Virus record (IMG/VR): IMGVR_UViG_3300031963_011509
Location: 1-45,276 of that record
DNA from: a virus
Strand: one strand, 5' to 3'
DNA length: 45,276 nucleotides
This document shows, in pieces, positions 1-45,276 of the stretch. How positions within the stretch are numbered: position 1 is the stretch's first letter; the number at the start of each line of letters is the position of its first letter. The notes below the pieces were generated by a model. It was not told where the DNA came from and made no database searches. It worked only from the letters and a program-made list of their open reading frames with translations. The position numbers and the translations under genes are program-made.

Positions 1-2
1 AA

Positions 3-1700
3 GAAAATGTTGCACAGTTATATGAAAACCAAGCATCACATTTGATTAACGAAGCTACTTCTGACGGGTCTTCAGGTTCTTTCGAAACTGTTGTATTCCC
101 AATCGTTAGACGTGTATTCTCTAAATTATTAGCAAACGATATCGTTTCTGTACAAGCTATGAACTTACCAATCGGTAAATTGTTCTACTTCGTACCTAAG
201 ATTCAAGGATATTCAGGTGCTACTTCAACTTCAAGTGGTGACCACTACGCACCAATCGGTTCTCCTGGAAACTATCCTGGTGACCCACAAGCAGGTTACA
301 CAGGTTCTGGAGCATATGCTAAAAACCTTTACGATTTGTTCTACGAAGGAAACGAAGCAGCTCTTGACCCACCTGGATTGTTTGACTACTCTAAAGGTCG
401 TTTCGAAATCATCGAAACTGCTGCAGGTGTTGTTAAATGGTCTAACGGAGCATTAGTAAATGCTGACAATGTAAACGACCCAGCATATATCGGTAACACT
501 AGAAAAGTATTATTGAAAATGTGTGGTTTTGCTAACACAGGTGTTGGTAAAATGATTGGTCCTGATGGTAACGAGTATGACACAGAATCTTTCTTGTCTG
601 ACCTTGTTATTGTTAAAGACTCAGGATTAGGAATTGCTACAACTTCTCCATGTACAGTTTCTACTGGACCTTTATTGTTCAGAGTAGTTACTCAAAAATA
701 TGGTCAAGGAATTGTTACTCCTAACTATAATCAAGCAACAGCAGCGTTCTCTTCTCAAGGTAACGGTGGTGTTTATAATGACGTTTGTGACGTTAACGGT
801 TGTATCTACCTTGAAGTAGACCTTTCTTGTCCAGCATGTCCTACATGTGGAAGTGACACTATCGATGGTTACACTGGTACTACTATCACAGGTATCACTT
901 CTGGTGGTTCATTCACAACTTTCTTCAGACGTTACGAAGAGCTAGAATTCGAAGACAAAATTGGTGAAGTTTCTTTCGACCTTCAATCTGTAACTGTTAC
1001 AGTTACTGAAAGAAAGTTAAGAGCACAATGGTCTCCTGAATTAGCTCAAGACGTTGCAGCATTCCACAACATCGACGCTGAAGCTGAATTAACAGCTTTA
1101 TTGTCTGAACAAGTTGCGGCTGAAATTGACCGTGAAATCCTTCGTGATTTACGTAAAGGTGCAGCTTGGAACTTACGTTGGGACTACAACGGATGGAGAA
1201 GACTGTCAAACACAACTTCTTACACTCAGAAAGACTGGAACCAAACTTTGATTACAGCAATCAACCAATTATCTGCACAAATCCACAAGTCAACTCTTCG
1301 TGGTGGAGCTAACTGGATTGTTGTTTCTTCTGAAGTTTCAGCTATCTTTGATGACTTAGAATACTTCCACGTATCTAACGCATCTCCTGAGCAAGACCAA
1401 TATAACATGGGTATTGAAAGAGTAGGTACTTTAGCTGGTCGTTACCAAGTTTATCGTGACCCATACTTCCCACCAAACCAAGTATTGGTTGGTCATAAAG
1501 GTACATCGTTACTTGACACTGGTTACATCTACGCACCGTATGTACCACTTCAATTAACTCCAACTATGTACAATCCGTTCAACTTTACTCCGATTAAGGG
1601 TATCATGACACGTTACGCAAAGAAGATGGTGAACAATCGCTTCTACGGACGTATCACAGTTGATGGTGTTCGCACATTCGATTTAAGAGAGTTGAGATAA
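3..1700 (+). CDS. 23: Major capsid protein, T4 gp23 type (5' partial)
   Basis: Forms the hexameric shell of the head. The frame is open to the left edge (codons from base 3 read ENVAQLYENQASHL), so the true start is outside the window; the in-frame TTG at 42 is internal. The 565 visible residues carry gp23-type blocks: FPIVRRVFSKLLANDIVSVQ and MNLPIGKLFYF near the front, and ERKLRAQWSPELAQD followed by DAEAELTALLSEQ in the core. A variable insertion of about 170 residues lies between them and holds a CPACPTC cluster around visible residue 276. Codons are visibly richer in C and G than in neighbouring genes, as expected for a very highly expressed gene. A strong hairpin terminator follows. The family call is firm; the role of the cysteine loop is unknown. 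Confidence 0.95.
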   Translation, partial: ENVAQLYENQASHLINEATSDGSSGSFETVVFPIVRRVFSKLLANDIVSVQAMNLPIGKLFYFVPKIQGYSGATSTSSGDHYAPIGSPGNYPGDPQAGYTGSGAYAKNLYDLFYEGNEAALDPPGLFDYSKGRFEIIETAAGVVKWSNGALVNADNVNDPAYIGNTRKVLLKMCGFANTGVGKMIGPDGNEYDTESFLSDLVIVKDSGLGIATTSPCTVSTGPLLFRVVTQKYGQGIVTPNYNQATAAFSSQGNGGVYNDVCDVNGCIYLEVDLSCPACPTCGSDTIDGYTGTTITGITSGGSFTTFFRRYEELEFEDKIGEVSFDLQSVTVTVTERKLRAQWSPELAQDVAAFHNIDAEAELTALLSEQVAAEIDREILRDLRKGAAWNLRWDYNGWRRLSNTTSYTQKDWNQTLITAINQLSAQIHKSTLRGGANWIVVSSEVSAIFDDLEYFHVSNASPEQDQYNMGIERVGTLAGRYQVYRDPYFPPNQVLVGHKGTSLLDTGYIYAPYVPLQLTPTMYNPFNFTPIKGIMTRYAKKMVNNRFYGRITVDGVRTFDLRELR

Positions 1701-1721
1701 TCTAAATCTTAAATAAGATAT

Positions 1722-1752
1722 AAAAAAGGTCAGAGAAATCTGACCTTTTTTT
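1722..1752 (+). terminator. Rho-independent terminator after the capsid gene
   Basis: Perfect hairpin AAAAAAGGTCAGA / TCTGACCTTTTTT with a GAAA loop and a T run, 22 bases after the capsid stop codon. The A run on the other side makes it potentially bidirectional. Confidence 0.9.
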
Positions 1753-1763
1753 ATTTTTATTAT

Positions 1764-1771
1764 TATATTTG
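1764..1771 (+). promoter_or_regulatory. Possible host-type -7 element before the HNH gene
   Basis: TATATTTG matches the Bacteroidota -7 consensus TAnnTTTG and lies 6 bases before the ATG at 1778. No TTG stands at the expected -33 position (only CTG at 1740-1742, inside the terminator stem), so this is a weak candidate and the message would be nearly leaderless. Confidence 0.3.
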
Positions 1772-1777
1772 TATATT

Positions 1778-2458
1778 ATGAATAAGTATATTCCCACAGA
1801 TGAAGAACTATCTAATATATTAAGAATGTATAATGAAGAACTATTAGGTTCTCATACTATTTCATTAAAAACTGGTTTAAGTAAACCGACTATTTTAAGA
1901 ATACTGAAAGAGAATAATGTGGTTATGTCCCAATCAGGGAGAAGATTTACAGGGGGTAAAAAGGTTGCTGATAAAAAATGGAGAGATAGTAATAAAGATT
2001 ATTTGTCTAACAAACATAAAACTTGGTCAGAAAAAAATCGTGAACATTTAAATACCTACCACAAAGAATGGAGGGAAAAAAACATAGACAAACATAGGGA
2101 GAATAAAAGAAACTACGAAAAAACTCGTAAGGCAAATGACCCCCTCTATAAGTTAATTTCAAATTTCAGGACTGCGATATATCAGGTGTTGAAGGAGAAT
2201 AATGTGGATAAGAACGGTCATTACTTCGAGGTTCTTAAGTACACGCCTGAGGAGTTAATCAATCATTTGAAGAAACAATTTACTGATGGTATGACGTGGG
2301 ATAACTATGGTCAATGGCATGTTGACCATGTGATGCCTATTTCTGTTCATGATATACAGGAGATTGGTGATGATGAGTTTATGAGATGTTGGTCATTGAG
2401 TAATTTACAACCTATGTGGGGTGATGAGAATATTCGTAAATCAAACAAAATTTTGTGA
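1778..2458 (+). CDS. HNH endonuclease with N-terminal helix-turn-helix (probable homing endonuclease)
   Basis: 226 residues. The N-terminus (about 10-50) reads as a helix-turn-helix of the resolvase/transposase kind (TISLKTGLSKPTILRILKEN). A highly charged middle (about 60-120) repeats the W-x-E-K-N pattern (KTWSEKN, KEWREKN), as often seen in phage HNH proteins. The C-terminus has the nuclease core: WHVDHVMPIS, then LSNLQPMWGDENIRKSNK, giving the His-Asp-His, Asn and Asn/Lys positions of an HNH site. A TTG three codons upstream (1769) is possible, but ATG 1778 is preferred. It sits alone between the capsid terminator and unknown genes, typical for a free-standing homing endonuclease that spreads itself. 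The fold call is good; the target site is unknown. Confidence 0.85.
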   Translation: MNKYIPTDEELSNILRMYNEELLGSHTISLKTGLSKPTILRILKENNVVMSQSGRRFTGGKKVADKKWRDSNKDYLSNKHKTWSEKNREHLNTYHKEWREKNIDKHRENKRNYEKTRKANDPLYKLISNFRTAIYQVLKENNVDKNGHYFEVLKYTPEELINHLKKQFTDGMTWDNYGQWHVDHVMPISVHDIQEIGDDEFMRCWSLSNLQPMWGDENIRKSNKIL

Positions 2459-2465
2459 TATTTAT
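2459..2465 (+). promoter_or_regulatory. Putative late promoter (TATTTAT motif)
   Basis: GATATTTATATGAATA ends just before the ATG at 2473 (7-base gap). One of nine copies of this motif found in gene direction ahead of genes in this window. Confidence 0.4.
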
Positions 2466-2472
2466 ATGAATA

Positions 2473-2949
2473 ATGAAAGATAAATCACATTTAGAAAACG
2501 TATCTGACAGGATTATTATTTTAATCTGTAAAGAAATTCTTAAGAAAACTGAAGAACATGATTTAGATGATAGAGAATTTATTAAGGTGTGTGATGAAGT
2601 TTCTGTTAAGTTATTTGGTGATACTATGAAACACATTGACGTTGATTACATGTCACAAATTTTGGAAATAAATCCTGATATTTTGAGTAATGATAAGGAT
2701 GTAAAACTTTTAAGACCTGAGTTTAATCTTTTTAAATTTGATTATATTGAGAAACGAACTGAATGGAGGTTGAATACGTATACTCATGAGATGGGTACTT
2801 ATCATGACGATATTGAACCTATTGTTGATTTTATGTCAATGGAGGGTGAATTTGACTATTGGGATTCAATAAGTAGGGATAGTGATATTTTAGATTCCGA
2901 TATTGAAGATACGTATCTTAGTAGAAAAAGTATTGTAAAAATTAATTAA
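2473..2949 (+). CDS. Hypothetical protein, 158 aa
   Basis: Not recognised. The product is acidic, with no signal peptide or membrane segment. It is helical at the front (SDRIIILICKEILKKTEEHD) and ends in an Asp/Ser-rich stretch (SISRDSDILDSDIEDTYLS). It follows the HNH gene by 14 bases with its own TATTTAT motif directly upstream. The next small gene follows after about 57 bases in the same direction. Codon use resembles its neighbours, and the frame is long and open for such AT-rich DNA, so it is probably a real gene. Confidence 0.7.
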   Translation: MKDKSHLENVSDRIIILICKEILKKTEEHDLDDREFIKVCDEVSVKLFGDTMKHIDVDYMSQILEINPDILSNDKDVKLLRPEFNLFKFDYIEKRTEWRLNTYTHEMGTYHDDIEPIVDFMSMEGEFDYWDSISRDSDILDSDIEDTYLSRKSIVKIN

Positions 2950-2977
2950 TATATTTAAAAACATTTGTTTTTTACCA

Positions 2978-2984
2978 TATTTAT
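2978..2984 (+). promoter_or_regulatory. Putative late promoter (TATTTAT motif)
   Basis: CATATTTATCAATGATAAA, 22 bases before the ATG at 3007. Shares the longer TATTTATCAAT form with the copies at 20295-20301 (minus strand) and 43109-43115. Confidence 0.4.
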
Positions 2985-3006
2985 CAATGATAAATCCCTC
3001 TTCTTT

Positions 3007-3177
3007 ATGGTAAAAAAAGTTAAATTTCGCTTCTCTAATGATAGAAATGTTTATGATTTGAACATGTCTATTCCTGATTTTAAAAAAATTGATGAAAATG
3101 TTTCTGAGGTTCACGGTGAATATAGGGGGACTTACATTATTTTAAGTAAAAATGAGTATGAAAAAATTCTTAATTAG
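3007..3177 (+). CDS. Small hypothetical protein, 56 aa
   Basis: Not recognised. Begins MVKKVKFRFSND and ends YIILSKNEYEKILN, with a pattern of short alternating strands that suggests a small beta-rich fold. A TTG at 2965 would give 70 residues, but ATG 3007 is preferred because it lies downstream of the TATTTAT motif. Its 3' end overlaps the start of the nuclease gene by 26 bases, so the two are probably translated from one message. Confidence 0.55.
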   Translation: MVKKVKFRFSNDRNVYDLNMSIPDFKKIDENVSEVHGEYRGTYIILSKNEYEKILN

Positions 3178-3739
3178 TTTAATTTTATTAATTCCTTTAT
3201 TTGTTTTTGGACAGCTAAGGGATTCTGTGTTGGTTAAATCACCTATTTTCAAGGTTATGTATTCTGAGACATTGCAACAACCTAAATGGATTGAGTATCA
3301 TGTTGCGTGTGGTGAGGGGGATTTTTCTCGTAAGGGTTTGGACTTTTATGTTTGTGATTCTATTAAGACATCTGACGGTGGTGATTATGAGGCGAATGTT
3401 TGGGACAAGGGTCATTTGGCTCCTGCTGCGGATTTCAACTGTAACAAGGGTTATTTAAAAATGACTTTTTCATATTTGAATTGTGTGTTACAACATGAGA
3501 AGTTGAATCGTGGGGCTTGGAGATTGCTTGAGGCATATGAGAGGGATTTAGCAAAGAAGTATTCTGTTGATGTTAAAATCAAAATGGTTTATTCAAAGAA
3601 GTCATTGGTTTTGAATAGTGGAGCAACTGTTCCTGATGGATTCTATAAAACGATTAAGTATAATAAGGTTGTTGAGGTTTATTATTTTAAAAATGAACCA
3701 CCTGTAACTAATGACTATAAAAAATATAAGATTAAATAA
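3152..3739 (+). CDS. Exported DNA/RNA non-specific endonuclease (NUC/EndA family)
   Basis: 195 residues with a clear Sec signal peptide (MKKFLISLILLIPLFVFG, cleavage near Q). The catalytic block is DKGHLAPAADF (residues about 88-98), matching the DRGH signature of this ββα-metal family with Lys for Arg; the downstream Asn-containing helix is seen in YLNCVLQHEKLNRGAW. These enzymes cut single- and double-stranded DNA and RNA using Mg. A signal peptide places it in the periplasm or outside the cell, where it could destroy DNA at the surface, remove competitors' DNA or help lysis. The start is ATG 3152 or, equally, ATG 3158 (MKKFL). A terminator follows directly. The family call is strong; the role is inferred. 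Confidence 0.88.
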   Translation: MSMKKFLISLILLIPLFVFGQLRDSVLVKSPIFKVMYSETLQQPKWIEYHVACGEGDFSRKGLDFYVCDSIKTSDGGDYEANVWDKGHLAPAADFNCNKGYLKMTFSYLNCVLQHEKLNRGAWRLLEAYERDLAKKYSVDVKIKMVYSKKSLVLNSGATVPDGFYKTIKYNKVVEVYYFKNEPPVTNDYKKYKIK

Positions 3740-3742
3740 GTT

Positions 3743-3769
3743 TTGGGGTTAATGACCCCAATTTTTTTT
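3743..3769 (+). terminator. Rho-independent terminator after the nuclease gene
   Basis: TTGGGGT-TAATG-ACCCCAA hairpin followed by eight T, beginning 4 bases after the nuclease stop codon. Confidence 0.9.
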
Positions 3770-3780
3770 GATATTAAAGA

Positions 3781-3787
3781 TATTTAT
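3781..3787 (+). promoter_or_regulatory. Putative late promoter (TATTTAT motif)
   Basis: GATATTTATTTAAAAACAT, placed between the nuclease terminator and the ATG at 3804 (16-base gap). Because a terminator precedes it, some promoter must lie here to express the three-gene unit 3804-5327, which strengthens the call. Confidence 0.6.
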
Positions 3788-3803
3788 TTAAAAACATATT
3801 AAA

Positions 3804-4592
3804 ATGGAAAATGTTAATGATTTATTAAAACGTCAACTTTTGTTGATGAAATTTGATTCGGGTGTTACCCTTAAAGAGAATTATGAAAAGGTATCTGGAA
3901 AAAATATTTTAACTGAAGGTAAGGCTGATAATGTTAAAAGTATTTTGGACGGTTGTAATAGTAGAGATAATAATCAAGGTAGAATTGTTAGTGATGACGG
4001 AGTATATGCGGTAGTTAATAATTATAACCAAGCCTTTCAAGGTGTTGGTACTGATTTGGATTATTTTAATAGTGCTAACTCAGATGTTTTAAGTAAATTC
4101 TCTTACAGTGATTTATGTAAAGTGAAAGAATATTACCCAAGTGTGGGTGGTGAAGATTTTTATGCGGCTATTGATGGTGACATTGATTATGATAGTGAGT
4201 GGCAAAAAATTCTTGATGCATTTAACGCAGCTAAAGGAAGAACAGTTCCGGCACAACAACAAGGTGGTCAAACACCAACACCAGCACCTGAAGTAATTGC
4301 AAACCCTGAAACGGGTGACAAGTATATGAAACCAGGTGGTTTATCACATACTTTTGATTTCTTCAAAAGAACCTTCCCTTGTGTTTTTGCTCAAAACAGA
4401 GTTGACACTCAAGAAGTTTATAACAATGGTACTTATGACTATATTTTGATTGTTGCACCAGGTGGACAAGTTATTCAAATGTATTTCGATGGATTCTTAA
4501 GAGAACAAAGAACATTGGCTGACGTAACATATAATGGAGCACCTGCTAAAATTTCTTGTAACGGAAATAAAATTCAAATATCTGCAAGATAA
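3804..4592 (+). CDS. Putative virion-internal protein with protease-cleavable N-terminal tag, 262 aa
   Basis: Function unknown. The first 38 residues are an amphipathic leader with two (L/I)-x-E sites, LKE (23-25) and LTE (36-38), like the T4 capsid-targeting sequences cut by prohead protease gp21. Residues about 60-140 are helical and contain QAFQGVGTDLDYF, which resembles a GTD-type (annexin-like) helical repeat. A Gln/Pro/Thr linker (about 145-165) leads to a beta-rich C-terminal domain (172-262). The next gene starts one base after the stop codon, and a third follows, so this is the first gene of a compact unit led by a TATTTAT motif. Packaging in the head is inferred from the tag and from neighbours, not shown. 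Confidence 0.6.
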   Translation: MENVNDLLKRQLLLMKFDSGVTLKENYEKVSGKNILTEGKADNVKSILDGCNSRDNNQGRIVSDDGVYAVVNNYNQAFQGVGTDLDYFNSANSDVLSKFSYSDLCKVKEYYPSVGGEDFYAAIDGDIDYDSEWQKILDAFNAAKGRTVPAQQQGGQTPTPAPEVIANPETGDKYMKPGGLSHTFDFFKRTFPCVFAQNRVDTQEVYNNGTYDYILIVAPGGQVIQMYFDGFLREQRTLADVTYNGAPAKISCNGNKIQISAR

Positions 4593-4593
4593 T

Positions 4594-4950
4594 ATGAAAA
4601 ATAGATTACACGAGTTAGATTTGGGAACTGGTGGTGAAGATTGGAATACACCTCATGAAGGTGGTAGTGGGGACTCTTGGAATACAGAACCTGAAAGAGG
4701 TTCAAGAACACCAAGAAGAACGGTTGACTTATCACCATTGGTTAAAGAAGTTCAAAACAAACTTAAAGAACTTGACGCATCTGTTGTTGTTTCAGGTAAA
4801 ATGGACCAAGAGACAATTAATAAGATAATGTTACAAATAAACAAACTTGTTGAAAAACAGGATAAAGAAGCTGAAGTAAAACGTAAAGAAGAAGAAAGAA
4901 TTGCAGCTATTAAACCTGTTGATTCAGCACTTTCATCAAGAGACCTATAA
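4594..4950 (+). CDS. Putative tagged virion protein with degenerate peptidoglycan-binding-like repeat, 118 aa
   Basis: Starts MKNRLHELDLGTGG, giving an (L/I)-x-E site (LHE) within seven residues. A Gly/Trp/Asn stretch repeats a WNT motif twice (EDWNTPHEGG, DSWNTEPERG). Residues about 48-85 (LVKEVQNKLKELDASVV to QETINKIMLQI) follow the helix pattern of a PG_binding_1 domain, although the central Gly-x-hydrophobic-Gly turn is weak. The end is a charged coiled coil (KLVEKQDKEAEVKRKEEER). The ATG at 4594 lies one base after the previous stop, and its stop codon overlaps the next ATG (TAATG), showing tight translational coupling. An upstream in-frame ATG at 4534 lies inside the preceding gene and is not preferred. 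Confidence 0.6.
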   Translation: MKNRLHELDLGTGGEDWNTPHEGGSGDSWNTEPERGSRTPRRTVDLSPLVKEVQNKLKELDASVVVSGKMDQETINKIMLQINKLVEKQDKEAEVKRKEEERIAAIKPVDSALSSRDL

Positions 4951-5327
4951 TGAACAAATTTATTTTATCCGAATCAGAACGTTCTGAAATATTAAAAAAA
5001 CATTCATCATATAAAAGATATTTGATGGAAAATGTTACCAATTACACTTTGCAAGATTTGCAAACTGTATTACAATCTAAATTAGGTCTTGATTTAGGAA
5101 AGAGTGGTGTTGATGGTAAGTTTGGTAAAATGACCAAAAATGCTATTATCCAAGCTCTTGACATGGTTAAGAATGAGTTTAAACCAATTGAAACAATTAA
5201 AACTTCTGAAGAAAAACCTGGTGAAGAGATTAAAACTCCTGAAGGAAAACCTGAAAGTGGAACGGAGGTCGGTGATGTTAATTTAGCAAATGCTGAAACA
5301 TCTGTGGATACTGCAACACTTTCTTAA
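4950..5327 (+). CDS. Tagged protein with peptidoglycan-binding domain (PG_binding_1 type), 125 aa
   Basis: N-terminal segment MNKFILSESERSEIL to YLMEN contains (L/I)-x-E sites (LSE at 6-8, LME at 25-27). Residues about 32-72 form a recognisable peptidoglycan-binding repeat: LQDLQTVLQSKLGLDLG, then GVDGKFGKMTKNAIIQAL, with the family's V-D-G-x-F-G turn. The C-terminal 50 residues are a Glu/Thr/Pro/Lys-rich tail. It is the last gene of the 3804-5327 unit and converges with the mgsA gene without a visible terminator. A cell-wall-binding part on a small, possibly head-packaged protein suggests delivery to the host envelope during infection; this is inference. Confidence 0.7.
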   Translation: MNKFILSESERSEILKKHSSYKRYLMENVTNYTLQDLQTVLQSKLGLDLGKSGVDGKFGKMTKNAIIQALDMVKNEFKPIETIKTSEEKPGEEIKTPEGKPESGTEVGDVNLANAETSVDTATLS

Positions 5328-5708
5328 TTATAATAAGGATTCAATTAACTTACTTGCGGTAGAATAATTTGTTGCAAGTGGTATATCGTGAACGTTACAA
5401 ATTCTCAATAACATACTAACATCCACTTGGTGTGGATGAACTTCTAAAGGGTCGATAAAGAAAATAACCATATCGACCCTTTTTTCTGTTATTAAAGATG
5501 CTATTTGGGCATCACCACCCATTGGACCACTTAACATCCTTTGAACCTTCTGTAATCCCGCATGTATCAGGTGTTTACCTGTTGTACCAGTTGCGATTAC
5601 CTCAACGCTCTCTGATGTAAAGAAATCAAGTCGTTTCATGACGAATGAGACCATATCCGCCTTCTTTCCATCATGAGATATCAGAGCTATCTTTATCTTG
5701 TCCTTCAT
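5328..5708 (-). CDS. mgsA: Methylglyoxal synthase
   Basis: Converts dihydroxyacetone phosphate to methylglyoxal and phosphate (EC 4.2.3.3), a bypass of lower glycolysis. The 126 residues cover the whole catalytic core: LISHDGKKADM (His12), ATGTTGKHL, MLSGPMGGDAQIASLI (catalytic Asp66), IDPLEVHPHQVDV (His93, Asp96) and IPLATNYSTA. All residues known to matter in the E. coli enzyme have counterparts; it is shorter than the roughly 150-residue bacterial enzymes at both ends. It overlaps the upstream 80-residue gene by 38 bases and shares its promoter. Presence in a phage is unusual and suggests a metabolic helper gene taken from a host. Confidence 0.93.
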   Translation of the reverse strand: MKDKIKIALISHDGKKADMVSFVMKRLDFFTSESVEVIATGTTGKHLIHAGLQKVQRMLSGPMGGDAQIASLITEKRVDMVIFFIDPLEVHPHQVDVSMLLRICNVHDIPLATNYSTASKLIESLL

Positions 5709-5913
5709 GGTCCTGTTGTGTTAAAATTCTTATTGTTTTTGATATTACCTCAGCTTCGATTAATGAATATGCCCCCGCTCTATATGCGTGGGATACTGCT
5801 TCGAGTAATAGGTATTGTGCGGTTGGTTTATCTAATGATAACAACATCACCTCAAATTGTTCGGGTGTATGTATGTTAATTGTACCAAAAAGTTTGGCAA
5901 ATGTGTTTTCCAT
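5671..5913 (-). CDS. Small hypothetical protein, 80 aa, upstream of mgsA
   Basis: Not recognised. Mostly helical (PTAQYLLLEAVSHAYRAGAYSLIEAEVISKTIRIL), with no cysteine, signal or membrane segment. The last 38 bases overlap the mgsA start in another frame, so the pair is probably co-translated. The gene starts at ATG 5913, directly behind a host-like promoter candidate. It may be a phage gene into whose tail mgsA was inserted. Confidence 0.65.
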   Translation of the reverse strand: MENTFAKLFGTINIHTPEQFEVMLLSLDKPTAQYLLLEAVSHAYRAGAYSLIEAEVISKTIRILTQQDHEGQDKDSSDIS

Positions 5914-5918
5914 CTAAT

Positions 5919-5948
5919 CAAATATTTATATAATAATAACTTATACAA
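5919..5948 (-). promoter_or_regulatory. Host-type promoter candidate for the mgsA unit
   Basis: On the minus strand TTG (5946-5948), 19 bases, then AATATTTG (5919-5926), one mismatch from TAnnTTTG. It overlaps the oppositely oriented TATTTAT motif of the 5954 gene. Confidence 0.45.
5923..5929 (+). promoter_or_regulatory. Putative late promoter (TATTTAT motif)
   Basis: AATATTTATATAATAATAA, 24 bases before the ATG at 5954, within the host-type promoter of the divergent unit. Confidence 0.45.
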
Positions 5949-5953
5949 TCGTA

Positions 5954-7252
5954 ATGATAAAGAATTTAGACAAGATAATCAAACAAGTTTTAAAAGAAGC
6001 GACGGGGACAGGTGGTGGAGGACGAGGTTCGTATGTATTACCTGTTCAGCCAGGTGTTAAACTCTTTGATAAATCACAACTTGCTCCATTCACAGATGAG
6101 GTGTCTAAGTATATTGATGCTGAATTGGAATACGATAGTTATGACGGACAAATGAGTACTCCAAAAAAACAAATTAAAAAAATGGAGGCTAACGCAAAAA
6201 AAATATCAAAATATAAAAAAGCACATCCTGTTCAAAACGATGATGATGGGGATATCTTAAATAATATTAATATTAAAGAAGCAACAAGTAATGGTGGGGG
6301 TGAATATAATGCTCCATTAAGTTTTGAACACATTGAATGGGAAGAACACACTACGGCACCATATATCAATCACTCAACCCATGAACATAATAAAAAAGGT
6401 AAATTGGGTAATATTCGTGGTAAAGTATCATTTAAACATTGGTTTATGGAAAAAGACCATCCGAATAAAGGTAAAACAAAAAAATTAATAACACCTAAAG
6501 AATATCAAGATGTTGTGAATGAGGATTTGGCGGTATGGTTTGGAACTAAAAAGAAACCTAAAGGAAGTAGTCAACCAAAAGGTCCTTGGGTTAATATTTG
6601 TCGTAAGGATAAGAACGGTAAACACCCACCATGTGGAAGACCTGAAGCCTCTGACAAGGGATATCCTAAATGTCGTGCAGCGGGTGTTGCGGGTAAAATG
6701 TCTGACTCTGAGAAACGTTCAGCATGTCAACAAAAAAGAAAGGCGGAAAAAACACATTCTAAATCAGGTACAGGTAACAAACCAAAGATGGTATCATATA
6801 AAACAAATGAAAATATGGCAAAGAGAATTACAATAACAGAATCACAATTAGAAAGTTTGGTACATTACCTTAGTGAACAAAATACATCAACTAGTATACC
6901 TCCAATAAATTTGGCGTGTTTTGATTTAGGTAATATTACAGGTCCTGGAACACAAATGAAAAACTTGACATTCAAAAGTAAAAATGGTGATAAATACACA
7001 TTTGAAACAACGTCTTTTGATGGTTATCAAAAAAAACAAATTCCAAAAGACTTTACTAAAGTTAAAATAGAAAACCAAGAGTTTAAAGATTTTTTAACAC
7101 GAAAAGGTGTTACGGATGTTGATACTCGCAGTTTTTTATATACCACAAATAACTTTAATCAAAGAGTTTATTGTTCAGTGTTTATTAGAAACAGTCAAGA
7201 CCAAACTTTTGCCGATAATAATACAATCACTACATTAAAAAATCCTAATTAA
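5954..7252 (+). CDS. Mosaic, polyprotein-like protein with repeated protease-site tags and a Cys-rich 'PWVNICR' domain, 432 aa
   Basis: Residues 1-15 (MIKNLDKIIKQVLKE) match the N-terminus of the 8038-8493 product (NLDLKIKKILKE) and end in an (L/I)-x-E site followed by ATGTGGGG. A second cassette, IKEATSNGGG (107-116), repeats that junction. Residues 210-265 carry PWVNICRKDKNGKHPPCGRP, YPKCRAAG and SACQQKRK, a cysteine-bearing basic domain known from phage and giant-virus proteins (family number not verified). Residue 288 begins MAKRITITESQLESLVHYLSEQ, which looks like a third N-terminal tag followed by an independent beta-rich domain (310-432). The layout suggests several head proteins fused in one chain and possibly separated by the prohead protease. 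It converges with 7255 with only two bases between. Confidence 0.7.
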   Translation: MIKNLDKIIKQVLKEATGTGGGGRGSYVLPVQPGVKLFDKSQLAPFTDEVSKYIDAELEYDSYDGQMSTPKKQIKKMEANAKKISKYKKAHPVQNDDDGDILNNINIKEATSNGGGEYNAPLSFEHIEWEEHTTAPYINHSTHEHNKKGKLGNIRGKVSFKHWFMEKDHPNKGKTKKLITPKEYQDVVNEDLAVWFGTKKKPKGSSQPKGPWVNICRKDKNGKHPPCGRPEASDKGYPKCRAAGVAGKMSDSEKRSACQQKRKAEKTHSKSGTGNKPKMVSYKTNENMAKRITITESQLESLVHYLSEQNTSTSIPPINLACFDLGNITGPGTQMKNLTFKSKNGDKYTFETTSFDGYQKKQIPKDFTKVKIENQEFKDFLTRKGVTDVDTRSFLYTTNNFNQRVYCSVFIRNSQDQTFADNNTITTLKNPN

Positions 7253-7254
7253 GA

Positions 7255-7527
7255 TTACTTCTGTACCAAAGAGTCTAATTTATCTAAACCATTCTCATTT
7301 GGGAAATAGTTTTTGATAAAAAGATTTACTTCACTTTCGGACGCACTTTTCAGTTGTCTAACAATATCTTGTTGCACATACCAATGATATGAGTGTTCGG
7401 TTTTTGTTGGAACCACACAAGTCGTTTTTGGTTTACAACAATCTTTTTGTGTATTACAAGATGATACAAAAGCTGATAGAACAGCTAATGCTAATAAAAC
7501 AATTAATTGGTATTTACGGATGTTCAT
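7255..7527 (-). CDS. Small lipoprotein, 90 aa
   Basis: A positively charged start (MNIRKY), a hydrophobic core (LIVLLALAVLSAF) and the lipobox VSSC with Cys24 identify a signal-peptidase II substrate. The mature part has a short Cys/Lys/Thr-rich stretch (CNTQKDCCKPKTTC) and a helical, polar C-terminus. It overlaps the upstream gene by 4 bases (ATGA) and ends two bases from the convergent 5954-7252 gene. Possible roles for a phage lipoprotein are an outer-membrane spanin for lysis or a superinfection-exclusion protein; nothing in the sequence decides between them. Confidence 0.75.
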   Translation of the reverse strand: MNIRKYQLIVLLALAVLSAFVSSCNTQKDCCKPKTTCVVPTKTEHSYHWYVQQDIVRQLKSASESEVNLFIKNYFPNENGLDKLDSLVQK

Positions 7528-7946
7528 GATAAAATTGTTGGTTGATTAATCTTATTATAAATAGTGTCGAGTGAATGCTTGATATGAAACTCCAAATCGT
7601 TTTCCATTCTCATGGCTCTTGCTTCCATTTCCTTGAAGAAATATTTCTCAAGTTTTATCCACTGTTCGTTATTCAATTTAATGAAGTAACTGTATGTGTG
7701 GTTTGTGATTGTTACTTCTCCACCTTCCATAGTGATGAAGATACCGTGTTCTTCATTCTTGATGTAAATCTTATATGAAATTGGTGCGAATAGTAATTCA
7801 GAGTTTTGGTCATGAATTAATTTTCTACAGATGTACGAACATTGTTTTGCGTTGAAACCATGTTTCTCTGTGTCATACGTGTTGCGACGATTTAACTTTC
7901 GTAAGTAAATCTTGTAACGTGCTACTAATCTTTTTATGAATCTCAT
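7524..7946 (-). CDS. Hypothetical protein, 140 aa
   Basis: Not recognised. The basic N-terminus (MRFIKRLVARYKIYLRKLNRRN) is followed by a beta-rich middle (FAPISYKIYIKNEEHGIFITM, GGEVTITNHTYSYFIKL) and a helical tail with many charges. It lies first in a two-gene unit with the lipoprotein and sits about 10 bases behind a near-perfect host-type promoter, suggesting expression early in infection. Confidence 0.65.
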   Translation of the reverse strand: MRFIKRLVARYKIYLRKLNRRNTYDTEKHGFNAKQCSYICRKLIHDQNSELLFAPISYKIYIKNEEHGIFITMEGGEVTITNHTYSYFIKLNNEQWIKLEKYFFKEMEARAMRMENDLEFHIKHSLDTIYNKINQPTILS

Positions 7947-7963
7947 TTATTCTTTATTTGTTA

Positions 7964-7994
7964 CAAAGATATATAAAAAAAGAAATAGTATCAA
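7964..7994 (-). promoter_or_regulatory. Host-type (Bacteroidota sigma-ABfr-like) promoter
   Basis: On the minus strand TTG (7992-7994), 20 bases, then TATCTTTG (7964-7971), an exact match to TTG-N19-21-TAnnTTTG. The start codon at 7946 is 17 bases downstream. This is the best promoter in the window and the main clue to the host phylum. Confidence 0.8.
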
Positions 7995-8006
7995 AATTTT
8001 TTTTTT

Positions 8007-8033
8007 AAAAAAAAAAGGACTTAAAGTCCTTTT
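8007..8033 (-). terminator. Rho-independent terminator of the fibre operon
   Basis: AAAAGGACT-TTA-AGTCCTTTT hairpin followed by ten T on the minus strand, 4 bases after the stop codon of the 8038-8493 gene. It separates the late fibre unit from the 7946 unit. Confidence 0.9.
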
Positions 8034-8037
8034 AATA

Positions 8038-8493
8038 TTAACAGTAAGGTGATGAACACCTTTTCTTACCATCTAAACCTGGCATTTTTCCTTTACATAC
8101 TTGGACAGCGTAACCGTTAGCATATGCTGAAGGGTAAACTTTAAATTTTGATTTGGCGGCTGATTTACCTCTTGAACATAATTTTGTTCCCGCTTTTTTT
8201 CTTCCTTCCATCATGACCATATCTTTATCATCAACATTCATTGATAATTCCATACCGTCTTTTTTGGTTTCATTCATTAAGAAATCAAATACTTGGTCAA
8301 GATTATTTTTAGCTTCAGCAACGTGGTCTTGTGCCCAATCGTGTCCGTTATCCAAAATGGAATCAACCATGTCTCTTTCTAAATCTAATAGAAGGTCACA
8401 TTGTCTTCTCATTTGTTCAAGGTTTGAAAAGAACATATATCTGTCAGATTGTTCTTTAAGAATTTTTTTAATTTTTAAATCTAAGTTGTTCAT
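8038..8493 (-). CDS. Tagged Cys-rich basic protein with YPSAYAN motif, 151 aa
   Basis: N-terminus MNNLDLKIKKILKEQSD is a close match to that of the 5954-7252 product and ends in the (L/I)-x-E site LKE (12-14). The middle (about 25-85) is helical and acidic. The C-terminal 55 residues are basic and cysteine-bearing (GTKLCSRGKSAAKSKFKVYPSAYANGYAVQVCKG, in two parts), a domain seen in other phage and giant-virus proteins and related in style to the Cys domain of the 5954 product. It is the last gene of the fibre unit, 3 bases after the 1374-residue adhesin and directly before a terminator. A DNA-binding protein packaged in the head is a reasonable guess. Confidence 0.65.
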   Translation of the reverse strand: MNNLDLKIKKILKEQSDRYMFFSNLEQMRRQCDLLLDLERDMVDSILDNGHDWAQDHVAEAKNNLDQVFDFLMNETKKDGMELSMNVDDKDMVMMEGRKKAGTKLCSRGKSAAKSKFKVYPSAYANGYAVQVCKGKMPGLDGKKRCSSPYC

Positions 8494-8496
8494 ATT

Positions 8497-11400
8497 TTAA
8501 GAGTAATATCCGTTTATTCCACCAAGTTGTATGGAGTCTAATAATGTAACTGCTTTACCATCAGGTCTTGTCCATGTTGGGTGTTCTACCTTCATAGTAA
8601 ATGTGTTTCCGCTACAATCTGTTACACACATTAAATATTCAGTACCTGCGGATAGTGGTTGATAACAACTTTCACAATTATTATAAAAATATGCTGGTGT
8701 CATCCATAATGTGTGAGGTACGATACAATAATCTAAAAGTTCATAACAATTAACTCCTGCACCTGCAAAAATAGGTCCTGAATTAATTATATTTTGTATA
8801 TCCTCAAACGACATGGAAGTATAAGTTACTTCACCTGTTCTACATTCTTTTAATGTCACACCATATAGTTCATTACAATCATTACATGTGTTAAAAACTT
8901 GTGTAACATCTGAATAGAATACTTGTGTTTTAAAAACAAATGGAGAGTTTGTTGAAAATGGGATAAATGGAAACGGTATAATAGGATTATAACTTCCTGT
9001 GTTTTCTAAGAAATTTGTAGCATTTATACATCTATAGAATACAAGAGTTCCAGGTAATAATTGTAAAGGTGATGTTGGAACTGTAAAGTTTGAAGTATAG
9101 AATGCAAATTGGTCATTTATTCTAAAGTTAGTAATATAACCATCAAATTGGTATTGTAAATTTGAGGGTGATTGACCTCCGATATATAAATCCGTATCGT
9201 TTAATGTTTCAGTATTATTAACTACGTTTAAAACCATAATACCATCAACAAAAACACTCCATATATTGTTTGTCCCGTTATATGTTCTTGTAATTGCAAA
9301 GTGTACCCAAGTATTATAAAGTGTAGATAAATTCAAATTTAAATAATAATTGTCATAACTACCAACACCATTACCAATACGAAATATTCCATTATTTGTT
9401 AACTGTATTTGAAGAAAAACGGTATTGTTATTTAAATCACCCATTGCGAATGGTATGGCATCTGGACTTATACCTGCGTCCCAAAACTGAAACCATTCAA
9501 TAGTTAACTCAGTATTACCTGTGAAATTAAGGGTTCCGTCATTACCTATAACAATTCTTGTATTTTCGAAATTAAAACTACCTTCTGTAATTTCTGAAAT
9601 ACCTGGTGAAGAATTACCAACACTACCACATACAGACGGAGTGTTACCTATATTTGATTTAATTACAGGACATGTACTTTCAATTCTATATGACTTATTT
9701 GAAGAACTATCAAATGTTGCTAAGAAGCTGTCTGAAACACCGTTACTTACTCCACCTGTTGGGTTATCATTATAAAAATATATATTGTCTTGTATTACTA
9801 AGTCAAAATATGATGGTTGATTTTTATAGAAGATAAAACTATATATTAATGGAGGTGGGTTATTAGATTCATCAAATTGTAAATATGTCCCCTCAAATCG
9901 GATAATTAATTCATTACCTCCGTTAGTTAATCCTGAATACCATTCAAACAAATAGTCATCCATACCATTTGTTGGGTCACTTGGTCCGTAACTTGTTGAA
10001 ATAAAAACTCCAGGTAATCCTACCTCTGTTGGTATTTCTTCAGGAATTCCAAAACAACACTCACTTGTACCACTATTAAAAGTTATGTAACCATTTGTTG
10101 TCATGAATACACTATTGTATGACTCACATAAAAAGTTAACTGAAAATCCGCTAGGGAAATTAATTTCTATGAAATCATCATCTCTTTCTCCAATAGGAAG
10201 TGAGTCCAAACCTTCATTTGTTATTGGGGTATATATTTTTTCTGTTACTTGGAATAACTGTGATGAGTTTGGAACATATACAAAAGAGTCCACACCGTCA
10301 CATGTTGTATATTCGTATAAAGAATAATTATTACTTGTGTCATTAGGTATTGAAATATATAATAAACCAGGACCTTCCTGACAATCTGAACTAGCCACAC
10401 CGATTGATACCCAATCTCCTGCGTTATAATTTATCGTCACAGTACCTGCGGAGACTTGATAATCAGGACCAAATATATTACCAGAACCTTGTTCTGAAAA
10501 ATTAACATTTAAATCCCCTATTGGTTCTAGTGGACTTGTGTAATAGAATGGCCAATCACAACAAAGGTCTGTAGATAGTGTAAAATCATAAAATAAGATA
10601 ATACTTCCACTTGTTGTAAATTGTTTTTTTATGTATGTATAACCATCATTACATTCGGCGCCATCAGGACCTTTAATTAACCAAGATGGACTAAACGGTG
10701 GTTCTACTGGATTATATTGTACTTCTCCATTATTCATGGTTTCTGCTGACCATAGACCTAAACAGTCATAACAGTTATCATAAACAACCGTACTGTTGAT
10801 AACAGGACATGTTAAATAATCGTTTGTATATTCACTAATTGAAATTTCAATATATGGTGATAAACCTATAACTTCAATACAAGAAGTGTCTCCTGATTGA
10901 AATAGTAATACTGAATTCTCTTCATAGTATTGGTGAGCCAATATTATATCTTTTTCACCTCCTTGACAAGGAGTGTAGTTATAATATTTTCCTATACAAC
11001 TTAAACAATAGTCACAACTTTGTTGTGGTTGATATTCTATCATTTTGGTAATTGGTGCGGTAAAAGTATTTTGGTAAGGAAAAATGCCTGTTATTCTAAA
11101 ACAATCATTATAAATAAAAACCGTTGTTCTAAAACCATCTCCTTCAAAACAAGTATTTATTGTTGTTGGGATTGATATTATATCTCCAATATTAAACAAA
11201 TTACTTGCAACCAATAAGATAGGTTCAAGACCATTACAAGGGACTACTTCAATTATAGATGCCAAATCTGAAAAACAAGTTTGACAACTATTGTATTCTT
11301 GGATATACTCATGGGTAGGTATTCCTGCGATATTTGTTTCACCTATAATTTCCACACATTGTTTTAGTGTAGGACTATTAATTTCAGAAACAGAAATAGT

Positions 11401-12621
11401 TGTTCCTGTAGGTAATTCAACATTAGAACCAATAATATAAATTTCCAAATTAGAAATTTCACAAAGAAAATTTATCGCGGTGCTACAACTTTGTGCTGAA
11501 TAAACATATTGATATTCATAAGTTAATTCATCGTTATTTAATCCAATCATATAACCACTATAATTTGAATTAAAAGAATCAAAACGACCACCTATAACAA
11601 TATTTTTATTATTAAGGATTGAAATTGAGTTTACTTGATTATTAGGTCCATTACCAATTTGAAATGAGCCGTCTAAACTTCCTGAAGGATTTAATCTTAC
11701 AACTCTACTATAAAATTCACCATATACGTTATTAAAATCCCCAACAACAATAATTCTTCCATCATCTTGAACTGTCATATTGACAATATACTCATTGAAA
11801 ACATTATCAAAAGTTGTATCAACTGAGTAGTCTGAATTAAGTCTAATTAAATAATCACTATTTATTGAACCGTCGTATTTTTTAAAAAAACCTCCGAATA
11901 AAATTTTACCATCAGGTTGAAGAACAATTTTTTGAACTCTACCATCAAAATTAATCTCGTTTATTGGAAATCCTAATGGAGATAATTCAACAGCACGTGA
12001 TGTGAGCATATTATCATAAGTTGTAAATTCACCACCTACTAAAATATTATCATTTGGAAGGACTATTACAGAATATGCAGTTTCATTAAATCCTGAGCTA
12101 GAAGGGTTAAAAGTATTATCAACACTACCATCACTATTTAGTCTTACAATATATCCATATTGGGTTCCATTATATCTGTCAAAACTACCAACAACTAATA
12201 TCTTACCATCAGATTGTATTACAACATCTCTCACTACCATCTCATTTGCTCCGCTATCACAACTAAAACACTGAAATCCTGGATTAAAATAATCAATAGG
12301 TGTACCATTACTGTTTAGTCTAACAAGACCTGAAGAGACTGACGTATTAACAGTAGTAAAATGACCACCAACAAGAATATCACCATTAGAATCTAAAGCT
12401 ATTGCCTTAACGTTATCATTTAAAATAACGTTAGCAAATAAACTGTCTGGACTTCCATCACTTTCTAACCTTGTAAAATAAGTTGAAGTTGCCCCATTAA
12501 AGCTATTGAAATTACCCCCAACAAGAATTTTACCATCAGGTTGAACTAATGTAATATATACCATTTCATTAAAACCACCACCAATATAAAAAGACGTATC
12601 TATTGAACCTGCTATTGCCAT
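8497..12621 (-). CDS. Giant modular virion adhesin / tail fibre with 7-bladed propeller, Cys-rich and LamG-like domains, 1374 aa
   Basis: Residues 1-365 hold seven Delta-60-type repeats (QPDGKILVGGNF, then RLNSDGSVDNTF-like ends), at about 28, 78, 137, 188, 236, 286 and 337; the start GSIDTSF supplies the closing strand, so a seven-bladed beta-propeller is expected. Residues 375-660 carry CxxC modules (446-449, 536-539, 617-620). About 790-985 is a beta-sandwich with VFMTTNGYITF, resembling nidogen-type domains. About 1015-1195 is a LamG/ConA-like lectin domain (TWVHFAITRTYNGTNNIWSV). A last Cys module (1246-1320) leads to a 50-residue C-terminus nearly shared with the 12934-14724 protein (DCSGNTFTMKVEHPTW, LGGINGYYS). 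No signal peptide. Likely binds host surface glycans. Confidence 0.75.
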   Translation of the reverse strand: MAIAGSIDTSFYIGGGFNEMVYITLVQPDGKILVGGNFNSFNGATSTYFTRLESDGSPDSLFANVILNDNVKAIALDSNGDILVGGHFTTVNTSVSSGLVRLNSNGTPIDYFNPGFQCFSCDSGANEMVVRDVVIQSDGKILVVGSFDRYNGTQYGYIVRLNSDGSVDNTFNPSSSGFNETAYSVIVLPNDNILVGGEFTTYDNMLTSRAVELSPLGFPINEINFDGRVQKIVLQPDGKILFGGFFKKYDGSINSDYLIRLNSDYSVDTTFDNVFNEYIVNMTVQDDGRIIVVGDFNNVYGEFYSRVVRLNPSGSLDGSFQIGNGPNNQVNSISILNNKNIVIGGRFDSFNSNYSGYMIGLNNDELTYEYQYVYSAQSCSTAINFLCEISNLEIYIIGSNVELPTGTTISVSEINSPTLKQCVEIIGETNIAGIPTHEYIQEYNSCQTCFSDLASIIEVVPCNGLEPILLVASNLFNIGDIISIPTTINTCFEGDGFRTTVFIYNDCFRITGIFPYQNTFTAPITKMIEYQPQQSCDYCLSCIGKYYNYTPCQGGEKDIILAHQYYEENSVLLFQSGDTSCIEVIGLSPYIEISISEYTNDYLTCPVINSTVVYDNCYDCLGLWSAETMNNGEVQYNPVEPPFSPSWLIKGPDGAECNDGYTYIKKQFTTSGSIILFYDFTLSTDLCCDWPFYYTSPLEPIGDLNVNFSEQGSGNIFGPDYQVSAGTVTINYNAGDWVSIGVASSDCQEGPGLLYISIPNDTSNNYSLYEYTTCDGVDSFVYVPNSSQLFQVTEKIYTPITNEGLDSLPIGERDDDFIEINFPSGFSVNFLCESYNSVFMTTNGYITFNSGTSECCFGIPEEIPTEVGLPGVFISTSYGPSDPTNGMDDYLFEWYSGLTNGGNELIIRFEGTYLQFDESNNPPPLIYSFIFYKNQPSYFDLVIQDNIYFYNDNPTGGVSNGVSDSFLATFDSSSNKSYRIESTCPVIKSNIGNTPSVCGSVGNSSPGISEITEGSFNFENTRIVIGNDGTLNFTGNTELTIEWFQFWDAGISPDAIPFAMGDLNNNTVFLQIQLTNNGIFRIGNGVGSYDNYYLNLNLSTLYNTWVHFAITRTYNGTNNIWSVFVDGIMVLNVVNNTETLNDTDLYIGGQSPSNLQYQFDGYITNFRINDQFAFYTSNFTVPTSPLQLLPGTLVFYRCINATNFLENTGSYNPIIPFPFIPFSTNSPFVFKTQVFYSDVTQVFNTCNDCNELYGVTLKECRTGEVTYTSMSFEDIQNIINSGPIFAGAGVNCYELLDYCIVPHTLWMTPAYFYNNCESCYQPLSAGTEYLMCVTDCSGNTFTMKVEHPTWTRPDGKAVTLLDSIQLGGINGYYS

Positions 12622-12623
12622 TT

Positions 12624-12860
12624 TTATTTATTTTTTTTTAATTTATTTAAAACATCATTTTGATTTATATTTGGATATATTTTTGAAAAAAATGAAGAGT
12701 AAGTTGTTTCAGAAGTTTCATTTGGTTTGTCGATTGTTTTTTTAAAAGTTTCTTCACCATTAAATCTTTTTTCCAAAAAAGACTTTTTATCTTTATTATA
12801 TTCTTCTTTTAAAATTTCTGAATTTTCCAAAAAAATATGGAATTTTGATTTGTTTTTCAT
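12624..12860 (-). CDS. Small charged protein, 78 aa
   Basis: Not recognised. Lys/Glu/Asn-rich and probably helical, with no cysteine; contains FLENSEILKEEYNKDKKS near the start, which includes an (L/I)-x-E triplet. The stop codon is 2 bases before the start codon of the giant adhesin, so it heads the same transcript and could be an assembly helper for the fibre. It is preceded by a TATTTAT motif. The low-complexity composition means real homologues would be hard to detect. Confidence 0.55.
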   Translation of the reverse strand: MKNKSKFHIFLENSEILKEEYNKDKKSFLEKRFNGEETFKKTIDKPNETSETTYSSFFSKIYPNINQNDVLNKLKKNK

Positions 12861-12890
12861 TTATTTTCTTTTTTATCTTTATTTCTTTTT

Positions 12891-12897
12891 ATAAATA
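12891..12897 (-). promoter_or_regulatory. Putative late promoter (TATTTAT motif)
   Basis: Minus strand AATATTTATAAAAAGAAAT, 30 bases before the ATG at 12860, in the 73-base gap that separates the two fibre genes. Confidence 0.45.
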
Positions 12898-12933
12898 TTA
12901 TATCAACTTATTAAACTTGAGATTTTTATAATA

Positions 12934-14724
12934 TCAAGAATAATATCCATTTTTTCCTCCTAGTTCGATTGCACCCATTTGTATCACGGATTGTCCTTGT
13001 AAATCTGTCCATATAGGATGTTCTACAGACATGGTATATGTATTACCACTACAATCAATTAAACAAAGCTCATATTCTTGACCTACTCTTTTAGGTTGGT
13101 TACATTCTATACAATTATTATAAAGATAAATGGACGAAACGTAGTCATATGTTGTGTCAATAGGACAATCATTTGATAATCTCCAGCATGTTGAACCAAA
13201 ATAAATTACAGGATATAAACCTATTAATAATGAATATAGATTTAAACTTACTGTGACATATTGTTGTTCTGTGTTATCACATTTAATTAATGTTACACCA
13301 ACGTATCCATTATTTAAACAATCACTACAATCAGTAAATGGTTGAGCTAATTGTGAAAAATAGAACGATTCATTATTAATGTTACCATCCCAAAGTCCTA
13401 TAATCTCAGCACAATCAACTTCTGATGTACCCCAATTTAATCTCACGTAATCACCCGAGGTAACAGAGCCTGAATATGTTGAAAAAATTATTGATGAACC
13501 ATCGCTACACTTTGTCGCATAAAATGATTCGATATCTCCAAAACCAGCTATGCAATCCTCACAATTTGTGTAATCTAAAACACTGTAAAAAGTATCATGA
13601 ATACCTTCATTTTCTGATATTCCCGATACCACATAACATTGATAACCGTCACCAGAATATGGTAACCGTATTACACGACCCAAATCAACATAATCAAAAA
13701 CATCTATATATATAGGTATCCGTGAACCACCACATGGGTAAAGTTCTAATGTAACACCATAACATTTAATACAATCTTCACATTTTGGTGATGGCGTAAA
13801 TTCGGCAAATTCAGTAACAGTTGCCGCAGATTCGGTTATATCACCTACCGTCCAACAAAGACCTGAAAGACTTAGATGTGTTACGTCACCATTTTCAAAT
13901 GATGGTGAACCCCATACAACAATTTGATTTTCAGGGTTAACGCAGTCGTAAAGTATTCTCCTATTGTATAATGATTCATTACATGTTTGACAGTTTGGTC
14001 CTTTTTTATCAGTTGGCCCCAAAATTTGTAAGATTGTTGCGTTGGGAGTATTTCCAAAAGATTGTTTATCAATCTCACAACAAAATGGTTCTTCAATACC
14101 ATCCAAAAAGGCGGTAATCATAGTAGGCTGCTCAAATTGTATTGACGTTTCAATAAACCATGCAGATATAGGACTTTCAGGTGTCAAACAAGGTCTGATT
14201 CGATACACGTAAGTTATATTATTTAAACACGTTGTACAATTACCATCAAAAACACTTCCGTAAGAATCTGAAAAAGAATAAATTATGTTTACACCATATG
14301 GACTCCCAATTTTCTCAACCGAATAAAGATAAAAACAACTACTAATTGTTTGACCAAAGCCTCCTTTCATTATATAAAAAAATGACATGTAATATACACA
14401 GTCCAACTGGGGTATATCAATAAGACCAAAATCGTTTAAAAGACCTGGCCGAATTGGGTAAACTTCACCTGTGTTACAGTCTTTAAAATTAAAAGTTCTA
14501 CCCAGTTTATCAAGACATCTATAACAAGATACTACACCGTCGAAGTTACCACCAAATGGTAAAACATATGTTACTGAAGGAGACGCTTGTCCTGATATCG
14601 TCAAACAGTTATCGGAAGTTAAACAAGAAACACCAGGTGTTAACTCTAAATCCGTAAATATCCAATAAAATGTTTCTTGGTTAGTACATCGTTCTATACA
14701 CGAAGAACCGCTATAATAAGGCAT
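12934..14724 (-). CDS. Cys-rich modular virion protein / tail fibre, 596 aa
   Basis: Built almost entirely of tandem modules that each begin with CxxC: residues 67-70, 163-166, 245-248, 315-318, 388-391, 466-469 and 538-541, spaced 70-96 residues apart. Within most modules a third Cys follows about 10-15 residues later (often after a Y/L-x-x-C-x-x-G turn) and a fourth about 40 further on. The final 50 residues (YELCLIDCSGNTYTMSVEHP, then IELGGKNGYYS) are nearly the same as the end of the 1374-residue adhesin, so that end probably docks on a common partner. No signal peptide or catalytic motif. It begins 10 bases after the 14734-16197 gene and belongs to the same unit. Structural role inferred from position and architecture. 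Confidence 0.7.
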   Translation of the reverse strand: MPYYSGSSCIERCTNQETFYWIFTDLELTPGVSCLTSDNCLTISGQASPSVTYVLPFGGNFDGVVSCYRCLDKLGRTFNFKDCNTGEVYPIRPGLLNDFGLIDIPQLDCVYYMSFFYIMKGGFGQTISSCFYLYSVEKIGSPYGVNIIYSFSDSYGSVFDGNCTTCLNNITYVYRIRPCLTPESPISAWFIETSIQFEQPTMITAFLDGIEEPFCCEIDKQSFGNTPNATILQILGPTDKKGPNCQTCNESLYNRRILYDCVNPENQIVVWGSPSFENGDVTHLSLSGLCWTVGDITESAATVTEFAEFTPSPKCEDCIKCYGVTLELYPCGGSRIPIYIDVFDYVDLGRVIRLPYSGDGYQCYVVSGISENEGIHDTFYSVLDYTNCEDCIAGFGDIESFYATKCSDGSSIIFSTYSGSVTSGDYVRLNWGTSEVDCAEIIGLWDGNINNESFYFSQLAQPFTDCSDCLNNGYVGVTLIKCDNTEQQYVTVSLNLYSLLIGLYPVIYFGSTCWRLSNDCPIDTTYDYVSSIYLYNNCIECNQPKRVGQEYELCLIDCSGNTYTMSVEHPIWTDLQGQSVIQMGAIELGGKNGYYS

Positions 14725-14733
14725 AATTTTTTT

Positions 14734-16197
14734 TTATTTATAATTTATAATTTGAAATTTTAATGTTCTTTTATAAGTATTAATTTCACCAGAACTCTCA
14801 ACTTTAATATCTACAAAATATTCATTTGGTATTTTATCTCTTGTATCAAAAATGAAATAATATTCATTCGGTGTTCTATTAATTTTTGTCCAATCTTGAA
14901 CTTGTACTTCCGTTTGTCCTTCTCTGACGTAAACTCTATAATAAGCACTTACCTTTTGTAAAAGTTTTTGTGTTGTGTATGCTTGTTTAATTACTACACC
15001 TACTTTTCTAATGTCAGTCTTGAATATTTTTTCATCTTGTTTAATACCATAAAAATCAAATCCATAGATTTTTGGGTCTTGGGAATTTGTACCAATTTGT
15101 AGACTTTGACTTAATGGGAATAAGTTAAATGTGTTATATTGGTCAGGTAATGGAAAACCATTCAACTCTAAACCATACCATAAATCACTAAATGTACAAG
15201 GTGTAGAAAATCCAACTAAAGGTGGTATTGTTACTTCATAAACACCTTTTGTTCTTTGACAAGACGGGATACCCGTTAACGCTGGTATTGGATTACCCGA
15301 ATTATCTCTAATAGTAACAAATGGTGGGGTATCTAAGCTGATAGGTAAACCATTGTCGTATAAGTATAAATAAAGGTGATTAACCCTTCCTAATGTAAAA
15401 AGATTTCTATCATCATCTATATAGTCATTATAACTTGTTTCAAGATATGGTTCATAAAACGTTTGGGTATGTCTTGTAAAAAACTGAACCTCATAAGCGT
15501 CAGTCAAACCTGTTAAGTTTTCTATTTGAGGTTTGTAGGCAATACCCCATCCTGCGGTAGTAATTGAACCATCTAAAACACCTTCAATTTCACTTGTCAT
15601 ATCAAAAGCAATATCTTCATTACCAAACTCAAAATGTTGAGTGTCTACGATATGAAGTGATGAAAATGGATACAAACCAGTTTCTGTATTATTGTATATT
15701 CCTGGAGTACCCCACTCATAAATTGTTGTTCTATTAAACCAATTAGATGGTCTTACAGAATAATTTTTATCTAATTCATTATAAGTGTAAATTAAATCAG
15801 CATAATCATATCCGACACCTTCATCCCAATTTTGAACTGTTAATTCTTCATCAAGTAAATTTGGTATTCTAAATAAAATTAAATCGAATGAAGTAGCTCT
15901 TTTTCTTAATTGTGATGTCTCAGTATTTAATAGTTCTTGATTAAATGATGATGTATTCACCATTCTTAAAGTATGTGTTACTGAATCGTTACATGATGTG
16001 GTTATTGTACCATCTGTATATTTTTCTATTAATAGGCCTAAATCCAAGTCAAATATGAAACGGCTATAACCATTTGGATATGTTAAATTAACAGTTGACC
16101 CATAAAATAATTCTGTAACAGGATTTCTTCCTGTATTCACAAAACTATTTAATATGATTGTATTATTTCTACTAAAATACGAATTATTAATTGACAT
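14734..16197 (-). CDS. Putative virion structural protein with DNRLRE-like domain, 487 aa
   Basis: Beta-rich throughout, with no membrane segment. Residues about 40-260 follow the pattern of DNRLRE/CBM96-type sandwiches: a long strand region, FDMTSEIEGVLDG, GWGIAYKP, and the closing FTRHTQTFYEPYLETSYND. The C-terminal part (about 380-487) again looks like an immunoglobulin-type or beta-sandwich domain (YYRVYVREGQTEVQVQDW, EYFVDIKVESSGEI). It lies between the gp5-like hub gene and the Cys-rich fibre and has a TATTTAT motif in the 21-base gap upstream. A baseplate or fibre-attachment protein is the likely role; the specific T4 counterpart is not clear. Confidence 0.6.
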   Translation of the reverse strand: MSINNSYFSRNNTIILNSFVNTGRNPVTELFYGSTVNLTYPNGYSRFIFDLDLGLLIEKYTDGTITTSCNDSVTHTLRMVNTSSFNQELLNTETSQLRKRATSFDLILFRIPNLLDEELTVQNWDEGVGYDYADLIYTYNELDKNYSVRPSNWFNRTTIYEWGTPGIYNNTETGLYPFSSLHIVDTQHFEFGNEDIAFDMTSEIEGVLDGSITTAGWGIAYKPQIENLTGLTDAYEVQFFTRHTQTFYEPYLETSYNDYIDDDRNLFTLGRVNHLYLYLYDNGLPISLDTPPFVTIRDNSGNPIPALTGIPSCQRTKGVYEVTIPPLVGFSTPCTFSDLWYGLELNGFPLPDQYNTFNLFPLSQSLQIGTNSQDPKIYGFDFYGIKQDEKIFKTDIRKVGVVIKQAYTTQKLLQKVSAYYRVYVREGQTEVQVQDWTKINRTPNEYYFIFDTRDKIPNEYFVDIKVESSGEINTYKRTLKFQIINYK

Positions 16198-16211
16198 TAA
16201 CGTTTTTAGTA

Positions 16212-16218
16212 ATAAATA
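16212..16218 (-). promoter_or_regulatory. Putative late promoter (TATTTAT motif)
   Basis: Minus strand GATATTTATTACTAAAAAC directly after the stop codon of the 16219 gene and 14 bases before the ATG at 16197. Confidence 0.5.
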
Positions 16219-17796
16219 TCAATTAATTCGGATTTCGTTATTAAGAATATTATTTTGAGCGTCAGAAAGAAGAGCGTCTATGTCTTCCACGGTTTGTCCA
16301 TTACCTGACGCAACTCTAACAGGTTTAAGTACGGCAACAGGATGAACATGACCTTTAACAAATGACCAAATTTTTTCAATCAACTCAATCATTAAATCTC
16401 CACGTACTGTTGGATATGTTTGAAAATATAACGAGTTAGTACCATTAAATTTATCTTGTGGAATACCGTATATTGTTTCATCAAGAAAAATTTGACCTTT
16501 AGGTCCTTTTGAGTCGTGAGATAATAGATAAATTCTCTGTCCACCCATAACACTATAAGTGACTCCTTCAGATAAAAAATCGGATGGAATATATGATTCA
16601 GTTACAAAACTTGCGTCTTTACCTATTTTCGGATTTCCATTTCCTTCAATACCCGAAATCAAGAAAAACCCACTTTCATTTGTTGCCGGGTTCATTTTAA
16701 TTTCATTACTAAATCTAACAAAATTATTAAATTCCGCAATATCAATTGAAGTTCCACCTGTAAATTTTGTTGCTAAATTATAATTCTCAATTGATGGTGT
16801 TACTATAAATGGTAATAAACTTGTTTTATCTTGACCAATTGTAGGGTTTCTAAAAGTATATCCTGGCATTTGTAAATAACCATTCCATAACTCATTTAAA
16901 AAAGTATTACATAATAAAACAGCTTCTTCAAATGTTTTATTTTCAAAAACAACTTCAGCCAAAGGAGATTCATACTCACCTGGTAAAATTTTTGTTATTG
17001 TTTCGGCATTAAATGTTTGTGTTGTGTATTTTGGATTCTGAATAACATTGTGTAATGATATACTACCTCTAAAATTATTTTGAGTGTTATCTAAATTAGA
17101 AATGTGCCAAATAATTAATTTTTTAATAAACGTTACATTTTCAACTAATCTACTTGATGTTTGTTCAGGTAATTCAATTTGTTTTCTTGAAAAATTTGTT
17201 AGTTGTAAAAATGCTCTTCTATAATTTGATACTGGTAATTGGTTTGATTTAAATTCAAAACTTTTACCTGCTCTAATTAATACTTCATTAGGTTTTACAA
17301 TAACGTCAGCGTCTCCTCTACCTAATAAGGCATTATCACCAGGTTCAGGAAAAATTCCTTCAGAACTTTTTTCTCTATAAGAACCATTTTTGTCTTTTAA
17401 ACTTTGATTTTGTTTAATTCTATCCCCTGAAGCTAAGAATTTTTTAGCACCCTGAAAATTTTCAAAAGGTGTCATAACTGGAGATGAGAATGGACCTTGA
17501 ATATAAAATTGATTTTGATAAGGATAAAGTCGGTTCATGTAAAAAATATTTACATATTCACCAACTTTTGGAATTTGATTTATATAAAATGGTAATAAAG
17601 GTAAAAATATCAATGGGTCTCTACTTGTCCATTTATCTTTTTCTTCATCCCAATCAGGTATTGAATCGATGATATCTTTAAAATTTACAGTTTCAGGTAT
17701 GACACGTAATCTACCTAAAACCATTGGGTCAGAATCATCAAGTACAATGCCCGGGAACATTATTTGATATTTATTTTCTTCTGTAATATTAATCAT
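16219..17796 (-). CDS. Baseplate hub protein, T4 gp5-like (OB-fold N-terminus), 525 aa
   Basis: The N-terminus (YQIMFPGIVLDDSDPMVLGRL, then VIPET) followed by a Trp/Ser/Arg-Asp segment (KWTSRDPLIFLPLLPFYIN) and the GEYVNIFYMN strand fits the OB-fold of gp5-type hub proteins, which sit at the membrane-facing end of the tail tube. No lysozyme domain is evident; residues about 140-525 are a mixed region with GNGNPKIGKDASF and, near the end, FVKGHVHPVAVLKPVR. It overlaps the upstream 71-residue gene by 4 bases (ATGA), so stoichiometric co-translation is likely. The family call rests on the N-terminal pattern and the context of tail genes. Confidence 0.65.
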   Translation of the reverse strand: MINITEENKYQIMFPGIVLDDSDPMVLGRLRVIPETVNFKDIIDSIPDWDEEKDKWTSRDPLIFLPLLPFYINQIPKVGEYVNIFYMNRLYPYQNQFYIQGPFSSPVMTPFENFQGAKKFLASGDRIKQNQSLKDKNGSYREKSSEGIFPEPGDNALLGRGDADVIVKPNEVLIRAGKSFEFKSNQLPVSNYRRAFLQLTNFSRKQIELPEQTSSRLVENVTFIKKLIIWHISNLDNTQNNFRGSISLHNVIQNPKYTTQTFNAETITKILPGEYESPLAEVVFENKTFEEAVLLCNTFLNELWNGYLQMPGYTFRNPTIGQDKTSLLPFIVTPSIENYNLATKFTGGTSIDIAEFNNFVRFSNEIKMNPATNESGFFLISGIEGNGNPKIGKDASFVTESYIPSDFLSEGVTYSVMGGQRIYLLSHDSKGPKGQIFLDETIYGIPQDKFNGTNSLYFQTYPTVRGDLMIELIEKIWSFVKGHVHPVAVLKPVRVASGNGQTVEDIDALLSDAQNNILNNEIRIN

Positions 17797-18008
17797 TTTT
17801 TTCGACTTCTACTTTGATACTCTTTTAATATTGTATTATAGTTATTTTCTAACTTATCTAAATGATGAGTTAATAATACAAGTTGATTTTTTGTTTTTTC
17901 AAAATCATTATGTATAAATTCCATTACAAATTCTAAATCTTTATTTGAAGACAATTTGTATTCTTTTAATATTGATAATACTTTTTCAGCCTCTTTTTCG
18001 TTTGACAT
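17793..18008 (-). CDS. Small coiled-coil protein, 71 aa
   Basis: Not recognised. Helical and charged with heptad spacing (VMEFIHNDFEKTKNQLVLL, LDKLENNYNTILKEYQ) and a basic end (SRSRKK). It sits between the 632-residue structural gene (2-base gap) and the hub gene (ATGA overlap), so it is probably an assembly factor or a small baseplate component. Confidence 0.65.
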   Translation of the reverse strand: MSNEKEAEKVLSILKEYKLSSNKDLEFVMEFIHNDFEKTKNQLVLLTHHLDKLENNYNTILKEYQSRSRKK

Positions 18009-18010
18009 TC

Positions 18011-19909
18011 TTATAGTTTTTTTCCAAATACACTTTGTGGAACCGTTAATCCCGCAGGTGTGATAGTTAATGGACCTACCGCAACTTGTACTTTACCATT
18101 TTCAGTTTCTTCCAAATTCATACCTTTGATAGTTGCAAATTTACTCAATACTTCTAAATTTGGACTACCATCAGGTAAATCTCCGGTTGGAATCCCTATT
18201 TTTTGTAACTCTTCAATGACATTAATAAATGCTCTTGTCTCTGAATACCCATCTAACAATTGACTTGCAAAAAGTAAAGGTAATGGTATTTGAGTTTGAC
18301 CATTTGCAGAATTTAATGCTAAACTTAACAGATTTAAAAGTTCATCAACAACACTTTTACATTTTCTAAAATCAGTTACAAATTGAGCAACTGCTAGTAA
18401 AATACCAACAAGTTTTAAAATTATCACTTGTTTTTTTATTCTAATCTCTTTTGAGATATCATTAATAATTTGTATGATTAATTGTTTAATATCTTTTTTA
18501 ATTAATTCAAATAATTCTTCAACGAATAATGCTCCAATTTTAGAAATTAAATTCTTGGCATATTCTTTAAAGTTTTTGATAAATGAATACATCGAATCTA
18601 CCGCACTTTGGAAAGTTTCTCCCAAAGAATATAACATAATAAAAATTGGTAATAATAACTTAGGAAGAACAACCGCTCCAACAACACCTTGTACAAATTG
18701 TTGAATAAAACTCGTGTCTATTGCCCCATCTATATTTGGTCTAACACCAAATTGCCATGCAGGATTATTAGCCAAAGTATTAGAAGCGGCAATTGCTGCA
18801 TCTACAATTTGTTCATCAGGTACGTAAATTAAGTTTGCAATTGCGTCATTAATATCATCCGCATTCACAGGTAGTTTGGCAGTTGTACATTCTAAGTATT
18901 CGACAACACCAAGTTGAAAGTTTGCAATTGTTTCATTGATTTGTCTTAAATCCATTTCTGTAAATTCAAAGAAACCTTTTTCGATATCACCCAACTCAGC
19001 AATTTTCGCAATTCCGCTAGTATCAATTTCTTGTCGATTATCAAAACATAATCCAAGTATTCTTGATACGATTATATCAAATTTAGTTGCATCTTCTACT
19101 TGAGTAATACCTAAATCGGCACTCAAAGATGCTGATTTACAAAGTGATTCCATTATTTTACCTATAACACCTTTGAGCTCAATTGGTTGTAAAGTTTTAT
19201 AGTAGTCAATCATAAATTCTTTAACTCGATTAATATTATTATTTCGGTTAACTAATGTGACTTTAAAGTAAGGAACACCACCAACTTCTACATATTGTAT
19301 ATCAAATAAATCTTGACCTGAAGCTCCTTTATATAATTGACCATTATCCACAGAATAAGGTTGACCACTTTGGATTCTTTGGTATAATTCTCTGTTCATT
19401 GGAAAAGGATTGTTCTGAACAACAATTGCATCTTTTTCATAAAAAACTCTACCAACTCGTGATGATGGGTCTATCTTTAATAAAGATGTAAAATCTAAAC
19501 TTTGAACTGGAATATATATGTCTTGAGGATTGTATGTTTGAGTTTGGTCACAACCTAAAACATTAATAGACTCCATTATTAAAATCTCACTAATTTTAGG
19601 TTGAATATTTTTTACAGTTTGAATTAATAGTTTTTTAATATATTTGGCGGAGTTAGAACCCTTACCTGAAGTGATTTTATTTATATCTAATAATTCGTCA
19701 AACTGATTCTTTATTTTTTTTTCAAACGCTTCTTTCTTTTCTTTTATACCTGAAAGACTCTCAGCATATAAACTTTGTAAATTATCTAAAGTACCTCCGG
19801 CCTTTTTTGATAATTCATCATATTTTGTTTTTAAATCATTGTAGGATTTACTAGAATTAACTTTATCTTTTAATTTGTCATAATCTACTTTTAAGTCTAT
19901 TGAAGGCAT
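18011..19909 (-). CDS. Large putative baseplate or tail protein with hydrophobic helices, 632 aa
   Basis: Not assigned to a T4 gene. Residues 5-75 form a charged coiled coil. About 130-240 is a beta-containing domain (IYIPVQSLDFTSLL, YVEVGGVPYFKVTLV). Residues about 400-430 (FVQGVVGAVVLPKLLLPIFIMLYSLG) and 490-515 (KKQVIILKLVGILLAVAQF) are strongly hydrophobic helices, unusual for a soluble tail protein and compatible with a part that meets the host membrane. The last 70 residues are beta-rich (VQVAVGPLTITPAGLTVPQ). Its position in the 20290-16219 unit beside the hub protein supports a tail-tip role. Confidence 0.55.
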   Translation of the reverse strand: MPSIDLKVDYDKLKDKVNSSKSYNDLKTKYDELSKKAGGTLDNLQSLYAESLSGIKEKKEAFEKKIKNQFDELLDINKITSGKGSNSAKYIKKLLIQTVKNIQPKISEILIMESINVLGCDQTQTYNPQDIYIPVQSLDFTSLLKIDPSSRVGRVFYEKDAIVVQNNPFPMNRELYQRIQSGQPYSVDNGQLYKGASGQDLFDIQYVEVGGVPYFKVTLVNRNNNINRVKEFMIDYYKTLQPIELKGVIGKIMESLCKSASLSADLGITQVEDATKFDIIVSRILGLCFDNRQEIDTSGIAKIAELGDIEKGFFEFTEMDLRQINETIANFQLGVVEYLECTTAKLPVNADDINDAIANLIYVPDEQIVDAAIAASNTLANNPAWQFGVRPNIDGAIDTSFIQQFVQGVVGAVVLPKLLLPIFIMLYSLGETFQSAVDSMYSFIKNFKEYAKNLISKIGALFVEELFELIKKDIKQLIIQIINDISKEIRIKKQVIILKLVGILLAVAQFVTDFRKCKSVVDELLNLLSLALNSANGQTQIPLPLLFASQLLDGYSETRAFINVIEELQKIGIPTGDLPDGSPNLEVLSKFATIKGMNLEETENGKVQVAVGPLTITPAGLTVPQSVFGKKL

Positions 19910-19915
19910 AATGAA

Positions 19916-20290
19916 TTATTTTTTCATTTTATATGTTTCATCAGATTTAGAAATATCTTTTTCAATTAAAGTTTTCATAAATTCATCATCAACATCTAAA
20001 TCAGATAATGTAAAAGATTCTTTAGTTGAACTATTTTTTTCCCACATACTAGATTGTAATTTAGATAATTGTAATTTTTTTTCTAAACAATCGTTAACAA
20101 TTTTTTGTTGTTCTTTAATTACTGGACCTAAAACAGTCATGTCTTCAGATTCTTTCATCATTGACAACATTTTGTTTTGAATTCTAATTGCAGTATTTCT
20201 TTGTTCAACCAATTCATTATAAATTTCTTGCATCAATGATAACATAGAATCTTTAGTTAAATTGATTTCTTTTTTTGTGGGACGTGGCAT
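19916..20290 (-). CDS. Hypothetical protein, 124 aa, first gene of the hub unit
   Basis: Not recognised. A basic start (MPRPTKKEINLTKDSM), then a long helical stretch (residues about 15-85, LMQEIYNELVEQRNTAIRIQ onward) and an acidic tail containing a D-L-D-V-D-D motif. Such small helical proteins ahead of tail genes are often chaperones or assembly factors. The start codon lies only 4 bases after a TATTTAT motif, so either the message is leaderless or the first few codons are not translated. Confidence 0.6.
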   Translation of the reverse strand: MPRPTKKEINLTKDSMLSLMQEIYNELVEQRNTAIRIQNKMLSMMKESEDMTVLGPVIKEQQKIVNDCLEKKLQLSKLQSSMWEKNSSTKESFTLSDLDVDDEFMKTLIEKDISKSDETYKMKK

Positions 20291-20294
20291 ATTG

Positions 20295-20301
20295 ATAAAT
20301 A
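20295..20301 (-). promoter_or_regulatory. Putative late promoter (TATTTAT motif)
   Basis: Minus strand CAGTATTTATCAATATG; it lies in the 28-base gap between the sigma-factor gene and the hub unit. The ATG follows after only 4 bases. Confidence 0.45.
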
Positions 20302-20318
20302 CTGTAATTTATTTTTTT

Positions 20319-21068
20319 TTATTTTACCATTTTCTCAACTAAGTTGTGGTATATAACTTTGTATTTTTTCATTGAACTTCTAATTTCTTTTGTATTTAAA
20401 TTAGTCATTTCTCTTAACGATAACAATATAATATTCTTATTAAATTTATTGTTAGAAGTTCCTATAAATATTTGTTCGTAATTTTCAAATATATCATACA
20501 ACGCCTGACCTAATTTTACTTCATTTTCAGAAAGATTTTTATCTGATAATAATAAATCAATTTCAACTAAAAAATTTTTTATTATTTTTTCAGAATCTAA
20601 ATTATCTGCGTCAATATTATAAGAAAATTCAGTTCTATTTTCTAAATCACTAGAAATATCTTCATATGAAATTTTTCTATTGATATCTTTTTGGTCTTTA
20701 ATTATTTGACCCATCAAATAATTTTTACAAATTGTACCGAAATATGAATAAGCCTTTTTTTCTTTTGAAGGCTTAAACTTATCTATTTTGGTCATTAAAA
20801 ATGAGTGAGTATCTATATGTATTTCATAAAAATCCATATCTTTTCTGTACAATTTGTATCTTCTTATAATGGAAGATATCATTTTGTCTAAAGGTTTTCT
20901 GAGAAACTCATTATAAATTTTATTTTTTTCTTCAAAAGAAGTGGCGGATAAAAAATTTACCACAGCCAACTCCTCTCGAACATCAAAATAATTAGTTTGT
21001 TTTGGTTTCCTACCTTTCTTTTTTAACTCAACACTGGTTTGTCCAGAAATATCTTGAGTTTCAATCAT
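20319..21068 (-). CDS. 55: Late-transcription sigma factor, T4 gp55 type
   Basis: Directs RNA polymerase to late promoters. Residues about 55-135 read as sigma region 2: LDKMISSIIRRYKLYRKDMD, then KIDKFKPSKEKKAYSYFGT and ICKNYLMGQIIKDQKDINRK, the segment that in sigma factors contacts core polymerase and melts the promoter. At 249 residues it is longer than T4 gp55 (185), with an extra C-terminal part (about 150-249) ending in a helix-turn-helix-like segment (MTNLNTKEIRSSMKKYK). A TTG at 21071 precedes the chosen ATG at 21068, which overlaps the previous stop codon. It is the last gene of the 20-kb operon and immediately precedes a TATTTAT-driven unit. The gp55-type assignment is by pattern, not by search. 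Confidence 0.8.
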   Translation of the reverse strand: MIETQDISGQTSVELKKKGRKPKQTNYFDVREELAVVNFLSATSFEEKNKIYNEFLRKPLDKMISSIIRRYKLYRKDMDFYEIHIDTHSFLMTKIDKFKPSKEKKAYSYFGTICKNYLMGQIIKDQKDINRKISYEDISSDLENRTEFSYNIDADNLDSEKIIKNFLVEIDLLLSDKNLSENEVKLGQALYDIFENYEQIFIGTSNNKFNKNIILLSLREMTNLNTKEIRSSMKKYKVIYHNLVEKMVK

Positions 21069-21886
21069 CAAACTTCTTCAGTTTCGTATTTTATGGCTCT
21101 ATCATGAATGAAAAAATATTCTTTCTTAGCCGATTCAATCCAAAACCTTACTTCATCATCAGTTAAAACATTGTCACCATTTTTGTAATTCCAAAAAATT
21201 GAACCTGTTCTTAAATTAACATGTTTATATCCAATTTTAGGTATTGTCATTATTTTAATTGAATTGTGTGTCATTCTTAAAAAGAACTCATATCCAAAAG
21301 TTAATTTAAATGATGCTTTTAATAATCCAAAATCAATAAATGATTCTTTTTTAATAACCATTCCTGACAATTGGAAATTTTGAAATTGATGAAGTGTTTC
21401 ATTTATTAAAAATCCCATTTCTTCTGAAATGTTTAAAGCAAAAGTTGCTTCATTTGTAAATCCAACGAATAAGTTTTTTTCATCGGTATCAACAACAATT
21501 GGTAAAAAGGCATGTACTTCAGGATATGACTCCGAATAAGATTTAACATTTTTAAACCAAATTGATGAATATTCATCATCAAACTCAAAAATAGATATAA
21601 ATTTACCTTTAGCAATTCTTGCTCCTATATTAACTTGTTCACAAAAGTTTGGTTCTTTTTTCCATTCTTCTTTAACCAAATTTATACCTGTAAAATCGTA
21701 TGAACTTAAAAATTCAAGTAATTTACTTTCATTTGTATGAACAATTATTAATTCTTTAAACCCAACTTTTTGAGTTTTTAATGAGTTAATACATTTTGTA
21801 AAGTACTCTTCAAAATCGATTGCCGATGCACTTTTTAGTGGTAAGATGACTGATAAGTCTAAAATTTCTTTTTCTAATGTTTCCAT
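21068..21886 (-). CDS. Family 2 (GT-A) glycosyltransferase, 272 aa
   Basis: Opens with the GT2 strand LSVILPLKSAS and continues with ELIIVHTNES, VNIGARIAKGKFISIFEFDDEYS. The FDDE in that block stands where GT2 enzymes have the metal-binding DxD. Residues about 170-230 (LSGMVIKKESFIDFG, LTFGYEFFLRMTH) match the acceptor-side half with the E-D/E-F-L-R pattern. No membrane segment, so it is probably a soluble cytoplasmic enzyme that moves a sugar from a nucleotide donor. It overlaps the sigma factor by one base and follows the GT-B gene with a one-base gap. Confidence 0.8.
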   Translation of the reverse strand: METLEKEILDLSVILPLKSASAIDFEEYFTKCINSLKTQKVGFKELIIVHTNESKLLEFLSSYDFTGINLVKEEWKKEPNFCEQVNIGARIAKGKFISIFEFDDEYSSIWFKNVKSYSESYPEVHAFLPIVVDTDEKNLFVGFTNEATFALNISEEMGFLINETLHQFQNFQLSGMVIKKESFIDFGLLKASFKLTFGYEFFLRMTHNSIKIMTIPKIGYKHVNLRTGSIFWNYKNGDNVLTDDEVRFWIESAKKEYFFIHDRAIKYETEEV

Positions 21887-21887
21887 A

Positions 21888-22955
21888 TTATTCTTCTACT
21901 GTTTCTTGTAATTTATTTAGTTGTTCTTCAAATGATTCAATACGAATTTTGAAATATTCTTCGAAAAGGTCTAATACATTTTTATTAAATGATTCTTTTG
22001 TTGGTAAAGATTCTACTGTTTTTTTTATGTTTTCATAAAGTTCTGGTTTAAGATTGTCTTCTAACCAATTTTGTAAAATATCAGCAATAAAATCTACAGT
22101 TTGAATTTTATTGTTTATCCAAAATCCATTTTCTTCATTTAACCATTGTGGTAATAAATTAGGTACCACACCCAAAACAGGTACACCTGATTTCATACTT
22201 TCTAATGGGAATGTACCATATGAACTTGTTTCATCAATCCACACTGATAAGAAACTATCTTGAAGAGCTAATGCAAATTCTTTTTCAGTTAACCCTCTCA
22301 TATCTCTAAATGTAATCCATCTATATTGTGGGAATTTCAAATAGAAAGATTTAATAGTATTTACAGAATCTCTTTGGTCTCTTGAAAAGATAGTGATGAT
22401 TGGTTTAGATGGTTTAGTCTGAGGTTTGAAATGGTCAGAGATATATGGTTCAATAATATCAAAAGATATATTTCTCATAATTGACTCTAATAACTCTTCT
22501 TGTTTTTTTGACGTGGTAATACATTTGAAAAAACCAAGTTGATTCCAATTTTGTCCAGGTTGTAAAGTCTCCAATATGTAATCGTAAGCCTGAGATAATA
22601 CAATTTTACCACATGTTAATTTTGTAATTTGAGACATAACAAATCCATAAAGTTCAGGTATAACAATAAAATCATCAGGTGAGATTGATAAGTTTGTACC
22701 TTCAATACAGTTGTGAGGTAGTTTTTCCATAAACTCATGACCAAGCCATTCTGAAACACCTGTGTAATCTGGTTTTTCGTGTAGGATAATAGGAGTATAA
22801 CCTGATTCATGTAATACCATCGCCATTCTATAAATTACGGCGACTGATGCTTTTGCATGACCTTTTGTGTCTTGTACAATAAAATAAATCTTAGATGATT
22901 TATTTTTCATGTTTTGAATTGAATTTTCTAACTTTGAAAGTTGTTCTTTGTTCAT
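21888..22955 (-). CDS. GT-B glycosyltransferase (family 4-like), 355 aa
   Basis: Two-lobed layout: an N-terminal Rossmann part (KIYFIVQDTKGHAKASVAVIY, GYTPIILHEKPDY) and a C-terminal part with IITIFSRDQRD, then SSYGTFPLESMKSGVPVLG, the Glu-containing motif that binds the nucleotide diphosphate in GT4-type enzymes. The front and tail are helical (QLSKLENSIQNMKNK; ESFEEQLNKLQET). Donor and acceptor are unknown. It is co-transcribed with the other glycosyltransferases. Confidence 0.8.
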   Translation of the reverse strand: MNKEQLSKLENSIQNMKNKSSKIYFIVQDTKGHAKASVAVIYRMAMVLHESGYTPIILHEKPDYTGVSEWLGHEFMEKLPHNCIEGTNLSISPDDFIVIPELYGFVMSQITKLTCGKIVLSQAYDYILETLQPGQNWNQLGFFKCITTSKKQEELLESIMRNISFDIIEPYISDHFKPQTKPSKPIITIFSRDQRDSVNTIKSFYLKFPQYRWITFRDMRGLTEKEFALALQDSFLSVWIDETSSYGTFPLESMKSGVPVLGVVPNLLPQWLNEENGFWINNKIQTVDFIADILQNWLEDNLKPELYENIKKTVESLPTKESFNKNVLDLFEEYFKIRIESFEEQLNKLQETVEE

Positions 22956-22958
22956 TTT

Positions 22959-23219
22959 TTAAAATTTAGTTAATATATGTTTATTCATTAGAGAATTAAA
23001 TGCTATTTTGAATGGAATCGACAATTCAGAACTTTTTTCACCTAATTGTTCATCAACTTGTTCTGATTCAGTCAAAAGAATCTCAACCATCATTTTAACC
23101 ATATCATATTTTACAACACTAATATGGTTTTCATTTCCCCCTGATGGGTTTGGGATATTTATGTAACTTTCGATTTTATCTAAATCTAAAAAGTATTCTT
23201 TACCTAAAACTTTTAACAT
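22959..23219 (-). CDS. Hypothetical protein, 86 aa
   Basis: Not recognised. Starts MLKVLGKEYFLDLDKIESYINI, resembling a small domain with a short beta hairpin and two helices; no signal or membrane segment. Its first 7 bases overlap the end of the HAD-like gene and it ends 3 bases before the GT-B gene, so it belongs to the long operon. Confidence 0.6.
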   Translation of the reverse strand: MLKVLGKEYFLDLDKIESYINIPNPSGGNENHISVVKYDMVKMMVEILLTESEQVDEQLGEKSSELSIPFKIAFNSLMNKHILTKF

Positions 23220-23866
23220 GGTCTTATTTTATTAATTGTCTCTTCAAATTGCTTTAAAGAATTTATTTTATAATATGTTTCAATCTCTTTATTATAGTCA
23301 GTTTCAAATTTCACAACTATTTTATCAGATGGATAATCTAATAATAAGTTAGGGTTTGATGTAAGTAAAATGTCAATTTCATTCCACATTGAATTAATTG
23401 TAGAATTACTGTAAAATTTTATTTTTTCGATTAGACAACCAAATTTTGATAAGAAGAATAAAGTTGCTGGTTTAGACTTTCCTATCTCGTCAGAAACTAT
23501 TAATAAATCAAATTTTTCTCTTAAATTATGATATATTTCATTTAAATCATTAAATGATGTAAATTCAGATGATGATGCATGTCCAAAAATCTCCATAGTA
23601 TATTCTTCAAATAAAAAAGAATAAAGTTCATCGTCAGTTTGAAATTTAAAATGATTTCTTAAATTTAAACTCGTTACAGGTAATTCCATACCATACTCAA
23701 ATGGTTCGACCGATTCTAATAATTCAGTATTACCTGAGTAATCTAAATTAAATTTAGGTAACTCAGAAGAATCAAAATTATTTTCTATATAAAATTTACT
23801 ATAAGTCTGTTCAATTTTACCAATAGTATTTCTTAAAACACCATTTATTTCAATTCCTATTCTCAT
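23213..23866 (-). CDS. Degenerate HAD-superfamily-like protein, 217 aa
   Basis: The start MRIGIEINGVLRNT has the spacing of HAD motif I (hhhDxDGxL), but both catalytic Asp positions read Glu and Asn. Later segments fit motif II (LLIVSDE), motif III (KSKPATLFFLSKF) and motif IV (MWNEIDILLTSNP). A similar layout occurs in 5'(3')-nucleotidase-like phage proteins. With the nucleophile lost, it is probably not a normal phosphatase and may serve as a binding or regulatory protein. It overlaps PhoH by 4 bases. The fold call is moderate. Confidence 0.5.
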   Translation of the reverse strand: MRIGIEINGVLRNTIGKIEQTYSKFYIENNFDSSELPKFNLDYSGNTELLESVEPFEYGMELPVTSLNLRNHFKFQTDDELYSFLFEEYTMEIFGHASSSEFTSFNDLNEIYHNLREKFDLLIVSDEIGKSKPATLFFLSKFGCLIEKIKFYSNSTINSMWNEIDILLTSNPNLLLDYPSDKIVVKFETDYNKEIETYYKINSLKQFEETINKIRPC

Positions 23867-24591
23867 TCTTCGTATTTTTTTAAAATTTCACCAATTAGAG
23901 GATTTCTAACAACGTCTTTAGATTCAAATTCAAAAACTCCAACATCATTTAAATTTTTGAATTTTTGTATTGCGTCATATAATCCTGATTGTTTTTTATC
24001 TTTATATCTGTCTGTCTGTTCTAAATCACCTGATATAAAAAATTTACTATTAAAACCAATTCTTGTTAATAATAATTTCATTTGATTAGGTGTTGAATTT
24101 TGTGCCTCCTCAAAAATTAGAATTGAGTTATCTATATTCATACCTCTCATATATGCTAAAGCAAAAACTTCAATAACCTCCATCTGTTTTAATTTTTCTC
24201 TTGATTCTTTTCCAATAATTTTGTTCATTAAGTAATATGATGGAAAAATATAAGGGTCCAATTTTTCCTCAACATTTCCAGGTAGTGAACCAAGTTTTTC
24301 CTCAGCTTCAACTGCCGGTCTAACAATAATGATTTTTTCATATTGTGTGTTTGGGTCAGAAAGTAAATCTAAAGCCGCTTTCATTGCGATATAACTTTTA
24401 CCAACACCAGCAGGTCCTGAACAAATAGTAATTTGTTTACCAACTAATAAATCATAATATTTTTTTTGATTTTCAGATAAAAATTTTTCTTTAGATTTTT
24501 TTTTAATTACTTGTAATATTTGTTCTTTTTTGTTTACTTGAGGTTTAACTTCCTCAGATGTATTTTGATTAACTTTTTTTCTACTTGTCAT
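23863..24591 (-). CDS. phoH: PhoH-family ATPase
   Basis: 242 residues. Walker A GPAGVGKS (59-66), IIIVRPAVEAEEKLG (87-101), the PhoH-typical EEKLDPYIFPSYY, Walker B LIFEEAQN (158-165) and the downstream FISGDLEQTDR. The first 40 residues are a basic, low-complexity lead. PhoH proteins are P-loop ATPases related to the SF1 helicase core, common in marine and freshwater phages; their exact task in infection is not settled. It overlaps genes on both sides by 4 bases. Confidence 0.93.
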   Translation of the reverse strand: MTSRKKVNQNTSEEVKPQVNKKEQILQVIKKKSKEKFLSENQKKYYDLLVGKQITICSGPAGVGKSYIAMKAALDLLSDPNTQYEKIIIVRPAVEAEEKLGSLPGNVEEKLDPYIFPSYYLMNKIIGKESREKLKQMEVIEVFALAYMRGMNIDNSILIFEEAQNSTPNQMKLLLTRIGFNSKFFISGDLEQTDRYKDKKQSGLYDAIQKFKNLNDVGVFEFESKDVVRNPLIGEILKKYEE

Positions 24592-25253
24592 TTTTTGTGA
24601 TTTTTATGTTTTCTTACGATATGTTGAGTATTCGCAATCCTATTTTGAGATTTATTACGTCTTATCATTAATTGGTCTTCTTTAGGATTTAAAAAATTAT
24701 AATTAGAAATAAATGTTGGAATAAGTATAATTTGTTTATTGAAAAACTTGTATACGTTTAACCAAAAATAATAATCTAACGACCAATTTTTATAATCCTC
24801 ATACTTTGGCCATTTAACTGTTTTTAAACATTCAACATGACTAAAAACGTTTCCTGTATCAATCATACTACTTCTAGGAATTGACTCTTTAAGTCTTAAC
24901 TCTCCAGATTTAGTTATTTGCTGACCAACAATAATACCTTTAAAATTTTCTTCACTTATTTTCAAATATTCTTTGTACATCCCTATATTAAAAATAGTGT
25001 CGTCATCTAAACAACAAAAATATCCTTCATTTAAATTTTCAAAAACAAAATTTCGTTTAGTCCATCTTTCTTTATCGTCACAATCAACTTCATAAATTTT
25101 TATATTATCATTGTCCTCTAAAAAAGAATATTCTAATTTATTTGTTTTATTTGACTTGCTAATGTGCCACATTATATCATCGTTTTTTGGAATTGATTCA
25201 TAAATTTGTTCCAAATTTTCGGGTCTATATAATGGTGTAACAATGTGTAACAT
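24588..25253 (-). CDS. GT-A glycosyltransferase, paralogue of the 26696 gene, 221 aa
   Basis: Begins MLHIVTPLYRPENLEQIYES and carries YFCCLDDDTIFN (metal-binding DDD) and LDYYFWLNVYKFF. The same blocks in the same order occur in the 26696-27280 protein (MLHIVTALYRPENL, CFLDDDTIFH, IDYFFWLMVWEFF), so the two are clear paralogues. An in-frame ATG at 25352 would add 33 residues but lies inside the upstream gene; the ATG at 25253 matches the paralogue's start and is chosen. The predicted enzyme is soluble and uses a nucleotide-sugar donor. Confidence 0.75.
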   Translation of the reverse strand: MLHIVTPLYRPENLEQIYESIPKNDDIMWHISKSNKTNKLEYSFLEDNDNIKIYEVDCDDKERWTKRNFVFENLNEGYFCCLDDDTIFNIGMYKEYLKISEENFKGIIVGQQITKSGELRLKESIPRSSMIDTGNVFSHVECLKTVKWPKYEDYKNWSLDYYFWLNVYKFFNKQIILIPTFISNYNFLNPKEDQLMIRRNKSQNRIANTQHIVRKHKNHKK

Positions 25254-25257
25254 TAAT

Positions 25258-25830
25258 TTATTTTTTTGTCTGATTCTTATGTGGAAAGGGGATATTAGGT
25301 ATTTGTTTTTGTAAAAACGGACATATTTTTTCCCATCCGTCACCTTCCTCAAAATTTAAAATTAAAAGTTTATCAGTACCTTTAAAGTATTCAATAATTT
25401 GATTATTTCTGGATTCATATTTTTCAATCATATTAGGTATGTCTGATAAAAAATCATCATTACCATAACATGTTTGTGAAATTGTTTTATAAAACCATCT
25501 ATTTTTTTGTCCTATTTTTTTATTCCATCTTAAACAAGAGTCAACCCATTTTTGACTATCTCTTATTGTTAGTATGAATTTTGAGTCAGGATATTTTTCA
25601 TTAAGTTTTACATAAAAATCAGTATGATTCCATGGTCGGTCTTCAAATGCATCATACTTTAAAACCAAATCATAAAGTTTGGATAGTTTACCTTCATAAT
25701 AGTCAGAAAAATATTTACTATTATTATCATACATAATTTTTTCTGGACAAAATCTATAGTTCAAATGTTTTAACGCAGATGTAAGAGTTGTTGTTCCAGT
25801 TTTATTTTGGCCAATACAGAAAATTTTCAT
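25258..25830 (-). CDS. Sulfotransferase (small PAPS-dependent type), 190 aa
   Basis: MKIFCIGQNKTGTTTLTSAL is the 5'-phosphosulfate-binding loop, and FILTIRDSQKWVDSCLRW the 3'-phosphate-binding segment, of PAPS-dependent sulfotransferases; the overall length and W-rich second half fit the Sulfotransfer_4-like group. It would transfer sulfate from PAPS to a hydroxyl or amine, here most plausibly on a sugar, given the flanking glycosyltransferases. The gene ends 4 bases before the 25253 start. Confidence 0.8.
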   Translation of the reverse strand: MKIFCIGQNKTGTTTLTSALKHLNYRFCPEKIMYDNNSKYFSDYYEGKLSKLYDLVLKYDAFEDRPWNHTDFYVKLNEKYPDSKFILTIRDSQKWVDSCLRWNKKIGQKNRWFYKTISQTCYGNDDFLSDIPNMIEKYESRNNQIIEYFKGTDKLLILNFEEGDGWEKICPFLQKQIPNIPFPHKNQTKK

Positions 25831-25841
25831 TATAACTTATT

Positions 25842-26699
25842 TTAGTAAAAAAAATCAAATAATAAATTATTTTGTGAAATTATTTGATTTATGAGGTTTA
25901 TTTCTTCTTGTGATAATACTTTGAGATAAGTATTAATATTATTAGAATCGATTTCACCGATTAATTTTTTTTTCCAATCCATAGTAATAGATGGTTCATC
26001 AAAAAATTTTTTTGAATTAAAATTCATTTCAACATCTGTAAAAGTGATATTTAAAAAGTTAAATATTTTTTTTATTGAATTTTCAATATCAGATATAATG
26101 TCTTCATAAAATATGATTAAACATCTTTCATTTTTATTTTTTAAAAAAAGAGATATTTTATTATTGTTATCAATCCATCTATTGGTTATTTCTTCTACTG
26201 AATTGGGAAATTTTGGTTTGTATTTTGATTCAGGTAATTCGTTAACTTTTATGTATGATGAAACAACATCTTTAGGATTTCTAATTATAAAAATATATTT
26301 TGGTTCATCATAGATTAACTCAATATCTTCTAAATGATTTAAAAAATAATTGTTTTTATCCCCCCAAATCTCAATATTTTTTTTATTAATTTGATTACCA
26401 TAAAAAACATATATTTTTTCAATTAATTCAAAATAGTTTTTTATTTTTTGTTTCTTCAAATAGACGGATAGGTTTTTCTTATTTAATGACCACCCCTCAA
26501 TTTTTTTAGTTTCAAATAAATCGTCCAAAAACAAATCAATCATTTCCATTTTAAAATTTTTATATTTTTCAAAAAGAAAATGAGAAAACCCACATTCTGG
26601 TGGTACTACAACATTATCATGACTGTTTATTAATACACGTAGTAAAGAAGTTCCAGACCTAGGATTACCTAAAATTATTAATGGTTTATTTTGAATCAT
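25842..26699 (-). CDS. Sulfotransferase (Sulfotransfer_3-like), 285 aa
   Basis: PLIILGNPRSGTSLLRVLIN (5'-phosphosulfate loop) and YIFIIRNPKDVVSSYIKV (3'-phosphate segment) are both intact, followed by IIFYEDIISD. It belongs to a different subfamily from the 25258 product, so two distinct sulfation steps are possible. Highly AT-rich with Lys/Asn/Ile-biased codons, more so than the structural genes. Overlaps the paralogous glycosyltransferase upstream by 4 bases (ATGA). Confidence 0.82.
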   Translation of the reverse strand: MIQNKPLIILGNPRSGTSLLRVLINSHDNVVVPPECGFSHFLFEKYKNFKMEMIDLFLDDLFETKKIEGWSLNKKNLSVYLKKQKIKNYFELIEKIYVFYGNQINKKNIEIWGDKNNYFLNHLEDIELIYDEPKYIFIIRNPKDVVSSYIKVNELPESKYKPKFPNSVEEITNRWIDNNNKISLFLKNKNERCLIIFYEDIISDIENSIKKIFNFLNITFTDVEMNFNSKKFFDEPSITMDWKKKLIGEIDSNNINTYLKVLSQEEINLINQIISQNNLLFDFFY

Positions 26700-27280
26700 C
26701 TATGTCTTTGGTTATTTAATTTATTGTATATTGAAATTGTTTTATTAATTAATTTTACTTTATATTTAAAAAACTCCCATACCATTAACCAAAAAAAATA
26801 ATCAATATTTGAAGTTTTTATATCCTGAGGATTTGGCCATTCAACGTGAGGTAAACAAGAACTATTAGAAATAACATTATTCATATCAATTTTACCTGAT
26901 TTAGGTACAGAAGGTGTTAGTTTTATTCTATTAAATTTATCCATTTGTCTACCAATAATTAATCCTTCAAAGTTTTCATTTTTAACTTTTGAATATTCTA
27001 AATACATATTCTCATGAAAAATGGTGTCATCATCTAAAAAACAAAAATATCCATCTTTTATGTTACTCAAAATTTTTCGTTTTTTTAAATAAATTTCATT
27101 ATCTAAACAATCTACTTCATAAATTTGAATTCGTTTATCTAATAAAATTTCTTGGACTTTAATTTTTTCAGTTTTATCTGATTTTGCAATATGCCAAACT
27201 ATATCCTCATGACTTGGAATTGATTTATAAATTTCCAATAAATTTTCAGGTCTATATAATGCTGTTACAATGTGTAGCAT
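26696..27280 (-). CDS. GT-A glycosyltransferase, paralogue of the 24588 gene, 194 aa
   Basis: MLHIVTALYRPENLLEIYKS, then FCFLDDDTIFHENMY and IDYFFWLMVWEFFKYK align directly with the 24588 product. Slightly shorter at the C-terminus. The pair of paralogues brackets the two sulfotransferases. The DDD supplies the metal-binding site. Sugar specificity cannot be read from the sequence. Confidence 0.72.
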   Translation of the reverse strand: MLHIVTALYRPENLLEIYKSIPSHEDIVWHIAKSDKTEKIKVQEILLDKRIQIYEVDCLDNEIYLKKRKILSNIKDGYFCFLDDDTIFHENMYLEYSKVKNENFEGLIIGRQMDKFNRIKLTPSVPKSGKIDMNNVISNSSCLPHVEWPNPQDIKTSNIDYFFWLMVWEFFKYKVKLINKTISIYNKLNNQRHR

Positions 27281-28009
27281 TTAAAAAAAATTTTTAATTA
27301 TATCTAGATTTTTTAATTCATCTAAATTTTTTCTAAATTTATCAAATTCTAAATTTATAGAATTATCGTCAATTAAAGTGTAACGACCTGTTACACTAGT
27401 ATAAAATGATTTGTTGTAGATATTATTTTCTTTATATATCTTTGAACAAATTTTACCAATATCAATCAAAAACAAATTATTATCAATAATAATGTTTTTT
27501 TTATTATGTCTACCACCCGTCCATTTAAATTCTTTTTTTAATATACAAACTTTTGATTTCCAATTTATGTTTTTTCTATATTTGTTTCTTTGTTCTAAAA
27601 TTGGTAAATCCTCATCTAAAAAATTTTCATCGTAGTCTTGGATAATCTCAATACCAATTGGACAATATAAATTTTCGTTTGTGTCTTCAATATATTTTTT
27701 TAGATTTGGATGGTAAATTAATTCATCTATGTCGGCGTAAACAACAATATAATTTTCTTTTAATAAATTTTTTTGTATTTCATTCTGAAGTGTGACAACT
27801 TTTCCTTTTCCTAATTCATTTTTTTTAATCACTTTAAAATTATCTTCATTAAAATTTTTTAATTTTAAATATTGTTTAAGATTTGTTGAATTTTTTTCAT
27901 TTATTAAAAATAAAAATTCTTGTTTATCAAAAAATTTTGTATAATATGATATGAATTTTTCAGAAAAAAAATTAATTCTATCAATATGAGTTATTAGTTT
28001 ATATTCCAT
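27281..28009 (-). CDS. Putative glycosyltransferase with DxD motif, 242 aa
   Basis: Starts YKLITHIDRINFFSEKFISY and has NYIVVYADIDELIYHPNL, where ADIDE is the metal-binding DxD of a GT-A fold, then FKWTGGRHNKK and NLFLIDIGKI. The second half is Lys/Asn-rich. It resembles glycosyltransferase families with an 'aDvDEf' core. It follows the 26696 gene with no gap and overlaps the acyltransferase by one base. Confidence 0.62.
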   Translation of the reverse strand: MEYKLITHIDRINFFSEKFISYYTKFFDKQEFLFLINEKNSTNLKQYLKLKNFNEDNFKVIKKNELGKGKVVTLQNEIQKNLLKENYIVVYADIDELIYHPNLKKYIEDTNENLYCPIGIEIIQDYDENFLDEDLPILEQRNKYRKNINWKSKVCILKKEFKWTGGRHNKKNIIIDNNLFLIDIGKICSKIYKENNIYNKSFYTSVTGRYTLIDDNSINLEFDKFRKNLDELKNLDIIKNFF

Positions 28010-28653
28010 TATATAGTTTTAATTATTTTACATGGATTACCATAAGCTAAAACGTTATCAGGTATGTCTTTTGTTACTAAAGAACCCCCACCAATAATTG
28101 AGTTATTACCAATTTTAACCCCATCAAAAACATTAACACCAATACCAATTTGACAACTATTACCTATTGTAACATTACCTGCGATATTTGTACCTGGGTT
28201 TATTGTTGTATAGTTCCCAATTGTGGTATGATGACCAATACTCACATTTCGGTTAATAAATACATAATTACCAATTGAAGATTGTCCTGCGATACATACC
28301 ATTGTATTGATTATATTTCCAACTCCAATTTTAACAGTTGATGAAATATCAGAATTTTTAGAAATTAAATTAATAAATTGATTTAAATTAATCTGTTGAA
28401 AATTATTTAATAAATTAATTTTTGTATTTTTTTGTGTAACACCAATAACAAAATTACTATGATAATTTTCTTGAACTTCTTTGAAAAAATTTATTTCAAA
28501 ATTTGAATTAATAAAAGTTTTATTAGGTAATTGAGATAAATTATTAATGATATTTATTTTGGGAAAGTGATTATTACTTTCTAAAATATCAAAAATCATA
28601 GTCAATGTCGCCTCACTAAATCCTAAAATAGTGATATCAGAATTTAAATTCAT
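28009..28653 (-). CDS. Hexapeptide-repeat acyltransferase (PglD/NeuD/PerB-like), 214 aa
   Basis: Rossmann-like front (DITILGFSEATLTMIF) followed by a left-handed beta-helix of hexapeptide repeats (VKIGVGNIINTMVC, SIGNYVFINRNVSIGHHTTIGNYTTI in part, then VTIGNSCQIGIGVNVF and IIGGGSLVTKDIPDN) and the closing YGNPCKIIK. His in SIGHHTTIG stands at the catalytic position of NeuD/PglD-type sugar acyltransferases. In such pathways the enzyme acylates the amino group formed by a DegT aminotransferase, and the aminotransferase gene lies directly upstream with a 4-base overlap. Substrate inferred from neighbours. Confidence 0.85.
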   Translation of the reverse strand: MNLNSDITILGFSEATLTMIFDILESNNHFPKINIINNLSQLPNKTFINSNFEINFFKEVQENYHSNFVIGVTQKNTKINLLNNFQQINLNQFINLISKNSDISSTVKIGVGNIINTMVCIAGQSSIGNYVFINRNVSIGHHTTIGNYTTINPGTNIAGNVTIGNSCQIGIGVNVFDGVKIGNNSIIGGGSLVTKDIPDNVLAYGNPCKIIKTI

Positions 28654-29291
28654 TTTGTTTTATAAACTTCGAATTTACTTAAGTCAGGATATTTTAATTC
28701 TAAATCGTCATTATGTTTTGGTGTTCCATCGTTATTCCAAAATTGATTCATTAATAAAATACCTCTAGCACATAACTCCGGCATCATATAAAAATTCCAT
28801 CCTATTACAGGGTTTATGTCAAAATTATCTTCATGATAAGAGCACTCATCTCTTCCACTAAATCTTGCTTTTTTAAACCATTTATACGCTTCTTCATCAT
28901 CCGTCAATATTGCACCACCTTTAGACAATTTTAAATGTTTATAAGGTCCTGTAAAAGAAACACACATATGTGTGTTTGGTTTATACATGTTGTATGTGAA
29001 ACTTAAAGCACTATCCCAAACTTTAGTGGGGTAAAGTTGATATGAACCTTTTAAGGTTTCTCCACTAACAGGCATAAAATCAATTATACCTCCGGCATGT
29101 ATTATTTCACAAGGTACTGAAGGATATGTCCTTGATGGTATACTAATTTTTTTACCTTGTACTTTTTCATACATTAAACATAAAAAAATTGCGTTAGATT
29201 GATTATCTACTGATACAACAAAAGGTGCTTTTGTATACTCAGAAATACTTTTTTCAAACTGCTCTGTTATTTTGTAAACTCCGTTTGCCAT
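28650..29291 (-). CDS. Compact DegT/DnrJ-family sugar aminotransferase, 213 aa
   Basis: Follows the PLP-binding half of DegT enzymes: QFEKSISEYTKAPFVVSVDNQSNAIFL, in the place of the N-terminal substrate loop, ISIPSRTYPSVPCEIIHAGG, KVWDSALSF (Asp that holds the pyridine nitrogen), SFTGPYKHLKLSKGGAILT (Lys of the PLP Schiff base) and GWNFYMMPELCARGI. Full-length relatives have about 370 residues; here the segment between the third strand and the Asp motif and the whole C-terminal small domain are missing. No frameshift is visible at either end, so this is a minimal form rather than a broken gene. Probable role: amination of a 4-keto-6-deoxy sugar made by the adjacent Gmd. Confidence 0.72.
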   Translation of the reverse strand: MANGVYKITEQFEKSISEYTKAPFVVSVDNQSNAIFLCLMYEKVQGKKISIPSRTYPSVPCEIIHAGGIIDFMPVSGETLKGSYQLYPTKVWDSALSFTYNMYKPNTHMCVSFTGPYKHLKLSKGGAILTDDEEAYKWFKKARFSGRDECSYHEDNFDINPVIGWNFYMMPELCARGILLMNQFWNNDGTPKHNDDLELKYPDLSKFEVYKTK

Positions 29292-30115
29292 AATTTTTTG
29301 TTTTGAAAACCAAATGATTTAAATTCTTTTGGTGTGATTATTCCCAAATCTAAATTTTCCATGATTTTATGAATCCTTTTAAGTAATTCAATATTTGTTG
29401 TTTTAATTTTATCCTTATAATATAAATTATCTTCTAATCCAATACGAATACCGTCAGAAAATGTTAATCCTAAAATATTTGAATCCAATTGAAATTTTCC
29501 AATTCCACCAAAACACATTACTGAATTTTTTGGTTTGTTATTAACGATTGAAGAAACTGTTGATAAATCTAGTTGAGCATTGTATACGTTACCAAAAATA
29601 ACATTTATATAATTAGGTCCAGTTAGAATATTTTTTTCAATAAGGTAATTTGTATAATTTAACATACCCGAATCAAAACATTCAATTTCCGGTATTACTC
29701 CAAATTCTTTCATTTTTTCAATCAATAAAATTATCGTATCAGGTGAATTTAAAGATGCTCCTGTTGGGAAATTCAAAGAAGACATAGTTAAAGACCCCAT
29801 ATCAGGTAATAATTCTAAAACTTCAGTTCGTTTCTCAATCTCGGGAAAATTTCTTCCTGTTAATGAAACACAAATTGTTAAATCAGGACAATATTTTCTT
29901 ATTCCCTCAATAATTGGTCTATAATGTTCACTTTTATAACTGTTTTCTAAAGTGAATGGGTCCCTGGCATGTAAGTGAGTTAATGTTATACCTAATTCAT
30001 ATGCTTGATGAACCTCCTCAATAATTTCTGATGGTAATAAAGGTGCTAAAGAATTTTTTCGATTTGTTTGAGTACCTGTCGGAGTAAAATTTATAATTTT
30101 ATTTTTTTGTGTCAT
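29267..30115 (-). CDS. Beta-keto-acid cleavage enzyme (BKACE / DUF849 family)
   Basis: 282 residues. INFTPTGTQTNRKNSLAPLL, PSEIIEEVHQAYELGITLTH, the metal-binding HLHARD, a central MSSLNFPTG, PEIECFDSG and FGGIGKFQL are the blocks of the Kce/BKACE family. These Zn enzymes condense a beta-keto acid with acetyl-CoA to give acetoacetate and a new acyl-CoA. Set between gmd and the aminotransferase (25-base overlap with the latter), it may supply an unusual acyl-CoA for the acyltransferase two genes on. This role is inferred. Confidence 0.85.
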   Translation of the reverse strand: MTQKNKIINFTPTGTQTNRKNSLAPLLPSEIIEEVHQAYELGITLTHLHARDPFTLENSYKSEHYRPIIEGIRKYCPDLTICVSLTGRNFPEIEKRTEVLELLPDMGSLTMSSLNFPTGASLNSPDTIILLIEKMKEFGVIPEIECFDSGMLNYTNYLIEKNILTGPNYINVIFGNVYNAQLDLSTVSSIVNNKPKNSVMCFGGIGKFQLDSNILGLTFSDGIRIGLEDNLYYKDKIKTTNIELLKRIHKIMENLDLGIITPKEFKSFGFQNKKLWQTEFTK

Positions 30116-30117
30116 AA

Positions 30118-31101
30118 TTAATATATATCTTTATTACGATAATTAACTAACCAATAATCAATCATCTCATCTAACATAGATTCAAATGTGTAGTCATGAG
30201 TCCATCCAGTTGTTTTTATAAGTTTAGAAGAATCCCCTTTTAAATCGTGTAATTCTTCAGGTCTTAAAAATTTCTCATCTTGAGTTACATATTCTTCATA
30301 GTTTAAACCTAATGAAGAAAACACGTAATCACAAAGTTCTTTAACTGAATGAGATATCCCTGTAGAACAAACAAAATCATCAGGATTTTCTAATTGAAGA
30401 ATTTCCCACATTGCTTTAACATAGTCTTTAGCATGCCCCCAATCACGAGTAGCATCAAGATTACCTAATTTAAGTTCGTTAGATAGTCCTAATTTAATCT
30501 TAACCGCTTCTTTACATACTTTATTGGTTACAAAGTTAGTTCCTCTTCTTGGTGATTCATGGTTAAATAAAATACCATTAGAAATGAACATACCATAAGA
30601 GTTTCTATAGTTACGACAAATGTTATAACTGAATACTTTTGCACATCCGTATGGTGAGACAGGGTTCATTGGTGTTGATTCTCTTTGATAACCATCAGAA
30701 TCAATTGAATTACCGAACATTTCTGATGATGATGCTTGGTATATTTTTGTATCAGGTTTTATTAATTTAACCGATTCTAAAAGATTTAACGTACCCAAAC
30801 CTGTAACGTTTGATGTGTATATTGGTTGGTCAAATGAAATTCTAACATGTGACTGAGCCGCCAAATTATATATTTCATCAGGCATTACTTTTTGTATTAC
30901 ATTAATTAATGATGACATGTCTGTTAAATCACCATAATGTAATTTTATTTTATCATATACTTTATCTAATCTTGAGGTTTGATTTTCAGCAACCGAATTT
31001 CTTTTTAATATCCCATGAACTTCATAACCTTTTTCTAATAGAAATTCAGACAAGTAAGAACCATCTTGTCCATTAATACCTGTAATTAATGCTTTCCTCA
31101 T
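30118..31101 (-). CDS. gmd: GDP-mannose 4,6-dehydratase
   Basis: Makes GDP-4-keto-6-deoxy-D-mannose, precursor of GDP-fucose, rhamnose and perosamine. Full length for the short-chain dehydrogenase form (327 residues). NADP loop ALITGINGQDGSYLSEFL, SSSEMFG (catalytic Ser/Glu side), SPYGCAK (Tyr and Lys of the active site), NGILFNHESPRRG and LGNLDATRDWGHAKDYV are all present. It heads the four-gene sugar block gmd-BKACE-aminotransferase-acyltransferase, with only 2 bases to the next gene. The assignment is secure. Confidence 0.95.
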   Translation of the reverse strand: MRKALITGINGQDGSYLSEFLLEKGYEVHGILKRNSVAENQTSRLDKVYDKIKLHYGDLTDMSSLINVIQKVMPDEIYNLAAQSHVRISFDQPIYTSNVTGLGTLNLLESVKLIKPDTKIYQASSSEMFGNSIDSDGYQRESTPMNPVSPYGCAKVFSYNICRNYRNSYGMFISNGILFNHESPRRGTNFVTNKVCKEAVKIKLGLSNELKLGNLDATRDWGHAKDYVKAMWEILQLENPDDFVCSTGISHSVKELCDYVFSSLGLNYEEYVTQDEKFLRPEELHDLKGDSSKLIKTTGWTHDYTFESMLDEMIDYWLVNYRNKDIY

Positions 31102-31115
31102 GTTTTTTAGTTATA

Positions 31116-31886
31116 TTAATTTTTGAACCAAAAAACTCCACATTGGTCCACAACTTTAATTTCATCATTAATTTTATTTTGATTTCTAAAATCGGAAACC
31201 GCTTTAACACAATTTTTTAAACAATAATCATCAATAATTATTACACCATCTTTATTAACTTTTTCATATAAATTACTTAGAACATCAATAGTTGAACCAT
31301 ACATGTCACCATCAAATCTTAAAATACTTAATTTTTGAATTTCTTTATTATCTTTTAAAGTTTCATTAAACCATCCCTTAAGAAAAATAACATTTTCATC
31401 TAAAACATCATATTTTTTAAAATTTGATTTAACCTCATCTAATGAAACTTTAAGATAGTTAAAAGTATGATGAGTATCTCCCAAATCATCAGGATATAAT
31501 TCTACGTTTGGTTTAGGTAATCCCTCAAATGAATCGGCAACAAATGTTTTTCTATTCATATTATAAAACTTATTATAAAAACTTATAAAAATTGATGCAC
31601 CACCTCTCCAAACTCCTGTTTCAATAAAATCTCCATCTATGTTATTTTCTCGGACATAATCTAAAGAATTGTGAAGATTGTCCAATCGTTTAAGTCCAAT
31701 CATAGTATGAGCTCTGTCTGGCCAGTCTAATCCGCCCAATCTTTTTTCATCGACATTTTTATTTAAAATTTCCAAAATTTTTTCATCATCTGGAAAAACA
31801 TTATTATCGTAGTAGTTATTTCTAACTTTTTCATCAAAAACTGTGTCAGTTAATAATCTTTTTAAAAACTCTAATTTTAGTTCCAT
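31116..31886 (-). CDS. TylF/MycF-type sugar O-methyltransferase, 256 aa
   Basis: WPDRAHTMIGLKRLDNLHNS, DGDFIETGVWRGGASIF (SAM loop), TFVADSFEGLP, FDGDMYGSTIDVL and GVIIIDDYCLKNC follow the macrocin O-methyltransferase family, metal-dependent enzymes that methylate hydroxyls on deoxysugars. The acidic residues of DGDMY and IDDY are the expected metal ligands. It lies between the gmd gene and the acetyltransferase, so methylation of the phage glycan is the likely use. Confidence 0.85.
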   Translation of the reverse strand: MELKLEFLKRLLTDTVFDEKVRNNYYDNNVFPDDEKILEILNKNVDEKRLGGLDWPDRAHTMIGLKRLDNLHNSLDYVRENNIDGDFIETGVWRGGASIFISFYNKFYNMNRKTFVADSFEGLPKPNVELYPDDLGDTHHTFNYLKVSLDEVKSNFKKYDVLDENVIFLKGWFNETLKDNKEIQKLSILRFDGDMYGSTIDVLSNLYEKVNKDGVIIIDDYCLKNCVKAVSDFRNQNKINDEIKVVDQCGVFWFKN

Positions 31887-31888
31887 TT

Positions 31889-31972
31889 TTTTAATATTGT
31901 TAATTTATTATTATTTCCAAATTCCTTTTCAATTTATTAAGATTTACCCAATTCTGAATTTAAAAAATCTTG
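31889..31972 (-). pseudogene. Decayed 3' end of a methyltransferase gene fused to the acetyltransferase tail
   Basis: From 31972 the frame encodes the last residues of the acetyltransferase (QDFLNSELGKS), then two stop codons, then in the same frame I-E-K-E-F-G-N-N-N-K-L-T-I-L-K-K. The intact methyltransferase at 32461-33042 ends with QEFLNSELGKSWEIEKEF and NNNGLTILKRK. The TGGGAA coding W-E has become TAATAA. The sequence is therefore a leftover copy of that gene's end, and the acetyltransferase borrows its last dozen residues from it. Confidence 0.85.
31896..31972. repeat. 77-bp direct repeat, copy A
   Basis: Aligns without gaps to 32477-32553 with 69 of 77 bases identical (counted by eye). 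The two copies are 581 bases apart and flank the acetyltransferase coding region. Confidence 0.9.
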
Positions 31973-32464
31973 TATATTTTCGGAACATAATAATGGTGAT
32001 AATTCATTAATTTTTTCATTACTTAAGTCCCACCATTTAATTTCTAAAAGTTTTTCAATGACATCTTTATCAAATCTATATTTTATAAGTTTTGCCGGAT
32101 TACCACCAACAATACTGTAAGGTTCAACATCTTTAACCACATGTGAATTATTCGCTAATACCGCGCCATCACCTATTTTAACACCACTCATAATTGTTAC
32201 GTCAGACCCAATCCAAACATCATTACCAATTATCACATCACCATTTGTTTTTGGATGTCCTTGACCATTAAATTTGTTAAAAACACCTTGATGTATATGT
32301 CCAAATGGGTATGTTGTAATCCATTCAACTCTATGATTCCCACCTAAATAAATTTTAATATTTGAGGCAATAGAACAAAATGAACCAATTTCTAATTTTG
32401 AGCCTTCCCCCCAAGTTAATACTGATATATTATTATGTCCATAAGTGTATTTACCTACATTCAT
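31937..32464 (-). CDS. Xenobiotic/CatB-like hexapeptide O-acetyltransferase, 175 aa
   Basis: Left-handed beta-helix acetyltransferase of the VatD/CatB group: KLEIGSFCSIASNIKIYLGG, NHRVEWITTYPFGHIH (catalytic His in the NHR block), VIIGNDVWIGSDVTIMSGV, IGDGAVLANNSHVV and SIVGGNPAKLIKYRF. In polysaccharide clusters such enzymes O-acetylate sugars. The last 12 residues (IQDFLNSELGKS) are not part of the family: they derive from the 77-bp repeat shared with the end of the next upstream gene, which it overlaps by 4 bases. Likely inserted or shuffled into place. Confidence 0.87.
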   Translation of the reverse strand: MNVGKYTYGHNNISVLTWGEGSKLEIGSFCSIASNIKIYLGGNHRVEWITTYPFGHIHQGVFNKFNGQGHPKTNGDVIIGNDVWIGSDVTIMSGVKIGDGAVLANNSHVVKDVEPYSIVGGNPAKLIKYRFDKDVIEKLLEIKWWDLSNEKINELSPLLCSENIQDFLNSELGKS

Positions 32465-33042
32465 TTTCTTTTTAAAATTGTTAATCCATTATTATTTTCA
32501 AATTCCTTTTCAATTTCCCAAGACTTACCCAATTCTGAATTTAAAAATTCTTGAATTGCTGGAACCAAACCTTGTTTGTTTACTTCTTGTGTTTTAATTA
32601 AATTACTTGCGTGTTCATATATTAGTTCATCATTTTGTCCAAAACTTACAGTATCATGTAAAATTATATATTTTCTAACTTTAGAAGAATGTAAAGTTAA
32701 TTCAGATATCAATTGATTATATGTGTGTAAAGTATCAATAAAAAGTAAATCAGTTTCTTCTATTGTTGTTTTTAAAACATCCTCATTTAAAAAAATAAAA
32801 TTTATATTATATTCTGAGCAAATATTAATTATTTCACTAATCTCTTCAGTTGATACAATATCATATCCTATTATTTTTTTTGGGTTAGACATTAAAAATG
32901 CCCATGTTGATGAACCCCATCTTATCCCCATTTCTGTAATGTGATTACATTTTAAAGAATATTCATATAATACATCCAAATGTTCATTGATGTCTGATTC
33001 TGTATTCTTATTCAATAAAAACTTTTCTTCAACCTTTTTCAT
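32461..33042 (-). CDS. SAM-dependent methyltransferase (Methyltransf_24-like), 193 aa
   Basis: ITEMGIRWGSSTWAFLMSN is the SAM-binding loop; LLFIDTLHTYNQLISEL and KYIILHDTVSFGQ are the later Rossmann strands with the F-I-D and L-H-D pattern of class I enzymes acting on sugars or small molecules. The C-terminus carries GLVPAIQEFLNSELGKSW and the intact version of the segment duplicated downstream. Preceded by an 83-base gap, the second longest in this operon, in which no clear promoter was found. Confidence 0.75.
   Translation of the reverse strand: MKKVEEKFLLNKNTESDINEHLDVLYEYSLKCNHITEMGIRWGSSTWAFLMSNPKKIIGYDIVSTEEISEIINICSEYNINFIFLNEDVLKTTIEETDLLFIDTLHTYNQLISELTLHSSKVRKYIILHDTVSFGQNDELIYEHASNLIKTQEVNKQGLVPAIQEFLNSELGKSWEIEKEFENNNGLTILKRK
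32477..32553. repeat. 77-bp direct repeat, copy B
   Basis: The intact, coding copy: it lies within the 3' end of the methyltransferase gene. Copy A is at 31896-31972. Confidence 0.9.
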
Positions 33043-33125
33043 TTTTTTAAAAAAAAATAATCAATCGATTAATAATCTAAACTATTGATTTTATTTATTA
33101 TATTATTTTTTATTTAAATTAAAAT

Positions 33126-33812
33126 TTAAACTTGTTCTATTTTATACTTTTTCATTTTTTCTTTATGAATTAATTTCATGATTTGTATATCATCTTGTCT
33201 TTGCATATTATTTCCAGTATAAATTCTATAATGAAAATAATCCATAGAAATTTGATGGATGTTTGTCATATGTTCTGGCTCGACCCAAAAACGAGTGATA
33301 TCTTTATTAGTTAATTTTAAATTATGTTTATTGAAAAAATAACCTAAAGACAAATCGTCCACAAAATTAAAATCAATATCTTGTTCATTTTGTAAAATAA
33401 AATTAATAATATCTTTACTCATAAAAAAACAAGCCCCTGATACAAAATTAATTGTGTCACTTTTTCCTATAACACCTGAAATAAAATTTTCTTTTGGTTT
33501 ATCTTTTAAAAATTCTTTAATTTTAAATTTATCAATATAAGAACTTGAGTTTGTTCTCACTATGTAATCAAAATCAAAATCTTTAATTAATTTTAACGCC
33601 TCAATAAATTTTTTTGAGGTGTTTTTTAAACTCTCTTTAATGTTTAGATGTATCTCGTTACCGACAATTTTATTTTCTGAACAATTTCCAAAATAGTAAA
33701 AAGTTTTAAAGTCATCAATTTCAAAGGAGTCCCAAGTTTGTTTTTGTGTTTCAAAAAAATCAGAATAATATTTCCCATCATTCATAGATAAAACTAAAAA
33801 TAAAACTTTCAT
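33126..33812 (-). CDS. Putative glycosyltransferase (GT31/Fringe-like), 228 aa
   Basis: MKVLFLVLSMNDGKYYSDFF and TQKQTWDSF match the first strand and Trp helix of galactosyltransferase-like GT31 folds; DFDYIVRTNSSSYID is where the DxD usually sits (here R-T-N), and ISGVIG, FVSGACFFMSKDIINFIL and NFVDDLSLGYFF give the later G-A-C/G and acidic ED-type blocks. The missing DxD makes metal use uncertain. Overlaps the next upstream gene by one base. Confidence 0.62.
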   Translation of the reverse strand: MKVLFLVLSMNDGKYYSDFFETQKQTWDSFEIDDFKTFYYFGNCSENKIVGNEIHLNIKESLKNTSKKFIEALKLIKDFDFDYIVRTNSSSYIDKFKIKEFLKDKPKENFISGVIGKSDTINFVSGACFFMSKDIINFILQNEQDIDFNFVDDLSLGYFFNKHNLKLTNKDITRFWVEPEHMTNIHQISMDYFHYRIYTGNNMQRQDDIQIMKLIHKEKMKKYKIEQV

Positions 33813-34543
33813 TAGTATAATAATTTTATAAGTTTATCAACTTCTGTTTTATATTTTGAATACGGCCTTAAAGAGTGAGAATCAATATAACCATATTTTT
33901 TTACTTTATCTTCATCGTATTTCCAATTAACTCTGTCTATTCTATCAATAGCTGTTGGATTCCAACCTCTGTTTAAAAAAATAACATTATTAGTTTTGTT
34001 TTTATATTCATTAACTTTATCGTACAAATATCTTTGGTCAGTAAACCAACCTTCGTTTCTAATTGACAAATACATACAAAATTGTTCCCAATTCAAATCA
34101 ATATCAAAAACTTTAGAAAATAGTTTTGAATCCGCCGAGAAATAACACATAGGATATTGTTTCGCTCTCAAACATTCCGGATTATCGGAAGAATAAAGAA
34201 TAATATTGTCCTCTGTTTGTTTTTCAGAATTATTTTTAAAATATGTTGGAGAAAGTGGTAACATGTCTATGTCTGAAATTAAACAAACACCATCAAGATA
34301 TTTTGGTAAATAAAATCTAACAATTTGAGATTGTAGTCCTGAATTAACTCCATTTATATTTTTGAATTTTTTAACTAATCCAAATTCATCTTCATATAAT
34401 TCCGAATCCTCATCACAAATCAAACCTAATACCGGAATAATACCAAAAACTTCTTTCCATATTTTAGAAACAACCGGCCAAAATTCTAGATACATCGGAT
34501 TTGTATCTGAACCCATTAAAACATATTTTATATTTTTAATCAT
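33812..34543 (-). CDS. Putative GT-A glycosyltransferase, 243 aa
   Basis: IKYVLMGSDTNPMYLEFWPV, RFYLPKYLDGVCLISDIDMLPLS (metal-binding DID in the GT-A position), CYFSADSKLFSKVFD and FTDQRYLYDKVNEY, then a late RIDRVNW. The layout fits soluble GT-A enzymes. It overlaps genes on both sides by 1-4 bases. Substrate unknown. Confidence 0.68.
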   Translation of the reverse strand: MIKNIKYVLMGSDTNPMYLEFWPVVSKIWKEVFGIIPVLGLICDEDSELYEDEFGLVKKFKNINGVNSGLQSQIVRFYLPKYLDGVCLISDIDMLPLSPTYFKNNSEKQTEDNIILYSSDNPECLRAKQYPMCYFSADSKLFSKVFDIDLNWEQFCMYLSIRNEGWFTDQRYLYDKVNEYKNKTNNVIFLNRGWNPTAIDRIDRVNWKYDEDKVKKYGYIDSHSLRPYSKYKTEVDKLIKLLY

Positions 34544-35211
34544 ATTTTATTTTTTATCATACTTAAAATTTTCCAATCATCGTGTGGAACATCATTTTCA
34601 TCAAATCTTTCACCAATAAATCTATATCCATCTCTTGGAAATGGAAATGGTTTACCTTGAAAAAAATCATCGTGTTCTAATTTATCATTTTTAAATTTTT
34701 CATAAATAATTTTTAAAAACGTTTGGTCAATACCGTAAAAATTTTCTCTATTTTTTGTGAAATTCTCAATTAAATTTTCCATATCGAATTTTTTACCTTT
34801 AACACCCCACATACCCGCTAAGATGCCAATAGAATCATTACCTGCAGGAATTTTATGATATGGATGGTCTCTCATGACATGTAAACTTTTTTTAGAATCA
34901 ATCCATTCATATACTGCTAAACGTTCTCTTAAACTAATTCTACTGTCAGTATCTCTAAAAATAACATATTCACAGTCATCAAAATCAGATGCTAAAAATC
35001 TCCAAAAACAACCGTAAATAGTATCATCCATTTCGATTGTCTCAACCCCTAAATTATTTAATTTTTCAATTGTTTCAGTCGGTACGGTATTATCATAAAA
35101 AACAACCATTTCCCACTCAGGGTAAATATTTTTCCATAGTTCAGCATTTTTTATTGCTCCAATATTATACATTGGATTATCACCCCATAAACTAAAACTT
35201 AAATAATTCAT
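34540..35211 (-). CDS. Putative GT-A glycosyltransferase, 223 aa
   Basis: Starts YLSFSLWGDNPMYNIGAIKN and has WEMVVFYDNTVP, YVIFRDTDSRISLRE (D-T-D as the DxD), HVMRDHPYHK and GIDQTFLKIIYE. This set of blocks is typical of a glycosyltransferase-like group found in phage, giant-virus and bacterial surface clusters. Overlaps both neighbours by 4 bases. Confidence 0.68.
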   Translation of the reverse strand: MNYLSFSLWGDNPMYNIGAIKNAELWKNIYPEWEMVVFYDNTVPTETIEKLNNLGVETIEMDDTIYGCFWRFLASDFDDCEYVIFRDTDSRISLRERLAVYEWIDSKKSLHVMRDHPYHKIPAGNDSIGILAGMWGVKGKKFDMENLIENFTKNRENFYGIDQTFLKIIYEKFKNDKLEHDDFFQGKPFPFPRDGYRFIGERFDENDVPHDDWKILSMIKNKI

Positions 35212-36632
35212 GATAATTTGTTTGTTATTAACTCACTAATGTTTTTATCATAATCTACAAAATGACCTTGTGTACCATGAGAATCCATTTGATAATGTTT
35301 AATTAATTTTTGAGTCAAATAAACTTCATGTTTATACATCAAACTAAAAAATGTAGTAGACCTTTCATGAGCATGACCCGCAGTTTTGATACCATACATA
35401 TTCTCGGCAATAGGTTCAAACCATTTCATATAAGAATTGAAAAAATCTACATTCATTGAACAGTTACTGGTTGATGACCACAACATATTTGGTTTCTGTC
35501 TCATATATGTTCTAATCGTCTTCTCCAAGTCAATTTTATAAACCTTCTTGATTGATTCAAATAAATCACCTGTCCATTCCTTATTGTCAATAAAATGATA
35601 ATTACTACAAGGGAAAGGAATATACCCAATCATTTTTTGACCTTCAAACATGAACTTGGAGATGATTGGTTGTAAGTTAGGGGTTATAATAATATCATAT
35701 TCAAAAAGATTAACATACTTTTTAGTGATAAGATTATTTTTCCATAAACAATACCAACCAGTATATGCGTTAAATGTAGGATATTGTTCGATATTGAATG
35801 GTAAGTTTCTTGCAATAATAACATTATCTTTCGATTCAATTTTATCTGTAGATTTACTTCCTAAAAAAACATATCTCAAGTTATCAAGGTTGTTGAATTT
35901 ACCACTTTGTTCATATTCTAAAATAATATCTTGGTCATGACAAAAAATAAAAGTTTCACAAACATCAACATTAGTAATATCAATTGGTAAATTATTGTTA
36001 TATTTTTCAACAAATTGTTTTCTTTTATCTTCCCAAGATTGATTTGTCATACCAATTGATAGGTGAGTTAAACGAATATCAGTAGTTACACCAATTTTAA
36101 CACCATCAAGATAATTTGGCATACAAAATGACAAATCATAAAAATGGAATCCATTAAATTCCTCATCAAATTTGTGTTTGATTTTTGTTTTATCAAAACA
36201 CATAAATAAACCATCAATTAAAACAACTTCTTCAGGTTTGTTTAATGGTTTAGAATAAGAACTTGTCCATTTTTTTCCTTCGTGTTTATGGTTAACAATA
36301 CCATACATGGTTTGATTTACATCCCACCATCTACCTGATGAAGGTAAAAACTTTGAACCGGCAACACCGATAATCCCAAATTCAGTATTCTTGGAAAAAA
36401 TCTTTAATAACTTATTACCCCAATTACTTGTCTCAAACTCAATATCATCGTGACAAAACACACAAATATCATTTGAACTTTGTTCAATTAATTCGTTGTA
36501 AACTTGAGGTAATGATTTTTCACCATTATTCACAACTTCAATTATTTCAACATTTTTTAAACCACATGTTTTTAAAACATATTCCTTGAATTGTGGTTTA
36601 CTCTCTCTTGTACTATAACCTATTGTTATCAT
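35208..36632 (-). CDS. Two-domain glycosyltransferase (GT2-like N-terminus), 474 aa
   Basis: Residues 1-215: ITIGYSTRESKPQFKEYV, SLPQVYNELIEQSSNDICVF, CHDDIEFET (metal site), FGIIGVAGSKFLP, GRWWDV and DGLFMCFDKTK match the Glyco_tranf_2_5-like group. Residues about 230-474 form a second domain (ETFIFCHDQDIILEY, YDIIITPNLQPIISKF, IGYIPFPCSNYHF), not recognised but possibly another transferase or a substrate-binding part. The codons are less AT-biased than in the 25-28 kb genes. Confidence 0.72.
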   Translation of the reverse strand: MITIGYSTRESKPQFKEYVLKTCGLKNVEIIEVVNNGEKSLPQVYNELIEQSSNDICVFCHDDIEFETSNWGNKLLKIFSKNTEFGIIGVAGSKFLPSSGRWWDVNQTMYGIVNHKHEGKKWTSSYSKPLNKPEEVVLIDGLFMCFDKTKIKHKFDEEFNGFHFYDLSFCMPNYLDGVKIGVTTDIRLTHLSIGMTNQSWEDKRKQFVEKYNNNLPIDITNVDVCETFIFCHDQDIILEYEQSGKFNNLDNLRYVFLGSKSTDKIESKDNVIIARNLPFNIEQYPTFNAYTGWYCLWKNNLITKKYVNLFEYDIIITPNLQPIISKFMFEGQKMIGYIPFPCSNYHFIDNKEWTGDLFESIKKVYKIDLEKTIRTYMRQKPNMLWSSTSNCSMNVDFFNSYMKWFEPIAENMYGIKTAGHAHERSTTFFSLMYKHEVYLTQKLIKHYQMDSHGTQGHFVDYDKNISELITNKLS

Positions 36633-36636
36633 TTAA

Positions 36637-37362
36637 TTAATTTTTATACATAAAATTATAAGCATCATAATCATCAACTTCACAAAAATCAAATTTTTCT
36701 TTTTCCCATTGCTCAGGTTTTTTTGTTGGACAATTATCCGCTTGACCTCTCATACATCTTCTTAACCAATCTTCAAATGATTTATGGTGGTAATGATTTA
36801 TTTGTGCTACATCAATATCACCATTTTTATTAAATGGACCTGTAAACATTTCACCATTTGTACCCATTAATGGGGTATTTGGATTATGTGGTAAAACCAT
36901 AAAACCATTTGAACTTAATTTCATAATTGTTTTTATATGTTGGTCAGCACCTTTTTGTTTTTTAAAAAATTGTTTTAACAAAGATTTTTCATGTTCTCCT
37001 CTAGTTATTTGACCATTAGCTCCAAAAAATTGCCAATTAATACCAACACCATAAGGATTATCAAAATCTTCTAAAAATTCTTTAATGTTATCATGTTCTT
37101 TTAAGACTATAAATTCGTCACAATCTAAAAAGGCGGCCCAATCAAATTTTTCCCTGAAGTTATTTAAGAAATGATTGTACGCTTCCATTTGTTTATGAGC
37201 CCCTGAAATTGGAATTTTAGTTACATAATCGGATTCAAAATTACAAACCCAATCATTCACATAAACATAAAATTCATCGAACCCTAATTTTTTATGGTAA
37301 TTAACCCATTCTTCAAAATAAAAATCTTCATCTTTTGCGATACAAACTACAACTGTTTTCAT
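36637..37362 (-). CDS. GT92-like glycosyltransferase, 241 aa
   Basis: KTVVVCIAKDEDFYFEEWVN, YHKKLGFDEFYVYVNDW, the metal-binding FDWAAFLDCDEFIVL, and NHYHHKSFEDWLRRCMRGQ follow the family 92-like pattern (a C-I-A-K-D/N-E start, a D-x-D-E-F core and a late H-Y-x-x-K-S). An ATG 12 codons upstream lies within the dUTPase gene; Met at 37362, two bases... directly after that gene's stop codon, is chosen as the start. Acceptor unknown. Confidence 0.8.
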   Translation of the reverse strand: MKTVVVCIAKDEDFYFEEWVNYHKKLGFDEFYVYVNDWVCNFESDYVTKIPISGAHKQMEAYNHFLNNFREKFDWAAFLDCDEFIVLKEHDNIKEFLEDFDNPYGVGINWQFFGANGQITRGEHEKSLLKQFFKKQKGADQHIKTIMKLSSNGFMVLPHNPNTPLMGTNGEMFTGPFNKNGDIDVAQINHYHHKSFEDWLRRCMRGQADNCPTKKPEQWEKEKFDFCEVDDYDAYNFMYKN

Positions 37363-37363
37363 A

Positions 37364-37954
37364 TTAAATTCCTGTTGAACCAAAACCGTCTGACCCACGG
37401 TCTTTATTTATTAAATTATTTATTTCCTCAAGTTGAACCCATTTTCCATTAACTACGGGACATAAAACCGCTTGAGCTATTTTCATACCTTTTGGTATGG
37501 TTACTATGTAATTGTTAACATTAAAAACAATTACTTTAATTTCTCCGGTATATCCGTTATCAACTGTACCAGGTGAATTAAGAACCATTAAACCTTGATT
37601 AATTGCTAATCCACTCTTGGACCTAACCTGAATCTCATATCCATCTTTAATATCAAAAGAAAGTCCGGTTGGGACCAAGATTCTACCAAATGGAGGGATT
37701 TCCAAATCCTCAACTGAATGTAAATCAAAACCTGAATCAGAAGGGTAATTGTATTTTGGAGTAAACGCATCATCGTGTAATTTTTTATAACCTAATGGAA
37801 GTTGGACAATATCATTTACCATTCTATCTTCTAAATCTTTGATATCAACTCCAAATTCTTTTAATGTTTCATTAATATCTAATGTTTCATGAGAATCCAT
37901 TATTTCTTTAAGTTTTTCTGAATAATCAGAAAAAAAATCATTATCTAAATTCAT
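37364..37954 (-). CDS. dut: dUTP diphosphatase (dUTPase)
   Basis: Hydrolyses dUTP to dUMP, keeping uracil out of DNA and feeding dTMP synthesis. All five motifs are visible: SDSGFDLHS, RSKSGLA, GTVDNGYTGEIKV, KIAQAVLCP and the C-terminal DRGSDGFGSTG. The 196 residues include about 50 extra N-terminal residues (acidic helices, EKLKEIMDSHETLDINETL) beyond the usual 140-150; their role is unknown. It lies in the glycan operon rather than near replication genes. Confidence 0.95.
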   Translation of the reverse strand: MNLDNDFFSDYSEKLKEIMDSHETLDINETLKEFGVDIKDLEDRMVNDIVQLPLGYKKLHDDAFTPKYNYPSDSGFDLHSVEDLEIPPFGRILVPTGLSFDIKDGYEIQVRSKSGLAINQGLMVLNSPGTVDNGYTGEIKVIVFNVNNYIVTIPKGMKIAQAVLCPVVNGKWVQLEEINNLINKDRGSDGFGSTGI

Positions 37955-37956
37955 AG

Positions 37957-38670
37957 TTATTGTAATTCTTTTAATTTCTTTATTATCTCAATTAATACCT
38001 TAACATCATTTTCACAATATTTGGATATTTCATCTAATTTGTTTTCTTCCCAATAAGAGTTGTGAACCTTATCTCCTGTAACCTCACCTTGTTTTGAGGA
38101 TTCAATCTCCATAGAAGCACATAATAAATCCAATGAACCTATTGATGTATACGCTCCATACTGCCAAATCTCTCTTGTATCGATTGCCTTAATTTCCCAA
38201 GGTTTAGTATCATAAGATGGTAAGATTGAAGGTGGCATCAACCCGTTGATAATCATACGTTTAGCCAACATAGGAATATCAAAGTTTTTCAGGTTATGTC
38301 CACAAAGGTGGAAATCCAACTTACCACAACGTTCAAGTAACTTCTGAACTTCTTTAAGTAAAGTATACTCATTCTCATTTGAGAAAGTTTGTGATTTAAT
38401 ATCACCATTATCCATGACAAAGGCAACACTTACACAAACAATCTTTGCAAATTCAGGAACAAGACCTGCTCTCTTTTGAAAAACATAGTTCATCAAGTCA
38501 GGTTCAGATGGAATATTATCTTCAGGAAATCTCTTCAAAAACCAATCAAAATAATTCTCAAATTGTTTGGCTAAAGAAGTATTGAACTCAAGACATTGGT
38601 CGTAGTTATAACAACCACCAACAGTTTCAATATCAATAAATAAGATTTTACTAATAGGTATTTTAATCAT
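37957..38670 (-). CDS. 3'-5' exonuclease (DEDDy, PolB-like proofreading fold), 237 aa
   Basis: ILFIDIETVGG (Exo I with D and E), HLCGHNLKNFDIPMLAKRM (Exo II Asp) and YCENDVKVLIEII (Exo III, Y-x-x-x-D) fit the family-B polymerase-type exonuclease superfamily, as a stand-alone protein. It could trim or proofread phage DNA or turn over host DNA. It overlaps the cytidylyltransferase by 8 bases and precedes dUTPase by 2, forming a small nucleotide-metabolism group. Confidence 0.87.
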   Translation of the reverse strand: MIKIPISKILFIDIETVGGCYNYDQCLEFNTSLAKQFENYFDWFLKRFPEDNIPSEPDLMNYVFQKRAGLVPEFAKIVCVSVAFVMDNGDIKSQTFSNENEYTLLKEVQKLLERCGKLDFHLCGHNLKNFDIPMLAKRMIINGLMPPSILPSYDTKPWEIKAIDTREIWQYGAYTSIGSLDLLCASMEIESSKQGEVTGDKVHNSYWEENKLDEISKYCENDVKVLIEIIKKLKELQ

Positions 38671-39115
38671 TTGCTCTGTTAATTATTTCAGGGTTTTGTT
38701 TAATAGTTTGAATTGTAATTAAATCTTTAATTTTGGTTGTGGACCAATCATGTGACCTTGTGGTATAGATTACTTTAATCGGTAAATGGTCACCAGTGAA
38801 TCTCTTTCCAATATAATCGTCACCTAAAATTCTAATGTCAGGTTTATAAAAATCTATCAATTTAAGTAAATCATCTTCAGTTTGGTAAGTGACAACCTCA
38901 TCAATATATTTTAAAGACATTAATGTTTTATACCTTTCGTACAAAGGTATTACAGGTTTATATTTTGTATAACGGGTTTCTGAAGGGTCTTTTTGTAAAA
39001 ATACCATAAAATAATCACAGTGTCTTTTTGCTTCCTCAAAAGTATAGATATAACCCGGATGTAACAAATCAAAATTACCTGCAGTAAACCCAATTATTTT
39101 TTTATTAACAACCAT
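38663..39115 (-). CDS. Cytidylyltransferase-like nucleotidyltransferase (TagD/RfaE type), 150 aa
   Basis: GFTAGNFDLLHPGYIYTFEE corresponds to the first block with the H-x-G-H motif, here H-P-G-Y; VIPLYERYKTLMSLKYIDEV, PDIRILGDDYIGKRFTG and IYTTRSHDWSTTKIKDLI give the R-Y and the S-T-T-x-I/L blocks. These enzymes activate a phosphorylated polyol, sugar or glycerol phosphate with CTP (or ATP). In a glycan operon it may make a CDP- or ADP-linked building block. The second His change could alter the nucleotide used. Confidence 0.8.
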   Translation of the reverse strand: MVVNKKIIGFTAGNFDLLHPGYIYTFEEAKRHCDYFMVFLQKDPSETRYTKYKPVIPLYERYKTLMSLKYIDEVVTYQTEDDLLKLIDFYKPDIRILGDDYIGKRFTGDHLPIKVIYTTRSHDWSTTKIKDLITIQTIKQNPEIINRAND

Positions 39116-39120
39116 CTTTT

Positions 39121-40338
39121 TTATTTTATTAAAGATTTATACCATTCAGCTCTGTTTTTAGTCACAACCCTTAAATCGTATGTGTCTTTAACTGTTTCAT
39201 ATAAACGCTCACCCATATCTTTAATTAAGTTAGGATTAGTGACTAATTTTTTAATGTATTTAGACCAATCACTATGATTTCTACTCTCATCAACTAATAA
39301 AGCGTTTCCATCGATAAAATTACCTTTATCCAAACTATGTTTTAAGTCTATAGTATACGGACCAACTTTAGAAGCGATTAACGCTTTTTTGTAAAAACCT
39401 GCTTCAATTACTTTTAGTTGAGATTTTACTCTGTTAAAAATATGGTTTTTAATTGGTGCTAATGAAATATCAAGTTTAGAATAGTTCATAGCGTAACTAG
39501 TAACTGGTTTAGTCCAAACACGAGAATAAGGTAATTCTATTTGGGATTCATAATCATATTCCTTAAACTCCATTAAATACTTTTTATAGTTGTCATCAAT
39601 GATATTGTACTTATCGGTGAATATTTCTTCATATTTTGACCAAACAGTCTCATGTGGTAAAATTGGTCTTTTTTTCTCTTCCTTAGTTTGAGGATTTATT
39701 TCAGTAACAGTACCACGAGTATCAAAACCGCACAAAACATATTGGATTTTGTTATTTAAATCACTGTTTTTATTAACAAAACCATCAAGTAACATTAAAT
39801 CATGTAAGTGAGAAGAACCACCTAACCACCCAACACGGATTCTTTCAGATTCTAAAGTGGGTTGATTGAATTGAGGTTCTTTAGGGTCGATAGCATTTGG
39901 GAAAATAACTACGTTTTTATTAAACTTTGAAATTTCATCAGCAAAAAATGTAGTTGTTGTTGTTACATGACTTGCTTCTTTTAAATTTTTTATAATTTTT
40001 TCATGAATTTTATGTTGAAATATTAATTGATGTATCGGATGTTCTTTGGTCGGTAACCAATAATCATCAATATCTACAATAACAATAATACCCAAAGATT
40101 TAAGTAACTTAATTAAGTTTGGTGTTGTATCGTAGTTATTACCAACATTTCTATGAATGTGAATAATTTGATACTGTTTCCAATAACTAATGTCATTTAT
40201 TTTTGGTTCATAGTCAATATCCACATGAAAATCGTCTGGATATAGATTTTGTAACATTACATGAGGGTCAACAGAACGGAATTTCCCAACTCCGGTTTTA
40301 TCTGATGGAAGAACTAAAACTTTGATTTTTTCTGACAT
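39121..40338 (-). CDS. GT-B glycosyltransferase (family 4-like), 405 aa
   Basis: KIKVLVLPSDKTGVGKFRSV at the start, QIIHIHRNVGNN and IIVIVDIDDYWLPTKEHPIH in the N-lobe; RVGWLGGSSHLHDL opens the C-lobe, with LDISLAPIKNHIFNRVKSQLK and VIEAGFYKKALIASKVGPY as the donor-binding E-x7-like region. No membrane segment. It is the first gene of the 20-kb operon and follows a host-type promoter and the terminator of the 40478 gene. Confidence 0.82.
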   Translation of the reverse strand: MSEKIKVLVLPSDKTGVGKFRSVDPHVMLQNLYPDDFHVDIDYEPKINDISYWKQYQIIHIHRNVGNNYDTTPNLIKLLKSLGIIVIVDIDDYWLPTKEHPIHQLIFQHKIHEKIIKNLKEASHVTTTTTFFADEISKFNKNVVIFPNAIDPKEPQFNQPTLESERIRVGWLGGSSHLHDLMLLDGFVNKNSDLNNKIQYVLCGFDTRGTVTEINPQTKEEKKRPILPHETVWSKYEEIFTDKYNIIDDNYKKYLMEFKEYDYESQIELPYSRVWTKPVTSYAMNYSKLDISLAPIKNHIFNRVKSQLKVIEAGFYKKALIASKVGPYTIDLKHSLDKGNFIDGNALLVDESRNHSDWSKYIKKLVTNPNLIKDMGERLYETVKDTYDLRVVTKNRAEWYKSLIK

Positions 40339-40394
40339 AAATAATATATTTCTTTTTTAATATTGTTAATCAGTAAAAGGATTAACAACTTTAA

Positions 40395-40425
40395 GAAATA
40401 TAAATTATTTTATTGAAATTATCAA
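40395..40425 (-). promoter_or_regulatory. Host-type promoter of the 20-kb glycan operon
   Basis: Minus strand TTG (40423-40425), 20 bases, TATATTTC (40395-40402), one base from TAnnTTTG. It lies after the 40445-40472 terminator and about 57 bases before the ATG at 40338. The rest of the 139-base gap 40339-40477 shows no other feature. Confidence 0.55.
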
Positions 40426-40444
40426 TTCTAATTTCATTCTATAA

Positions 40445-40472
40445 TAAAAAACCCCACCGAAGTGGGGTTAAT
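40445..40472 (-). terminator. Rho-independent terminator after the 43075-40478 unit
   Basis: ACCCCAC-TTCG-GTGGGGT hairpin with a UUCG tetraloop and a T run on the minus strand, 6 bases after the stop codon of the 40478 gene. Confidence 0.92.
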
Positions 40473-40477
40473 TTTTA

Positions 40478-41041
40478 CTATTTTAGTTTTTTAATTTTTG
40501 TGACTTTTCCTTCAAAGATATGTTTACCAACTTTAAAGTTAAATTGTTCATCAGTTTTATTTGATGATTCAACAAGTAATCCATTTTCTGAAAGAACCTC
40601 TCTAATCGTTTCTCTTATCATTTCTTTAAGACCTAACATTTCCAATGATGATGGTTGTGCTTGTTTTGATGATTCTTTAATTTGAGGTTTTTGACTTGTA
40701 CCCATCAATCTTGAAGCTTTTTCAACAAGGTCATTTGATAATGTTGGACCTGACATTGAATTTGGTTGATTTATTGGATGTTCAATCATTAATCTTTTTA
40801 TCTCTTCAGGTAATTTTGAAGACATTATTTTTGTTTCATTAATTTCATTGTTAACAGGTATATGTTGTTTTACAGATTCTTGATTAAAATATTCTTGAGG
40901 AATATTAACATTAGATTGAACTGTTTCGTATGATTCGTCTATTTCCATTTGAGGTGATTGACCTCTTGTTATGTTATTGTGACGGTCCATAATCTGTTTT
41001 GATACCATCAATTTTTTTAATAAATCGTTTTCGTTTTGCAT
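40478..41041 (-). CDS. Hypothetical, probable head-associated protein, 187 aa
   Basis: Not recognised. Starts MQNENDLLKKLMVSKQIMDR, similar in style to the N-terminus of the 3804 product (ENVNDLLKRQLLLMK). The middle is polar and low in structure (Gln/Asn/Pro/Ser), with a helix MIRETIREVLSENGLL late on and a small basic beta end (FNFKVGKHIFEGKVTKIKKL). Last gene of a five-gene unit that has a TATTTAT motif ahead of it and a terminator behind it. A scaffold or internal head protein is possible. Confidence 0.55.
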   Translation of the reverse strand: MQNENDLLKKLMVSKQIMDRHNNITRGQSPQMEIDESYETVQSNVNIPQEYFNQESVKQHIPVNNEINETKIMSSKLPEEIKRLMIEHPINQPNSMSGPTLSNDLVEKASRLMGTSQKPQIKESSKQAQPSSLEMLGLKEMIRETIREVLSENGLLVESSNKTDEQFNFKVGKHIFEGKVTKIKKLK

Positions 41042-41043
41042 TT

Positions 41044-41463
41044 TTAAGCTAAATTAGTTTCAGGTTCTTGGTCAAAAGTTGTGTTAATTATAACTTCAGC
41101 CATTGATTTATCGCCGTTTGGATTATAGTTTGGTCTTGGTGTGAAAAAATTTTCACCCGTCGGTTTGAAGGATAAAATTTTATCAATCCTAAACATTCTC
41201 CATCCTGGTAATGGTTTTTCCCCTTTATAACCTCTATGTGACGCTCCTTCAAAATCCCAAGCTCTTAACACAGGATTACCTTTTCCAAACTTAGTTTTGC
41301 TATAACCGTAACACACAGGCTCAATAATTCTCAAACCACGACCACCTGGTTCATCTCCATCGTAATAGATAACAATAACTTTTTTATTTTTTATTGCATC
41401 AACTATAGAATCAACTGCGGCTATTTCTAAAATAAGAGATTTGGCTGTGTTGTAAAGTTTCAT
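41044..41463 (-). CDS. WYL-domain-like protein with (L/I)-x-E leader, 139 aa
   Basis: MKLYNTAKSLILE at the start ends in an (L/I)-x-E site (ILE, 11-13). The rest fits a WYL fold: AIKNKKVIVIYYDGDEPGGRG, LRIIEPVCYGYSKT, NPVLRAWDFEGASH and WRMFRIDKILSFKP, with the R-x-x-x-P and F-R-I-D-K-I landmarks. WYL domains bind nucleic acid or nucleotide ligands and occur mostly in bacterial regulators; here there is no DNA-binding helix-turn-helix beside it. The overlap with the next gene is one base. Confidence 0.65.
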   Translation of the reverse strand: MKLYNTAKSLILEIAAVDSIVDAIKNKKVIVIYYDGDEPGGRGLRIIEPVCYGYSKTKFGKGNPVLRAWDFEGASHRGYKGEKPLPGWRMFRIDKILSFKPTGENFFTPRPNYNPNGDKSMAEVIINTTFDQEPETNLA

Positions 41464-41756
41464 TACGCTGAAGGTGTTGTATAAGGTTTGTCAGGTTGAT
41501 ATTCATTAATAACTATTTCTTTTTTTCTTTCCGCAATATCCTGAGCAGCACCTGCGTTTGGATTATTTGTGTCAAGAAATTGTCCTGTTCCTTTACCTTG
41601 AGAGTCACCATCAGCAATTGCGTCTTTATTGGTTGAAGAATATTCATTTGTTAAATTAAAATCATTTTTAACCAATAATTTTTTTCTTTCCATTTCAGCG
41701 ATTGACGTGAGGTCATTTTTTGGTTGTGCGAAATCTAGTGGGTCTACTTGTGCCAT
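41463..41756 (-). CDS. Hypothetical protein, 97 aa
   Basis: Not recognised. A polar, mostly unstructured sequence with a charged helix (DLTSIAEMERKKLLVKNDF) and a Gly/Asn/Asp-rich middle (DGDSQGKGTGQFLDTNNPN). No signal or membrane segment. One-base overlap with the WYL gene and one base from the next, so it is translated with the rest of the unit. Confidence 0.6.
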   Translation of the reverse strand: MAQVDPLDFAQPKNDLTSIAEMERKKLLVKNDFNLTNEYSSTNKDAIADGDSQGKGTGQFLDTNNPNAGAAQDIAERKKEIVINEYQPDKPYTTPSA

Positions 41757-41757
41757 A

Positions 41758-42228
41758 TTATATTATTTTTTTAATTAAATCATTTATTCGTTTTAAACTT
41801 TCAGTTACTGACATATCATAATCTTCAATATTTGTACTATGACTTTTTGAAGGTCGGTTCATTGTTCTTAAATCATTTTTCTCATGAGGTTTTATAAATT
41901 GATTTGGTAGAACTTCTGATTTAGTTTTCTTTCCAAGATAAATACCATCTCTCATAGAACGTAGAGTATTATCTACCCAATTTTTGACATAATGACCACC
42001 ATTAAGTATGTAAGCCAAATCATTTTCATGACCATCAAAATTATCAAAGAAGTTTTTCATTCTTTTAAGTTGTTGGTAAGTGACTTCTTTACTATCTCTT
42101 AATTCTTGGTTTCTGTTAAACCCTTCAGTGTTATTATCAGCGCCTTGAGCGGCATTAAAGCAATCATCAAGATATCCGACAACATCTTCAGGTAAAGGGA
42201 TTTTATTTCCGTATAATTCTTTATTCAT
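41758..42228 (-). CDS. Hypothetical protein, 156 aa
   Basis: Not recognised. Contains ELRDSKEVTYQQLKRMKNFF, then DNFDGHENDLAYILNGGHYV, a helical core with an invariant-looking H-x-N-D-L. The last 20 residues (YDMSVTESLKRINDLIKKII) resemble the T-E-S tag seen inside the 5954 product (ITITESQLESLVHYL), but placed at the C-terminus. 8-base overlap with the upstream gene. Likely a virion or head-assembly protein by context. Confidence 0.6.
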   Translation of the reverse strand: MNKELYGNKIPLPEDVVGYLDDCFNAAQGADNNTEGFNRNQELRDSKEVTYQQLKRMKNFFDNFDGHENDLAYILNGGHYVKNWVDNTLRSMRDGIYLGKKTKSEVLPNQFIKPHEKNDLRTMNRPSKSHSTNIEDYDMSVTESLKRINDLIKKII

Positions 42229-43075
42229 CTGTCTTTAATACTTTAATTAATTGAGAAATACTGATACCTTCTTTTTCTGCAATTTTTTTAATAGATTTTA
42301 AATTTTTAAGTAATATTTTACTTACACCTACATTTTCTTTTTTTGAAATTTCTTTGTCGTCATTTTTTTTCTTGGTTAAAATATCCTCAACCATTTTAAC
42401 TGCCTTGTTTTTTCTTTCTTCTTCTATTTGTTCTTTTTCAGATAATCTTCTTTTTGTAAAACAGTTTTTACATTTACCACGTTTCTTTTCTTGAGCCAAA
42501 CTTTTATCTAATTTTTTAGAAAAACCTAATTTTTTTAATCTATCATCTCTTTCAATATCATCATCAATACCCATTTTCTTAAGTATCTTTGATGCGTCGT
42601 TATAAGATTTTGCATTTTCTGTTTCTTCATATCCAAATGCTTCAGAGTAATCAACCTCATTAACTACATTGTTTTCTTTTTCTTCACTTTCACCCCAATA
42701 TACACGATAACCTCTTCTTAAAGGGTCGTTTGCAATTCTGGACATTGCAACTGTTTGGTCCATAGTTTTATGTGGAGTAAGAGTTAAATTTAAAAACGGA
42801 ATACTCGAACCTAAAAGGTTTCCGTCATAATCAACTAACTCTCCTAACTCTCCATCAACATCTTTTTTCAAAACTTTTTCTTTTGAGTTTAAAACTTTAT
42901 TTATTGCTTTTTTAAGTTTTTCTTCAAACTTTTTATCGACAATAATCTTGTTATCTTTTTTTCTAGATTCAGTAAGAGTATTCTCTACGGAATAATAAAC
43001 GTCAATTTTATCTCCTTTATCTTTTAAGAAGAAATAGCAATTATTTCTGAAGTATTCAGTATTATATTTAATCAT
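42221..43075 (-). CDS. Hypothetical basic coiled-coil protein, 284 aa
   Basis: Not recognised. A beta-containing start (MIKYNTEYFRNNCYFFLKDK), a long charged middle, and the fragments FLNLTLTPHKTMDQTVAMSR and DPLRRGYRVYWGE. A C-x-x-C pair lies in KRGKCKNCFTKRR. The last 70 residues are Lys/Glu-rich and helical, ending in EKEGISISQLIKVLKTDE. First gene of the 43075-40478 unit, behind a TATTTAT motif and divergent from the giant right-hand gene. May be a head or core protein. Confidence 0.6.
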   Translation of the reverse strand: MIKYNTEYFRNNCYFFLKDKGDKIDVYYSVENTLTESRKKDNKIIVDKKFEEKLKKAINKVLNSKEKVLKKDVDGELGELVDYDGNLLGSSIPFLNLTLTPHKTMDQTVAMSRIANDPLRRGYRVYWGESEEKENNVVNEVDYSEAFGYEETENAKSYNDASKILKKMGIDDDIERDDRLKKLGFSKKLDKSLAQEKKRGKCKNCFTKRRLSEKEQIEEERKNKAVKMVEDILTKKKNDDKEISKKENVGVSKILLKNLKSIKKIAEKEGISISQLIKVLKTDE

Positions 43076-43088
43076 CGCTTTTTTATCA

Positions 43089-43095
43089 ATAAATA
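43089..43095 (-). promoter_or_regulatory. Putative late promoter (TATTTAT motif)
   Basis: Minus strand AGTATTTATTGATAAAAAA, 13 bases before the ATG at 43075; half of the inverted repeat. Confidence 0.6.
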
Positions 43096-43108
43096 CTTCG
43101 TAACCATG

Positions 43109-43115
43109 TATTTAT
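43109..43115 (+). promoter_or_regulatory. Putative late promoter (TATTTAT motif)
   Basis: TGTATTTATCAATAAAAAG, 10 bases before the ATG at 43126; the other half of the inverted repeat. With only 50 bases between two divergent genes, both promoters must lie here. Confidence 0.6.
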
Positions 43116-43125
43116 CAATAAAAAG

Positions 43126-45276
43126 ATGGCGGGTCAGAATATAAATCAATATGTACGTCCTAATTATAATCTAAAATTTGCGTTAGAAAGTTATGATATG
43201 TCATTAACTTCTGATGAAAGAGACTTTAATCAGGAAGTTGTTTTTTCACCATATATAATCTCTGAAACATATGGTGATAAATTACCATTTAGTTTTGATA
43301 TTAATAACCCACTTTCCGTACAACATATTGAGTTAAATTATAAACAATATAATTTTAATAATATTTTTGTTTCATTAAATTATTGGAATCCTGAAAAAAT
43401 TGATTTTAATTGTGTTAAATCGGGATTTACTTGTGATATCGGATTAACATCTATCGACAATGGTTTAGTTGAATCTATGACAGGTGAAACATTATATTAT
43501 ACTGATGGTATCTTTTCTGACACATATAAGTTCAACAGAATGTACTATGATAGAAGATTTAAACTACATCAAGTTACTGGTTTCACATCATCTCCAAACA
43601 TTAGATTTTCAGGTTTTGATAAAACAGTATTATATGAAGTTGTAAGTAAAACTGACCCTATTTTTGGTATGTACCATGAATTATATGGAGGGTTTTACCA
43701 AGGATTTTATCGACTATTTGGATATGATTATGATATTTTCCCTGAAAGAGTTAATAAAGGTTGGACTGTTGAAATGTTATTAAAGCCGAGACTTTTGGAT
43801 GAATATTTTCCATCATCGGGTGAAACTACTTTAAATGAAATATACCCAAATAATAAAAATATGTTTTTCTATTTGGGGACTAGAGCTGAGAATAAATTTT
43901 ATCATCATGCTAGTGGTCATCCTGGTTGTTTAACGGCATATACAAGAGTTACTGAATGTTTAAGTGATGTACAAACTTGTGCATGTTGTGATAGAACAAT
44001 AACAAATAGTAGATGTATATTTGTATATCCACCATGGTCCAAGGGAGGTGTTCATGACCCTCATGTTAATTACGGTTGTGATAAATGTCATGGAAATAAA
44101 GAAAACGCCGCTAATTGTGGGTGTGGTTGTGATACTTACGGATGTACAAATTGTGGTTGGGAATGTCAAACACACTACTGCGGAAATGTGATTGAACCAA
44201 CACCTACTCCGACACCTACTCCGACACCTACACCTAATTGTTCTATAATAGAACCATGTACATCACCATGTACAACATGTGATAATTGTTATGATTGTTG
44301 TACATCAACAGGATTCACTTCTGTTGAAAACACCTGTGAAACAGACCCTTTATTTGACGCTTTGTCAAATTCAATTGGGTTTAAATTATGTGGAGAACCA
44401 AACAACCCACAAATAGGTGTAAGAGTTTTAAGATTCACAGGTGACTGTGTTACCACAGGTTCTTGTACAACAGGTGTAACTTTTCAGACTGGGTATACTA
44501 TTGTTGAATATTGTACACCTCCAATTTACCCTTATTGTTTATCAGTAAACCCAAATTACCTTTTAACTGAACATTGGTTTCAGATAAATGTTGTTTGGGA
44601 ACGATACAATTATTTAGAAGAATGTGATTTATGGTATAGAGGAGGATTAGGTGATATTACTAAAAAACTATATTTAGAATCTTTAGCAAACAATTCAGTT
44701 TCTTTAATTGCCCCACCATATACAAGACCTGAAGGTGAAAAGGCGTTACAAATTGAATTAGTTAATTTAAATGATACATGGTTATTAGAAAAGGAATATA
44801 GACGAGGTAGACTAAAAATTTATATCAACGGTGTCATTTTTTATACTATCGAAGATTTTGAAGAAATTATCCCAAGAGCGTTAAATACTGATAAGGAAAA
44901 ACAACTTGGGGTACCATTTAATGTTTCTTGGGGTGGTGGAACACAAGGATTAAGAGAAAACTTAACATTTACATGTTCTGGTGTAACAGGTCCGTACCAA
45001 CAAGACCCTGAATGTTTACCTAACAATGATTTAAGTGGTACGACTTTAAGTGGTTTATCAACAAATATTATTATTGAACAAAATTTTGCAGGTACTTTTG
45101 AGGGAGGTATATCTCAATTTAGAATGTATACCACACCTTTATCTGCACCAGAAGTTAAACACAATTTTAAATTGTTACAGCCGGTTTTTCAAATGTTTAA
45201 TCCCGACTGTCCTATTTGTGAAACACCTCAAGATTGTGTTGTAGAGGATTTTGATTATTACATTGTTTACGATGAG
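43126..45276 (+). CDS. Giant Cys-rich virion protein with split LamG-like domain (3' partial)
   Basis: The frame stays open for 717 codons from ATG 43126 to the right edge, so the gene is cut off. Start MAGQNINQYVRPNYNLKFAL. A LamG/ConA-like lectin begins near residue 205 (GWTVEMLLKPRLLDEYF, MFFYLGTRAENKFYH) and resumes near residue 545 (GRLKIYINGVIFYTIED, GGISQFRMYTTPLSAPE). In between lies a cysteine-dense insertion (about 265-480; CACCDRTI, CDKCHGN, CGCGCDTYGCTNCGWEC) and a Pro-Thr linker (about 357-372). No signal peptide. The composition matches the 8497 and 12934 fibres, so a receptor-binding or decoration protein is likely. Confidence 0.8.
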   Translation, partial: MAGQNINQYVRPNYNLKFALESYDMSLTSDERDFNQEVVFSPYIISETYGDKLPFSFDINNPLSVQHIELNYKQYNFNNIFVSLNYWNPEKIDFNCVKSGFTCDIGLTSIDNGLVESMTGETLYYTDGIFSDTYKFNRMYYDRRFKLHQVTGFTSSPNIRFSGFDKTVLYEVVSKTDPIFGMYHELYGGFYQGFYRLFGYDYDIFPERVNKGWTVEMLLKPRLLDEYFPSSGETTLNEIYPNNKNMFFYLGTRAENKFYHHASGHPGCLTAYTRVTECLSDVQTCACCDRTITNSRCIFVYPPWSKGGVHDPHVNYGCDKCHGNKENAANCGCGCDTYGCTNCGWECQTHYCGNVIEPTPTPTPTPTPTPNCSIIEPCTSPCTTCDNCYDCCTSTGFTSVENTCETDPLFDALSNSIGFKLCGEPNNPQIGVRVLRFTGDCVTTGSCTTGVTFQTGYTIVEYCTPPIYPYCLSVNPNYLLTEHWFQINVVWERYNYLEECDLWYRGGLGDITKKLYLESLANNSVSLIAPPYTRPEGEKALQIELVNLNDTWLLEKEYRRGRLKIYINGVIFYTIEDFEEIIPRALNTDKEKQLGVPFNVSWGGGTQGLRENLTFTCSGVTGPYQQDPECLPNNDLSGTTLSGLSTNIIIEQNFAGTFEGGISQFRMYTTPLSAPEVKHNFKLLQPVFQMFNPDCPICETPQDCVVEDFDYYIVYDE
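44200..44236 (+). repeat. Short tandem repeat coding a Pro-Thr linker
   Basis: About three copies of the 12-base unit ACACCTACTCCG, the last one altered, coding P-T-P-T inside the giant protein. Such tracts can change length by slippage while staying in frame. Confidence 0.75.

Follow-up and report, generated by a model that had tools for sequence, protein, structure and literature searches.

Capsid-targeting propeptides in described phages and probable ones in the present locus

In phage T4 the prohead protease gp21 cuts after L/I-x-E, and the targeting sequences are core-binding propeptides of 10-19 residues; Asp instead of the Glu prevents processing and leaves targeting intact (PMC9026906). 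IPI-III and Alt, which are cut by gp21, each carry such a short N-terminal propeptide with the L/I-x-E motif (PMC9026906, PMC5694885). The prohead protease of phiKZ and SPN3US also cuts after Glu and has redundant cut sites, and two diverged ejection proteins of SPN3US, gp53 and gp54, have identical N-termini. The motif in these phages is A-x-E or S/A/G-x-E, many of the propeptides are longer than 100 residues, and in SPN3US processing is limited to eight proteins (PMC5694885, PMC13282480).

The stretch of DNA analysed here (the window) is a whole virus record of 45,276 bases and corresponds to a fragment of a T4-like phage. Isolates nearest to it by capsid protein include the Flavobacterium phage immuto (42% identity), which also encodes a close relative (54%) of the window nuclease at 3152; at the nucleotide level, the window matched nothing when phage records were searched. 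A sequence-only reading of the window had proposed that several of its proteins carry tags that, as in T4, target them to the capsid and are cut at (L/I)-x-E, a proposal that the predicted cleavage junctions, the exchange of tags and the profile matches at N-termini described below support.

As in T4, the putative propeptides are short, N-terminal and marked by L/I-x-E, a tag is common to otherwise unrelated proteins, a gp21-family protease is found in most of the longer relatives, and the propeptide of the gp23-family capsid protein ends in the same motif. The differences concern scale and arrangement: about nine tag classes, mostly unlike the T4 sequence, are found instead of one, and a large genome has about 28 to 40 tagged genes where T4 has a handful; the exchange of tag classes among orthologues, the internal tags between fused modules and the dedicated gene island are also unlike T4. 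With phiKZ and SPN3US the locus would share cutting after Glu, redundant cut sites and, in a form similar to gp53/gp54, common N-termini on diverged proteins, whereas the motif differs.

We consider it probable, at roughly 85%, that the tags are capsid-targeting propeptides of the T4 type, in a modular and much enlarged set. Each would begin with a short amphipathic helix at the N-terminus and close with an (L/I)-x-E site. As the head is assembled, this helix would attach to the scaffold core and take the protein into the prohead, where a gp21-like (S77) protease, which would also mature the capsid protein at LINE/A (the slash marks the cut), would cut after the Glu and free the tag; the mature cargo would then remain with the DNA and be ejected at infection. 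The device is modular: bodies that are unrelated carry one or another of about nine classes, and among orthologues the tag in front of the body can be exchanged. Packaging, core binding, cleavage, presence in the virion and ejection are all inferred from sequence in this scheme. The new element is its scale and modularity, with many classes, about one tenth of the genes tagged and orthologues that exchange tags; no paper describing a set of tags of this kind for these phages was found in a search that mostly lay outside subscription journals and preprints.

N-terminal segments shared between unrelated proteins

Relatives of the window were gathered at 8 loci for the protein at 5954 and, for the protein at 8038, from at least 576 confirmed related stretches in IMG/VR, 80 of which were kept. 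Eleven relatives were taken as long stretches, including contigs of 293,850 and 222,829 bases, and their open reading frames were called by a simple longest-ATG rule. For about 1,300 proteins (the eleven relatives plus the window) the N-terminal 45 residues were compared all-against-all, dropping pairs in which the remaining sequence was also similar. Between proteins of different body families this yielded 313 N-terminal matches; residues 61-105 and the C-terminal 45 residues, treated in the same way, yielded 8 and 4. The tags are real.

The matches sort into about nine classes. T1 (ITEEEKNRIL..H...LxEQ) stands on 19 body families; the others are T2 (MKKVVRLTESDLxRIVKRVIxEE), T3 (MKYLITESQLDxxIFKYLDNQDF), class T4 (MNLQExIRKVLREE), T5 (MNLQEQISRIQSMMGVINE), T6 (LLLMNYDxxKTLTENxxxILNEQ), T7 (MKYLLGYKRGxVISEQ), T8 (NIEDYRKRF...GDVKxLINED) and T9 (ILxEINRxREIMGLxLLxE). 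T3 has the early LITE only, the second [LI]xE being absent at the usual place. The window tags are 14, 15, 27 and either 25 or 38 residues long, and those of the relatives range from 7 to about 40. Profiles built from the tags had been expected to match N-termini, and their matches are indeed concentrated there, 10- to 90-fold more densely than at internal positions.

The bare triplet had already been suspected to be common by chance; 34% of 23-residue segments picked at random inside proteins contain [LIVM]xE, and the triplet is therefore worthless as evidence. Counting LxE downstream of the profile block was also given up, being misleading where the block already holds the site, and tests on orthologues were used instead. 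Some clusters from the comparison are ordinary, namely glycosyltransferases, nucleotide-binding starts and an S21-like protein. A cluster of small proteins starting MLIVKV...ALKxLKSKVIKT was rejected as a tag, given its resemblance to ribosomal protein S21.

Tags of the window proteins and of their orthologues

All open reading frames and (L/I)-x-E triplets on which the initial proposal drew are present in the window. Pfam and PHROGs scans of the tagged window proteins gave almost nothing informative. For recognition of the tags, profiles were trained without the window and without its nearest long relative, G009 (92% identity in the 8038 protein); the class T4 and T2 profiles were also trained without 8038 bodies, and the class T4 profile without 5954 bodies as well. 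These leave-out profiles assign 4950 to T1, 5954 and 8038 to class T4, and 3804 to T6. Among more than 520,000 control positions inside proteins, at most 1, 1, 2 and 1 equal the scores of 4950, 5954, 8038 and 3804, respectively, so that the tags are not due to chance. The kinship that had been noticed between the 5954 and 8038 tags holds, both falling in class T4.

The protein at 8038 (8038..8493, minus strand), a helical body with a basic Cys-rich C-terminus, is the most widespread tagged protein. Its tag (MNNLDLKIKKILKE; 8452..8493, minus strand) has a predicted cut at ILKE/QSD. Among the matches listed, the body (YMFFSNLEQMRRQC...) is almost constant over about 80 contigs and is preceded either by a class T4 tag (M.NLD.IIKKVL.E) or by a T2 tag (MKK.IKL.ESDL..IIKK.L.E), with a linker of variable length between tag and body. 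The tag ends in hydrophobic-x-Glu in every listed variant having a complete tag, and in an alignment of 35 sequences from among the matches listed, no position ahead of Arg18 is invariant except Glu14.

The protein at 5954 (5954..7252, plus strand) combines a basic Cys-rich domain (residues ~188-283) with a second, internally tagged module, and its N-terminal tag (MIKNLDKIIKQVLKE; 5954..5998, plus strand) has a predicted cut at VLKE/ATGTG. Leaders in its relatives range from 7 to about 40 residues, anything longer being an over-extended reading frame, and are often unrelated to each other, as in MRRKINE/ATVT, MKLKKQISE/ATGA, MKSIKEIIDKSLGIVINE/ITST and MPNQTLLEIFKKYLESERLKE/STGT. The junction [LIV]xE/[ASTVI][TSN] is nevertheless found in 42 of 42 variants (its first residue being L in 25, I in 16 and V in 1), compared with a mean of 2.3 when the leaders are shuffled, and Glu15 is the sole invariant column upstream of residue 190 in 32 sequences. 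Concerning the second module, an internal tag of class T2 (MAKRITITESQLESLVHYLSE, residues 288-308; 6815..6877, plus strand), overlooked in the sequence-only reading, lies between the two modules; its score is equalled at 5 of 522,322 control positions, and the same arrangement occurs in the relatives L010 and L020. The strongest evidence for T4-type propeptides comes from these orthologues of 5954 and 8038, in which the body is conserved and the tag is rebuilt or swapped around an invariant final Glu.

The protein at 3804 (3804..4592, plus strand) starts MENVNDLLKRQLLLMKFDSGVTLKE-NYEKVSGKNILTE, and its T6 tag (LLLMKFDSGVTLKEN...ILTE; 3804..3917, plus strand), with a leave-out score of 23.9 reached by 1 of 533,626 control positions, has candidate cuts after E25 and E38. 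Its body is also found in relatives behind a different tag, carrying T1 in L038 and L055. A distant member of this body family has an annexin-type repeat (Pfam, 29.8 bits); very small annexin E-values, produced by the summing of weak repeats, were set aside and the Pfam value alone was used. The small protein at 4950 (4950..5327, plus strand) begins MNKFILSE...YLME, with a T1 tag (FILSESERSEILKKH...YLME; 4950..5030, plus strand) of leave-out score 31.0, equalled by 1 of 533,626 control positions, and its body is weakly PG_binding_1-like (Pfam E 0.023, below the cut-off).

The two remaining proteins for which tags had been claimed fare differently, their N-termini being matched by none of the tag class profiles tested. 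The protein at 4594 (4594..4950, plus strand) does start with the candidate tag MKNRLHE (4594-4614); the longest reading frame begins at 4534, yet the orthologue L009_13231 also begins MKNRLHE, and the C-terminal body stands behind a 3804-type tag in L010 only. The sequence is as described, and the arrangement in L010 lends indirect support to this tag, a weakly supported candidate. For the WYL-like protein at 41044 the claimed tag (MKLYNTAKSLILE; 41425..41463, minus strand) is not supported: the triplet is present and the segment is conserved, and it is not exchangeable. The conservation of LILE says little, because the rest of the segment is conserved too.

Protease, putative cargo and other phages

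The T4-like gp23 major capsid protein (3..1700, plus strand; PF07068, E 7.7e-74) has lost its 5' end at the contig end, and what remains of its propeptide (ENVAQLYENQASHLINE; 3..53, plus strand) has a predicted cut at LINE/ATSDG after base 53. In all eleven relatives with full-length genes (11/11) the propeptide, of about 60 residues, ends in LINE/[AS]. The gp21-like protease on which the initial proposal depended is found, as an S77-family protein (PF03420), beside the capsid gene in 14 of 16 longer relatives and nowhere within the window fragment. In G009 its gene precedes the capsid gene by 2.9 kb, in the stretch missing from the window, and the protease of the window phage would hence lie off the contig. 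The protein between portal and protease, in the place of the T4 core proteins gp67/gp68, is LxE-rich in 4 of 5 relatives; for the scaffold gene before the capsid gene, LxE enrichment is marginal in most relatives.

About 11% of the genes are tagged in two large relatives, and in the two largest a single island ahead of the head genes holds 36 of the 40 and 26 of the 28 tagged genes (clustering p 2e-17 and 7e-13, both islands having been drawn after seeing the data, and the first joining both contig ends). Known domains are few among the 92 tagged proteins scanned: Pfam matches comprise peptidoglycan-binding, VanY, phage lysozyme, M23 peptidase, PPK2 and the annexin-type repeat, and PHROGs adds endonuclease VII. 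These domains would suit enzymes acting on the envelope or the DNA at entry. The tagged bodies show no difference from other proteins in mean charge or size.

It is possible, if rather less likely, that the tags are cut in the prohead and the tagged proteins are head-building or DNA-condensing parts of the virion, with no injection for host takeover. The proteins at 8038 and 5954, widely conserved beside the capsid gene and with basic Cys-rich domains as would be expected for structural internal proteins, fit that explanation well. Most tagged genes, however, lie in the islands, and because the bodies there are so diverse, with peptidoglycan-binding, VanY, lysozyme, M23, PPK2 and endonuclease VII-like domains, delivered enzymes fit better than structural parts.

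The tags could also be uncut docking peptides for another partner, such as the tail, a chaperone or a compartment, with the conserved Glu forming part of a binding motif. AlphaFold2 models place a helix at each tag with low confidence (mean pLDDT 61 for 8038, whose modelled fold has no structural match found, and 53 for 5954), and a helix could bind without processing. Against this, what precedes the site differs freely in kind and may be anything from 7 to about 40 residues long, with only [LIV]xE constant, and the junction is that of the capsid protein: the 5954 junction matches the capsid protein's own LINE/AT, one orthologue reading ILNE/ATSDSSGS where the window capsid protein reads LINE/ATSDGSSGS. 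We regard docking without cleavage as improbable.

Still less credible is a spread of the tags as DNA, with duplicated promoters and leaders bringing the first codons along, which would account for the common tags of island neighbours. Identical residues use the same codon at a frequency of 0.51-0.66, compared with 0.44-0.51 expected (larger classes, unrelated genes), and the DNA upstream is near background in most classes; since codon identity is little above expectation and the upstream DNA is near background, selection acts on the peptide. Secretion signals would likewise be N-terminal, and can be practically discarded, as the tags have no hydrophobic core and none of the tagged N-termini (T1-T10) passes a hydropathy threshold met by 10% of genes.

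A further reading, for and against which we see about equal chances, is that the tags form a modular head address code: several helix tags of unrelated sequence, which may each recognise their own part of the core, would mark more than 10% of the genes as cargo, tag, cut site and effector would be reshuffled by recombination, and the injected proteome could be read from the sequence. Large phages have many unknown genes, and whether the product of one of them reaches the host together with the DNA is usually settled protein by protein. If the tags are head addresses, the cargo could be listed directly from sequence, and each large genome would offer dozens of candidates, most of them without a known function. 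Such cargo would act before any phage gene is expressed and would therefore provide good candidates for counter-defence or early takeover, and the tags themselves would be ready tools to load proteins into phage heads.

The sharing test was also run genome by genome on other phages. Phage T4, as positive control, returned its known MKTYQEFIAEA pair plus two ordinary pairs, and Microcystis phage Mel-JY01 showed no comparable tags, despite having the same capsid and protease families. Three tag groups were found in Flavobacterium phage immuto (vB_FspM_immuto_2-6A), which encodes a gp21-like protease (KNV73_gp070) and has four proteins with the tag MENFDLKKFLVENKLTxNSKLLxE; as this isolated phage has such tags, the idea is testable in the laboratory. 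About 150 proteins of the 642-kb record LR756502 share a tag MK(H/Y)LKxYxxFE. The window tags are unlike the T4 tag MKTYQEFIAE and fall in other classes, most of which have no resemblance to it; look-alikes of the T4 tag do occur, as MKTYKKRINE in the relative G001 and as MKHLKxY... in LR756502.

Further candidate cut sites

For the protein encoded at window 42221-43075 (-), a conserved LTE/S, LSE/A, ITE/A or LNE/A (slash, cut) in relatives closes the N-terminal domain at about residue 35; this protein is possibly another substrate of a protease. Two proteins of related phage contigs, G001:57928-59190 and G007:73263-74660, share their start after the predicted cut, [IV]NE/AP, while the leader preceding it varies in length (MKTYKKRINE and MSNNLERLIRKIVNE, each then followed by AP). 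The terminase gene adjoins the gene 57928-59190 in G001.

Tags of the 642-kb record LR756502

The tag MK(H/Y)LKxY(N/K)xFE(S), found on about 150 of the 953 ORFs of this phage record (L191-L223), is T4-like, the position two before Glu being mostly I, L, F or Y. For a protease, LR756502 gives a weak match.

Bodies of the 3804 family

Members of this family are found at window 3804-4592, L114:8854-9606 and L055:12860-13879. An annexin-type repeat is recognised in one relative (29.8 bits, Pfam cut-off 25), where a glycine-zipper-like hydrophobic stretch precedes it; the window protein matches annexin only weakly (12.2 bits). The L055 member shows an additional weak match to a peptidoglycan-binding domain.

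Other genes

A methylglyoxal synthase-like domain protein (5328-5708, -; PF02142, E 2.8e-16) sits among the tagged genes of the window. The DNA/RNA non-specific endonuclease (3152-3739; PF01223, E 8e-25), whose start resembles a signal peptide, is also present in Flavobacterium phage immuto and G001. Between PhoH and dUTPase lies a long gene run (24588-37398, -), sugar- and glycosyl-transfer in appearance, with a content unlike that of the close relative G009. Immediately downstream of portal and before the protease, on the opposite strand, G001 (66230-66415), G009 (18370-18558) and others carry a small ORF, a candidate ribosomal protein S21-like product as judged by eye.
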